DNA of 49,870 nt, from assembly GCA_016926955.1 (NCBI GenBank), contig JAFGNN010000084.1:1-49870 (forward strand). Direction: 5' to 3'. Under the pieces are notes generated by a model. The model saw only the letters and a list, made by a program, of their open reading frames with translations. It had not been told where the DNA came from and made no database searches. This document shows, piece after piece, positions 1-49,870 of the stretch; position 1 is the stretch's first letter; each line of letters opens with the position of its first letter. Position numbers and translations under genes: made by a program. This DNA is from Spirochaetales bacterium (GTDB lineage: Bacteria > Spirochaetota > Spirochaetia > Treponematales > UBA12059).

Positions 1-3000
1 GGGCGGGTATGGTCATACGGCTACGACGAGGCCGGGCGCCTCTCGGCCGTGCGCGACCCGGCCGGCGCCTGGACGCGTTACGGCTACGAGGGCGACTTGA
101 TGGTCAGCCTGGTCCGCGATGACGGTTCGACGCGTCGCTTCCGTTACGGAACCCTCGGTGACAGGCGGGTTGTCGTGGAGACGGAAGACGAGGAGGGCGC
201 GGTGGAGCGCTTCCGCTACGATCCTCTCGGCGCCTGGGCCGAATACGAGAATCCTTCCGGAATCATCGAGCGCCACCGCTTCGACGGGGACTTGCGCACG
301 GTACGCATCGAGTACGCCGACGCATCCTTCGCAAGCTTCGAATACGACGGGTCGGGGCGCGTTTCCAGGGAGCGGAAAGCGGACGGCGGCGAGTGGCGCT
401 ACGCCCATGATGAGGACGGCAACTTGGTCTCGGTGAAGGGGCCGGAAGCCTGGAGCGAAGCGTACGATTACGACGCATTCGGGCTTGTGACGATGGCGGT
501 CGACGCGTCCGGTTTCCGCACCGTGATCGAACGCGACGCCGCGGGGCGGGTGCTCTCCGTTCGACGACCGGGCGGAGCCATCGAACGGTATGAGTATGAC
601 GGGGAAGGTTCGCTCTCGGCGTTCGTCGACCCGGACGGCGCCCGCACAGGGTACTCGCATGACCCTCGGGGATACATTTCGGAGGTGATCCAGCCAGACG
701 GTTCGACGGAACGGTTCGAACGCGACGCCGCCGGGCGCGTCCTCGCGCGCGTCGACGGCGAAGGTTTCGAATGGCGCTACGAACTCGACCCGGACGATCG
801 GGTCGTAAAGGTCGCCGACCCCTCGGGCGGCGTCGCGACACGCTCATACTCGACACGGAAAGACTTGGTCGCCGAGACCGATCGGACCGGCGCGACCACG
901 CGCTACTTCTACGACAGGCGTCATCTTCTCCTCCTCTCGGTAGACGGCGCCGGCGTGGCGCGCGGCTTCGAGTACCGCGCGGATTGCAGGCCCGTCGTCG
1001 AGCGGATCGGAATGGCCGTTCTCCCGGAAGGCGCGGACGGAGGCTCGGCCGGCGACTGGACGATAGACTGGGAACGCGAGACGGAGCTCGCCTACGACGG
1101 AATGGGCCGGCTTTCGCTTGAACGCATCGCGGGAACCGACCTCATCACGGCATATGAATACGACGCGCTTGGACGCATCGTCGCGAAAACGGACGGCGCA
1201 GGTATCCGCACCTCGTATTCGCGCGACGGACTCGGGCGGCCGCTTTCCGAAAGCGTCGACGGGGTCATCACCTGGCGGCTTGCGTGGGACTCGGCCAACC
1301 GGCCGCTCTCGGCCTTCGACGCGCTCGGCAACGAGACGCGCTTTTCCTACGGCGCGGACGGCCGTCTGTCCGTGCGTGCGCGCTACGACAGCGGGCGCCT
1401 CGCATCGGAGGACCGATACGAATGGGATTCGGGCGGGCGGTTGGTCGCGCGCGTCGACCCGCTCGGGCGTCGGTACTACCGGCGCTACGACGCGCTCGGC
1501 CGCTTGTCAGCGGAAGGCGGCCCGAGCGCGGAGTACGGCGAACGTACGTTCTCCTGGGACCGGCGGAGCTTGCCCGTCGAGCTTGTCGAACGCTCGGGGA
1601 GGACCACGCGCTTCGAGTACGACGCGAACGGCGAGCTCGTCGCGGCCGTCGATCCCGCCGGCTCGCGGGAGCTGTTCCGCCGCGACGCGGAAGGGCGGGT
1701 GATCGAGCGAGTCGACCGCTCGGGCGGCGTCAGCCGCTTCGAGCGCGACGGCGCCGGGCGTGTGGTCGCCGAAACCGATGCGACCGGCGCGACGGCGCGC
1801 TTCGAGCTCGACGCTTCGGGCCTGGTTGTCGCGGAGCTGGACGCGCTCGGGGGCCGTCGGGAATACCGTCGCGATCCGGCGGGACGCGTTACGATGGAGC
1901 TCGATCCGAGCGGGCGGAAGACGGAGCGGGCCTGGGACGCCGCCGGAAACCTGCTGGAAATCCGCGAGGGCGCCGCGCTCGTCGAGTCGTTCTCCTGGGA
2001 CGCGTTTGGCCGGCTGACCGGCCGCTTCGACGGCGCCGTCATCTACGAATACGTACGGGACGCCGCGGGGAACCTGCTCGCCGAGGGCATCGAAGGCGGA
2101 CCCTTGCGCCGCTACTCCTACGACGCCATGGGGAAGCTGCTCTCGGAGACGGACCGGCTCGGCAAGACCGCCTCATGCGAATACGACGCGGCTGGGCGCC
2201 TCGTCGGGCGCCGTGATTTCGACGGCAGGGAGACGCGCTTCGAGTACGACGGGCTGGACCGGCCCGTCGCCGAGCGCAGGCCCGACGGCGACGTCGCACG
2301 CTACGCATGGGATCCGGACGGCCTCCTCGTCTCGGCCTCCGACCGCGACTCCGAGCTCGAGTTCGATTATGACTGGGCGGGGAATCTCGCGTCGTGCGTG
2401 GACCACGCGCACGGGTCGGAGACGCGCTACGGCTACGACGTCGCGGGGCGGAGGACCTCGCTTGAACTGGGCGACCGCTCGCTGGCCTGGAACCTGGACG
2501 CGGCCGGACGGGTCACATCGATGCGCGACGCGTCGGGCGGCACGACGACGCTTCGCCGCGACGCCCTCGGTCGCGTGACTTCGGTGTCCTACCCGAACGG
2601 GGCGTGCGTCGAAACGGCCTTTGACGGGGCGGGTCGTCCCCTGACGGTCGAGATCTCGACGCGACAACCCGGACAGGACGCGAAGCTTCCGTCCTGCGCC
2701 TGCGAGTATGACGACGCAGGGCGCCTCGTCCGCGCGCATGATGCGCTCTTCGGACTCAGTGAATACGGCTATGACGCCGCGGGACGGCTCGCCTCGGTCG
2801 TCTCGGACTGGAGCGCGGAGCTCGTCGACGCGGCGCTCGCGGAACTGGGTCGCTTCGGCCTCGCGGCCGACCCCGGGGACCCGGAAGGGCAGGGCATCCG
2901 CTCCGGAGGGCGGGGCGCCGCTGAGGCCACGCGAAAATTCGAGGTGCGCTACGCGTACGACGAGGCCGGCAGGCGCGTGGAGAAGTCGACGCCTCTCGGC

Positions 3001-4287
3001 GTCATCGCGTACGCCTACGACGCCGAGGGGCGCGTCCTCGCTGCCGGGCGGCGCTCCTACGCGCACGACGCGAACGGCCGCCTCCTGACCGAGACCCTCG
3101 ACGGGATCGAGCGTTCCTACCGATACGATCCGTCGGGCCGACTCGTCGCCGCACGGGGTTCCGCCCCGAAACCGAAAGGAAAGGGAGGGAGGGCGGCAAG
3201 CGAGTTTTCGGTAACCTACGGCTACGACGCACTCGGCCGGCGCATTTCACGCGCGGAGGAAGGCGGCCACGGTTCGGGCGGCGCTACGGCGGAATGGTAC
3301 CTGCGCGACGGTCTCGGCCTGGATCTGCTGGCTTCCCGGTCGGATCGACCGGGCGGCGGGGCGTCCGTCGGCGATCCCGATGCGCTGTTTGCCCGCGTCG
3401 AAGGAGCCGCGCTCGCGGCGGCGTGGAGCCCCGGTGCTTCGTGGCAGGGCGAAAGGCATGCCGGCACCGGAGCGGAATACTACGTGAACGACGCGGCACG
3501 CACGACGAGGGCCGCCCTGGACCGGAACGGCACCGTAATCGAAACGCCCCGTTTCGACGTGTTCGGAATCTCGCTAAAGCCTGAGGCAGGCAGGTTCTCT
3601 CCCCTCGGTTTCGCGGGCACCGCCCTCGACCCCGACACGGGCTTCCGGGATTTTGGCTTCCGCGACTACGCGCCTGAGCTCGGCCGTTTCACGAGCGGAG
3701 ACCCCGCCCGCGACGGCGACGACTGGTTCGCGCTGTGCGGGAACGATCCCGTCAACTTCACGGACCGCTCAGGTCTGAGCGCCGAGGAGCTCTACCTCCA
3801 GCAAGCCCACATGGCCGGCGGCGAATGGGTGGCGGATTACCCGGTCGCGTGCAAGCTCTTCTCCGCTTACAACGCGCTCGTCGCCGAGGGCTACCGCCCC
3901 CTCGACCTGCCCGGTGACCGCGCGAAGCGCATGAACGACGCGCTGATGGCCGGCACAAAGAACATCGCCGAAATAGTCGCGGCGGAATTCGGTCTCGAGA
4001 TCGTCCGCGAGGCAATACCCACTGGCCTTTCGCTCGCGGAGTTCGAAGCCTTCGTGGCGGGCAGGCCCGCGGTGGTGCATTTCAGTGCGAAGTATTATTG
4101 GGGTTCGAAGAAACTTAGCGCAAAGCTAGAACATGGAATTTCCTATTCAGATGGGAGATTCCGCGATTCGTATACAGGTCGTGGTGAGGAGGGATTTGAG
4201 AGCACTCGTGGGGGGAAGTCAGCGATCGATTTTTCTAAAAATCTCGGTGGTTGGGTTTACTATATCAAGAAGAAGGAGGATGCATGA
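1..4287 (+). CDS. Rhs/YD-repeat protein with papain-like C-terminal tip (5' end outside window)
   Basis: The reading frame is open from base 1 and already in YD-repeat sequence, so the N-terminus lies upstream. Dozens of YD/RHS units of the form YDxxGRL fill most of the 1428 visible residues. The core ends with the usual Rhs closing motif around 3600-3780 (GFAGTALDPDTGFRDF, then ELGRF, GNDPVNFTD). In the family this core forms a shell that encloses a variable C-terminal domain. Here the last ~165 residues form that tip. A Cys codon at 3850 (VACKLF), a His codon at 4132 (LEHGIS) and an Asp codon at 4165 (FRDSY) fit the Cys-His-Asp order of papain/C39-like peptidases; this assignment is inference. 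The final ~200 bases are visibly more AT-rich than the core, as expected for an exchanged tip. The stop overlaps the next start (ATGA). Rhs identity is very secure; the enzymatic role of the tip is not. Confidence 0.9.
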   Translation, partial: GRVWSYGYDEAGRLSAVRDPAGAWTRYGYEGDLMVSLVRDDGSTRRFRYGTLGDRRVVVETEDEEGAVERFRYDPLGAWAEYENPSGIIERHRFDGDLRTVRIEYADASFASFEYDGSGRVSRERKADGGEWRYAHDEDGNLVSVKGPEAWSEAYDYDAFGLVTMAVDASGFRTVIERDAAGRVLSVRRPGGAIERYEYDGEGSLSAFVDPDGARTGYSHDPRGYISEVIQPDGSTERFERDAAGRVLARVDGEGFEWRYELDPDDRVVKVADPSGGVATRSYSTRKDLVAETDRTGATTRYFYDRRHLLLLSVDGAGVARGFEYRADCRPVVERIGMAVLPEGADGGSAGDWTIDWERETELAYDGMGRLSLERIAGTDLITAYEYDALGRIVAKTDGAGIRTSYSRDGLGRPLSESVDGVITWRLAWDSANRPLSAFDALGNETRFSYGADGRLSVRARYDSGRLASEDRYEWDSGGRLVARVDPLGRRYYRRYDALGRLSAEGGPSAEYGERTFSWDRRSLPVELVERSGRTTRFEYDANGELVAAVDPAGSRELFRRDAEGRVIERVDRSGGVSRFERDGAGRVVAETDATGATARFELDASGLVVAELDALGGRREYRRDPAGRVTMELDPSGRKTERAWDAAGNLLEIREGAALVESFSWDAFGRLTGRFDGAVIYEYVRDAAGNLLAEGIEGGPLRRYSYDAMGKLLSETDRLGKTASCEYDAAGRLVGRRDFDGRETRFEYDGLDRPVAERRPDGDVARYAWDPDGLLVSASDRDSELEFDYDWAGNLASCVDHAHGSETRYGYDVAGRRTSLELGDRSLAWNLDAAGRVTSMRDASGGTTTLRRDALGRVTSVSYPNGACVETAFDGAGRPLTVEISTRQPGQDAKLPSCACEYDDAGRLVRAHDALFGLSEYGYDAAGRLASVVSDWSAELVDAALAELGRFGLAADPGDPEGQGIRSGGRGAAEATRKFEVRYAYDEAGRRVEKSTPLGVIAYAYDAEGRVLAAGRRSYAHDANGRLLTETLDGIERSYRYDPSGRLVAARGSAPKPKGKGGRAASEFSVTYGYDALGRRISRAEEGGHGSGGATAEWYLRDGLGLDLLASRSDRPGGGASVGDPDALFARVEGAALAAAWSPGASWQGERHAGTGAEYYVNDAARTTRAALDRNGTVIETPRFDVFGISLKPEAGRFSPLGFAGTALDPDTGFRDFGFRDYAPELGRFTSGDPARDGDDWFALCGNDPVNFTDRSGLSAEELYLQQAHMAGGEWVADYPVACKLFSAYNALVAEGYRPLDLPGDRAKRMNDALMAGTKNIAEIVAAEFGLEIVREAIPTGLSLAEFEAFVAGRPAVVHFSAKYYWGSKKLSAKLEHGISYSDGRFRDSYTGRGEEGFESTRGGKSAIDFSKNLGGWVYYIKKKEDA

Positions 4288-4874
4288 TGGACCGAAACAT
4301 GACGCTAACGTGCGGATACTCCAGGAAGCGGCATTTTATCGCTTTGGTTATTGCTCTACTAACTATGAGTATGGTAGCTAGCACGCAAGGGGCTCCTGCG
4401 AAAGGTCTCTGGGTACTTTCCGGCGGAAAGATGATGACTGCTGGTGTAGAAATCGCTTTCGGTTCGACGAGCGCACAGGCCGAGTCACTCTTCGGTAAGC
4501 CTGCCTTCATCGAACCTTGGCCATTCTCCTTCTCTTGGCAGTATGCAGGTTTCCTTTCGCTTGACTTTGACGACGGAACTAAGCGGCTGTCGGGAGTTAG
4601 GCTCTACCTCGAAAAAAGCATCGCGGGCAAGGGTGTCGCAACGAAAATCCCGATTGACCTCTTAAAGGTGGAGGTTTTAGGTGTTGTGGTCGAAGACACG
4701 TCAGTTTGGGACGACATCATTGAGCAGGCAAGCGAATGCGGCATCAACATAATTGACAGCACACCCGGCGAAGAATTGGGTCTGAGCGATGGGACGTACG
4801 AAGCCTGGTTCTACTGCGAAAAAGACCAAGGCGGCGATCTGCATTCGATCGAGTACTTCAAGCTGCCCGACTGA
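4287..4874 (+). CDS. Small exported protein, candidate immunity partner of the Rhs tip
   Basis: This 195-residue protein is not recognised as a known family. ATG 4287 overlaps the Rhs stop and lies 7 bases after GGAGG at 4275-4279; ATG 4284 is the alternative. Residues 1 to about 35 are a basic segment (CGYSRKRHF) followed by a hydrophobic stretch (IALVIALLTMSMVAS), a likely Sec signal peptide, so the mature protein should act outside the cytoplasm. The mature part contains GVEIAFGSTSAQAESLFGKP and an acidic C-terminus with three Cys overall. Its position directly behind a polymorphic Rhs tip, translational coupling to it, and matching low GC suggest an immunity or accessory function. That rests on context only. 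An exported immunity protein would imply that the toxin acts in the periplasm. Confidence 0.75.
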   Translation: MDRNMTLTCGYSRKRHFIALVIALLTMSMVASTQGAPAKGLWVLSGGKMMTAGVEIAFGSTSAQAESLFGKPAFIEPWPFSFSWQYAGFLSLDFDDGTKRLSGVRLYLEKSIAGKGVATKIPIDLLKVEVLGVVVEDTSVWDDIIEQASECGINIIDSTPGEELGLSDGTYEAWFYCEKDQGGDLHSIEYFKLPD

Positions 4875-4894
4875 TCAGCAGGCTTCTGGTAGAT

Positions 4895-4934
4895 GGCGCG
4901 AGGAAGGCCTGAACGGGCCGGCCCCGCGCCTTTT
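4895..4934 (+). terminator. Rho-independent terminator after the Rhs/immunity pair
   Basis: GGCGCG (4895-4900) can pair with CGCGCC (4925-4930). An inner GGCC/GGCC pair extends the hairpin, and TTTT follows at 4931-4934. It begins 21 bases after the stop of the small exported protein and separates this unit from the prepilin peptidase region. Confidence 0.6.
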
Positions 4935-5102
4935 GCATTTTCCGCGGGCTTAGGCCGCGCCGCGCATCCGTTTGATTTTCCGGTCGGGAAGCGCAAGCGC
5001 GGGTGCGGGGCGGCGCGGTATCGCTACGCCTCCGGAGCCGCCGCGGTTCGGATCTTGCGCGGCATGACGCGGACTCCGGCCGGCAGATCCAGGAGCACGG
5101 CC

Positions 5103-5399
5103 ATGGAAAAAGCGCTTCCCGCCGCCTTCGTACTCCTCGCCCTGTACTGCGCCCGGACCGACCTCCGGAGCCTGCGCATTCCGGATCGCGCCTTGCTGGC
5201 CTTCGCCGTTCCCGCGCTCGCGATCGACCTCTTCGAGGGCGGCGCGTCGTACGCGCGCATCGCCGCGGCGCTCGCTGCGGGTCTGGCCTTGTGGAGCGCC
5301 GGAAGGCTTTCGAAGGCCGGCATTGGCTTCGGGGACCTCAAGCTGGGGGCGGCTGCGCACTCAGTCCCGGACCACAAGCATGGGCTTGCCGCGGCCTAA
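5103..5399 (+). pseudogene. Truncated type IV prepilin peptidase (A24 family) remnant
   Basis: This 98-residue frame starts at ATG 5103 with AGGAG at 5091-5095. Residues 1-85 align without gaps to the intact prepilin peptidase at 6433. Shared features are the first catalytic aspartate region (CARTDLRSLRIPD here, VIDSRTFRIPD there) and the GxGD motif with its context (AGIGFGDLKLGAAA here, AGIGLGDVKLGAAG there). After GAAA the homology ends abruptly, and 13 unrelated residues lead to a stop. The terminal membrane helices are therefore missing although both catalytic Asp are present. The DNA has diverged well beyond a recent copy, so it is an old paralogue that lost its 3' half. Its stop overlaps the stop of the convergent gene at 5396. 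It is probably inactive, but a minimal active product cannot be excluded from sequence. Confidence 0.7.
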
Positions 5400-6325
5400 A
5401 AATCCACGCGATATCGCGCGATGATCACGCTTTCCTTGTCGAAATAATTCGCGTATATGAGGGCGGATCCTTCCGAAACGGGAACGGTTACCACCCAGAA
5501 GTTGCCCAGTTCCGGAATCTTCTCGATGTTCGCCATACGCGGATCGCCGTGCGAAGGATAAATGGCAATCTCGATGGAGGAAGGAGTTCGAAATACCCAC
5601 CAAGTCGATCCGTCGGGGCCTGCCGCCGATAGCGAAGCTTCGTCCCGACCGATCGGCCAGGCTGAAGGAGCGATGCTTCGGGCTTCGCCCAGGGTGAACG
5701 GAAGCATGCGAGTGCCCAGAACGGCTGCGGGAAACTTTCCCGCAGCCGCGTCGACGCTCTGGAGCGATGCGGTGTAGGGGGGCGTGTCCCGGATCGCGAT
5801 CGATGAGCCATCCATCTCCACCGCACCCGAGAGGCGGACGGAGACAGTGTCCCCGAAAGCGAAGACGGCGGATGGAAAGGTGAGCAAGGGGAACGGGGCG
5901 GTCCAGACGAGGGATCCATGTTGGTCGAGGCGGTACAGGTTCGAGTCGGTGAAGGCGATGTATCCGCCATCCGACGAGGAGCCGAAGTAGTTGAGGCGCG
6001 GCGTGGCGATTTCGCAAGGCAGCGGGGCAAGGGGCTCGAGATCGGCGCCGAACCGGATGAGCCGCGAGCGGAAGTGGTCCGGAATGGTAATAATTCCCCG
6101 GGCGTCGGCCGTGAAAAACAAGGGTCGCCAATCATCGGACCCTTCGCCCAAGGACGCGAGTTCGAAGCGACCATCGCCCAACCCGACCTCGAGAGGCTCG
6201 AGGCGGGTGATGACGGGAGTCGAACCTGCCGTCTGGGCTCGCAGGGGGCCTTGAGCCGCGATCATCGCGACGAGAAGGGAGAGGAGACGCCAGTGATTTC
6301 CGAATCCGTTGCGCTGCTTCGACAT
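5396..6325 (-). CDS. Exported protein of unknown function, propeller-like
   Basis: The product has 309 residues. ATG 6325 is followed by a basic N-terminus and a hydrophobic core (LLSLLVAMIAAQGPLRAQ), a probable Sec signal peptide with cleavage near residue 31. The mature part is rich in short beta-type segments ending in SDG or DQHG turns (FGSSSDGGYIAFTDSNLYRL, then DQHGSLVWTAPF). These resemble PQQ-like or WD-type propeller blades. No catalytic motif was recognised. It sits between the truncated and intact prepilin peptidase genes in the opposite orientation, and its stop overlaps the stop of the truncated one by four bases. No Shine-Dalgarno is seen before the ATG, and a possible promoter lies so close that the transcript may be leaderless. 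The gene looks genuine; the function is unknown. Confidence 0.75.
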   Translation of the reverse strand: MSKQRNGFGNHWRLLSLLVAMIAAQGPLRAQTAGSTPVITRLEPLEVGLGDGRFELASLGEGSDDWRPLFFTADARGIITIPDHFRSRLIRFGADLEPLAPLPCEIATPRLNYFGSSSDGGYIAFTDSNLYRLDQHGSLVWTAPFPLLTFPSAVFAFGDTVSVRLSGAVEMDGSSIAIRDTPPYTASLQSVDAAAGKFPAAVLGTRMLPFTLGEARSIAPSAWPIGRDEASLSAAGPDGSTWWVFRTPSSIEIAIYPSHGDPRMANIEKIPELGNFWVVTVPVSEGSALIYANYFDKESVIIARYRVDF

Positions 6326-6331
6326 AGGGCG

Positions 6332-6360
6332 ATATTAGTTCGGACTGTTGCATGGGTCCA
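6332..6360 (-). promoter_or_regulatory. Possible sigma-70-type promoter giving a leaderless transcript
   Basis: Read on the minus strand, TGGACC (6355-6360) and TAATAT (6332-6337) are separated by exactly 17 bases. Each matches the consensus at four of six positions. Only six bases lie between the -10 element and ATG 6325, so transcription would begin at or next to the start codon. No ribosome-binding sequence is present upstream of the ATG. Confidence 0.35.
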
Positions 6361-6432
6361 GCCCCTGTTCCCCGCACCGGTCCGGCGCATGGCCCGAATG
6401 TGGACCGGCCTGGCCCCGACCTTGCGCCGGCC

Positions 6433-6903
6433 ATGAGGTTCCGGTATCATCCGGCCGTGGATGGCTTGATTCTTCCCGGGTTCCTGCTTGTCGCGATCGT
6501 GAGCGCCGTGATCGATTCGCGGACATTCAGGATCCCGGACGCATTGACCGGCGGGTTCGCCCTGTTCGCCCTGTCGCTGGACCTGCTCGATGGGGGCTTG
6601 GGCGCCGAACGCGCTCTCGCGGCGCTCCTGGCGGGCATGATCCTTATGCTCGCCGGGAGGGTGTCCGGGGCCGGAATCGGCCTCGGTGACGTAAAGCTCG
6701 GTGCTGCTGGAGCTTACGCACTCGGCCTCGTGGGAGGATGGGTCATGCTCGCCGTTGCATCAGGACTCGGCGTGTCGCTCGCGTTGATATCGAGGAGGAG
6801 AAACGGACCGAAGGAAAGCGGCTCTTCGTCAGCAGTTCGCGTGCCATTCGCCCCTTTCCTTGCCGCAGGAGCCATCGTGGCCGTTCCGTTCGCCTGTTTG
6901 TGA
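6433..6903 (+). CDS. Type IV prepilin peptidase (A24 family), short form
   Basis: This inner-membrane aspartic peptidase is expected to cleave the leader of pseudopilins such as GspG. The 156-residue protein is almost entirely hydrophobic and carries the two family aspartates: one in SAVIDSRTFRIPD and one in the GxGD motif (AGIGLGDVKLGAAG). It lacks the N-terminal Zn-binding methyltransferase region of full-length GspO/PilD, so it is a peptidase-only form. ATG 6433 was chosen; GTG 6457 (VDGLIL) aligns better with the start of the truncated paralogue and is a possible alternative. Neither has a strong Shine-Dalgarno. It lies 123 bases upstream of gspD in the same direction, and no other peptidase is present in the operon, which supports a role in the same secretion system. 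Confidence 0.85.
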   Translation: MRFRYHPAVDGLILPGFLLVAIVSAVIDSRTFRIPDALTGGFALFALSLDLLDGGLGAERALAALLAGMILMLAGRVSGAGIGLGDVKLGAAGAYALGLVGGWVMLAVASGLGVSLALISRRRNGPKESGSSSAVRVPFAPFLAAGAIVAVPFACL

Positions 6904-7026
6904 AAAACCGGTCGATGGTGTAGCCAAAGTCAATAGACGAGGCAAAAAATGATCGCGCTTATGGCTCAAGGCAGTGTATCCTGCGCGGTGCCTTCCTAAA
7001 TACCCGGGTTTGGAGCCTGACTGGTC

Positions 7027-9210
7027 ATGGTAAAAAACAAGCTGATCCCTGTCCTCGCAAGTGTCATTCTAGCCACGTCCCACATATCCGTCGGGGCTCA
7101 AGCCATCAAGAGCATGGAATTCAGGGGCCAGGACATCAACGATATCCTCATGGCGCTGGCCCAGGCCGGCGGGGTTTCCATCGTTCCGGACGAAACCGTG
7201 AACGGGACCGCCAGTTATTATTTCGCGGATACAGATTTCACGACCGCCTTCCAGTCGTTCCTCGCCGCGTTCAAGCTCTATGCCAGGAAGGATGGCTCCG
7301 TCTGGTACGTGAGCAGGGTGGGTGCCCTCTGGGATCCTGCCAGGGGGCTGCTGACGCTCGACGCGGAGGACGTCGATGTCCAACTCGTCATCCAGGCGGC
7401 TTCCCGCGCGATGGGACGGACTATCCTCTATGACGCGCTGCCGCGCGAGACCATCACGATCCACGCCTCGGCGCTCCCGCCGGAGCGGGTCGTCGAGATT
7501 CTCGGAAAGCGCTTCTCCGGCTACACGGTCGAGTACGCCGAGGATCATTTCTACATCAAGAGGATGCCGCTGGCCGACGCGCGGGCGGGCGGCACAGCTT
7601 CGAAAGGCGACATTCTCAGCCGCAGCCCCGAAGGCCTCTGGTCCATCGACCGGGACTCGGCCCGGCTCATCGATATCCTGGAGGAGCTATTCAGGCGCGA
7701 GGGGAAGGAATTCTCCCTGCTCATGCGCGCCGACGCGACGCTGGAACGGCTGCGATGGAAATCCAGGCCTTTCGAGGACTTCCTGAGGCTCGTCCTCGAG
7801 CAGGCGAACGCGGATTACGCGGTGAAGGATGACGTCTGGTACTTCTTCGAAATTCAGCGCAAGGATGTCCTCAAGAAACTGAAAGAAACGGAGATCGTCC
7901 GGCTTCGTTTCCTGTCCGTCCAGGACCTCTCCGGATTGCTCCCGGCCGATCTTTCATCGGGCGGGTTCTTCCGGGTGGACAAGGCGAGCAATTCCGTAAT
8001 TCTCTCGGGAAGCGCGGAGGAGACGGGGCCGATCAAGGAATTCATCGCATCCGTCGACCTGCCGGGCGAAGGCTTGACGTACTACCTGTTTCAACCCGCC
8101 TTCATCAAGGCGAAGGAAGCTGTAGCCATGCTGCCCGCGTGGCTCGCCGCCTCGGGACCCGTGCTGGTCCCTGACGGAACCGCATTCCTCTTGCGGCTCT
8201 CGCCCGAGCAGAAACGAGCCGCCGACGCTTTCATCGCGAGCGTAGACGCTCCGCGCGAGGCGACTCCGGTGCGTTTGCGCTACATCAGGACCGAGGACCT
8301 CCTCAAGACCCTTCCGCCATCGGTCGCGAAGGAAGATCTCGTGGATTCCGGCGACCCGAGCACCGTTTTCTTCGTCGGGAGGCCGGAGCGGCTCGATCTG
8401 TTCCGGCGCGAGCTCGAGGTGCTTGACCGTCCGAAACCCCAGATCCGCTACGATATCCTGGTCGTCCAGTACCAAAGGAACGATTCGCTTACCTGGCAGA
8501 AGAGCCTGGATGCCAGGCCCTCCGATGAAGGCGATTCGTACGCCATAGTCGGTGCCCTTTCAAAGCTGGTGTCGTTGAACTTCGATGTTGTGGCTGAGTT
8601 CGGCTACCTGTTCGCCGCGAAGCTTTCCCTGGAACTCGGCAACGCCGAGGGGAGGATTTTCGCGGACACGACCCTCACGGGACTGTCGGGGCACGAGGTC
8701 AAATTCCAGAACACCAGCACGTTCCGCTACCGGGACACCGAGATCGATCCGGACACCGGCACGCCGAAGAGCACCGGCGTAACGCGCGAGCTGACAAGCG
8801 GCCTCATCATCGGCGTGAACGGCTGGGTCTCCGGCGACGGCATGGTCACGATGGACATCCAGGCGACGATCTCGAAGCGCGGCGCCGACACGTCCACTTC
8901 CGGGGCGAATCCTCCTCCGACTTCTGAGCGCGTGGTCTCCTCCCACCTCCGGACGGCCTCGGGCGATCCGATCATACTCTCGGGCTTGATCCAGCGGGAG
9001 CGCACTGAGACGGTCAAGAAAATCCCGATCCTCGGAGACATTCCCTGGATCGGCTCGATATTCCGGGATGTCGTCGAGTCGGAGGAAGAGACGGAACTCG
9101 TCATCTATATTATCCCCCGCATAATGACTCCGTCATCGACTGAGCCTGGGGGCGCGGGGCTGAGGATGGAGCGGCTGTGGCGCGAGCTTTTCACGGAACA
9201 GATCCCGTGA
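7027..9210 (+). CDS. gspD: T2SS outer-membrane secretin GspD
   Basis: GspD forms the outer-membrane channel of the type II secretion system. The product has 727 residues with a signal peptide (IPVLASVILATSHISVGAQ). An N0-like domain follows (about 27-98, starting IKSMEFRGQDINDILMALAQ). Then come several ring-forming N-type modules: about 108-180, 217-285, 290-350, 353-412 and 415-475. The secretin domain lies at about 500-715, with the typical end GDPIILSGLIQ, KIPILGDIPWIGSIF and ETELVIYIIPRIM. There are more periplasmic modules than in classical GspD (N0-N3). No S-domain is apparent after the barrel, so a pilotin might bind elsewhere or be dispensable. ATG 7027 has a weak GGAG at 7012-7015. 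The stop overlaps the gspE start (GTGA). Confidence 0.92.
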   Translation: MVKNKLIPVLASVILATSHISVGAQAIKSMEFRGQDINDILMALAQAGGVSIVPDETVNGTASYYFADTDFTTAFQSFLAAFKLYARKDGSVWYVSRVGALWDPARGLLTLDAEDVDVQLVIQAASRAMGRTILYDALPRETITIHASALPPERVVEILGKRFSGYTVEYAEDHFYIKRMPLADARAGGTASKGDILSRSPEGLWSIDRDSARLIDILEELFRREGKEFSLLMRADATLERLRWKSRPFEDFLRLVLEQANADYAVKDDVWYFFEIQRKDVLKKLKETEIVRLRFLSVQDLSGLLPADLSSGGFFRVDKASNSVILSGSAEETGPIKEFIASVDLPGEGLTYYLFQPAFIKAKEAVAMLPAWLAASGPVLVPDGTAFLLRLSPEQKRAADAFIASVDAPREATPVRLRYIRTEDLLKTLPPSVAKEDLVDSGDPSTVFFVGRPERLDLFRRELEVLDRPKPQIRYDILVVQYQRNDSLTWQKSLDARPSDEGDSYAIVGALSKLVSLNFDVVAEFGYLFAAKLSLELGNAEGRIFADTTLTGLSGHEVKFQNTSTFRYRDTEIDPDTGTPKSTGVTRELTSGLIIGVNGWVSGDGMVTMDIQATISKRGADTSTSGANPPPTSERVVSSHLRTASGDPIILSGLIQRERTETVKKIPILGDIPWIGSIFRDVVESEEETELVIYIIPRIMTPSSTEPGGAGLRMERLWRELFTEQIP

Positions 9211-10700
9211 GCCGGAGCGCCGCCGGAGGCGCGGCCGTTCCTGCGCCGCTTTCATCGTTCGAACCGCTACCGGATGGCGATTCGCAGTTCGCTCCGGCGT
9301 TTTCCGAGGCGAACCGGGTCGTGAAGCTGTCGGAATCGGAGACCCGCATCCTCGTGGGGGCCGATGCCCCGCTCCGGCCGGACCTGGCCGGATCGATTGC
9401 CGTACTCTCCGGAAAAATCGTCGAAACGGTGCTGCTCGATCCGGCGGAACTGGCATCGTATCTGGCGGGACGCGCCGTCGACGCGCCGACCGGAGCCCTA
9501 TCGGCGGGCGGCGACGAACGCATCCTGCTCGACCGGCTCGCCAACGACGCGCCGGTCGTCAACCTCGTGAACTCGATCCTCATCGACGCCATCCGCGCGG
9601 ACGCGAGCGACGTCCACGTCGAAGCCGGGGCTGAGGAATCGACGGTCAGGTACCGGATCGACGGATCATTGACTGTCGCGCGCCGCTTCTCACGCGAACG
9701 CTTCGCCGGTGTGTCCGCGAGGATCAAGGTGATGGCCAACCTGAACGTCATGGAGCGGCGCCTGCCGCAGGACGGGCGCGTGACCGTGGATCTTGGCAAC
9801 GATACGATCGATCTCCGCGTGTCGATCGTTCCCGTGAGAAAGGGCGAGTCGATCGTGCTTCGCATTCTCGGCCGATCGAAAACGCCGCTGTCGCTCGAAA
9901 GCCTCGGGATGGACGCGAGCATGCTGGCCACGACCGAGCGGCTGCTCCGCTCGCCGCACGGGCTCGTGCTCGTGACCGGACCGACCGGATCGGGGAAGAC
10001 CACGACCTTGACCGCGATGTTGCGGGCCCTCCGGGACGAGACACGGAAGGTGATCTCGATAGAAGATCCGATCGAGTACGTGGTCGACGGAGTCAACCAG
10101 ATCCAGACGAACGAGAAGATCCAGCTCACGTTCGAATCGATTCTTCGGCGGGTTCTCCGGCAGGATCCGGATGTGGTCATGGTCGGGGAAGTCCGCGACC
10201 ATCCGACCGCCGACCTCGTCGTCCGCGCCGCGATGACCGGTCATCTCGTCCTGACTACGCTCCATACGAACGACGCGGTCGCCGCCATCGCCCGCATGAA
10301 GAATATCGGGGTGGAACCATACCTGACCGCCAGCGTGCTGCGCGCTTCCATCGCGCAACGATTGCTGCGCCGCGTCTGCCCCGCGTGCGCCGGATCCCGG
10401 CCTCTGGGGCCGGCCGAACGCGCGATCGCCAGCGGCCATGGACTTGAGCTCGATCGTACCCCCGTGGCCATCGGCTGCCCCGCTTGCCGCGGAACCGGCT
10501 ATTCGGGGCGTTTCGCGGTGTTCGAGTCGTTCAGCATGGATACGGAGCTCGAGGAGCTCGTCGCCTCGGGCGGACGCGGGGCGACCTTGGCGACTTTCCT
10601 GGAAGAGCGAGGGATGCCGAGGCTCGCGCGCGCGGCGCTCTCTCGCGTGGCCGAGGGCGAGACCACCTTCGAGGAATTCGAGCGCGAGGTAGGCGCCTGA
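9207..10700 (+). CDS. gspE: T2SS ATPase GspE
   Basis: GspE is the cytoplasmic hexameric ATPase that powers pseudopilus assembly. The 497-residue product contains Walker A GPTGSGKTT at 258-266, an Asp-box region (SIEDPIEYVVDGVNQIQ), a Walker B-like segment VVMVGEVRD at 323-331, and a His-box (TGHLVLTTLHTNDA). A tetracysteine zinc site follows (C391xxC394 and C424xxC427), typical of GspE/PilB. GTG 9207 is preferred over GTG 9177 because it overlaps the gspD stop by four bases, the coupling style used through this operon. The stop TGA overlaps the gspF ATG by one base. The start is the only uncertain point. Confidence 0.95.
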   Translation: MSRSAAGGAAVPAPLSSFEPLPDGDSQFAPAFSEANRVVKLSESETRILVGADAPLRPDLAGSIAVLSGKIVETVLLDPAELASYLAGRAVDAPTGALSAGGDERILLDRLANDAPVVNLVNSILIDAIRADASDVHVEAGAEESTVRYRIDGSLTVARRFSRERFAGVSARIKVMANLNVMERRLPQDGRVTVDLGNDTIDLRVSIVPVRKGESIVLRILGRSKTPLSLESLGMDASMLATTERLLRSPHGLVLVTGPTGSGKTTTLTAMLRALRDETRKVISIEDPIEYVVDGVNQIQTNEKIQLTFESILRRVLRQDPDVVMVGEVRDHPTADLVVRAAMTGHLVLTTLHTNDAVAAIARMKNIGVEPYLTASVLRASIAQRLLRRVCPACAGSRPLGPAERAIASGHGLELDRTPVAIGCPACRGTGYSGRFAVFESFSMDTELEELVASGGRGATLATFLEERGMPRLARAALSRVAEGETTFEEFEREVGA

Positions 10701-11893
10701 TGGCCCGGTTCCGAGTCCGCTTGGTGGACGCCGATGGCCGAAGGCGACGCGATACGGTGGAAGCATCGGACGCGGAAAGCGCCATCCGCGTGGTCGAAGG
10801 GAAGGGACTTATCGCGATCGGCGTGGAGCCGGACGAGCGCTCCCCGCATCGGATCTCGCGTGTTGGCGGAAAACCCCTCGCCGATTTCACCTCGCTGTCA
10901 GCCTCCCTGCTCTCGGCAGGGCTCACTCTCCGCGACGCGCTGTCGGTGGTAGCGGAAACCGCGGAGCGACAGGACGTCAGGAAGCTGGCGTCCGATCTCG
11001 GGACGCGCATCGACGCCGGGTCGAGCCTCCATGACGCGTTCGACGAGCTCGGCTATGCCGTCCCGCCGGTCTACCGGGGACTAGTGCGGATCGGCGAGAG
11101 GGTCGGCGCCCTGGACGCGGTTTTCCCCAGGCTCGCCGCGCAACTGGAATCCACGAGGGCTGCGCGCGAGAAGCTCGTGGCCGCCTTGATTTATCCTTCG
11201 ATAGTCCTGCTATTGGCGATTTTCGGGCTTTTCGGACTATCCATCTGGATACTGCCCCGGCTCGCCGCCGTATTCGGCGAAATCGGCGGAGAGGGCCCGT
11301 CCTTGAGCGATCGAGTCGGAGCGGCGAGGGCCGTCACGACTGGGCTTGTCCTGCTTCTGTCCGCGCTTTCCGTCGCATTGGCGGCAGCTCTCGTCTGGCG
11401 CGGGCGACATGAAGGTTTCGCGCGAACCTTCGACGCGGCTTTGCTTCGGATTCCGCTGCTCGGAAAATCGCTCGCGGAGCGCGCGAGCCTGTCTTTCGCC
11501 TTCGCCATGGAATCGCTCGTCGCCGGGGGGTTGCCGATCGACGAGGCACTGCTGGAAAGCGCCTCGGCCGTCGGGAACAGAGCCGTGGCCGCCGACATAC
11601 TCGCGATCCGCGAATCGGTGCTGAAAGGGAAGCCGCTCTCGCAGTCCGTCGAAGCCGCCCGCCGCTTGCCGCGCTATCTGGGGCAGTGGTTCGCGGTCGG
11701 CGAACGCACCGGGAAAGTCGAAGCCGTGTTCGGGCAGCTCCGGGCATACTATCAACGTTCGACCGAACGGGCGCTCGAGCGTGCGATGGCCCTCGTCGAA
11801 CCGGGGATCATACTTCTGGTGGGAATGCTCCTTCTGGGTATCGTCGTGTTCTTCATAGTGCCTCTTTTCTCGGCTTACGGCTCATTGCTCTGA
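10700..11893 (+). CDS. gspF: T2SS inner-membrane platform protein GspF
   Basis: GspF is the polytopic platform protein that contacts the ATPase and the pseudopilins. The 397-residue protein has the family layout of two homologous cytoplasmic halves (FTSLSASLLSAGLTLRDAL and the second copy AFAMESLVAGGLPIDEALL) with three membrane segments at about 160-187, 212-234 and 368-390. The short N-terminal segment MARFRVRLVDADGRRRRDTV is also family-typical. ATG 10700 shares its first base with the gspE stop. A 48-base gap separates it from gspG, the only intergenic space in the operon. Confidence 0.93.
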   Translation: MARFRVRLVDADGRRRRDTVEASDAESAIRVVEGKGLIAIGVEPDERSPHRISRVGGKPLADFTSLSASLLSAGLTLRDALSVVAETAERQDVRKLASDLGTRIDAGSSLHDAFDELGYAVPPVYRGLVRIGERVGALDAVFPRLAAQLESTRAAREKLVAALIYPSIVLLLAIFGLFGLSIWILPRLAAVFGEIGGEGPSLSDRVGAARAVTTGLVLLLSALSVALAAALVWRGRHEGFARTFDAALLRIPLLGKSLAERASLSFAFAMESLVAGGLPIDEALLESASAVGNRAVAADILAIRESVLKGKPLSQSVEAARRLPRYLGQWFAVGERTGKVEAVFGQLRAYYQRSTERALERAMALVEPGIILLVGMLLLGIVVFFIVPLFSAYGSLL

Positions 11894-11941
11894 AAACTGA
11901 AAGTACAGTCGCGGCGACGCGCATGGACAGGAGATGACAAC

Positions 11942-12409
11942 GTGGAAGAAAGCAAACTCACGACCGGGAACGCGCGCCAGGAACGAGGATATCGAGGAGA
12001 GGACGGCTGGACTTTCATCGAGACCCTGGTCGTCCTCGGCATCGTGCTCATCCTGACGGCCACCGTCGGTTTCATGGCCGCCCGGTACCTCGGAAAGGCA
12101 AGGGAAGTGGCGGCGAAGAGCCAGATCGAGACGTTCTCGCTGGCGATACAGTCGTACTACCTCGATTGCGGTTCCTTCCCGACCGAGGATCAGGGCCTGG
12201 ACGCCTTGTGGCAGAAGCCCACGTTGTCCCCGGTTCCGTCTGCGTGGACCGGTCCCTACCTGATGAAGAAGACGCCCCTCGATCCCTGGGGGAATCCCTA
12301 TGTCTACGAGGTTCCGGGCCCTAACGGGCTGCCGTTTTCCATAGCTTCTTACGGGGCCGACGGCAGCCCGGGCGGAGAAGGCGCCGATGCGGATCTGTTC
12401 TCCTACTGA
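11942..12409 (+). CDS. gspG: T2SS major pseudopilin GspG
   Basis: GspG is the main subunit of the T2SS pseudopilus. The 155-residue precursor has a long hydrophilic leader ending in GEDG, then WTFIETLVVLGIVLILTA: cleavage after Gly with the conserved Glu at +5. The C-terminus contains the GspG calcium-site signature (ASYGADGSPGGEG) and DPWGNPYVYEVPG. It starts at GTG 11942 after AGGAGA near 11928-11933. The Trp at +1 replaces the usual Phe or Met and recurs in the next gene. The last 23 bases overlap the following minor pseudopilin gene. Confidence 0.95.
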   Translation: MEESKLTTGNARQERGYRGEDGWTFIETLVVLGIVLILTATVGFMAARYLGKAREVAAKSQIETFSLAIQSYYLDCGSFPTEDQGLDALWQKPTLSPVPSAWTGPYLMKKTPLDPWGNPYVYEVPGPNGLPFSIASYGADGSPGGEGADADLFSY

Positions 12410-12593
12410 TTCCGGTTGGGTGGAGATCGACGCGATCGTCGCGCTTCTCATCCTTTCCGTCGCCGCCGCTTCGGTATCCGGGGCTGTGAGAGCCGCGGCC
12501 TCCGCCGCGGAACGCGTCGCGGCCTCAGCTTCCGCGGCGCTCGATCTGGAGTCCGACAATGCGGAAAGGGCAGTCGTTTCGGCATCCCGCTGA
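12387..12593 (+). CDS. Very short minor pseudopilin (GspH/I-like)
   Basis: The 68-residue product starts at ATG 12387 inside the gspG end, preceded by a GGAGAAGG-type ribosome site. It has a short leader (MRICSPTDSG), then WVEIDAIVALLILSVAAASV and an Ala/Ser-rich tail. The leader Gly followed by a hydrophobic helix is the class III prepilin pattern, with Asp instead of Glu at +5. The globular domain expected of GspH or GspI is absent; only the N-terminal helix remains. Gene order suggests the GspI position. It overlaps the next gene by 35 bases. The frame and context make it a credible gene, but which minor pseudopilin it represents cannot be settled. Confidence 0.7.
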   Translation: MRICSPTDSGWVEIDAIVALLILSVAAASVSGAVRAAASAAERVAASASAALDLESDNAERAVVSASR

Positions 12594-13071
12594 AGGCGCC
12601 ACCTTCCTCGGTACCATGGTCGCGATCGCCCTGCTCGCCGCGCTTGTCGGAGTGGCGTATCCGTTCCTGTCGGCGGCCGTGGGAGCGATCGAGCGGGCCA
12701 TCGCCCGCGGATCGGGCGCGGCCAAGGCATCCGTGCTCTCGGCATCGGTCCTGACCCTGGCCTCCCGCGTACTGCCTCCGTTCTGGGCGCCGCCTGCCGG
12801 GACGGCGGACGGGAACGGCGTCTCATGGTGCTGGATCGACGGCGACCCCGCCTCGACCTTCTCGGTGTCGGCGGACGACGACTCCATCGTGGTGGAAGCC
12901 GACGGCGCGGCATTCGCGGTAACGGGGCTGGAGTCGCCGGAAGTCACCTGGCTGGAAGGATCCGACGGCGCGCCGTTCGGACTGTCCGTCCGATTTTCAT
13001 CCGGCGGCGTCGAGTACGGCATCGACGCCGCGTTCGGCGCTTTCCCCTACGTTCCGGAGGCCGGACTCTGA
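12559..13071 (+). CDS. Minor pseudopilin (GspJ-like by position)
   Basis: The 170-residue product begins at ATG 12559 inside the preceding gene. Its leader ends in HPAEG, followed by ATFLGTMVAIALLAALVGVA, a prepilin helix lacking the +5 Glu (Gly there instead). A beta-rich globular domain follows (VSWCWIDGDPASTF, then GVEYGIDAAFGAFPY). In gene order it occupies the position of GspJ, a pseudopilus-tip component. Loss of Glu at +5 is normally typical of GspK rather than GspJ, so the exact class is open. The gspK frame begins at its last codons. Confidence 0.75.
   Translation: MRKGQSFRHPAEGATFLGTMVAIALLAALVGVAYPFLSAAVGAIERAIARGSGAAKASVLSASVLTLASRVLPPFWAPPAGTADGNGVSWCWIDGDPASTFSVSADDDSIVVEADGAAFAVTGLESPEVTWLEGSDGAPFGLSVRFSSGGVEYGIDAAFGAFPYVPEAGL
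13056..13060 (+). promoter_or_regulatory. Shine-Dalgarno supporting a CTG start for gspK
   Basis: GGAGG at 13056-13060 lies seven bases upstream of CTG 13068. No ATG, GTG or TTG exists in the gspK frame near here, upstream or downstream, before the membrane helix. The ideal spacing therefore points to CTG as the initiation codon. Confidence 0.5.
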
Positions 13072-14111
13072 AGCGGCGGCCGGGACCAGAATCCGAGCTT
13101 GGCGCGGCCGCTCCCGCGACGCTCGCGGCGCTCCTGTTCCTGGCCGCCTTGGCCGGGACCGCGACGCTGACGATAGGATCGACGATCGCTCCGGTCCGCA
13201 AGGCCGCGACCCTCGCCGCGGACCGGGCTCTTGCCCTCGATGCCGTCGTCGCAACGATGAAGGCCCTCGAGAGCCGGGCTTCCGACGGCAGCGACTCCCG
13301 CGCCGACTTGGCGTCGTTGCCGGCGAGGGAAGGAGTCGTACTCCGCGTGGACGACGTCTCGAGCCGCCTGAACCCCAATCTGCTCAGGAAGAACCTGATC
13401 GAGCGGACGGCTCTCGCGGACTATCTGGTCCCAGGGGCCGACGCGGCCGCGGTCCAGCAGCGAAGGGAGGACGAGGGTTTCTCCGTCGACATATTCTCCG
13501 GATACGGCGACCTGATCGATGAGGACGCGCTCGAGCGGCTTTTCACTCCGTACTCATACGCATCGGTCAACACGGACGACGAATTCGCGCTGAGGCGCCT
13601 CTATCTCGAAGCGACCGGAGACCGCGCCGCATCGGAGGCGTTTCACGCCGAGGTCCAGCGACAGCTCGTTGCCCTGGAAATATTGGCCCCGGGTCGTCTG
13701 GAGGAACGCTACGGGCTCGCGCTTGCGCCGGTGGATCCGCTGATAGGGGCCGAACCGCAGCTGAACGCCAATTTCGCACTCGCCGAGACGCTCGGGATCG
13801 TGCTATCGTACCCGGCATTCGAGATCGCCGACCCCCGCGAAAAAGCCGAAGCCATCGCGGAAGCCGCTTTTTCCGGGCCTCTCGACGCCGGGAGGATATC
13901 CGAAATCGTCGGGGTGCCGCTTTCCCATCCCGTCCACGCGTGGATAGGCTCCCGAACCTGGTTTTGGCGGATATCCGCAACCACGGACGCCGCCGAGTGG
14001 AGGGCCATCGTCCGCATGGAGGCGGGGGAATCCGGAGAGGGCGTACGAGCGCTGCTCTGCGAATTCGGAAGGACGGAGGAAGGCGATGATCGTTTACGAC
14101 GCCACGAGTGA
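13068..14111 (+). CDS. gspK: T2SS minor pseudopilin GspK, probable CTG start
   Basis: GspK is the large minor pseudopilin that caps the T2SS pseudopilus tip. The 347-residue product has a short basic leader (RRPGPESELG), a hydrophobic helix (ATLAALLFLAALAGTATLTI) and a large periplasmic region. GspK hallmarks include VDDVSSRLNPNLL, EPQLNANFALAETL and a C-terminal GSRTWFWRISATTD. Residue +5 is not Glu, as usual in GspK. The start is inferred as CTG 13068, which overlaps the preceding stop and follows GGAGG with 7-base spacing. The only alternative starts in frame lie inside the helix. The end overlaps gspL by 26 bases. Confidence 0.85.
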   Translation: MKRRPGPESELGAAAPATLAALLFLAALAGTATLTIGSTIAPVRKAATLAADRALALDAVVATMKALESRASDGSDSRADLASLPAREGVVLRVDDVSSRLNPNLLRKNLIERTALADYLVPGADAAAVQQRREDEGFSVDIFSGYGDLIDEDALERLFTPYSYASVNTDDEFALRRLYLEATGDRAASEAFHAEVQRQLVALEILAPGRLEERYGLALAPVDPLIGAEPQLNANFALAETLGIVLSYPAFEIADPREKAEAIAEAAFSGPLDAGRISEIVGVPLSHPVHAWIGSRTWFWRISATTDAAEWRAIVRMEAGESGEGVRALLCEFGRTEEGDDRLRRHE

Positions 14112-15150
14112 CCAAGGAGTCGGCAAGGGCGCTCTGGCGTGGCTGCCCGTCGGACTCTGGGCGGCTCGGATCGTGAGCGCGCCTCCGGGGCTGGACGAGC
14201 GCGAGCTGAAGGATTGGACCAGGTCGCGCCTGGGCGCCTTCTTCCACGCGGATCCCTCCACGCTCGTCTGCGATGCGCTCCGCCTGGAAGATGACCGGGC
14301 CATCGTGATGGTGGCCCAGGTCGCCACGCTCGAGAAACTCAGAAGCCGTCATCCGCGCGCCCGGATCGCCCTCGCCCCGTCGGGGCCTTGGGGCGATGGA
14401 TTGCGCGCCAATGTCTACGTGCTGCCCGATGCCTATGAACTCGTGACGATCCAGGATCCCTCGCGGCTCGCCGGAGCTGCGGCCGGTGAACCGGTGCTGT
14501 CGACCGTGCGCTTCGAAAGGATGGAAGGACGGCTCGACCTTGGACAGGTATTGGCCAGGTTGCCGGAAGGAACCCGTTATGGATTGTACGCCGAAGGCGC
14601 GGATCTGTCCGAACTGCGGCGGGCGTCCTTGCCGGGAGCCGCCGTCGCGGATTTTCGTTCGCTCGCCAGGGGCACCAACGGGGCTTTTGCCCAAGCCGGC
14701 GCCGGCAAACTGCGCGGCGCAGTCCCGTACCTGATGGTTGCGCTGGTAGCAGGGGCCGTCACGCTGTCATTGGCCGCCATGCGCGCGGACGTGGCGACAC
14801 GGACGGCGGAGCTAGAAAACCGCAAAACTGAGCTTGCTGCGCTCGTCGCGGAGCTGGCGTCCTTGCGCGGAGAAGGTCCGCGGATCGATCCCGCGGGGCC
14901 GCGCCGGAGCGGAGCCCTCTACGCGCTCTCGGCCTTGTGTGCTGCCGGAGATCCGACCTTGCGCGCGTTCCGGGTCTCAGCGGACGGGAATTCGTTTTCT
15001 CTCGACGGATCGGCGAAGGACGCCTTGTCCGCTCTCGAGGCCATCCGTTCGACGAACGCGTTCGAGGAACTGAAGCTGCGCGGAGTGAGCATGGATGCCG
15101 ACGGGCTCGAACGATTCACCCTGACCGGGAGGATCGATGACACGGAATGA
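14086..15150 (+). CDS. gspL: GspL/PilN-like inner-membrane assembly protein
   Basis: GspL recruits the ATPase to the inner-membrane platform. The 354-residue protein has a cytoplasmic N-terminal region of about 210 residues with weak resemblance to the GspL actin-like fold. One membrane segment follows at about 211-233 (AVPYLMVALVAGAVTLSLAA), then a charged coiled-coil stretch (TAELENRKTELAALVAELAS) and a ferredoxin-like periplasmic domain ending LERFTLTGRIDD. That layout and its place between gspK and the gspM-like gene support the call; sequence motifs alone are weak. ATG 14086 follows GGAGGA at 14075-14080 and overlaps the gspK end. Confidence 0.75.
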   Translation: MIVYDATSDQGVGKGALAWLPVGLWAARIVSAPPGLDERELKDWTRSRLGAFFHADPSTLVCDALRLEDDRAIVMVAQVATLEKLRSRHPRARIALAPSGPWGDGLRANVYVLPDAYELVTIQDPSRLAGAAAGEPVLSTVRFERMEGRLDLGQVLARLPEGTRYGLYAEGADLSELRRASLPGAAVADFRSLARGTNGAFAQAGAGKLRGAVPYLMVALVAGAVTLSLAAMRADVATRTAELENRKTELAALVAELASLRGEGPRIDPAGPRRSGALYALSALCAAGDPTLRAFRVSADGNSFSLDGSAKDALSALEAIRSTNAFEELKLRGVSMDADGLERFTLTGRIDDTE

Positions 15151-15952
15151 GAGGAAGCTCGTCCTCATCTTCGAAGCCGTCGCCGCCGCCTGCCTTCTTG
15201 CCGTCCAGGCCGTCGCGCTGGCTTCGGAGTCGAGGGCCCTTGAAGGCGGCGAACGTTCGATCCGCGCGGCGATGGAGGCGGCCCGGGACGAATTGGCCGC
15301 GCTGCCCGGTCTCCGAAGCGAGGCCGAGGCCCGGGCGTTCGTCCCCGAGGGAAGTCCCGCCGTGGTGATGGACGCGGAGGCCTGCGCCGAAACCGTACGG
15401 AGCGTCGTCGCCCGGAACGGCTTGAAGATCGCGCGCTATGCCATCGTGGAGACGGACGGCGGCGCCGCGGCGGTGGAGCTTTCGGTTTCCGGGTCGGCGT
15501 ACGGGACCGCGGCCGCCCTGTCCGAGGCGGACGCCATCGACGGATGGGCGGTCAGCTCGTACGCGGTCCGCTCCGACCGGGGCGGAACCCAACTTGAATC
15601 GACGTTCCGGCTCGGGAAGCTGGACCCCGCCAGAAGCGGTCACGAGGATCTCGCAACGGTCGTGGAACCGGAGGGGGCTGCCAGGCTTTTCGGTCTGGCC
15701 GCGCTCCGTCGCGCGCCGTCCGCGCCCGCCGCGGAACCTTCGGCCCCGGAAGCGCCGCTGCGAAGGATCGCCTATGTCGGACTCGTGGAGGGTGCCGACG
15801 GGATCGCATACTATTTCAAGGATCTGGATTCAGGTCGCGTCAGGATGCTGCGCGAAGGCGCCCCCGAAGCGGATGGTTGGCGCATCGCGGGGCATGATTC
15901 CGGCGCATTTCTCGTGGAGGTCGACGGAATGACCTACAAGGTGGAACGATGA
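15137..15952 (+). CDS. GspM/PilO-like protein with a GspC/PilP-like C-terminal domain
   Basis: The 271-residue protein has an N-terminal membrane anchor (LIFEAVAAACLLAVQAVAL), a coiled-coil segment and a ferredoxin-like region: the GspM/PilO plan. The last ~65 residues after a Pro/Ala/Glu-rich linker (APSAPAAEPSAPEAPL) differ from a standard GspM. They read RIAYVGLVEG, YYFKD, GRVRMLREG and GWRIAG, the strand pattern seen in PilP and the homology region of GspC. No separate gspC is present nearby, so the tail may supply the link to the secretin; this is inference. ATG 15137 overlaps the gspL stop by 14 bases. The stop overlaps the next start (ATGA). Confidence 0.7.
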   Translation: MTRNERKLVLIFEAVAAACLLAVQAVALASESRALEGGERSIRAAMEAARDELAALPGLRSEAEARAFVPEGSPAVVMDAEACAETVRSVVARNGLKIARYAIVETDGGAAAVELSVSGSAYGTAAALSEADAIDGWAVSSYAVRSDRGGTQLESTFRLGKLDPARSGHEDLATVVEPEGAARLFGLAALRRAPSAPAAEPSAPEAPLRRIAYVGLVEGADGIAYYFKDLDSGRVRMLREGAPEADGWRIAGHDSGAFLVEVDGMTYKVER

Positions 15953-16665
15953 GCGGCTTGTTGCGCGGATTTTCGCGGATATCCGTCCTGGCGGCTTCGG
16001 CCCTCTTCCTGGTGGCCTGCGCCTCGCAGGGCAAACCGGTCGCGGTCGATCTCGGGATGTTCGGCATGGTGTACGGGCGCGACGGATCGCCGGTCGGAGC
16101 GGCGCGGGTGGCGGTCGATGGCGCGCCGGCGACTGCGAGCGATTCCAGCGGACGATTCTTCCTTCGGGACGTGAACGACGGTTTCCATGTCCTCGAGGTG
16201 ACGAAAGATGGATACGAGACCTGGCGGGGCGATTTCGAACGCAGAGAGAGCTCGGACGTGTTGTACGTCAAGCTGGTTTCAGCCGCATGGTTGATCGACG
16301 AAGCGGAGCGCGCCGCATCGGTGCTCGATTGGGCGCGGGCACTCGACTCGGTGAACAGGGCCTTGGCGATCCGGGCGGATGATCCGGTGGCCGCCTTCAT
16401 CCTGGGAATCATCGCGCTCCGGAGCCCCGCATCGGCTGACGAAGCCCGACGAGCGGCCGATCTGCTCGAGGGCGCGGCCACCCGGGGGGAGCGCGAGCCT
16501 TCGCTGTTCCTGCTGCTGGCCGAGCTCTACAAAAGCAGGCTGGCGGATCCGGAAGCCGAGCTACGCGCGCTCAGGATGGCAGGTGAATCCCGCCGCTCTC
16601 CGGAGAACGAGCTCAGGATGAGCGAGCTCGAGTCCCTGCTCGCAGGAGCGGTTCCCGCCCCTTGA
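15949..16665 (+). CDS. Lipoprotein with carboxypeptidase-regulatory-like and TPR regions
   Basis: The 238-residue product has a signal peptide with lipobox LFLVAC (Cys24), so it should be lipid-anchored. Residues about 35-108 resemble a carboxypeptidase-regulatory/PEGA-type beta-sandwich (GMVYGRDGSPVGAARVAVDG, then VLEVTKDGYETWRGDF). The rest is helical TPR-like sequence (AARVLDWARALDSVNRALAI-type units near 120-190). It is the last gene of the T2SS operon and is coupled by a four-base overlap. A pilotin-like or secretin-assembly role is a reasonable guess from position. TPR lipoproteins such as PilF/PilW serve type IV pili, but homology to them was not demonstrated. Confidence 0.75.
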   Translation: MSGLLRGFSRISVLAASALFLVACASQGKPVAVDLGMFGMVYGRDGSPVGAARVAVDGAPATASDSSGRFFLRDVNDGFHVLEVTKDGYETWRGDFERRESSDVLYVKLVSAAWLIDEAERAASVLDWARALDSVNRALAIRADDPVAAFILGIIALRSPASADEARRAADLLEGAATRGEREPSLFLLLAELYKSRLADPEAELRALRMAGESRRSPENELRMSELESLLAGAVPAP

Positions 16666-16681
16666 CGTCGCGTTTTTTTTT
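16644..16681 (+). terminator. Possible terminator at the end of the T2SS operon
   Basis: AGGAGCGG (16644-16651) can pair with CCGCCCCT (16655-16662) across a 3-base loop, with one mismatch. Nine T residues follow at 16673-16681. The ten bases between the stem and the T-run make it non-canonical. It overlaps the end of the lipoprotein gene. Confidence 0.3.
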
Positions 16682-16688
16682 GTCGAGC

Positions 16689-16717
16689 TTGACTTGCGGA
16701 CGCCGCGGTGGTATCAA
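16689..16717 (+). promoter_or_regulatory. Sigma-70-type promoter for the chitobiase-repeat lipoprotein
   Basis: TTGACT (16689-16694; five of six consensus bases) and TATCAA (16712-16717; four of six) are separated by 17 bases. The predicted transcript starts near 16724 and reaches GGAG at 16767-16770 and ATG 16780. Confidence 0.5.
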
Positions 16718-16779
16718 GCCGCAAGCATTTTCGCACACGCGATACAGTCCCCCGGCCTTTTTTATCGGAGTAAATCGAC

Positions 16780-18339
16780 ATGCTGAAAACCAAAGCCCCC
16801 GTGACTTGGCTTGCGGTCGCGATAGTGGCGATCCTCGCCTTCACTGCCTGCGTTCCGCCCGTAGGTTCGGATGATCCGGATCTCGAAACCGTGGCAACCC
16901 CGACGATCACTCCCTCGGGCGGCACGTTCTCCTCGACCCAGGATGTGACGCTCGCCTGCGCCACGGAAGGCGCGACCATCCGTTACACGCTCGACGGAAA
17001 CGATCCTTCGACGGTCTCCACGGTTTACACCGAAGCGTTCCAGGTATCGGTCAGCTCGACGGTCAAGGCCCGGGCCTTCAAGAGCGGGATGTCGGAATCG
17101 GCGGTTTCGTCCGCCACGATCACGATCGAGACCCCGGCGGGACAGGTCGCGACTCCCTCGATCTCCCCGGCGACAGGAACGTATGGATCCGCCCGGACGG
17201 TGAGCATCACCTGCGCCACGGAAGGCGCCGAGATCCGGTACACCACGGATGGCGAAGATCCCACCGTCACTTCGACCCTCTACGCGGCGGCGTTCGAGGT
17301 CTCAGCTACCACGACCGTGAAAGCGCGCGCTTTCAAATCGGGCCTGGATGCTTCCTCGATCGTGACGAGCATCGTCACGATCGACTACCCCGATGTCGGG
17401 GCGGTCACCATCACGCTCGACGCAGCCACCCGCTTCGATTCGTGGGACGGTGAGTGGATCACCTGGTTCGAACTCGAGTGTCCGAGTGCCGGAGCGCAAA
17501 TCCGCTACACCGTGGACGGTTCGGAGCCGACTCAGGAGAGTGCCCTCTACGATCCGGAAGCGAACAATGTAGTTTGGCTCAGCGCCACCCTCAAGGCGCG
17601 CGCGTTCGTTTCCGGCATGGATCCGTCGGCGATCGCCGTAGAGGCGCTGCCCGACCTGGTCGAAAGCGTAAGCGGTACCGTCACCCTGGCCGACATGGTC
17701 GACTCGAGGACCTTGCGCGTCGTGCTGTCCGATTCGACCGACCCGACGTCCATGGGCCTGGCGGAGTACGAGCAGGACCTCATGAGCGAAGAGACGGTCG
17801 CTTTCGAGCTCCGCTTCTTCAGGCGCGCCGGAAACGCGTACCTCCACGCCTGGTGCGACATCGATGAAGACTATTCGCTCACGAGCGGAGATTTCCTCGG
17901 CTATTTCGGCGGATCCGGAACCGCCGCCCCGGCCTCGCCCAATGTATCGACCGTGGCGGGCTCGACCGGCAATGATTTCGTTACCGCTCTTTACGGCTCG
18001 GGCACCGTGAGCGGAAACATCACCATCCCTTCCGGATTTGACCTGACCGATCACATGATCGGTGTCGTTGTCGACACCGATACCATTTCCGAAAACGGAA
18101 ATGCAGGGAGCGCTGAAATTCCTTGCGTCGCGGGGCAATTCGAGTACACCTACCAGGTCGAGTGCGCCGCCGGCACCTATTATGCGTATGTATTCGTAAT
18201 CAGCTCAGTTCCGGAGCTTACGCACATGGGTTACTACGGAAGCGCCACCGCCGATCCGGCTTCCGCGGTCACCTTCACGGTGTCGGAAGGCTCGATCACT
18301 TCGGAAATAGACATTGGATGCGTACCCGCCGCTCCCTGA
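16780..18339 (+). CDS. Lipoprotein with three chitobiase C-terminal-like repeats
   Basis: The 519-residue lipoprotein has lipobox ILAFTAC (Cys24). Three consecutive units of about 80 residues follow. Each has CATEGAxIRYTxDGxDP or a close variant, then TVKARAFKSGM or TLKARAFVSGM. This is the signature of the chitobiase/beta-hexosaminidase C-terminal domain, which occurs as a non-catalytic accessory module in many secreted proteins. The region after about residue 300 contains VSGTVTLAD and VSGNITIPSGFDLTDHMIGV, resembling carboxypeptidase-regulatory folds, without a known catalytic motif. It has its own likely promoter and terminator, so it is probably a single-gene unit. It should sit on the cell surface or in the periplasm; its ligand is unknown. 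Confidence 0.85.
   Translation: MLKTKAPVTWLAVAIVAILAFTACVPPVGSDDPDLETVATPTITPSGGTFSSTQDVTLACATEGATIRYTLDGNDPSTVSTVYTEAFQVSVSSTVKARAFKSGMSESAVSSATITIETPAGQVATPSISPATGTYGSARTVSITCATEGAEIRYTTDGEDPTVTSTLYAAAFEVSATTTVKARAFKSGLDASSIVTSIVTIDYPDVGAVTITLDAATRFDSWDGEWITWFELECPSAGAQIRYTVDGSEPTQESALYDPEANNVVWLSATLKARAFVSGMDPSAIAVEALPDLVESVSGTVTLADMVDSRTLRVVLSDSTDPTSMGLAEYEQDLMSEETVAFELRFFRRAGNAYLHAWCDIDEDYSLTSGDFLGYFGGSGTAAPASPNVSTVAGSTGNDFVTALYGSGTVSGNITIPSGFDLTDHMIGVVVDTDTISENGNAGSAEIPCVAGQFEYTYQVECAAGTYYAYVFVISSVPELTHMGYYGSATADPASAVTFTVSEGSITSEIDIGCVPAAP
16891..17650 (+). repeat. Three tandem chitobiase-like coding repeats
   Basis: The units run about 16891-17145, 17146-17391 and 17400-17650. The first two are the closest pair and share CCTGCGCCACGGAAGGCG exactly at the same place in each unit. 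The third is more diverged, with a longer insertion before the RYTVDGSEPT motif. Confidence 0.75.
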
Positions 18340-18361
18340 TCGGGGTATAAAGAGAATTGCA

Positions 18362-18392
18362 GAGGACGCCGCGAGGCGTCCTCATTTTTTTT
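18362..18392 (+). terminator. Strong rho-independent terminator
   Basis: A perfect 9-bp stem, GAGGACGCC (18362-18370) and GGCGTCCTC (18375-18383), encloses a GCGA loop. An A and eight T residues follow (18385-18392). It lies 23 bases after the stop of the chitobiase-repeat lipoprotein gene. Confidence 0.92.
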
Positions 18393-18538
18393 GGGAGGTT
18401 TTTGTCTTCGCCATTTCCCTTGAACGTATGCTCGCAGGCTCGGTCTTGGATCCGGTTAAATATTCCCCGCTCTACACACCCGTTACCTTCGAGCGCGGGA
18501 ATTCGCGAAAAACATCGTCCGGTTTTTGGCATTGCGAC

Positions 18539-18567
18539 TTGAGTTCGCACCCGGTCCATGGTAGAAG
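18539..18567 (+). promoter_or_regulatory. Possible promoter for the propeller/giant-protein operon
   Basis: TTGAGT (18539-18544) and TAGAAG (18562-18567) are spaced by 17 bases, each matching four of six consensus positions. The region falls between the terminator at 18362 and GTG 18596, where a new transcript must begin. Confidence 0.3.
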
Positions 18568-18595
18568 CATCCCAAATCCCTACGTGGAGAAAAAA

Positions 18596-20065
18596 GTGAA
18601 CCGCTTCGCCCCGCGCCTCCTGCCCGTCGCAGCTTTCCTGTTCTCGATCGTGTTCATCGTCAGCGCCGATCCGATGGAATCCATTGAATCGGGGTTCGCC
18701 CAAACGATCCGGTCAGCGGCGTCCGCAGGCTCCGGAGCGGCGAAAAGGATCTTGATCCTCGACGGCGTCACCCTCCGCGTCTTCGACGGCGCCGGCGCCG
18801 AAACCTGCGCCTTCGGCGCCGCTGAGCTCGGAGGCGAACCGACGCGCGTCGTCGCGATGGAAGGCGGCAACGGGCGGAATGGTTTCGTCGCGGTCCTTGC
18901 GCTGCCGCTCGGCGGAAGCGGGCTTCGTTTGATGGAAATCGACGAGGCCGGTGAAACGACGCTCGGTCCGAGGCTTGATGACGGGGAAACGCAAGGTTCC
19001 TTCATCTCCATGGAATACTTCTCCGGCGACCCGGACGGAACCTATGTCGTCGCGGCCAGGTCCGGCGGGCTTTCGGTGGCCCTGCTCGGTTTCGGCCGCG
19101 CGTCCTCGACGCCCTCGGTCATGAATCCTTTCGAAGGCTTCCCGGGTGGCGGAGGCCAGCTCGCGGGCGTCGAGTCCTGGGGGCTGGATGACGGGCGGCT
19201 GTTCGTCGCCGCCGCCTTCTCGGAAGACGAAGGGTTCCGCACCCTTGCCGCGGAGTTCCGCGACGGGGCGCTCGTCGGCCGTTCCGAAATCGGCATGACC
19301 ACGAGGCTTCCCCGCTTCCGCACCTTCTCCGATCCGAGCGGGGTGGCGCTGGTCGTCGAGGATGGCATGTCCTACGCGGTCCATCAGGCCTCCGCGGCCT
19401 GGCGCAGAGCCGTGGAGGGGGAGGGCGAGCTCGTCGCGATCGCACCGGTCGCCAGGGTCGACGGGCCATGGTTCGCTTTCGTCAACACCGATGCCGGCTT
19501 GTGGGCGGAGCGCATGGACCTGGCGAGCGGCGTGACCGAACGCGGCCTCGTCGCCGCCGGTATCGGCGCGTCCCCGAGGCTCTTGCCGATCGTGGACGGC
19601 GGAACCCTCCGTTTCGCCGTCCTTTCGGAGCTCGACCCCGAGGACGACGTGATCGTCGCTCTCGACCCGTCGGCCTCCATCGCCCGGACGCTGGCCGTTC
19701 CCCGATTCCGTCCGGAGGGAACAATCGACGTACGAGCCTACGGTGGGCCGCGCGGCACCATATTCCTGGCCGCGAGCGAGGGTATTTCGCGCGTTCTGGT
19801 TTTCGATGACGCGACGGATGCCCTGGTGGACGCCGGATTGGGAACCGCCGAGGCAGCGTCCGACTTCCCCTACGCGTGCCTTGTCAACGGGCATACCTAT
19901 CTCGCGCTCGACGCGATGCCGACAGCCGGGGTTGCCGTTGCGTATCAGGAAGGTACGATCGACATCCTGAAAATAGTCGGAACGGATAGCGACGCCTTCG
20001 GCGCTGCAGGACGCTTGCTCGCCGTCGAGGGGAGCCGCCTTTTCACCATCAACATCCAGGAATGA
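18596..20065 (+). CDS. Secreted propeller-like protein of unknown function
   Basis: The 489-residue product starts at GTG 18596, with GGAGA at 18586-18590. This was chosen over longer upstream extensions because the signal peptide (RFAPRLLPVAAFLFSIVFIV, then SADP) begins right there. The mature protein consists of repeated beta-type units with small Gly/Asp turns (KRILILDGVTLRVFDGAG, GTYVVAARSGGLSVALLGFG, GTIFLAASEGISRVLVFDDA). The pattern suggests a seven- or eight-blade propeller. No enzyme motif was found. Only four bases separate it from the giant secreted protein gene, so the two are probably co-transcribed and may act together outside the cell. The plan resembles the smaller exported protein at 5396. 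Confidence 0.75.
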   Translation: MNRFAPRLLPVAAFLFSIVFIVSADPMESIESGFAQTIRSAASAGSGAAKRILILDGVTLRVFDGAGAETCAFGAAELGGEPTRVVAMEGGNGRNGFVAVLALPLGGSGLRLMEIDEAGETTLGPRLDDGETQGSFISMEYFSGDPDGTYVVAARSGGLSVALLGFGRASSTPSVMNPFEGFPGGGGQLAGVESWGLDDGRLFVAAAFSEDEGFRTLAAEFRDGALVGRSEIGMTTRLPRFRTFSDPSGVALVVEDGMSYAVHQASAAWRRAVEGEGELVAIAPVARVDGPWFAFVNTDAGLWAERMDLASGVTERGLVAAGIGASPRLLPIVDGGTLRFAVLSELDPEDDVIVALDPSASIARTLAVPRFRPEGTIDVRAYGGPRGTIFLAASEGISRVLVFDDATDALVDAGLGTAEAASDFPYACLVNGHTYLALDAMPTAGVAVAYQEGTIDILKIVGTDSDAFGAAGRLLAVEGSRLFTINIQE

Positions 20066-20069
20066 AGAA

Positions 20070-23000
20070 ATGAACAAAAAAGCCCGTGTCACGTTCGCGG
20101 CCGTAGCGCTTCTTGCCCTCTCAGCGGCAGCCCAGCAGTACAAGATCATCGGCGGTACCGACTACGCGGACAATGGCGAGTCGTGCAAGTACGGCGTCTA
20201 CGTGGAATCGGTCCACGGACTCGTTCCGTACACCAACGGCTACTATTTCCGCGATTCCTTCAAGGTGACCGCGTACAAGAACGAAGGCACGCCGAACGAC
20301 TGGCGGCCGGGTTGGGCGGTCACCGTGAAGATAGGCGGCACGAGCTATACGGTCGGATCGATCGCCGCCGACAACCTGGCTTGGGCAAAAACCGTGATCC
20401 CCGCATCGGGGGCAGCCTACGACGTGACAAGCGTCCGCGGTTACCTGACGCGTTACGATCCCGGGTTCCTCTACATCTTCGGTCCCCATACGCACACCAT
20501 CGCCGACAAGACGGTCAGCCTTACCCGTGACGGGACCGCTCCCGTCGTTTCCTTTACCGGGACCTCCTATAATTCGTCCGTTCCTCCCTCATCCCTCGCC
20601 TTCCGGATTTCCGATGATCGGGCCGGAATCGACAGGTCGAGGATCAAGGTCAAATTCAGGGGTTCGTACCTTCCGCCCGGCCTTTCCTCGCTCGACGGGG
20701 TCAAGCTGGATGCCGCGGGAGCCCTGACGAGGACGACCTCGGGACTGCTCGTCGTCGACCTTTCCGGCCAGGACTGGCAGAGCGGCGGAAACGAGGTGGC
20801 CGTCGAGGTGACGGACTTGCTGGGAAACGCGGCCTCCTCGGTATCGACCTTCACCATCGATCCCGCGGCCATCGCCGTCGACTTTGTCCGGACGCCTTCC
20901 GGTTGGGCGAACGTTCCCGTAACCATCGTTCCGTCACGGCCCGCAGGGTCCGTTCCGGCGATACGCGGATACTCATGGCATTCCGTCGACGCCGACGGCG
21001 TCCGCCGTCCGGCCAGCGGAAGCTACGACACGGGAACGCCCGTCAGCGTAGCCGGCAACGGAACCCAGGTGTTCTTCGAGATCGACTTCCGGCTTGTCGA
21101 GGACAATCCGGACACCCTGTATTCCCTTTTCTACTCCATCATGGTCGATACGATCGACACCTTGGCGCCCTCGATCGCGGACCACGTGCCGACGGTGGAC
21201 CACGGAGCCGGCGTGGTGTCACTCAGCGAATTGGCCATTTCGGACGCTCCCTCGACGACGAGCTCGGGTTCGTCCGGCATCGACCGCTCCGGCGTGGAAT
21301 GGTGGTGGGACGAAGGCCCCAGGACCGTCGTGCCGGCCGACTCGTTCGACACCTATGGCCGGCTTTCGATCGATATTCCCGTTCCCGCCTCGGGTTCGGG
21401 CTATCTGCGTCTTTCGGTCAAAGACTACGCGGGCAACTCGACCATCGCATCGTGGCGGGTGGAGCGCGATCTTCTCCCTCCCTGGTACTCGCTCTCGATT
21501 CCTTCCGCGTTGACCCCGTCCGCAGCCGCGGCCGGATTGACCGTTCGCCTCGAAGGAGTCGAGGAGACCGGTACGGGACTCGCCTCGCAACCGGTCAGCC
21601 TGTCCCTTGACGGCGCGGAATACGTATTTGTGCCGCTGGATGCCATCGGTGATGATTTCATAGAGTTTACGCTGTCGGGCGAGGCCGTCGCGGAAGGCCT
21701 CCATCAAGCCTTTTTCAGGCTTTACGACGTCGCCGGCAATTTCGGGCAACGATCGGCCTGGTGGATCATCGACAGCGTCGAACCTGTACTCGGTCCGATC
21801 GCCGTCTTCGCCGGAGCAGATCCGATCCCGGAGGATACGTACCTTCCTGCCGGGGCGGGACCTTTGGTCGCGCGGGTAGAGGCAAGCGATTCTTACCTCG
21901 AGGACGGGGTGGAAGTCGTCGGTCCGAGTCCATCGATAGCCTGGTCGCTGTGTAACAGGCTGGACGGAGTCGGCGCGATCCCGCTGCCCGATTCCGGCGC
22001 CGAGCTTTCGCTTGACGGGCTCGAGGACGGAACCTGGTATCTGCGCGCGGTAGCCCGCGACGCCGCGGGCACGATGAGCGGCGAGCGGATATTCAAGATG
22101 CTCGTGGACAACGAAGCGCCCGGCCCGGTCTTGGTTTCCAGCTCGACCCATCCGGTCGCCTCGACGGAAGAGGACGCGGCGCCATTCGCTGACGCCAGTT
22201 TCAAGGTCAGTCCGGGGGCGAGCGGTCCTTCTGGGATCATGGCCTTTGAGTGGACCCTGTACGACGTGGTGGGTGGAACGAGGCAGTCGGTTCGCGCCGC
22301 CGGTTCGGAAGCGCCCTCGCTGCTCGGTAGCGCCGGCATCGATTTGCTGGACCTTCCCGACAACCAGGCCGCTTCGTTCTACGAACTCGAGGTGAGCGCC
22401 AGGGGCGGTAACCGGCGGATCGGCCCCCCCGCGACCTACCGATTCCGTATCGATACCGTTCCGCCGACCGGCCTCCGGCTGGCCGCTGTTCCGCAGGCCG
22501 ACGAGAACGCCTGGTATGCCGCGCGCCTCGTCCGTCTTTCATGGAACAAGCCCGCCGACATGACCGGCGTCAAGGAATACCGCTACAAGGCGTTCGCTGA
22601 AGGTTTCGATATGCCCGCCGACGAAGCGGCCGCCCGCGCGCTCGACCTCTCCGGCTGGACCGCGACCGGCGCGCTCGAGGCTTCCGTCGACGTGGCGGCG
22701 GCGATCGCCCCCGCGCGCTCAGGAGCCGTCGACATCGCGGTGTGCGCCATCGACTGGTCGGGGAACCGGAGTTTCGCGCGACGCGGCGTGCGCTTCGACG
22801 GAGAGGCTCCGCTTCTCGCGGCGTTGCCCGATGCTTCCGCCGGCTTCGCGGTTCGGTCCGTGCCCGAAGGAGGCGACGAGAGCCGCTTCCTCGTCTGGGG
22901 CGCGCCGACTGACCCGATCCCCAGTTCGGGATTGTCGCGAGTCGAACTCGATGTCAATAACCGCGACGGAACGGCGTACTCGCGCGCCATGGTGCTTGTC

Positions 23001-26000
23001 CCCGGGGCCGATGGATCCTTCCCCGATTCCGTCAGGATCGACGGTCTGCCGACGGCGACAAACTTCCGCGCGATCCTCCGATTCCATGACGCCGCGGGAA
23101 ACCGCCTGGAACGACGCGCAAGTTTCGCCACCGAAGGCGCGGCGACGATACTTGACGAGGTCGAGGACTGGGCGGGCGAGATTGCGGGCTTCCTGGTCTC
23201 CGGGCAGATTCGGACAACGGCAGGAGCCGAGCTGTTCGAGAACTTCCGCATGGAGACGCCGGCGACCCTTGCCTTGCTGGCCCGGGATCCCTCGACGGGG
23301 AGTTTCACCGTTCCGGTTGAAACCATCCAGTTCGAGAATCCCCCCGCGCTCGAGTTCGACACCCTTTCCGCGAGCGGTCCATTCCTCGCGGAGGTCGATG
23401 GATTCGTTTTCTCGGTCGAGAGCCTCAGTCTTGACCGGTATGCCGGACTCGCCCTGATCGGCGCCGGTACCTTGCTGCCGGCAGTGGAACCCGCGACATC
23501 CATGCTCTTCCCGGGCGTGAAGCTCGGATCGCATCCCATACAGTCTGCCAACGCCATCGCGACGGCTCTGCCCGCTCCGGCGCGCCTCTTCCCGTCCGTG
23601 GTCGACCGCAACGGCATCGAGCGGACCGGCTTGCCTGTCACGGATGTCTCGTCGGCACTGATCGGCGGCGGGGCATTCGTATTCGCCGGGAGTCCCGCGA
23701 TTCTGGACGCGGGCGCGATTACAGTCGCCGGTGTCACGTTGGAGCCCGCTGACGAGGAGGGCGGTGTCGAACTCGCCGTCATCGAGGTATCGCCTGAAGG
23801 AATACTCCAAAACGCAGCCTTCGGGGCTGAGCCGCTTGCCCTGGTCGCGGGCGGAACGCGCTACCTGCTCTCACGGGCTGCTGTCGAAGGAAGATTCATC
23901 ACCGTCTCCGAATCCTTCGTCGACCTGCCCGAGGGCTACTCGCCGCGCCGTATCGGCGTCCGCAATTTCCGCGTCGACTACCTCGACGGCATAGCTTCCC
24001 GCGATGAGGGTTTCTCCGCCGATGCCTTCGCCGCGACGCTGGCAGACGGTACGGTGCTGACCGTCACGAGCCTCGGACTCGATTCTTCCGGCGCCCTCCT
24101 GGTGTCCGGATCGATCGAGGTTCCCGGAGCCGGCTCCTTCGCGATCGACGGCCTCAAGGTCGGGATTGACGGAGCCGACCTTGCCTCCGGCGCTTCGGTC
24201 GCGGCCTTCTCGACGACCGTCCACGGCTTTCCCGTACGCGCGGTCTCGGCTCGCCTCGAGCCGGAGGGCATTCTTGTCCTGGACGGATTCATCAGGATCG
24301 ACGGCTTCGAGCGCCCAATAAAGGACCTCGGCTTGCGCCTCGCGGATTACTCGGTCTATCGGGCCGGGTATGTTGACGGCTCGATTCCGCTTCCGGATCT
24401 CGGCTACGGGAAGGCTTCCACCGCCGTCTCGGTGCGAATAGCGCCCGAAGGCGTCTTCGCCGATGTCGAACTGGACAGGCCGGCCGTCTTCTTCCCGGAT
24501 GCGAGCGGAGCGCTCTCCTTCATGGCGACGCCGCTCTTCGCTGACGGAACCCGAGGGGACGGAATTCTCGCGGGACCAATTTCCCTCATGATAGGCGGTT
24601 GCGAGGGTACCGCCGCGTCGCTGCGCTTCGACGGAGCCCGCATCGCGGTAGACTCCTTCAAGACCTCTGCGCCGTCGGGCCTCGAGGACGAGGCCGGAGC
24701 GGTCGAGTACCTGACGTTCGAGGAACTCTCTCTCGGCCACGAGACGGTACTCGCGCCCGGCGCGCTCGAATCCCTAATGTTCCTCGCCGACCGCGGATGG
24801 CGCTTCGCGTTCCCCGCGCTCTCGTTGGACGGGGACGGGCTTTTCGGCGAAGCCTTCGCGCTCATGCCCCCGGCGTTCGGCGGCTACGCTCCGAGTTTCC
24901 CCGACGCGCGCTTCCCGTCGCTTGGCGTCCTGGACGCCGGCGCGGCTGCGGATGGCGCGGAGGTTCTCCTCGGCGGCTGGCCGGTCGATTTCGCGGGCGC
25001 GACCTTCGTCGACGGCCCCGGCGGGATCCTCCTGCTCCGCGACCCGGACGCGAACGTCGACCTGGCCCGAATCGGGGCCGATCCCGTGTCGCTCGGCGCC
25101 ATATCACTTTCACCGGACGGCCAGATTCCCGAAGCCGCGGGCGCCGCGCTCGATCCGGTCGCCGAGCTGGTCTCGGCCAACGGTTACCGCATCGCCGCGA
25201 ACCACGCGGCCATCGCGGACGGACGGCTCAAGTTCGGCGGCACGGTCCGGCTGCCCGACGCGCTCGGCGGGGGCGCCGTGCCCTTCGAGAAAAACGGCAT
25301 AACGCTCTATTCCGACGGTGCGGCGGACGCGATCGCCGCGAGCGCGGGCGTCGTCTACAGCTACGCGGGCTGGAACCTGATCGGAAACGGGCTCAAACTC
25401 GGCGTCTCACGAATCGTGGTCCCGTCGAGCGACGCCGTGTACCGGGGAATATCGTTCGCTCTCGGAGAGCTGCGCTTCGACAATTACGGCCAGCTTCAGC
25501 AGGGCATCGTCCAGCCCATGAACCTCGGCCTGGACATCTTCGGCGGCGCCTTCACGGTGCACGAGTTCGCGTTCGACGAGGACGGGCTCCGCGCCAAAGC
25601 CTCCGTCATGCTCCCGCCGTCGCTCGGCGGCTACTCGCTCTTCTTCGATCCCATAAGGCTTTACCAGGACGGCGGTTTCACCGTCGAGTCAAACATACCG
25701 GTCTTCGAGATACGGCTCGGCGAAGCCATCCTGCTGCTCGAGAACGTCGACCTCTCCTCCCGCGGCGTGGGCGTCGGCCGCGCCGAATTCACGCTGCCGG
25801 CCGCCCTGGGCGGCCAGTCGTTCCGCGTGCGCGGGCTCGTCATCGAGTCCGATGGCGACCTCGTGGTGGAAGACGCCTCATTTGACCCCTTCGAGGTGCT
25901 GGGCTTCCGCTTCGCCCTGAGCGCGATGTCCATCAAGGACGGCGTGGTCGATTTCGACGGCTGGGTCGAGCTGCCCGCCACCCTGCCGTACGGCATAGCC

Positions 26001-29000
26001 GGAAGGCGGGTCGCCATCGACGACTTCCGCTTCACCTTCGGCGGCGACATCCAGGCTTTCGACATCCGACTGCAGGGCAGCTACACCTTCCCCTTCCTCG
26101 AATCGTGGTCGCTCACCGCGACCGACATAGGCGTTGTGCTCGAGGAGGACGGCGAAGGGAAGGACGTGCTCTGGATAGCCGTGCGCTCCGGCCTGCTGCG
26201 CTTCCCGCCCGAATTCCCCGCCGACGCCGCGGAGGTGACCGACCTCTACATCGCTCCGGCCACCGGCGACTACCGCTTCGACAAGCTCGCGCTCACGGGC
26301 TTCGATCCTTTCACCTACCAGGGTATCGTCTTTACCCTGGACGAGATCGCCATCAGCGACGCGTGGGACGTCAGCTTCTCGGGCGACGCGGTCCTTCCGA
26401 GCGCCGGACTTCCGGCGATACTCGCCGGCGCGCGCCTCGACGTCTCGAAGTTCGAGATCCTCCATGACGGCACGCTCGGCTCAGTTGACGCGATGCTCTC
26501 CGGCCTGAACGGCGTCCTGCTCGGCCCCGTGTCGGTCCGCAACGGCGCCGTCTCGGTCGAACGGATCGACGCCGCGATCAAGCTCGGCGTCGCCGGAGAC
26601 TTCTACCTCAACGACAAGGCTCCCGAAGGGCTCCAGGGCGTTTCCTTCAACGTACCCCTGGTGGACGGTCGACCAGGCATCATCGTCGACCCGGTCGCAG
26701 GACGCCTCGAGCGCTTTGCCGGCTCCGCTACCGTCGAGAACCTAAACCTCTTCGACGTCCTGACCATAGAGTCCGGTTCGATCGGTGTGGCGAGCTGGGA
26801 TGCCGAAACCCAAGTTGCCGAATTCTCCGTTTCCGGCACCCTCGTGCTCCCCGCGAGCCTGCCGCAACTGCTCGCCGGCAAGAAGGTGACGATAGGCACG
26901 TTCGTATTCGACACGACGGGCACGATCAAAGCCTTCTCCGCCGCGCTCGCGATCCCCGGAACCAATCCGATCATCGGCTCGCTCATGCTCGGCCCGAGCT
27001 CGACCGGCACCGACGCGACGGTCGCCGTCGCGCTCGCTGATGACGGGAAGGTCATCTTCTCGCTCGCCGGCAAGCTCAGCCTGCCCGAAGGCGCCGCTCC
27101 CGCCGGCTTCGGCGGAATCGCCTGCGACATAGCGGCCCTGCGCATCGACTCGACCGGCAAGGTCGTGGAAGTGGACGCGACCGCGTCGATCTCCGACCGG
27201 CAGGTCCTCGGCGGCTTCTTCCTGTCCGGCGCCTCGTTCTCGGTGAAGCAACCGGAGGGCGGCGAGCTCCTCATGCATGTCGCCGGCGAGATCACCATGC
27301 CGTCCTTCATACCGGAAGGGCTGCGCGGTCCCATCGTCATTAAGGAGCTCACCATCGATTCCTCGGGCGCGCTGCGCGATCTGGACATCGGCGCCACGGG
27401 ACTCTCCGCGAACATCTTCGACGTGCTCCGGCTCTCGAACGGCTCCATCGGCGTAGCCAAGGGCACCGGAAGCGAGTTCATCATCAGCGCGGGCGGCGAC
27501 CTGACGCTTCCGGCAAGCCTGCCTTCGGGCCTGGCCAACGCCACCCTTCGCGTGTCGACGCTCGTCTGGTCGACGGAACGCGGCCTTGTCGACTTCAAGG
27601 CCGGCACGATCAGCCCGCTCACCTTCGAGATCGCCGGCGGTGTCAAGGCCGTCGTCACCTCCTTCGAGCTCTCGAAGACGGAGATGGCGATCTCGGCCAA
27701 GGCCGTGCTCCCCGAGGGATACTTCGACGAACCGACCGAGTTCGTGCTGACCACGCTCCGCATGGATTACTCGGGCAAGGTGCTCGAGGTGTCGGGCGGC
27801 GTGGCTTCGCTCGCCAAGACCTTCGGAGGCTTCAAGGCGACGGTGAGGAACCTCGCCATCGACCTCGACGGCATCGAGCTCGGGTACCTCGGCATAAAGA
27901 TGCCGGACAACTTCGGCTCGATCGCCGGCAAGGAATTCGCGCTCGTCAACGCGGGCTGGGTATTCGCCACGGGCGACTTCACCGGTTCGCTGACGGTCGA
28001 CAGTCTCGACGCCGACTTCTTCGGATTCCTCGTCTCGCTCAAGACGCCGATCTACGACTTCGAGCTGAAGCAGATCACCTTCGAGCGCGCTACCATCACC
28101 ACGCCGGCCTTCACGGGCGGCGCGACGCTCGCGCTGAACGGCGTGACGGTGTCCGGATCCGGCTTCGCGCTTTCGGGCGGAGAGTTCCGCCTGCCCAACT
28201 TCGTGATCCCGGGCGGTCTCGGATTCCGCGACGTCTTCGTCGACTTCGCGGTATACGACAAGCCCAACTCGTCCGGAGAGCTCTTCTCGATCGCCGGCGG
28301 CGGTTCTGCCGTCATCCCCGGCGTCGGAACCTTGAGCGCGCAGATATCCTTCACCAACCGTTCCGAGCTCTACCCGATCGGATTGAAGCGCGCGTTCTTC
28401 GAATACACCGTGAGCGGCCTCGGTCTGCCTCTCGGCTCGACCGGACTCTACCTGAGCGGCATTCGCGGCGGCTTCGCCTTCGGCTATCCGCAGCCCGGCG
28501 AAATGCCCGCGGAAGTGGCCTGGATGTTCGACGCCGGCGCCAGATTGCAGCTCGGACTGACCATGACCGACCAGACCCGCGGCGCGGTGCTGACCGCGAA
28601 GGCCGACGTCTGGGTCGACGTCACCGACTGGGACTGGGCCTTCAGGGCAGACCTCACCGTGCTCAAGGGCACGCTCGACCTCAAGGGGACCGTAGTCGCC
28701 GCGCTGACCAAGCGGGCCGGTTTCTACGCCGGCCTCAAGATCGAACTCCGCTTCGTCCGCGGCCGCGTGGAAATCTACATCTACGGCAAGGACGGCCGGA
28801 CCATGCTGGCCGGCGAAGGCGTCGTACAGTTCGGCCTGGCGAAGGGCAGCATCTACCACAAGACCTGGAAGATCCTCTGGAAGCGCTTCACCATCAACAT
28901 TCCCTGGGCCGACCTTTGGCTTCCCGGCCTCGGCGCCCAGTTCGGCGACTTCTCGAACGGCACCCGCGGCGTCAAGGGCTACGTCGACGTCCCGCTCTTC

Positions 29001-32000
29001 GGGCAGATCGGCGTCTTCGTGGGCGGTGCCGGCACCATCAAGATCGGCAACGTAGCGAACATCGCGCTGCTCAAGCCCTCCGGCGCGCCCTCAGCCACAT
29101 CCGCGGCGATCTCGACCCTGCGTTCGGTCGGCACCATGGACCGTTCGGTCCTTGGCGACGGCCTCGAAGGGAGCTACCGCTTCTCGCTTCCGGCCAAGTC
29201 CGGTAGCATCACCGCGTCCTTCCCGCCGAAATTCTCCGCCTCCGACGCGAGTCGCGTCGCCGCTGGAACGGCAGGAGAGGAAACACCGGCCACGGACGAA
29301 TCCGCTTTCGAGCGGATCGTATTCGTGGTCGCCTTCACCGAAGGCGACCCGAGCGTGGTCGCGGTCAGCCCGAGCGGGATCCGCTACGGCCCCGAGGACC
29401 CCGCGGTCGAAACCCATTACATCGAAGGCGGCATGGCTTTCGCCGTCGCCTCGCCCGAAGCCGGCGATTGGCGCATCGAGGTCACCAACGTAGACGACCC
29501 GAACTTCGACATCCAGGTGCTGGCCAAGGAATCCATCCCGACCCTGGCCGTCGCTACCCCCGCGTACCGCGGAGAGCTGGCCGCCGATCTCGTGCAGGTA
29601 TCCGGCTACGCTCCCGACGCGGTCGGCGGGACGGTGCGCGCTTTCGCGACCGAACGCGCGGACGAGGCGTTGGGCGTAGAACTCGGTTCGGCGGCTGTCG
29701 CCGCCGACGGCTCGTTCACGATAATGGCCGATCCGTCGGAACTTCTCGACGGCGAATACTTCCTCTACGCCATGCTGGATTCCGAGCCCGAGGCTCCGGC
29801 CCCGATGGGCTTCGCGCCCGGCTCCATCGTGCTCGACCGCCGCGGCGCGCTGGTCGCGCCGGGCCGGCCGCTTGCTTCCGAAACGGCCCCCGGCGTCGCC
29901 TCGCTCTCCTGGGACGACCCCAACGGCGGCCGGACTTCGGCCTACGTGGTGATCGCGGACGACGGAATCGCCGTCGAGCGCATCGACGTCGGCACGCTCC
30001 GCGCCATCGACCTGCCAGGTTATCCGGGCGGCTCCACCGCGAGCTTCTCCGTGGTGGCGCTCGATTCGGCCAGGAACGAGAGCCCCGCGAGCGAAACCGT
30101 TACGGTCGTCTTCGGCGCATCGAAACCCGTCGCCAACGTCCCGGCCTACTCGGGAGGGATCGTCGAGGCAGACGTAAAGGTGGGATCATACGCGAACGGC
30201 AGCGCGGTCATCGTCATCGATCGGCTCATGCCGAGCGCTGACGCCATCGGCTTCCTGGTCGCCTCGGTCGCGGAGGAGGGCACTGGAGAACCGATCATGC
30301 CGGTCGATCCTTCGACCCTGATCGACGAGGTGCCGGAGGTGCCGGTTCCCGGGATCATCCTGGCTTTCGGCGGCGACAAGCACGCCGTGACGGCCTCCAC
30401 CCTCGAACTGGACTGGAGGATCGACGCGGCGGTCGACCTGGCGCCCGGCGTCTACGAACTATCGGCCCGCGTATATAACCTCGGGAATCCGGAGCTCTCC
30501 GTCGTCGTGCCCTTCCGCGCGACCGTCGCGTACCCCGCGCCCGTGATCGACAGCGCCGAGCCGCTCGAGTGGAACAACCGTGAGGCCACGCTCGTGACCG
30601 CGTACGGTTCGAACTTCCTGCCCGGAACAAGGGCTTACCTGGACGGTGAAGAGCTCCCGATCGCGCTCGAATCAAGCGCCCGCGTCGACATCAGCGTACC
30701 CGCCGGGGTCGCTGCCGGCGAACGCAGGATCACCCTCGCCGGCCCCGGCGGCGAGGTCGCCGGGTTCGCGGTGAACGTCCACGAGCCGTACTGGCTCGCG
30801 ACCCTGCTCGTATCGCGCGCCGAAACGGTGCCGGGCGGCACGGTCCGCTTCCCGATAGCGGTGGCCGGCTTTGAAGGCTTCGACGGCCTGGCGGGCTTCT
30901 CCGCCGTCTCCGCGCCGGAGTTCTGGTCGGTCAGCACGCCTTCGATCGCCTCCGGCGACACCGGCGACATCGTCGTGGACGTGCCCGCCTCCGCGGCCGC
31001 GGGATCCTATCCGCTCTCGTTCACGCGCGACGACGGGGGAGAGCCCTTCCAGGTCACGGTGGTCGTGGCGGAAAAAGCGCCCGATCCCTTCATATCCAGC
31101 ATGTCGACCCTCTCCGGCTTCGCCGGGGACACGGTCGAGATCTTCGGCTACGGCTTCGGCGCGGTCGGGAGCGCCGCGATCGGCGGCGTTCCCTTCGACA
31201 TACTCGAGCGGAACGAAGTCCGCATTCGGGCTGTGGTTCCCGCGGGCGCCGTAACTGGCGTGGTGACGGTCGAACGGGACGGCATCGTCGCGACGGGGCC
31301 GACCTTCAAGGTCCGGGTCCGCGAATTCACCCTGCGGCCTTCAAGTTCATTGCTACGCCTGCAACCGGGCGAGTCGACAACCATTGACCTTGCCGTCGTC
31401 GGATACTCCGACGCGACCGCCCTTTCGGTATCCGTGCCTCCCGAGGCTCCGTTCGCGGCGGGGCTCGACCGAGGCTTGGTCGTACCGAACGCGACGGTGC
31501 GTCTGAGCGTGTACGCGGCCTCCGACGCAGGAAACGGCGTCTGGACCGTGGCGGTAAGCGGATCCAGCGGACCTTACTCCGCCACGACCGAACTGACGGT
31601 GGAGATCGGCGAAGCGTTCGCCGTCGAAGCCGCCTTGCTTCCCGAGGCCATGGAGGACACTCCTTACCTCTTCCGCCTGTCGTCGGTGAACGGTGACGAG
31701 CCGGTCTCGTGGAAGGTCGGCGCCGGCCGCCTGCCGGGCGGACTCTCGATAACTCGAGACGGAGTCCTGGGCGGAAAGCCCGTTCTCGCCGGCGAGTACG
31801 AGTTCGAAGCGGTCGCGACCGACGCGGCCGGACGCAGCGCGGTCGCTTCGCTTACCCTGGTCGTCGCCGAGAACGCCTGGCCTCTCGAGGGCAAGGATGG
31901 CGGCGGCACCCGTTCCAATCCGTCGCATTCTCCGGCCGACGCGAGAGTCGCATGGACTTCGCGCGCCGAGGATGGCGCGCGCGCCATGGCAGTGGCTTCG

Positions 32001-34427
32001 GGCATCGTCGCGGTGGCCGGCGAGGAAGGCTTGTCGGCCTTTGAACGGAAGTCGGGCGGCCTGCTCTATCGACTGGAAGGCCACACGCTCTGGCATGGCT
32101 TCGCGGGAGGATCGCTCCTCACGCTCGGCTCGGACGGCGCGCTCAAGGCGCTCGACCCGCTCACGGGCAACGAGCGCTGGCGACGCGAGGGCGCACGGGC
32201 CGTTTCGACCGACGGAGCGCTCATCGCCGTCGCGGACGCGCTCGGAATCGACTTCGTCGACGCCGTCGACGGCGCGCTCTCGGCGCGCGTCGATGGAAGC
32301 TTCGCGCTCGAGGAGCCGAAGGCCTGGTTTGCCGGCGCCCTCCATGTGGCGCGCGGCGACACGATCGTGCGCATCGACCCGACAGGCATCGAAGCGACGC
32401 TTTCATCCACCATTCCGCTCAAGGCACTTGCGGCCGACGACGCGGGACTGGTCGCGGTGGACGCCGAAGGCAGGCTCATCATCATCGGTTCCTCGTACCA
32501 GCCGCACGCGGCGTTCGAGGACGCGGCGTCGCCCGGCGAGGGGCCGGTGACCATCTCCATGGATGGCGCTCTCATCGTCATCTCGGACCTTGGTGGGGCG
32601 CGGGCGTTCGACCGCGTCGCGCTCTTGCCAGCGTGGTCGAGTACGGTATCCGGGAACGCTCTGGCCATGGCCCGCGGCAAAGTTTTCGTGGCCGGCCCAA
32701 GCGGGCTCGCTTCGCTCAAGCGCCTCGACGGCGCGGACATCTGGAACGGCGGTCCGGCCATTGCCTTGGCCCTGGCCGGCGGCAGGCTCTACGCGCTCAA
32801 CGCGGAGGGCAGGGTGGTCTGCTACGACGCCCCCGACAACGTCGAGCCCGCGATGGCGCGGCTCGTCACCGAGCCCGCGGCGCCGGATGGCAGGGACGCA
32901 TGGTTCCGCGTGAAGCCGACGCTGTCCGCCGAATTCAGTGACCGGGAGACCACCGCGACCGAGCGCATGTTCTCGATAGACGGATCGGCCTTCGCGTCCT
33001 ACCCAGGCCCCGTCGTTCTGGCCGACGGCCTCCACGAGGCGGCCGCCTGGGCAAGCGACGTCGAAGGATGGCGCGGTCCCACCACGACCGGAAACTACAA
33101 GGTCGACTCCACCGCCCCCACGTCGATCGTCTCGATCGACGGTCCGGTCGGGCTCGGCGGCTGGTACCTGGATGCCACGAGCGCCGCGCTCTCCGCGGCG
33201 GACTCGACGAGCGGACTGGCCGAGATCGTGGCGGCCAAAAACGAAGCCGCTCTCGCGCCCTATACCGCGCCGCTCGTCTTCGCGGATGACGGGCTTGGCA
33301 CTTTCAGGTGGAGCGTCAAGGACGCGGCAGGGAACGAGAGCGCGGGCACGACGCCGGTGAACGTCGACCTCTATCCTCCGGTCGCCAGCGCGAAGCTCGA
33401 CTTGGCTCGCGGTCTCGGCATGGCGACTTTGAGCGCCACCGACAGCGCGAGCGGCGTGGCTCGCGTGGAATATCGGCTGGACGATGGTCAGACCCTCCTC
33501 TACGCGGAGCCCATCCTGGTGGCTGAGGCTGGCAAGCACCGAATCGATTACCGAGCCGCGGACAACGCAGGACGCATGAGCGATTGGCGCGTCCTCGAGT
33601 TCAACGTCCAGGCTTGGCGCCCCGGCGACGCCGTCGCGGTGTACGCCGAGGTCGGCGGCGTCGCGCGCGTTCCCTACCGGCCGGCGCATCCGATGATGCC
33701 CGCCTTCTTCGACGACATTCCGGGCTTCGGCCGCCCGCGCGGCGAGTGGGAAGAGCGAGGCTACGCGTACGGCAGGCTGACCCAATGCGCCAGCGAACCG
33801 TGGGCTTTCGGCCGGGTCCAACGGCTGGAGCGGCTTCCCCGCTACGTCTGGCTGGGCGACGCCCTGCTGCTTTCAAAGGCCGAGACGGCCGACGGGAGCG
33901 TGCCCGAGGAAAAATTCGCCGTGGCCGTGACCGCAAATGTCTACGTGATAGCAGGGCCCGAGAGCGAGCTTTCTGGCTGGACCTTGGTGGAAGAAGGGTA
34001 CCCCGTCAACGGCGCGCTCTTCCCGAACGGGGCCCGCGTCTGGGCCAGGCGCTTCGCGGCGGGTCAGCGGGTAATCCTGCCCGCCGGAAACACCGGAGGC
34101 GCCGCGACCAGAGTCGCGATAGCCATGCCCGAGCTGCCTTCACGGGTCGAAATCAGGGCCGAGGGCCGTTACCGGGGCCTCCGGGCCGGAGAAGTCTTCA
34201 CTCCAAGGGCCCTGGTGCTTTCGGACGAGCCCGAAGGCGAGCTGGCCTGGAGCGTGGATTGGGGTTCCGGCCCCATCGCCCCCGGGCCGGACGGCGCCTT
34301 CACGGCGCCCTCCACCGTAGGCGCCCGGGGCGTGCTCCGGCTCGAACTCCGCGGCTACGACGGCGTGCCCCTCGACTCCGACGAGGAGAGCCTCGTCGTG
34401 AAACGCAAGGCGGGCAAGTCAAAATGA
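20070..34427 (+). CDS. Giant secreted multidomain protein (4785 residues)
   Basis: The single uninterrupted frame starts at ATG 20070, with AGGA just upstream, and has a clear signal peptide (TFAAVALLALSAAAQQ). No membrane anchor or sorting motif was seen at the C-terminus (VVKRKAGKSK). Rough layout by residue: 156-1020, Ig-like/bacterial adhesin-type domains with NFG/DYAGN-like ends; 1020-2950, a long array of diverged repeats built on LPxxLxG and short alternating strands; about 3080-3150, a PPC-like domain; 3260-3349, fibronectin III-like; 3490-3570 and 3675-3747, IPT/TIG-like; 3855-3935, putative Ig (GLSITRDGVLGGKPVLAGEY); 3940-4265, a PQQ-like propeller; 4340-4510, OmpL47-like domains (VDSTAPTSIVSIDGPVG). 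Cys are very few. It overlaps the next gene by four bases and follows the T2SS operon region. A structural or adhesive surface role is inferred. It could also bridge envelope layers, but no enzyme domain was recognised. Confidence 0.88.
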   Translation: MNKKARVTFAAVALLALSAAAQQYKIIGGTDYADNGESCKYGVYVESVHGLVPYTNGYYFRDSFKVTAYKNEGTPNDWRPGWAVTVKIGGTSYTVGSIAADNLAWAKTVIPASGAAYDVTSVRGYLTRYDPGFLYIFGPHTHTIADKTVSLTRDGTAPVVSFTGTSYNSSVPPSSLAFRISDDRAGIDRSRIKVKFRGSYLPPGLSSLDGVKLDAAGALTRTTSGLLVVDLSGQDWQSGGNEVAVEVTDLLGNAASSVSTFTIDPAAIAVDFVRTPSGWANVPVTIVPSRPAGSVPAIRGYSWHSVDADGVRRPASGSYDTGTPVSVAGNGTQVFFEIDFRLVEDNPDTLYSLFYSIMVDTIDTLAPSIADHVPTVDHGAGVVSLSELAISDAPSTTSSGSSGIDRSGVEWWWDEGPRTVVPADSFDTYGRLSIDIPVPASGSGYLRLSVKDYAGNSTIASWRVERDLLPPWYSLSIPSALTPSAAAAGLTVRLEGVEETGTGLASQPVSLSLDGAEYVFVPLDAIGDDFIEFTLSGEAVAEGLHQAFFRLYDVAGNFGQRSAWWIIDSVEPVLGPIAVFAGADPIPEDTYLPAGAGPLVARVEASDSYLEDGVEVVGPSPSIAWSLCNRLDGVGAIPLPDSGAELSLDGLEDGTWYLRAVARDAAGTMSGERIFKMLVDNEAPGPVLVSSSTHPVASTEEDAAPFADASFKVSPGASGPSGIMAFEWTLYDVVGGTRQSVRAAGSEAPSLLGSAGIDLLDLPDNQAASFYELEVSARGGNRRIGPPATYRFRIDTVPPTGLRLAAVPQADENAWYAARLVRLSWNKPADMTGVKEYRYKAFAEGFDMPADEAAARALDLSGWTATGALEASVDVAAAIAPARSGAVDIAVCAIDWSGNRSFARRGVRFDGEAPLLAALPDASAGFAVRSVPEGGDESRFLVWGAPTDPIPSSGLSRVELDVNNRDGTAYSRAMVLVPGADGSFPDSVRIDGLPTATNFRAILRFHDAAGNRLERRASFATEGAATILDEVEDWAGEIAGFLVSGQIRTTAGAELFENFRMETPATLALLARDPSTGSFTVPVETIQFENPPALEFDTLSASGPFLAEVDGFVFSVESLSLDRYAGLALIGAGTLLPAVEPATSMLFPGVKLGSHPIQSANAIATALPAPARLFPSVVDRNGIERTGLPVTDVSSALIGGGAFVFAGSPAILDAGAITVAGVTLEPADEEGGVELAVIEVSPEGILQNAAFGAEPLALVAGGTRYLLSRAAVEGRFITVSESFVDLPEGYSPRRIGVRNFRVDYLDGIASRDEGFSADAFAATLADGTVLTVTSLGLDSSGALLVSGSIEVPGAGSFAIDGLKVGIDGADLASGASVAAFSTTVHGFPVRAVSARLEPEGILVLDGFIRIDGFERPIKDLGLRLADYSVYRAGYVDGSIPLPDLGYGKASTAVSVRIAPEGVFADVELDRPAVFFPDASGALSFMATPLFADGTRGDGILAGPISLMIGGCEGTAASLRFDGARIAVDSFKTSAPSGLEDEAGAVEYLTFEELSLGHETVLAPGALESLMFLADRGWRFAFPALSLDGDGLFGEAFALMPPAFGGYAPSFPDARFPSLGVLDAGAAADGAEVLLGGWPVDFAGATFVDGPGGILLLRDPDANVDLARIGADPVSLGAISLSPDGQIPEAAGAALDPVAELVSANGYRIAANHAAIADGRLKFGGTVRLPDALGGGAVPFEKNGITLYSDGAADAIAASAGVVYSYAGWNLIGNGLKLGVSRIVVPSSDAVYRGISFALGELRFDNYGQLQQGIVQPMNLGLDIFGGAFTVHEFAFDEDGLRAKASVMLPPSLGGYSLFFDPIRLYQDGGFTVESNIPVFEIRLGEAILLLENVDLSSRGVGVGRAEFTLPAALGGQSFRVRGLVIESDGDLVVEDASFDPFEVLGFRFALSAMSIKDGVVDFDGWVELPATLPYGIAGRRVAIDDFRFTFGGDIQAFDIRLQGSYTFPFLESWSLTATDIGVVLEEDGEGKDVLWIAVRSGLLRFPPEFPADAAEVTDLYIAPATGDYRFDKLALTGFDPFTYQGIVFTLDEIAISDAWDVSFSGDAVLPSAGLPAILAGARLDVSKFEILHDGTLGSVDAMLSGLNGVLLGPVSVRNGAVSVERIDAAIKLGVAGDFYLNDKAPEGLQGVSFNVPLVDGRPGIIVDPVAGRLERFAGSATVENLNLFDVLTIESGSIGVASWDAETQVAEFSVSGTLVLPASLPQLLAGKKVTIGTFVFDTTGTIKAFSAALAIPGTNPIIGSLMLGPSSTGTDATVAVALADDGKVIFSLAGKLSLPEGAAPAGFGGIACDIAALRIDSTGKVVEVDATASISDRQVLGGFFLSGASFSVKQPEGGELLMHVAGEITMPSFIPEGLRGPIVIKELTIDSSGALRDLDIGATGLSANIFDVLRLSNGSIGVAKGTGSEFIISAGGDLTLPASLPSGLANATLRVSTLVWSTERGLVDFKAGTISPLTFEIAGGVKAVVTSFELSKTEMAISAKAVLPEGYFDEPTEFVLTTLRMDYSGKVLEVSGGVASLAKTFGGFKATVRNLAIDLDGIELGYLGIKMPDNFGSIAGKEFALVNAGWVFATGDFTGSLTVDSLDADFFGFLVSLKTPIYDFELKQITFERATITTPAFTGGATLALNGVTVSGSGFALSGGEFRLPNFVIPGGLGFRDVFVDFAVYDKPNSSGELFSIAGGGSAVIPGVGTLSAQISFTNRSELYPIGLKRAFFEYTVSGLGLPLGSTGLYLSGIRGGFAFGYPQPGEMPAEVAWMFDAGARLQLGLTMTDQTRGAVLTAKADVWVDVTDWDWAFRADLTVLKGTLDLKGTVVAALTKRAGFYAGLKIELRFVRGRVEIYIYGKDGRTMLAGEGVVQFGLAKGSIYHKTWKILWKRFTINIPWADLWLPGLGAQFGDFSNGTRGVKGYVDVPLFGQIGVFVGGAGTIKIGNVANIALLKPSGAPSATSAAISTLRSVGTMDRSVLGDGLEGSYRFSLPAKSGSITASFPPKFSASDASRVAAGTAGEETPATDESAFERIVFVVAFTEGDPSVVAVSPSGIRYGPEDPAVETHYIEGGMAFAVASPEAGDWRIEVTNVDDPNFDIQVLAKESIPTLAVATPAYRGELAADLVQVSGYAPDAVGGTVRAFATERADEALGVELGSAAVAADGSFTIMADPSELLDGEYFLYAMLDSEPEAPAPMGFAPGSIVLDRRGALVAPGRPLASETAPGVASLSWDDPNGGRTSAYVVIADDGIAVERIDVGTLRAIDLPGYPGGSTASFSVVALDSARNESPASETVTVVFGASKPVANVPAYSGGIVEADVKVGSYANGSAVIVIDRLMPSADAIGFLVASVAEEGTGEPIMPVDPSTLIDEVPEVPVPGIILAFGGDKHAVTASTLELDWRIDAAVDLAPGVYELSARVYNLGNPELSVVVPFRATVAYPAPVIDSAEPLEWNNREATLVTAYGSNFLPGTRAYLDGEELPIALESSARVDISVPAGVAAGERRITLAGPGGEVAGFAVNVHEPYWLATLLVSRAETVPGGTVRFPIAVAGFEGFDGLAGFSAVSAPEFWSVSTPSIASGDTGDIVVDVPASAAAGSYPLSFTRDDGGEPFQVTVVVAEKAPDPFISSMSTLSGFAGDTVEIFGYGFGAVGSAAIGGVPFDILERNEVRIRAVVPAGAVTGVVTVERDGIVATGPTFKVRVREFTLRPSSSLLRLQPGESTTIDLAVVGYSDATALSVSVPPEAPFAAGLDRGLVVPNATVRLSVYAASDAGNGVWTVAVSGSSGPYSATTELTVEIGEAFAVEAALLPEAMEDTPYLFRLSSVNGDEPVSWKVGAGRLPGGLSITRDGVLGGKPVLAGEYEFEAVATDAAGRSAVASLTLVVAENAWPLEGKDGGGTRSNPSHSPADARVAWTSRAEDGARAMAVASGIVAVAGEEGLSAFERKSGGLLYRLEGHTLWHGFAGGSLLTLGSDGALKALDPLTGNERWRREGARAVSTDGALIAVADALGIDFVDAVDGALSARVDGSFALEEPKAWFAGALHVARGDTIVRIDPTGIEATLSSTIPLKALAADDAGLVAVDAEGRLIIIGSSYQPHAAFEDAASPGEGPVTISMDGALIVISDLGGARAFDRVALLPAWSSTVSGNALAMARGKVFVAGPSGLASLKRLDGADIWNGGPAIALALAGGRLYALNAEGRVVCYDAPDNVEPAMARLVTEPAAPDGRDAWFRVKPTLSAEFSDRETTATERMFSIDGSAFASYPGPVVLADGLHEAAAWASDVEGWRGPTTTGNYKVDSTAPTSIVSIDGPVGLGGWYLDATSAALSAADSTSGLAEIVAAKNEAALAPYTAPLVFADDGLGTFRWSVKDAAGNESAGTTPVNVDLYPPVASAKLDLARGLGMATLSATDSASGVARVEYRLDDGQTLLYAEPILVAEAGKHRIDYRAADNAGRMSDWRVLEFNVQAWRPGDAVAVYAEVGGVARVPYRPAHPMMPAFFDDIPGFGRPRGEWEERGYAYGRLTQCASEPWAFGRVQRLERLPRYVWLGDALLLSKAETADGSVPEEKFAVAVTANVYVIAGPESELSGWTLVEEGYPVNGALFPNGARVWARRFAAGQRVILPAGNTGGAATRVAIAMPELPSRVEIRAEGRYRGLRAGEVFTPRALVLSDEPEGELAWSVDWGSGPIAPGPDGAFTAPSTVGARGVLRLELRGYDGVPLDSDEESLVVKRKAGKSK
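23130..28900 (+). repeat. Array of diverged protein repeats in the giant protein
   Basis: Across roughly residues 1020-2950 a unit of about 80-100 residues recurs. Examples include LPDALGGGAVPFEKNGITL, LPPSLGGYSLFFDPIRL, LPAALGGQSFRVRGLVIES, LPASLPQLLAGKKVTIGTF and MPSFIPEGLRGPIVIKELTI. Each is followed by D-x-x-G-x-(L/I/V) and strands with alternating hydrophobic residues. Divergence is high and unit borders are approximate. The DNA shows no long identical repeats. Confidence 0.55.
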
Positions 34428-37400
34428 TGAACGAACGAGAGGAAACCAGCATGGAGAGGATCCTTGATATGAGCACACGAAACGCCACGTCCCGCCAGCA
34501 TGCCCGCCGCGCTCCCGCTTTCCGCGCCGCCCTCCTCGCCGCCCTGGTGGCGGCGGGGGCGGGGGTGTGGGGGCAGGGAATAGCGGTCGACAGGATCGAA
34601 CTGACGAGGTCGGAGGATGGTTTTGAACACCAAGTGACGCTTTTAAAGAGCCTGCAAGGAGACCGGTACCAGATTTCTGTAGCGGACCCATATATTTCTG
34701 GAAGAGCGATAGACGGCGGACGTCATCTTTCAGGACTTGTAGCATTTTCAATCGATAACGGCGCGACCTGGAGACTTTACTCCAAAACCGGATCCATCGA
34801 GACACCCAACAGTTCAGAGCTTGCCCTCATTGCAAATGCGTACGCTACTTCCGTTCCGGATCCGTCGAATCCGACTCTAGCGGTGACTTCTTCATCATTC
34901 AGTATGACACCGAGTCTGTACGGAATGGAGACGAGTGGTTACTCGATAGCGCTTTTCGACGATGATTCGATTTCCTCCGCGCCTGAGGTTTATGTCGCAT
35001 CTTCCATACGGTTCAGAATCCCGCCGCCGTCGATCATTCCAAGCACGCCGTCTTCGATAAAAATCCTGTTCATAGTCGGAGAGCGTGGCAAGGCACGTTC
35101 GATTCTAATGAACGTGGTCCCAGAACATTTCAAGGGCGAGCGCGCCCTGTTCACTGCCTCCTCCAAACTGACAAGAATGTCATACCAGGAAAAAGCAACC
35201 ATATTGCTCGGCACCCTCTTCAGTGGAGAGGCCTCGACTGACTATCGGGCGTATGCGAAGGATAAGCTTCCCTTCTGGGGGGGCTTTACCGATTGGGGAG
35301 TGTTCGATTCGGTCCCGGGATTTGCGCAGGCAAAGGAAAACCTGTTGGCAGTTCTCGCTGCCGACTTCGTGGATGCGACGGTTGGCGAACCTGTCAGTAG
35401 GGGCGCGAAAGAGTTCCTTATCCCGACGACACGACGCGTAGAGGGTATGTTTGACACACTCTATGGAGGCAATCGTTCCCCTTATCATTCAGCGTATGTC
35501 GGTTTTCTCTTCACGAAGAACTGGCCGCTGTATGCAGGTCTGATTAAGGAAGAACTGAATTCCGGAGGTGTTGTATATTCACCGGGGGACTTCGTTCCGA
35601 TATCCCAGGCCCAAGGCGTCGAGCTGGCGAAAGCTGCGTTGCGATATTACACATGGGGTTTAGAGTACACTAACCCCGATCAAACCCCGGACGACGGCTT
35701 CGATAACCGCTTTCTCGATGTTGAGGGCGGAAATGTCTATTCATCCAACATTCCTCTGGTAATGAAGTGGATAGACGATCCAATTGCAGGAAATACTTCA
35801 TATAAGGATCCTTTGGTTAAAGACAGGTTTACGAGGAATTTCATGCCATTGCGGACCGATGGCAGCGATCCCATCATGGGGGTGTTGATATATCCGACTT
35901 ATCTGGTCAAAGCGGGAGAGAATGTCGTAATTCCTTCCCTTCCGTACATCCAGAGCCCGTTGCTGACGACGCCGTATTTTGCCGGGCAGGCGGGCAAGCC
36001 TCTGCCATATTTACCGGGCGGAATCGACACTCCGCGCACGTTCGCTTTCAAGCTCGTCCAAGCTTTGAAAATGAGGACGACATTATTCTCCACAACGCCC
36101 TGGCTCTCATCGACGCAGTCGCAATACCAGGAAGAATGGGAGAGCAATCCCACGATCGCACCGTACCATACCATCAGCGAGGCTCTGGTTAAGGGCAAGA
36201 AACTGATTGATCCCACGGACACGAAAGAAAGCGCCAGCCTGAAAAATGGCGGTGTGACTGTAGTCAAAGATGAAGTTACAACCGTATACAAGCCATTCGG
36301 AATTTGGAATTTTTCAATAAATCAAGCTCCGGATGCATTCGCCGGGGTGGACGCATTGGGGCTGCTGACCGGCGCGATATCCATGACAAGTTTCAGCGAC
36401 GAAGTCGAGGACTTGACTGGCATCAAGAAGGGCGCTGCCTTTGGAGCGTATTCCGGCTTTACCAAGGGGAATCCGGGTCTCGATGCGGACGGGAAGCCGA
36501 TCGCGCTAGCCGATGGTGACCTCAGAAGTCTGACTGAAGGGAATTATTCCTTTTCGCGGGCCGACCTCGAGAAGATTACCTGCATTGTTCCCGATCTGTC
36601 CATGCTTAGAGTCGGCGATATATTGGTTGATTTCGGAAGTGGAGAGCGTATAGAACGGGTCGATGGCGCGGTCGATCAAAGCCCGGGCCGGCAACCTCTC
36701 CACATCGGCATCATCATTGGCTTTTCAGGTCCGCTGCCGATAGCCGGAAGCGATCCGACCGATCGGCTGAAGAATGTGCTCGTGCTTTCGATCCGGGAGG
36801 GCTTTCGCCAGGTGACGGTCGGCTCTTGGGGAAACCCTAGTACCGGTTTTGGTGGATTCACCGATGATCCGAAGCGCTACCAAGCTCGAAGGTTGCTCGT
36901 ATCAGGCGGCTCGGCCTCGACGGTGGCTGACTGGGATATCCTGGACAGCTCTCGAAACAGATTTGAGTTGACGATAGGCGGGTACAAAGAGCATTCCAGC
37001 AGCATCACCACCAATGAGCGCTGGATTCCGAATACCGGCGAATATCTGCAGATAGAAGGGTTGCACATTTTCCCTAGAGGTGGCATATCTCCAACGCAAT
37101 TAAAGGATTACTATATTCCGCGCATTGCGGGGCTTTCGGACAGAGGATGGAGATCCGACGAAACCTGGGATACAAGTGGAAATATCTGGCGGAACAAGGG
37201 CGAAGGATTCGATCTCATGATCAAGCCCGTGGCTGGTTTCAACAACGCTGTAGGTATCAAACTACTTACCTTCAAACGCCAGGACGGGCCTGATTATCTG
37301 GTCGATTTCACAGGCTCAGCGGTATACAACCCGGACGGATCATTTAAACCCGGATGGAGCGCTGAGTTCGTTAGCCTGGCAGGAGAAAGTTCCGTTGAAG

Positions 37401-38911
37401 TCTCCTTCAAGAATGGGGGCGTGTATTATGACACCTTAGGCATCAGGCCGATCTCAGCGGCTCAGGCGTATCCCGGGGACGATATCCGCATTCAGATAGA
37501 AATAGTGAAGAAGTCATCCGGCGTAGTCATTGCCACAGCGAGAGCCCAGGATAAAGATTATTTTGCCGTTTACGATAAAAAGCTGCTTTGGCGGGCGAAT
37601 TTGTACTTGCGGCAGAACGAAGCGACTCTGGGGAATGGCGACTGGAATGACGTGCACCCTTGGAATGCTCCTCCGCTCGGGACGGTTCAAGTCAGGAATG
37701 CCGCTGATGAAGAAGTCAATGCGAGCATCGCAAGTGCGTGGTGGAGCGAGTCTTGGGGTCACAATGAGTGGAACAGAAAGCATGATCCTTCGAGTGAGCC
37801 GCCATTGAGCGTTTTCACCGGAATCAACGAACTGCCGATCGGAAATGGTGGACAGGTTATTGAAATCGCATCTTTCGCAAGATTCTATGGTGGTGGCGGT
37901 ACCACACAGGGAGCAGTCGCATATAGTTTCCCGGGGCATCACTACGAGCCGAACTACAGCTTGAAGGATGACAAACCGGTTGAACGGTATATGCGCTACG
38001 TTGCTACTTACAATCCGGGAAATGGTGCGATCGGCGGCCGCGGAAACGCCGGTAGTATGGACAGTCCCTTTGACTTCAATAGGAAATTGATCAGCCAGCT
38101 GGAACTCAGGAGATTATCTAATCCTTTATCTCCTATGGTTCCGGCGACAGGCTGGAACGGCTACTCGACCGCCATGCCCGATGGTGTCGCGGAGGCCGAC
38201 ACAAAGCCAGAAACTTTTACGGCACCGGCGCCGGACACCGGAACCTTGCTAAGTGCATCAGCGACAAGAGCGTTCATACCCGGACTGGGTCTTTGGTATT
38301 TGAAACATGACTACAATACAGATGCCAGTTGGGAGAGACGAGGAAGCTGGATTTTGGAGGCTGGCACTGATTGCATTGGATTCGCTAACAGAGCTGCTTC
38401 TTATTCTGGAAATGGATATACAGAGTGGGTTGATTTGGATGAAGGCTGGACCGAGGGCAATGGTATCGCTAATATCTGGAATCAACTCAATTCCTATTCA
38501 GGAACGAGAGTTTATCCCCGAACCACAACCGATCAAAGTTTGCCAACAGTAACAAACGCAAAATCCTATGAAATATTCAGACGTGAAAGTATCAACTTTA
38601 GTGATATTATTGATGAGGATGAATACTCAAATGAAAAGGAGAAGATTTCAAGAATCGTTCCTGGTGACATCTTCTACTACTACCCCGGTCACATCGCGAT
38701 CGTTGCTGAGGTGATCTATGTTGATGGTGTAGTTGATAATATTCGCCTGATAGAGGCGACTTATGGTTGGCTTGAAACCAACCCTGCGTTCGCAGGAGCG
38801 AGAGTGAGCAGGGTTATAAAGGATAGGTTGTTGAAGTTTAACTATCTTGTGGATGCTGATGGTGCTTTACAACCTACTACTAGGTATTCCATCGTGAGGT
38901 TAAAAAAATGA
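34424..38911 (+). CDS. Large exported protein with two NlpC/P60-like domains, the first catalytically altered
   Basis: The 1495-residue product has several candidate starts. ATG 34424 overlaps the giant gene's stop (ATGA); ATG 34451 and ATG 34469 have better Shine-Dalgarno spacing, and 34469 gives the most compact signal peptide (RAALLAALVAAGAGVWGQG). The C-terminal domain has NlpC/P60 papain-like features: GTDCIGFANRAAS with Cys1317, PGDIFYYYPGHIAIVAEV with His1423, and RLIEATYG with Glu1444. Such domains usually cleave peptidoglycan peptides or related amide bonds. An earlier copy has GVDALGLLTGAIS, with Ala644 where Cys is expected, then RVGDILVDF and LHIGIIIGF (His760). The rest is unrecognised. 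From about 34590 onward the DNA is far more AT-rich than its surroundings. Exported, probably a cell-wall-related enzyme; substrate unknown. Confidence 0.85.
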   Translation: MMNEREETSMERILDMSTRNATSRQHARRAPAFRAALLAALVAAGAGVWGQGIAVDRIELTRSEDGFEHQVTLLKSLQGDRYQISVADPYISGRAIDGGRHLSGLVAFSIDNGATWRLYSKTGSIETPNSSELALIANAYATSVPDPSNPTLAVTSSSFSMTPSLYGMETSGYSIALFDDDSISSAPEVYVASSIRFRIPPPSIIPSTPSSIKILFIVGERGKARSILMNVVPEHFKGERALFTASSKLTRMSYQEKATILLGTLFSGEASTDYRAYAKDKLPFWGGFTDWGVFDSVPGFAQAKENLLAVLAADFVDATVGEPVSRGAKEFLIPTTRRVEGMFDTLYGGNRSPYHSAYVGFLFTKNWPLYAGLIKEELNSGGVVYSPGDFVPISQAQGVELAKAALRYYTWGLEYTNPDQTPDDGFDNRFLDVEGGNVYSSNIPLVMKWIDDPIAGNTSYKDPLVKDRFTRNFMPLRTDGSDPIMGVLIYPTYLVKAGENVVIPSLPYIQSPLLTTPYFAGQAGKPLPYLPGGIDTPRTFAFKLVQALKMRTTLFSTTPWLSSTQSQYQEEWESNPTIAPYHTISEALVKGKKLIDPTDTKESASLKNGGVTVVKDEVTTVYKPFGIWNFSINQAPDAFAGVDALGLLTGAISMTSFSDEVEDLTGIKKGAAFGAYSGFTKGNPGLDADGKPIALADGDLRSLTEGNYSFSRADLEKITCIVPDLSMLRVGDILVDFGSGERIERVDGAVDQSPGRQPLHIGIIIGFSGPLPIAGSDPTDRLKNVLVLSIREGFRQVTVGSWGNPSTGFGGFTDDPKRYQARRLLVSGGSASTVADWDILDSSRNRFELTIGGYKEHSSSITTNERWIPNTGEYLQIEGLHIFPRGGISPTQLKDYYIPRIAGLSDRGWRSDETWDTSGNIWRNKGEGFDLMIKPVAGFNNAVGIKLLTFKRQDGPDYLVDFTGSAVYNPDGSFKPGWSAEFVSLAGESSVEVSFKNGGVYYDTLGIRPISAAQAYPGDDIRIQIEIVKKSSGVVIATARAQDKDYFAVYDKKLLWRANLYLRQNEATLGNGDWNDVHPWNAPPLGTVQVRNAADEEVNASIASAWWSESWGHNEWNRKHDPSSEPPLSVFTGINELPIGNGGQVIEIASFARFYGGGGTTQGAVAYSFPGHHYEPNYSLKDDKPVERYMRYVATYNPGNGAIGGRGNAGSMDSPFDFNRKLISQLELRRLSNPLSPMVPATGWNGYSTAMPDGVAEADTKPETFTAPAPDTGTLLSASATRAFIPGLGLWYLKHDYNTDASWERRGSWILEAGTDCIGFANRAASYSGNGYTEWVDLDEGWTEGNGIANIWNQLNSYSGTRVYPRTTTDQSLPTVTNAKSYEIFRRESINFSDIIDEDEYSNEKEKISRIVPGDIFYYYPGHIAIVAEVIYVDGVVDNIRLIEATYGWLETNPAFAGARVSRVIKDRLLKFNYLVDADGALQPTTRYSIVRLKK

Positions 38912-39942
38912 AACGTTCGATCCTTCTTTCTGTGCTATATATTTCTCTGTCGCTATCTTCATTTTCTCAAGATATAAGTATTAACCCAAGAAGCATCCTA
39001 ATCATAAAAAATGTTAAGCTTAATGACCTCTTTATGCTAGACGGCCCAGGTGAAATGAGAGTGAAACCTTCATTCGACAAGCTTGGTCAGCTAGTGTTTA
39101 TTTTAAGTGACGGTCGGCAGCGGAACTATAATGCTTCGCTAGTAGAAAGTGTTGATAAACCTGTAAATATTGAACCGTATTATAACGGTGGAAGTAAAAT
39201 GGAAAGTCTTGCTGTCTCTGGATATTGGATGCTCGGAAAGCTTCTTGTAACCAGAGTCGGGACGAAGGAAATTGAGATCGTTGCGCTTCATTCGAATTCC
39301 GAGACGGCTATTCTAGCCTGGGGGCAGCTTATGCTCGTAGGGTTACGATCCGGATCGGGGGTTGTCTATCGTGGTTACCTTTTTAATGTAGATGGAACCT
39401 ACCGTGTTTTAGAGGATGCCGAGGTGGTGCCGTGGCTGCTCGGGCAGTCTAAGGCGTTCAGTTACAGTGGTGGAACCCTGTACTACGGAAAGGCCAAACT
39501 CACGCGACCCTTCGAAGGTTTCGACGATGACGGGAACCTCTACAACGGACCGGCAATGTACCCTCCATCTGGCGGCCATGTGACATTCGGCGGATTCACG
39601 TCGGAGCGAGGCTTCCAGTTCGATTACGAAGGCAACTATTGGGGTATCGGCTGGACTGACGACAAGGCCAAGAACCCGATTCTCTACTACGCAGGCCGCG
39701 ACTGGGGCTACCGGGAGCCGCCGAAGAAGGCCGTGACCACGGACTCCGGCCTCCGCATCCGCCTCAGGGCCTCCACCGACGCTTTCGTCCTCGGGAGCCT
39801 CGGAAAGGGCGAGGCGCTCACCATCCTCAAGACCGGCGAGACTGTGACCTTAGGCGGCGTCACCGCGCCGTGGTATCGCATCAAGAAGGCGGACGGACTC
39901 ATCGGCTGGGCGTTCGGGGGCTTCATCAAGGTGCTTGAGTAA
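38908..39942 (+). CDS. Exported protein with C-terminal SH3b domain
   Basis: The 344-residue product has ATG 38908 overlapping the previous stop by four bases. It has a signal peptide (SILLSVLYISLSLSSFSQ) and an unrecognised middle part. Residues about 276-344 form a bacterial SH3-like domain (GLRIRLRASTDAFVLGSL, then WYRIKKADGLIGWAFGGFI). Such domains often bind peptidoglycan peptides and commonly accompany NlpC/P60 enzymes, which fits the upstream partner. Composition changes inside the gene: 39001-39060 is 37% G+C by count, while 39721-39780 is 72%. The 5' half appears to have come from a different source than the 3' half. A role in targeting or regulating the neighbouring peptidase is an inference. 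Confidence 0.82.
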   Translation: MKRSILLSVLYISLSLSSFSQDISINPRSILIIKNVKLNDLFMLDGPGEMRVKPSFDKLGQLVFILSDGRQRNYNASLVESVDKPVNIEPYYNGGSKMESLAVSGYWMLGKLLVTRVGTKEIEIVALHSNSETAILAWGQLMLVGLRSGSGVVYRGYLFNVDGTYRVLEDAEVVPWLLGQSKAFSYSGGTLYYGKAKLTRPFEGFDDDGNLYNGPAMYPPSGGHVTFGGFTSERGFQFDYEGNYWGIGWTDDKAKNPILYYAGRDWGYREPPKKAVTTDSGLRIRLRASTDAFVLGSLGKGEALTILKTGETVTLGGVTAPWYRIKKADGLIGWAFGGFIKVLE

Positions 39943-39975
39943 GTAGTAGCGAGAAGACTTGCGGCAGGCAAGGAC

Positions 39976-40008
39976 AGCCCGAGCCGTTCATGTTCGGGCT
40001 AATAATTT
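39976..40008 (+). terminator. Hairpin after the SH3b gene, possible terminator
   Basis: AGCCCGA (39976-39982) pairs with TCGGGCT (39994-40000) across an 11-base loop and is followed by AATAATTT. The stem is perfect, but the T-tract is short and interrupted. It would end the propeller/giant/NlpC/SH3b transcript. Confidence 0.5.
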
Positions 40009-40270
40009 AACGGTGAAGCCCCCGCCCTCCGAAACCCGGAGTGGGGGAAGGCCGAGATCGCCGCCGCCGCTTAAAAGCAGCTCTCGGCGCGGGCTCTCCG
40101 AGACCGCGCAACCGAAAATGCTTGCGGGGGCGGAAGCTCGGCCGAGGGGGAGCCAAAACGCACCAGCAGCGCAATCGCCCGCCGAGCGGGAAGCGCGCCC
40201 GCCGGACAGGACGCGGCGTGCAAGCGCAAACCCGGCGAGAGTTTTTATCGGACGCGAGCAGGACGGCGGG

Positions 40271-40335
40271 TGACTCAAGAATACGCGCCCCCAAGCGAAG
40301 CGAAGCGGCGCGCCGGGGTGCGTATTCTTGAGTCA
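40271..40335. repeat. 16-bp perfect inverted repeat bounding a 65-bp element
   Basis: TGACTCAAGAATACGC at 40271-40286 is matched exactly in reverse complement at 40320-40335. The 33 bases between are GC-rich with GCGAA repeats. A foldback of this size between convergent transcripts could be a REP-like element, a tiny non-autonomous mobile element, or a bidirectional terminator. No transposase gene is present in the window. Confidence 0.7.
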
Positions 40336-40407
40336 GGCCCCGCCCTGACCGGCCCCGATGACGCCCCTCGCCGCGCTTATCCGGTCTACTCGCGCTTCCC
40401 GTAGTAT

Positions 40408-40424
40408 GGGAGCAATGTGCTCCC
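40408..40424 (-). terminator. Hairpin just downstream of kdd
   Basis: GGGAGC (40408-40413) and GCTCCC (40419-40424) form a 6-bp stem with a 5-base loop, nine bases past the kdd stop on the minus strand. There is no T-tract, so terminator function is uncertain. Confidence 0.3.
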
Positions 40425-40432
40425 CCTTCCGC

Positions 40433-41503
40433 TCAGTGAACGTACAGCCTCTCGAAGAGCGTCCTGATCTCCTTCGACTCGCGCAGGATGTCGAGGGTGA
40501 GCTCGGCGTGGCCTTTCGCGTAGCCGTTGCCGACGATGAGCTCGATGTCCTTGCCGACGCCTTCGGCGCCGAGAGCGGCCTTGGTGAACGAGGTGGCCAT
40601 GGAGAAGAAGTAGATGAGGCCCTGGCCCTTGGTGACGAGGATCGAGGTCATCTCGGTGTTGGGGACGTTGACGTTGTTGATGGTGACGTCGCAGCCGCGG
40701 GGGCCGGTGATGGCGCTGACCTTGCGGTAGACGTCGAGGGCGTCGGTGGCGTCGGCGACGATGACGTGGGTGGCTAACCTGAGCTCCTCGATGCGGCGGG
40801 CGTTTTCCTTCGAATATTCGACGACGATGACCTTGCCGTAGGGCCCCGCGTTCTTCATGGCCTGGTAGCAGCAGAGGACGCCGGACTTGCCGCCGCCGCC
40901 GATGATGCAGACCGTGTCGCCTTCGCGCACGAGGCGGTCGACCTGTGCGGGGGCGCCGGCGACGTCGAGGGCGGCGAGGGCGAGCCGCTCGGGAATGTCG
41001 TCGGGCACGTGGGCGAAGATGCCGCTTTCGAAGAGGACGGCCTGGCCTTCGATGTCGACCTGGTCGCTCGCGGGGTCGAGCTTCTTGATCCGGTCGATGC
41101 GGAGGGGGGTGAGCGAGAGCGAGACGAGCGTGGCGACGCGGTCTCCGACGGCGAGCTTCCGCGCGGGGAAGGCGGGGCCGATCTCGCGCACGGTGCCGAC
41201 GAGCATGCCGCCGGAGCCCGTGACGGGGTTCTGCATCTTGCCGCGCTCGGCGACTATACCTGAGATCATCGCTTCCATCTTCGCGGGGTCGGAGCCGCAG
41301 GCGGAACGGATCTGGGTGTAGCTCGCGGAGTCGATGTTGAGGGTCGAGACGTCGATGAGGAGCTCGTTGTCCCAGATTTCGGCCGTATTGTCGAGCCGGA
41401 GGGCGGGCTGGGGCAGGATGCCCTTGGGTTCGAGGACGCGGTGACTGCCGTAGCGGCAGCCGGGGCCCTTGGTCCGATCCGTCGCGCTTGCCTGCGTGCT
41501 CAT
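40433..41503 (-). CDS. kdd: L-erythro-3,5-diaminohexanoate dehydrogenase
   Basis: Kdd oxidatively deaminates L-erythro-3,5-diaminohexanoate with NAD(P)+ to 5-amino-3-oxohexanoate in anaerobic lysine fermentation. The 356-residue protein carries the family N-terminus (CRYGSHRVLEPKGILPQPA, then RLDNTAEIWDNELLIDV), the TLNIDSASYTQI segment and QNPVTGSGGMLVGTV. It also has a dinucleotide site VCIIGGGGKSGVLCCYQAM. ATG 41503 (MSTQAS) was preferred over ATG 41542 because a GGGGGGAAAG ribosome site lies just before it and the family starts close to the CRYGSHRV motif. None of the usual partners (lysine 2,3-aminomutase, beta-lysine 5,6-aminomutase, Kce, Kal) is in the window; they may be elsewhere. 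Confidence 0.92.
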   Translation of the reverse strand: MSTQASATDRTKGPGCRYGSHRVLEPKGILPQPALRLDNTAEIWDNELLIDVSTLNIDSASYTQIRSACGSDPAKMEAMISGIVAERGKMQNPVTGSGGMLVGTVREIGPAFPARKLAVGDRVATLVSLSLTPLRIDRIKKLDPASDQVDIEGQAVLFESGIFAHVPDDIPERLALAALDVAGAPAQVDRLVREGDTVCIIGGGGKSGVLCCYQAMKNAGPYGKVIVVEYSKENARRIEELRLATHVIVADATDALDVYRKVSAITGPRGCDVTINNVNVPNTEMTSILVTKGQGLIYFFSMATSFTKAALGAEGVGKDIELIVGNGYAKGHAELTLDILRESKEIRTLFERLYVH

Positions 41504-41527
41504 GCTCTTTCCCCCCGTCGGGCGCGC

Positions 41528-41692
41528 GAGCTCTGTCCCCATCCGGCCGCGCCCGGAGGCAGGCTAGCATCCGTCGGGGCGGCGCGGCAATCGGGGAGCG
41601 GGCTCTGTCCCCGCGGCGCGCGGGATCGCCGCCGGGCGAGGAGCTCTGCCCCCGCGGCCCTGTCTCGCGGCGCGGTCCCCGCGGCGCGATAA
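41528..41692. repeat. Three imperfect intergenic repeats upstream of kdd
   Basis: GAGCTCTGTCCCC (41528), GGCTCTGTCCCCGCGGC (41601) and GAGCTCTGCCCCCGCGGC (41641) share a core of about 12-17 bases. They lie within a GC-rich spacer between the divergent kdd and DUF1538 genes. A further diverged copy (GCGGTCCCCGCGGC) follows near 41673. They may be REP-like repeats or operator-like sites. Confidence 0.5.
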
Positions 41693-41813
41693 AGGGCTCC
41701 GCTTGACTTCGCGTCGCGGAAGGGCGATGTTGTCGATGCGTGGCGCGAACCTCCCGGATCCGGGCTGTCCGCGCCGCGCCCATTTCCGGACCGGGAGGGA
41801 CCGTAGCGTCCGC

Positions 41814-43310
41814 ATGAATCCGCTTTTCAGGTTCGCGAAGGAAACCGCGGCGTCGGTGCTGCCCATCGTCCTCATCGTGTTCGCGCTCGGCATCGCGGTG
41901 GCGCCGATACCCGCGGCCGAACTCGCGCGCTTCGGGCTCGGGGGTGTCCTCGTCATCGCGGGCTTGAGCCTCTTCCTGCTCGGCACCGAACTGGGACTGG
42001 TTCCGGTCGGGCGCGAGACAGGCTCTGCCCTGGTCGGACGTCGCAGCCTCGACCTGATGATCGTCGCGGGCCTGCTCATCGGCTTCCTGGTGACCGTGGC
42101 CGAGCCGGACGTGCAGGTGCTCGCGGGGCAGGTGAGCGCCGTGGATCCGTCCATACCGCGGGGCAGGCTCGTTCTGATGATCGGCGCGGGCGTGGGATTC
42201 TTCGTGGCGGTGGGTTTCGCCCGCGTCGTGCTCGGGGTTTCGTACCGCGTCCTCCTGGTCGGCTTCTACGCGCTCGTCTTCGTCCTCGCGGTCCTGGTCG
42301 ACCCGATCTACGTCGGCGTGGCCTTCGACGCGGGGGGCGCCACGACGGGGCCCATGACGGTGCCCTTCATCCTGGCCCTCGGCGTCGGCGTGTCGGCGGT
42401 CACCAAGGGACGGCGCTCGGAGGAAGACAGCTTCGGCCTCGTGGGGCTCGCGTCCATCGGTCCCATACTCGCGGTCCTGCTCATGGGCCTGGTGAACAAG
42501 GGGAACGCTACGGGGAGCGCGGCCCCGGCGGAGGCCGCTTCCGGTGGGGGCATGGTCGCCTCGTTCCTCCGCCTGGTTCCCGAAACCGTCGGCCACGTGG
42601 CGCTCGCGCTCGGGCCGCTCGCCCTCCTCTTTGCCGTCATCCAGGTCGCCCTGCTCCGCATGCCGCCGCGCCACCTCGCGCGCGTGGCGACGGGCTTCGC
42701 CTGGGCTTTCGCCGGCCTGGTCCTGTTCTTCGTCGGCGTGAACGGGGGCTTCCTGCCCGTGGGCGCCCTGGTCGGCGCGCGCATGGGCGCCCTCGAGGCT
42801 TCGTGGCTGCTCGTGCCGGTCGGCGTGCTGCTCGGCGCGGTCGTGGTGCTCGCCGAGCCCGCGGTCTGGGTGCTGACCGACCAGGTCGAGGCGGTCTCGG
42901 GCGGCGCGGTGCGCAAGCGCACCCTGCTCGTCGCGCTCTCGGCCGGCGTCGCGCTCGCCGTGGGCATAGCCATGCTGCGGGTGGTCTGCGGCCTTTCCAT
43001 CTGGTGGTTCCTGGCGCCGGGCTACGCGCTGGCGCTGGGCCTGAGCTTCGCGAGCCCGCCGCTCTTCACCGCCATCGCCTTCGACTCGGGCGGCGTCGCC
43101 TCGGGTCCCATGTCGTCGACCTTCGTCCTGGCCTTCACCCTCGGGGCCTCGGCTTCGGCGGGCGGCGATCCCGCGGTCGACGCCTTCGGGGTCATCGCGA
43201 TGATCGCCATGGTACCCTTGATCGCCATACAGCTGCTCGGTTTGGTCTACAAGCGCGCGGAAGGCGCGGCGCGGTCCGCGTCGGCTCGTCCCGCGGATGC
43301 GAGGAAGTAA
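41814..43310 (+). CDS. DUF1538 family integral membrane protein
   Basis: The 498-residue, highly hydrophobic protein is built from two homologous halves of about 235 residues each. The marker motif occurs twice: VAFDAGGATTGPMTVPFILAL and AIAFDSGGVASGPMSSTFVLA. Paired segments also include EPDVQVLAGQVSAV and EPAVWVLTDQVEAV. This is the DUF1538 arrangement, thought to be a transporter, with unknown substrate. ATG 41814 (MNPLFRFAKETAASVLPI) was chosen because the first helix starts there; GGGAGGGA at 41793-41800 lies 13 bases upstream, so the start is not certain. The next gene, four bases after the stop, encodes a P-II-like protein, suggesting regulation of transport by a P-II-type sensor. Confidence 0.85.
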   Translation: MNPLFRFAKETAASVLPIVLIVFALGIAVAPIPAAELARFGLGGVLVIAGLSLFLLGTELGLVPVGRETGSALVGRRSLDLMIVAGLLIGFLVTVAEPDVQVLAGQVSAVDPSIPRGRLVLMIGAGVGFFVAVGFARVVLGVSYRVLLVGFYALVFVLAVLVDPIYVGVAFDAGGATTGPMTVPFILALGVGVSAVTKGRRSEEDSFGLVGLASIGPILAVLLMGLVNKGNATGSAAPAEAASGGGMVASFLRLVPETVGHVALALGPLALLFAVIQVALLRMPPRHLARVATGFAWAFAGLVLFFVGVNGGFLPVGALVGARMGALEASWLLVPVGVLLGAVVVLAEPAVWVLTDQVEAVSGGAVRKRTLLVALSAGVALAVGIAMLRVVCGLSIWWFLAPGYALALGLSFASPPLFTAIAFDSGGVASGPMSSTFVLAFTLGASASAGGDPAVDAFGVIAMIAMVPLIAIQLLGLVYKRAEGAARSASARPADARK

Positions 43311-43314
43311 GCAA

Positions 43315-44055
43315 ATGGAAGGATTCAGCGAAGTCGCGTACCGCGAAGCCCGTCTCGTCCTCTCGGTGGTCGACCGGGGGAAGGGCGAGCTCCTTGTCGC
43401 CCTGACCCGGCGCCTCGGCGCGACGGGCGGCACCGTGGTGCCCGGCCGCGGCTGCGCCGACAGCGCCCTGCTCGAGCTGCTCGGGCTCGGCGATACGGAA
43501 AAGGACTTGGTCTTCACGCTGGCCGACGCGGAAACGGCTTCGCGCGTCCTGGACGCCTTGCGCGCCGACGGGGGCGGGAAGGGCGGGCGGGGCGCGGGCA
43601 TCGCGCTCGCGCTCGAGGTGCCGCAGCTTCTCAGGCACGTCGCGCTCGCCGCGGGCGCGGCCGGCGGAGCTGGGGCGGACGGCGGAGCGAAGGGAACGGA
43701 ACCCGGCCGGTTTGGCAAGGAGTACGACATGCGGCGAAACGGCGGGCACGCGCTCGTGGCCTTCATTCTGAACAAGGGCTGGGCCGACGACGCCATGGCC
43801 GCGGCTAGAAAGGCGGGCGCGACGGGCGGCACCGTGGTGGCGGGTCGGGGCACGGGCCGCGAGGAGGACGTGCGCTTCTTCGGCATCACCCTGGTGCCCG
43901 AGAAGGAGATCCTTCTCGTGCTGGTCGAGGATGAAAAGGCGGACGCCGTGCTCGAGGCGGTCAAGACCGTGCCCTGCCTGGCCGAGCCGGGTTCGGGCAT
44001 CGCCTTCCGCCTCGAGGCGACGGACTTCGTCAGGCTCGGGAAGCTTCCTTCCTGA
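43315..44055 (+). CDS. Tandem P-II (GlnB)-like protein
   Basis: The 246-residue product carries two P-II-like domains in one chain. Each has the family motif GATGGTVVPGRG or GATGGTVVAGRG and the beta-strand VFTLADAETASRVLDAL or LVLVEDEKADAVLEAV. ATG 43315 lies seven bases after GAGGAAG (43301-43307). P-II proteins normally form trimers of single domains that sense ATP/ADP and 2-oxoglutarate and bind transporters or enzymes. A two-domain chain is unusual for classical GlnB/GlnK. The linker is long, Gly/Ala-rich (AAGAAGGAGADGGAKG). Its partner is probably the DUF1538 protein. The last 26 bases overlap the convergent MFS gene. Confidence 0.85.
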   Translation: MEGFSEVAYREARLVLSVVDRGKGELLVALTRRLGATGGTVVPGRGCADSALLELLGLGDTEKDLVFTLADAETASRVLDALRADGGGKGGRGAGIALALEVPQLLRHVALAAGAAGGAGADGGAKGTEPGRFGKEYDMRRNGGHALVAFILNKGWADDAMAAARKAGATGGTVVAGRGTGREEDVRFFGITLVPEKEILLVLVEDEKADAVLEAVKTVPCLAEPGSGIAFRLEATDFVRLGKLPS

Positions 44056-45277
44056 GCGCGGCGCGGTCGGCGGCGAGCAGGACGAAGGCGAGCGCCACGC
44101 CGATCGGCACCGCGAGCAGGGCGGTCTTCATGCCGACCTCGTCGGAGAGGCGGCCGAGCAGGAAGGGCGCGAGCCCGATGGCCGAGCCGGACGCGACCGG
44201 TATCAGGGCGCTCGCGCGGGCGAGGGCGTGGGGCGCGCGAGAGACGGCGAGCGAGAAGCCGAGCGGGTAGAGGTTGGCCGCCCCGAAGCCCGCCACGAAG
44301 AGGCCGGCCGCCGCCGTGAAGGGCGAGGGCGCGAGCCAGTAGAGCGGGAAGCCCGCGGCGGCGAGCGCGAACGAGAGCGCGAGCATGCGGCCTTCGGCGA
44401 GGATGTGCCCGAGCCGGCTCGCCGCGAAGCGGGCCAGGACCGCGGCGAGCCCGAGTCCGGCCACCGCGGCTGAAGCGAGCGCCGGCGTGGCGCCGGGTTT
44501 CTGCAACAGGTAGCTCATGGCCCAGAAGCCGAGCGCCCATTCCACCGCCACGCCCACGAGCAGGACGAGCCACATGCGCGCGTAGCCCGGGCCGAGCCTT
44601 CGCGGCGCGCCCGAGGCGGCGGCGGGGGACGGAGCTTCCCCGGACCTGCCGCAGGCGGGGGACGGTGTCTCGGCGGAGGGCTCTCGCGCCTTGCCGCGGT
44701 GAAGGGAGCCCTGGTCAGGCGGCGTGAAACGAAGGCCGAATCCGGCGACGGCAAGGAAGGCGAGGCCGGCGGCCGGCCCGACTACGCGCCAGCCCAGGCC
44801 GACGCGGTCTCCGGCCAGCAGGACGAGGGGCACCAGCATGGCCGCGGCACTCGCGGTCATGTTGGCTTCGAGGATCATGCGGCCGCGGCGCCCCGCGGGC
44901 TCGGCGGCCAGGGAAGCCTGCACCGCGGACATGGAGAGCGTCGCGCCCAGGCTGGCGAGCAGGATGCCGCCGAGCGTGAACGCCACCGACGGCGCGAGGG
45001 ACAGAGCCGCCTCGCCCGCGAGCATGACGAGCATGCCGCCCCACATGGAGCGCGCCAGCCCGAGCCGCTCCATGAGCGGTCCGCCCGCAAGTCCCATCGT
45101 CACCATGCCGAGCGCGAAGGCGGTCTGGTGGAGCCCCGCCAGGGTGTAGGAAAGGCCGAATTCGGCCCGGAGCGCCGGAGCCATGGGGCCGATGGCGGTC
45201 AGCGAGAAGGAGAAGAGGGCCAAGAGCGCGTAGCGCGCGAGGGCCCAGGCCAGACGGCCGTGCGTGGCGGTTTGCAT
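44030..45277 (-). CDS. MFS-family transporter
   Basis: This 415-residue polytopic protein has about twelve hydrophobic helices in two groups of six. They are separated by a Pro/Ser/Ala-rich cytoplasmic loop (SAETPSPACGRSGEAPSPA). Typical MFS features include FGLSYTLAGLHQTAFALGM and GPLMERLGLARSMWGGML in helices 2-3, a motif-A-like loop. Substrate cannot be read from sequence. Its start at 45277 is divergent from the xanthine dehydrogenase-like operon, with a 179-base spacer. The 3' end overlaps the P-II-like gene by 26 bases. It may export or import a small metabolite. Confidence 0.85.
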   Translation of the reverse strand: MQTATHGRLAWALARYALLALFSFSLTAIGPMAPALRAEFGLSYTLAGLHQTAFALGMVTMGLAGGPLMERLGLARSMWGGMLVMLAGEAALSLAPSVAFTLGGILLASLGATLSMSAVQASLAAEPAGRRGRMILEANMTASAAAMLVPLVLLAGDRVGLGWRVVGPAAGLAFLAVAGFGLRFTPPDQGSLHRGKAREPSAETPSPACGRSGEAPSPAAASGAPRRLGPGYARMWLVLLVGVAVEWALGFWAMSYLLQKPGATPALASAAVAGLGLAAVLARFAASRLGHILAEGRMLALSFALAAAGFPLYWLAPSPFTAAAGLFVAGFGAANLYPLGFSLAVSRAPHALARASALIPVASGSAIGLAPFLLGRLSDEVGMKTALLAVPIGVALAFVLLAADRAALRKEASRA

Positions 45278-45345
45278 GCTCCGTTTATACTCCCCCGGAT
45301 GCTCGCGTGTCCTGTCCCCGCACGGAGGATGAAGGAATCTTTCTC

Positions 45346-45374
45346 TTGACCGGCGCCTTTTTCCGGGTTCTACT
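45346..45374 (+). promoter_or_regulatory. Possible promoter of the molybdenum hydroxylase operon
   Basis: TTGACC (45346-45351) and TCTACT (45369-45374) have a 17-base spacer. They match five and four of six consensus bases. The predicted start lies about 75 bases before the first gene's GTG. Confidence 0.4.
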
Positions 45375-45456
45375 GTCTGTTTCCTTTTTACGGGCCGATC
45401 GCGACCGGCCCGCCCCCTTCCCCTGGCGGAAGGTTAAAGACGAGGGGAGGCCCGAA

Positions 45457-46263
45457 GTGCTCCATGATTTCCGGTACGCGGCGCCCCGCACGGCGCCTGA
45501 ACTGCTCGACTTGCTGGAGGGCGAAGGCGCCATGATGCTCGCCGGCGGCACGGATCTTTTGCCGAACGTCCGCAACGGCGTATTCAAGCCGCGCCTCGTG
45601 GTCGACGTGAAGAAGCTGCCCGACTCCGACCGCATCGCCTTCGGCGCCGAAGGGCTTGAATTCGGCCCCGCCGTGACTCTGAACGACGTGCTCCGCAGCA
45701 AGGATGCCCGGGAGAAATACCCGGCCCTTTGCGCCTGCGTCCACGAGCTCGCGAGCCACCAGGTTCGGAATCGCGCCACGGTGGTCGGCAACGTGATGAA
45801 CGCCTCGCCCTGTTCCGACACGGCGCCGGCCCTGCTCTGCCTCGGCGCCCGCGCCATCGTCCGATCGAAGACGGGCGCGCGCGAGCTTCCCTTCGACCAT
45901 TTCTTCGCGGGACCGAAGAAGACCCGCCTGGAAAAGGGCGAGTTCCTCGAAAAGGTGATCGTTCCCGCCTCGAGCGCGGGCGCGAAGGGTCGCTACCTCA
46001 AGCTCAAGCGGATCAACGGCCACGACCTCGGCATCGTCGGCGTGCTCATGCTGGAGAAGGACGGCGCTCTCTCGTTCGCGGTCAGCTCGGCCGCGCCGAC
46101 GCCTGTCCTGGTGACGGGCCTGCGGAAGGGCGTCGCGCCCGACGAGGCGGCGGCGAAGGTCCTGGCCGCCTGTTCCCCCATCACGGACGTGCGCGCCACG
46201 AAGGAATATCGGGAATTCATGATAGGCGTCTACGTGCGCCGCCTGCTTTCGGAGGGCGTGTAA
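45457..46263 (+). CDS. Molybdenum hydroxylase FAD-binding subunit (xanthine dehydrogenase family)
   Basis: The FAD-carrying middle subunit passes electrons from the iron-sulfur subunit to an acceptor. The 268-residue protein has the two FAD-binding signatures: AGGTDLLP at 29-36 and TVVGNVMNASPCSDTAPALL from residue 108. GTG 45457 was chosen because GGGGAGG at 45444-45450 lies six bases upstream and the family's N-terminal motif (HDFRYAAPRTAPELLDLL) starts there; longer upstream frames code for atypical sequence. It is the first gene of a FAD / 2Fe-2S / Mo-cofactor set in the CoxM-CoxS-CoxL order. The substrate (xanthine or another purine) is inferred from the downstream permease. Confidence 0.9.
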   Translation: MLHDFRYAAPRTAPELLDLLEGEGAMMLAGGTDLLPNVRNGVFKPRLVVDVKKLPDSDRIAFGAEGLEFGPAVTLNDVLRSKDAREKYPALCACVHELASHQVRNRATVVGNVMNASPCSDTAPALLCLGARAIVRSKTGARELPFDHFFAGPKKTRLEKGEFLEKVIVPASSAGAKGRYLKLKRINGHDLGIVGVLMLEKDGALSFAVSSAAPTPVLVTGLRKGVAPDEAAAKVLAACSPITDVRATKEYREFMIGVYVRRLLSEGV

Positions 46264-46264
46264 G

Positions 46265-46753
46265 ATGCGTATTTTGGTGAAAGTGAACGGCGATACCTAC
46301 GAGCGCGAGGTCGCGGAGAACCGCACCTTGCTCCGCTTCCTCCGCGAGGACCTCGGCATCACGGGGCCGAAGGAAGGCTGCGGCATGGGCGAATGCGGCG
46401 CGTGCACGGTGTTCCTGAACGGCCGCGCTGTCAATTCCTGCATGGTGCTCGCGGTCGAGGCCGACGGCGCTACGGTCGACACGGTCGAAGGCGAGTCGAA
46501 GGGACCGGAGCTTTCTGAAATCCAGAAAGCCTTCGAGCGCAACCACGCGGTCCAGTGCGGGTTCTGCACGCCCGGCATGGTCATGTCGGTCAAAGAGCTG
46601 CTCCGCGACAACGCGAAGCCTTCGGTCGACGAGATCAAGGAAGCCGTCGAGGGCAACTTCTGCCGCTGCACGGGCTACGCGCAGATCGTCGAGGCGGTGC
46701 TCGACCTGACGGGGCGCGCCTCGGAGAAGGGAGGGATCGGCCATGTTGAGTGA
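46265..46753 (+). CDS. Molybdenum hydroxylase [2Fe-2S] subunit
   Basis: This 162-residue small subunit carries two [2Fe-2S] clusters. The plant-ferredoxin-type site is C39xxxxC44xxC47 with C59, and the helical site is C98xxC101 with C133xC135. Both sets are complete. It starts one base after the upstream stop and ends overlapping the Mo subunit gene by 11 bases, so the three subunits are probably made together. It transfers electrons from the molybdenum centre to the FAD subunit. Confidence 0.95.
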   Translation: MRILVKVNGDTYEREVAENRTLLRFLREDLGITGPKEGCGMGECGACTVFLNGRAVNSCMVLAVEADGATVDTVEGESKGPELSEIQKAFERNHAVQCGFCTPGMVMSVKELLRDNAKPSVDEIKEAVEGNFCRCTGYAQIVEAVLDLTGRASEKGGIGHVE

Positions 46754-49172
46754 CAAGAGGCCGTCCGAGCTCGAGCTCGTCGGGAAGTCGCCGGAGCGCT
46801 CGGACGATGTCGAAAAGCTGACCGGCAGCGCCACCTACGTCTCGGACATGAGCCTGCCGGGCATGCTCCATGCCCAGCTCAAGAAGAGCCCCCACGCCCG
46901 CGCGCGCATCGTCCGCATCGACACGGCCAAGGCGCGCGCCATGCCCGGCGTGCGCGCCATCGTCACCGGTGACGAGCTCGACTACCGGCTCGGGCTCTAC
47001 GTGGTCGACAAGCGGATCCTGGCGCGCGGCGAGGTGCGCCACTACGGCGAGGCCGTGGCCGCCGTGGCCGCCGACACGCTCATGCAGGCCAAGGCTGCCG
47101 CCGACGCCATCGAGGTCGAGTACGAGGTCCTCAAGCCCATACTCCACCACATGGACGCCCTCAAGCCCGACGCGCCCCTCGTCCATCCGGAGCTCGGGAG
47201 CTACGCCTACATGGCCGCGGCTTTCACGCCGCAGCCGGGCACCAACGTCGCAAACCTCACCAAGCTCCGCAAGGGCGACACGGAGCTGGGCTTCGCGGCT
47301 TCCGAGTGGATAGTCGAGCGCGAGTACTCCTGCCCCTCGGTCCAGCACGTCCCGATGGAAACCCACGTGGCCATCGCCAAGTGGGAGCGCGGCGACCGCG
47401 TGACGGTCTGGACGAGCGCGCAGTCGCCCTTCACCGTGCGGAACCTCATGTGCATCGCGTTCAAGCTGCCGCACAACAACGTGCGCGTGCACATCCCGTA
47501 CGTCGGCGGCGGCTTCGGCGGCAAGGCCGGCATCGGCGTCGAGCCCCTCGTCGCGGTGCTCTCGCGCGCGGCCGGCGGCAAGCCCGTCAAGTTCCAGGCG
47601 ACGCGCGAGGAGGAGTTCAGCCTCCTGCCCTGCCGCTCGGCGCTCACCTACCGCCTCAAGACCGGCGTGTCGACCGAGGGCAAGATACTCGCGCAGGAGA
47701 TGACGCTGTACTGGGACTCGGGCGCGTACGCCGACTACGCCGTCAACGTGACGCGCGCCTCGGGCTATTCCGCCTCGGGGCCCTACGAGATTCCGAACGC
47801 CAAGGTCGATTCCTACACCATCTACACGAACAAGCCCTACGGCACGGCCTACCGCGGCTTCGGCCACGTCGAGTTCCACTGGGCGCTCGAGCGCCACATG
47901 GAGCTGGTGGCCCAGGCCATCGGCATGGACCCGGTGGAGTTCCGCCGGAAGAACGCCCTGCGGCCCGGCTCGAAAACCCTCACGGGCGAGGTGATCACCG
48001 AGCACACGGGCAACGTCCTCAAGTGCATCGACAAGGCGGCCGAGGCGATCGGCTACGGCAGGATAACGCCGGCCGAAGCCGAGCGCGAGAAGAAGACCGG
48101 CTGGAAGATCGGCAAGGGCGTCGCGGCGCTCCAGAAGGCGCCGGCCATGCCCTCGTACACGGCCACCGCGGTTTTCCTCAAGATGAACGAGGACGGGACT
48201 GTCACCGTCAACCTCGCGCTGACCGACTACGGGCAGGGCACCTACACCTCGATCCGGCAGATCGTCGCCGAGCGCCTCGGCTTTCCCCTCGACAAGGTCA
48301 AGGTCAGCTTCGAGTGCGACACCGACAAGGACCCCTACGACTGGCAGACCGTCGCGTCGAAGGGCCTGCTCATGTCGGGGAACGCCGCCATCCTCGCGGC
48401 CGAGGACCTGCTGAAGAACGCGTACGACACCGCGGCGCGGGCCCTGCGCGCGCAGGAATGCGACCTGGCCCACGACGGCGAGAAGGTCTACCTCAAGCAC
48501 CACCCGTCCAAGGCGGTGCGCTTCTCGGCCATGGCCGTCGGGCTCGCCCTGGAGAACGGCAACGGCATCGGCGGCCCGATCGTCGGCGTCGGCCGCTACA
48601 TCGCCCAGGGCCTCACCTTCCTCGACAAGGAAACCGGCGAAGGCAACCCGGCCCTCGACTGGACCTACGGCGCCCACGGCATGACGGTCGAGGTCAATCC
48701 CGACACAGGCGAGTACCGGGTACTGAAGATCGCCTCCGTCTATGACGTCGGCAAGGCCATCAACCCCGAGATAGTCCGCGGCCAGGCTATCGGCGGCATG
48801 ATGCAGGGCCTCGGGACGGCCACCTGCGAAGGCTACATCTACGACAAGGACGGCCGGCTCCTCAATCCGTCGTTCACGGACAACAAGATCCCGACCGCCA
48901 AGGACCTGCCGCTCGAGATCGAGACCTACGTCGTGGAGACGCCCCAGGTCGACGGTCCCTACGGGGCGCGCGGCATGGCGGAGCACTCGATGATCTCGGT
49001 GGCGGCAGCCCTCGGCAACGCCATCCAGAAGGCGAGCGGAGCGGAAATCATGCACATGCCGATCCGTTTCGAGGATGTCTGGCGGGCGCTCAACGCGCGC
49101 GAGAGCATCGACAACTGGATCACCAAGTCGCCGACCGGCCATTGCCGCTCGGCGCCGGTGCAGAAGAACTGA
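46743..49172 (+). CDS. Molybdenum hydroxylase catalytic subunit (xanthine dehydrogenase family)
   Basis: The 809-residue protein contains the molybdopterin-binding regions: PYVGGGFGGK at about 252-261, GTAYRGFG from 367, and GARGMAEHSMISVAAALGNA near the C-terminus. Glu747 lies at the position of the catalytic base of this family. The N-terminal domain (GSATYVSDM, PGMLHAQL, SPHARARI) is typical. Family members oxidise purines, nicotinate, aldehydes or CO. The CO dehydrogenase loop with active-site Cys (VAYRCSF) is absent, and AYRGFG is the xanthine dehydrogenase-like version. ATG 46743 overlaps the preceding gene by 11 bases. The NCS2 permease downstream supports purine use, but the substrate is not proven. 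Confidence 0.92.
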   Translation: MLSDKRPSELELVGKSPERSDDVEKLTGSATYVSDMSLPGMLHAQLKKSPHARARIVRIDTAKARAMPGVRAIVTGDELDYRLGLYVVDKRILARGEVRHYGEAVAAVAADTLMQAKAAADAIEVEYEVLKPILHHMDALKPDAPLVHPELGSYAYMAAAFTPQPGTNVANLTKLRKGDTELGFAASEWIVEREYSCPSVQHVPMETHVAIAKWERGDRVTVWTSAQSPFTVRNLMCIAFKLPHNNVRVHIPYVGGGFGGKAGIGVEPLVAVLSRAAGGKPVKFQATREEEFSLLPCRSALTYRLKTGVSTEGKILAQEMTLYWDSGAYADYAVNVTRASGYSASGPYEIPNAKVDSYTIYTNKPYGTAYRGFGHVEFHWALERHMELVAQAIGMDPVEFRRKNALRPGSKTLTGEVITEHTGNVLKCIDKAAEAIGYGRITPAEAEREKKTGWKIGKGVAALQKAPAMPSYTATAVFLKMNEDGTVTVNLALTDYGQGTYTSIRQIVAERLGFPLDKVKVSFECDTDKDPYDWQTVASKGLLMSGNAAILAAEDLLKNAYDTAARALRAQECDLAHDGEKVYLKHHPSKAVRFSAMAVGLALENGNGIGGPIVGVGRYIAQGLTFLDKETGEGNPALDWTYGAHGMTVEVNPDTGEYRVLKIASVYDVGKAINPEIVRGQAIGGMMQGLGTATCEGYIYDKDGRLLNPSFTDNKIPTAKDLPLEIETYVVETPQVDGPYGARGMAEHSMISVAAALGNAIQKASGAEIMHMPIRFEDVWRALNARESIDNWITKSPTGHCRSAPVQKN

Positions 49173-49275
49173 GCAAGGGATCCGAATCGGCGATGGGGGA
49201 GGGCGGCATTCCTGCTCGATCCTCCCTTGAGCATACCGGCCGCTCCGCGGCGGGATTTCTGCGAAGGAGGCACTC

Positions 49276-49870
49276 GTGGAAAGGAATTTGACGGGAAAGA
49301 ACGTGGTGATGGGACTCCAGCACACGTTCGTCATGTTCGGGGCGACCGTGCTCGTCCCGATACTCACGGGGCTCGATGTCGGCGTGACGCTCTTCGCGGC
49401 CGGCGTCGGTACGTGGATCTTCCACATCATGACCGGCTTCAAGGTGCCGGTCTTCCTCGGAAGCTCCTTCGCCTTCATCCCCGGCCTGATGGCGATCGGC
49501 GCGAGCCAGGGCCTGCCCTACGCGCTCGGCGGCATCGTCGTCGCGGGCCTGCTCTATGTGATCGTCGGCGCGATCTTCAAGTTCGTCTCCTACGAAAACC
49601 TGCACAAGATCCTGCCCGCGCACGTGACCGGCCCGATGATCATCCTCATCGGCATGATCCTGGCGCCGGTAGCCATCTCGAGCGCCAACGGCACCAACAG
49701 CCCGGCAATCGCCGAGTCCATCGGCGTCAACGGCTGCTGGGGCGTTGCCCTGTTCACCTTCGCGGTCGGCGTCTTCGTCAAGATCGCCTTCCCGAAGTTC
49801 GGCTGGAAGTTCCTCTCGAATCTGCCCGTGCTCATCGCGCTCGTGGCCGGCTACCTCTTCTCCGTCATCA
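49276..49870 (+). CDS. NCS2 family nucleobase (uracil/xanthine) permease, 3' end outside window
   Basis: The open frame runs from GTG 49276 to the window edge, about 198 residues. GAAGGAGG at 49263-49270 lies five bases upstream. The start (GKNVVMGLQHTFVMFGATVL, then VPILTGLDVGVTLFAAGVGT) is the N-terminal signature of NCS2 transporters. Helices and the motif HVTGPMIILIGMILAPVA follow. About half of a typical NCS2 protein is visible. NCS2 members import uracil, xanthine or other purines with a cation. Its location 103 bases after the molybdenum hydroxylase genes suggests uptake of the substrate of that enzyme. Confidence 0.92.
   Translation, partial: MERNLTGKNVVMGLQHTFVMFGATVLVPILTGLDVGVTLFAAGVGTWIFHIMTGFKVPVFLGSSFAFIPGLMAIGASQGLPYALGGIVVAGLLYVIVGAIFKFVSYENLHKILPAHVTGPMIILIGMILAPVAISSANGTNSPAIAESIGVNGCWGVALFTFAVGVFVKIAFPKFGWKFLSNLPVLIALVAGYLFSVI

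What the first reader, a model, noticed from the sequence alone, without database searches (positions are those of the whole stretch)
3780..4874. Rhs protein with a papain-like tip and an exported candidate immunity protein
Seen: after the Rhs closing motif the gene becomes AT-richer and encodes about 165 residues with Cys1268, His1362 and Asp1373 (counted from codon 49) in papain/C39 order. An ATGA-coupled gene with a signal peptide follows. Known: polymorphic Rhs toxins carry variable tips followed by immunity genes. Inference: the tip is a cysteine peptidase or related toxin acting in the periplasm, with an exported inhibitor.
Basis: partly seen in the sequence, partly recalled or inferred. 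Interest (0 to 1): 0.6.

Follow-up and report, generated by a model that had tools for sequence, protein, structure and literature searches.

The report
Rhs papain-like toxin with exported immunity
A spirochaete surface-type Rhs protein ends in a previously unlisted cysteine-protease-like toxin domain and is followed by a secreted protein that probably protects the producer; the pair recurs in other spirochaetes on a quite different carrier, so it looks like a genuine but fairly ordinary bacterial weapon-and-shield set.

Summary
The Rhs core ends at 3777. The remaining 169 codons (3778-4284) encode a domain with no Pfam, NCBIfam or PDB sequence match. Relatives exist in a congeneric spirochaete (86% identical) and in four genomes of another family of the order (31-38%). 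Cys1268, His1362 and a Gln at 1251 are invariant; Asp1373 is Asp or Glu. Profile alignment to Peptidase_C39_2 puts Gln/Cys/His/Asp on the C39 equivalents, and a low-confidence AlphaFold model (pLDDT 60) matches mainly papain/C39-type proteins. The ATGA-coupled gene (4284-4874) has a Sec-type signal peptide. A weakly similar protein family follows the tip in all six genomes; its model resembles BamE/BLIP-like domains. A seventh genome keeps these genes behind the same carrier bearing a different tip. I conclude: a polymorphic toxin with a C39/papain-like tip and an exported candidate immunity protein, most likely acting outside the cytoplasm. Target unknown. A second Rhs in the same genome has an immunity-like gene without a signal peptide, which fits tip-dependent compartments. 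Corrections: AT-richness starts about 300 bp inside the tip, mostly in this genome only; no T6SS sheath gene was found, and T2SS-like genes lie downstream. Nothing was tested experimentally.

The parts
1..3777 (+). Rhs/YD-repeat shell (5' end cut by the contig end); Rhs-associated core at about 3556-3777
   Evidence: PF05593 RHS_repeat E=1.9e-133; TIGR03696 residues 1170-1243 of the codon-49 frame, E=2.1e-15; window = contig C18 from base 1
3778..4284 (+). C-terminal tip, 169 aa, papain/C39-like domain (candidate toxin); stop codon 4285-4287
   Evidence: no Pfam, NCBIfam or PDB sequence match; homologues in spirochaete genomes; model m2ce105555133 matches mainly papain/C39 folds; profile alignment to C39_2
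3799..3801 (+). Gln1251, invariant, candidate oxyanion-hole Gln
   Evidence: invariant in A8; aligned to the C39_2 Gln in the global profile alignment
3850..3852 (+). Cys1268, candidate nucleophile
   Evidence: invariant in all six family members; aligned to the C39_2 Cys
4132..4134 (+). His1362, candidate general base
   Evidence: invariant in all six family members; aligned to the C39_2 His
4165..4167 (+). Asp1373, candidate third catalytic residue (Asp or Glu in relatives)
   Evidence: alignment A8; aligned to the C39_2 Asp
4284..4874 (+). candidate immunity protein, 196 aa, overlapping the tip's stop (ATGA); signal peptide about 4284-4397, mature part about 4398-4871
   Evidence: homologue in the congeneric genome 68%; weak homologues behind tip homologues; model resembles BamE/OsmE/BLIP-like domains
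6352..11893 (+). adjacent T2SS-type genes: prepilin peptidase 6352-6903, secretin 7027-9210, T2SSE ATPase 9177-10700, T2SSF 10484-11893; possible exporter, link unproven
   Evidence: Pfam PF01478, PF00263, PF00437, PF00482; prepilin peptidase-like and secretin-like genes also follow the pair in the congeneric genome

Best explanation
This is a polymorphic toxin with its immunity gene. Shown by computation: an Rhs shell ends in a tip domain with Gln-Cys-His-Asp/Glu in papain/C39 order and a papain-like predicted fold, and the overlapping gene encodes a protein with a Sec-type signal peptide. Inferred: the Rhs protein is exported by Sec (the congeneric homologue has a signal peptide), perhaps released across the outer membrane by the T2SS-type machine encoded next door; the tip enters the envelope of a competing bacterium and its Cys-His-Asp site cleaves a peptide or isopeptide bond there, more probably in a protein than in peptidoglycan; the secreted partner, perhaps a BLIP/BamE-like binding protein, blocks the tip in the producer's own periplasm. 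The pair is modular: in another spirochaete family the same tip rides on an unrelated low-complexity carrier with a double-glycine-like leader.
For: Rhs core ends just before the tip. Tip family in two spirochaete families on two unrelated carriers. Cys, His and Gln invariant, acidic residue D/E. AlphaFold model matches UfSP, PCAT1 C39, HlyB C39-like domain, ComA peptidase, the papain-like toxin 9l5u and CdiA-CT 8ssm with Z 6.4-7.8. Profile-profile alignment to spirochaete C39_2 domains puts all four residues on their C39 equivalents; its local score was reached by 1 of 1000 column shuffles. All six tip genomes carry the small-gene family next to the tip; in the sample of 393 spirochaetes it was otherwise found above noise only in G055, behind the same carrier with a different tip. 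Small proteins begin with signal-peptide-like segments, while the immunity-like HEAT protein behind the second Rhs in the same genome does not, although that Rhs also has a Sec-like N-terminus. Congeneric Rhs N-terminus is Sec-like. Low dN/dS. No VipB in three congeneric genomes.
Against: The tip model has pLDDT 60, no Foldseek match to the PDB reaches E 0.001, and Z is under 8, the range in which chance matches occur. Homology of the small protein to the other family's proteins is weak: hhalign P=0.0058; the two-sequence profile ranked one homologue first among about 10,800 shuffles, but the reverse profile did not recover the window protein. In the Rhs context the tip is known from only two congeneric genomes. 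Signal peptides were judged by hydropathy, not by a dedicated predictor. No toxicity or inhibition data. The T2SS link is adjacency only.
Confidence: 0.6

Rival explanations
1. Papain-fold peptidoglycan hydrolase: the tip is a cell-wall amidase like the NlpC/P60-type Tae effectors, and the exported partner works like Tai proteins.
For: Exported partner implies an envelope target; papain-like amidases such as Tae4 that target peptidoglycan are known (PMC12994826). In G055 the same carrier has another tip with an SxGC motif that could be an L,D-transpeptidase-like domain, a cell-wall target (seen by eye only, no Pfam match).
Against: The Gln-Cys-His-Asp pattern and profile alignment point to C39-type proteases; C39, UfSP and papain proteases, not NlpC/P60 enzymes, lead the structure list.
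Confidence: 0.2
2. Cytosolic protease toxin like Cpe1, which cleaves GyrB and ParE; the partner's signal peptide does not indicate the site of action but reflects neutralisation on the producer's surface or in its periplasm.
For: The papain-like toxin structure 9l5u and CdiA-CT 8ssm are among the structural matches; papain-like tips on Rhs and CdiA carriers that act on cytosolic targets are known (PMC12136450).
Against: No sequence similarity to 9l5u or 8ssm was detected; the candidate immunity proteins in both families are exported.
Confidence: 0.15
3. The domain is a processing (releasing) peptidase or an inactive papain-fold binding domain, and the small gene is an unrelated envelope protein.
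For: Papain-like domains in polymorphic toxins sometimes act as releasing peptidases (PMC3482391); no activity data here.
Against: The domain is at the extreme C-terminus with nothing further to release, Cys/His are invariant, and the small-gene family follows it on two different carriers.
Confidence: 0.05

Closest known systems
Cpe1/Cpi1 papain-like cysteine protease effectors (EvpQ, TsaP, C. rodentium CdiA-CT)
   Same: Papain-like C-terminal toxin with Cys-His-Asp on Rhs or CdiA carriers, followed by a small immunity gene (PMC12136450); similar predicted fold.
   Different: No sequence match. Cpe1 acts on cytosolic GyrB/ParE; here the partner is exported, no T6SS sheath gene was found, and the survey's listed phyla do not include spirochaetes.
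Tox-PL / Tox-PLC39 papain-like tips of polymorphic toxins (Zhang et al. 2012, PMC3482391)
   Same: Papain-like fold with C, H, D at the end of RHS proteins.
   Different: The published table gives Tox-PLC39 in Bacteroidetes, Chloroflexi and Firmicutes with no immunity family assigned; the tip here matches no Pfam or NCBIfam model. Whether it belongs to an unmodelled Tox-PL clade could not be tested.
Tae4-type and other envelope-acting effectors with exported immunity proteins
   Same: Papain-like catalytic domains acting outside the cytoplasm, with exported or membrane immunity proteins.
   Different: Delivered by T6SS, and Tae4 cleaves peptidoglycan; here the residues and profile look C39-like and the target is unknown.
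BamE/OsmE, BLIP and BtiO (PDB 9uu1, T6SS immunity)
   Same: Among the candidate immunity model's best structural matches (Z 7.2 for BamE, 5.6 for BtiO, 4.6 for BLIP).
   Different: Low Z, partial coverage, no sequence match; a shared fold shows no function.

Membership tests
Rhs polymorphic toxin | YD/RHS repeats and C-terminal Rhs-associated core followed by a variable tip | tested here: met
   PF05593 and TIGR03696 matches; second Rhs of the same genome has an unrelated tip
Rhs polymorphic toxin | immunity gene directly downstream | tested here: inconclusive
   an overlapping small gene co-occurs with the tip in two families; protection not tested
Rhs polymorphic toxin | tip exchange on the same carrier at the same locus | tested here: inconclusive
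   seen on the non-Rhs carrier: G055 has the same carrier and slot with another tip; for this Rhs locus the two congeneric copies carry the same tip
Papain-like / clan CA C39-type peptidase | Gln, Cys, His, Asp/Asn in order | tested here: met
   invariant Gln, Cys, His; third residue Asp in the window, Asp or Glu in relatives; aligned to C39_2
Papain-like / clan CA C39-type peptidase | papain-like fold | tested here: inconclusive
   the matches are mainly papain-like folds but pLDDT 60 and Z below 8
Peptidase_C39 / C39_2 as curated Pfam families | match above the curated profile cut-off | tested here: not met
   no C39 match for any of the six tips in Pfam, nor for the window tip in NCBIfam; so C39-like, not filed as a member
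Papain-like / clan CA C39-type peptidase | cysteine-dependent peptidase activity | not testable with these tools
   needs an assay
Cpe1/Cpi1 | sequence homology to Cpe1-type domains | tested here: inconclusive
   no PDB sequence match to 9l5u or 8ssm with one sequence or the profile; structural match only
Cpe1/Cpi1 | immunity protein acting in the cytosol | tested here: not met
   the candidate immunity protein has a signal-peptide-like N-terminus
T6SS Rhs effector | T6SS genes in the genome | tested here: not met
   no VipB (PF05943) in G000, G001 or G002; E. coli control rings

The most novel reading that the evidence does not exclude
An unlisted family of C39-type protease toxins that act in the bacterial envelope on proteins, neutralised by secreted BLIP/BamE-like inhibitors, and carried both by Sec-exported Rhs shells beside a T2SS and by double-glycine-leader carriers in another spirochaete family: a T6SS-independent protease warfare module of spirochaetes.
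Probability: 0.3. Interest if true: 0.6.

Novelty: new variant of a known kind. Interest (0 to 1): 0.42.

Why it matters
If right, it adds a testable protease toxin and secreted inhibitor to a phylum in which I found few described examples, shows one toxin domain moving between an Rhs shell and a bacteriocin-like carrier, and offers a case where the exported immunity protein predicts the compartment in which a papain-like toxin acts. It would also give a concrete candidate cargo for an uncharacterised T2SS-type operon.

Tried and rejected
Plasmid and phage collections gave no match to the tip, and plasmids none to the small protein; viral contigs none. PADLOC gave none for the tip or the small protein. 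The weak matches L008, L011, L022, L035-L037 and L044 (E 0.002-0.009, short segments) were treated as noise. I first read '1 TAG inside' for two relatives as broken genes, but comparing the coordinates with the ORFs shows that the matches end on the gene's own stop codon, so all four are intact. Pfam hits SinI and hDGE_amylase are far below cut-offs and rejected. An internal duplication in the small protein, as in BLIP, gave only P=0.02 and is not claimed. T6SS delivery was considered and rejected for lack of VipB. Foldseek on the small protein's model gave no significant match; the BFVD search on the tip gave weak matches, the best to a phage lysozyme. No paper was found on BtiO; searches for spirochaete Rhs or Treponema polymorphic toxins turned up no study of this pair. 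A wider search of other phyla was limited: one pattern-based scan of the genome collection found only the congeneric MAG, and profile searches covered only spirochaetes, so the taxonomic range is a lower bound.

Full report
What was checked. The window is contig C18 of a 3.38 Mb, 94-contig genome and begins at its first base, so the Rhs gene is cut at its 5' end. The frame 1-4287 carries RHS/YD repeats (PF05593, 1.9e-133) and the Rhs-associated core TIGR03696 at residues 1170-1243 counted from codon 49. After the core come 169 residues (3778-4284). The next gene overlaps the stop as ATGA (4284-4287) and runs to 4874.

Sequence families. The tip and the small protein match no Pfam, NCBIfam or PDB sequence above noise. 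Four genomes of another family of the order (f3, genus g12; unnamed, 2.8 Mb, probably the Treponema denticola group, which is my inference) carry a 31-38% identical tip.

A different carrier. In those four genomes the tip sits at the end of a 400-490 residue protein in which no Rhs repeats were found: a short N-terminus resembling a double-glycine leader (clearest in L019, 'LLEMDDLMNVVGGD'), then a low-complexity linker, then the tip. The leader is degenerate in some and is only suggestive; C39-domain matches, most in proteins of transporter size, are present in all five genomes of the genus examined, and T. denticola is reported to have such exporters with candidate double-glycine substrates (PMC4947327). 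Behind the tip lie small exported proteins (families A4, A5) and 312-residue proteins with a NADase_transloc domain (A6).

Co-occurrence and tip exchange. In a sample of 393 spirochaete genomes the tip profile hit six genomes clearly, and the small-protein profile hit the same six plus G055 of genus g12 (other matches E 0.002-0.009 and short). That profile contained members of both groups, so it tests distribution, not homology between the groups. In G055 the same slot between the same neighbours holds the same carrier N-terminus with a different C-terminal tip, and the A4 and A5 genes are still there. This is the pattern expected of polymorphic toxins whose tip was exchanged while older immunity genes stay. 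In genus g12 A6 proteins sit first behind some papain tips and behind the other tip, so which small gene is cognate there is not settled.

Are the small proteins homologous? A4 and A5 are related to each other (hhalign probability 98.9%). The window's family to A4: P=0.0058; the two-sequence profile ranked an A4 protein first against about 10,800 shuffled sequences, with the other three A4 members at ranks 3, 7 and 13, but the reverse test failed. I call the homology probable, not proven.

Is the tip papain-like? Invariant residues include Gln1251, Cys1268 and His1362; the acidic residue is Asp in the window, in G001 and in one of the four distant relatives, and Glu in the other three. The AlphaFold model made from four sequences has pLDDT 60 and pTM 0.59. 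Foldseek gave no significant match, but the second look is filled mainly with papain/C39-type folds: UfSP proteases, the C39 domain of PCAT1, the ComA peptidase, the HlyB C39-like domain, the papain-like toxin/immunity entry 9l5u, CdiA-CT 8ssm, staphopain, cathepsins (Z 5.8-7.8). Z below 8 can arise by chance, so the agreement among rows counts for more than any row. As an independent test I aligned the tip profile with a profile of C39_2 domains collected from relatives. The best local alignment put Cys on Cys, with a score reached by 1 of 1000 column shuffles, and the global alignment put Gln, Cys, His and Asp on their C39 equivalents. Together I give about 85% to a papain/C39-type domain.

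Compartment. The window's small protein, its congeneric homologue, and A4, A5 and A6 proteins begin with basic residues and a hydrophobic stretch typical of Sec signals (hydropathy only). A useful control lies in the same genome: a second Rhs (G000:C4, L046) also has a Sec-like N-terminus but carries another tip, with the motif HHMPQ, and is followed by a HEAT-repeat protein without a signal peptide. The compartment of the partner thus seems to follow the tip, not the carrier, which supports an envelope site of action for the papain-like tip. That the other tip is a nuclease is only a guess from its motif.

The partner's fold. The model of the mature small protein, built with the 11-row alignment, has pLDDT 71; Foldseek gave nothing significant. 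Its closest structures in the second look include BamE, OsmE, two secreted Gram-positive proteins (4h0a, 4ifa), the Bacteroides T6SS immunity protein BtiO, and, lower, BLIP. These are envelope or secreted proteins, and BLIP is itself an enzyme inhibitor (general knowledge). This is a lead only, as Z is at most 7.2, coverage is partial, and the alignment rests on the probable homology above.

Export route. The congeneric Rhs is about 2002 residues from its most likely start, with a Sec-like signal peptide and a proline-rich stretch. No T6SS sheath protein VipB was found in three congeneric genomes. Downstream of the pair lie prepilin peptidase, secretin, T2SSE and T2SSF genes. Export by this T2SS is attractive but rests on adjacency.

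Composition. GC is 0.69 in the core, 0.66 in the first 303 nt of the tip, 0.45 in the last 204 nt and 0.52 in the small gene, whereas the G001 homologue is 0.65 (tip) and 0.66 (small gene); identity to G001 also falls from about 4100. This looks like replacement of the 3' part of the tip and the small gene by an AT-richer allele of the same pair, not like recent acquisition of the whole tip.

Verdict. The finding is real and largely well read. It is a new, so far unmodelled variant of a known kind: a polymorphic toxin with a papain/C39-like tip and an exported candidate immunity protein. Toxicity, target and inhibition are untested.

Noticed in passing
G000:C4 (L046:1199-8710): A second Rhs gene in the same genome with a Sec-like N-terminus, an unrelated tip containing HHMPQ and a HEAT-repeat protein without signal peptide behind it.
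   Followed up: partly
L045:6847-8562 (G055): Same carrier and slot as the other family's papain-like tips but a different C-terminal tip with an SxGC motif (INPWSAGCISS), possibly L,D-transpeptidase-like; no Pfam match.
   Followed up: partly
window 4081-4874: Abrupt AT-rich stretch starting inside the tip and covering the small gene, mostly absent from the congeneric homologue: a probable allelic replacement.
   Followed up: partly
window 4893-6903: What looks like a truncated prepilin-peptidase-like copy (about 5100-5399) followed by a minus-strand 309-aa ORF (5396-6325) and then an intact prepilin peptidase (6352-6903); the congeneric genome has a single copy directly before the secretin.
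   Followed up: no
window 20070-34427: A 4785-codon gene with Ig-like (Big_13, TIG) and PQQ-type matches, preceded upstream by a gene with triple chitobiase C-terminal/Fn3-associated repeats (16780-18339); possible giant surface proteins beside the T2SS genes.
   Followed up: no
L047:1-1293 (G002:C192): A fragment of the second Rhs type lies divergently upstream of what looks like the same secretion operon in a third congeneric genome; could be a real rearrangement or an assembly chimera.
   Followed up: no
L017-L020, L045 (family A6): Exported proteins of about 312 aa with a NADase_transloc (PF25302) domain repeatedly placed among the immunity-like genes.
   Followed up: no
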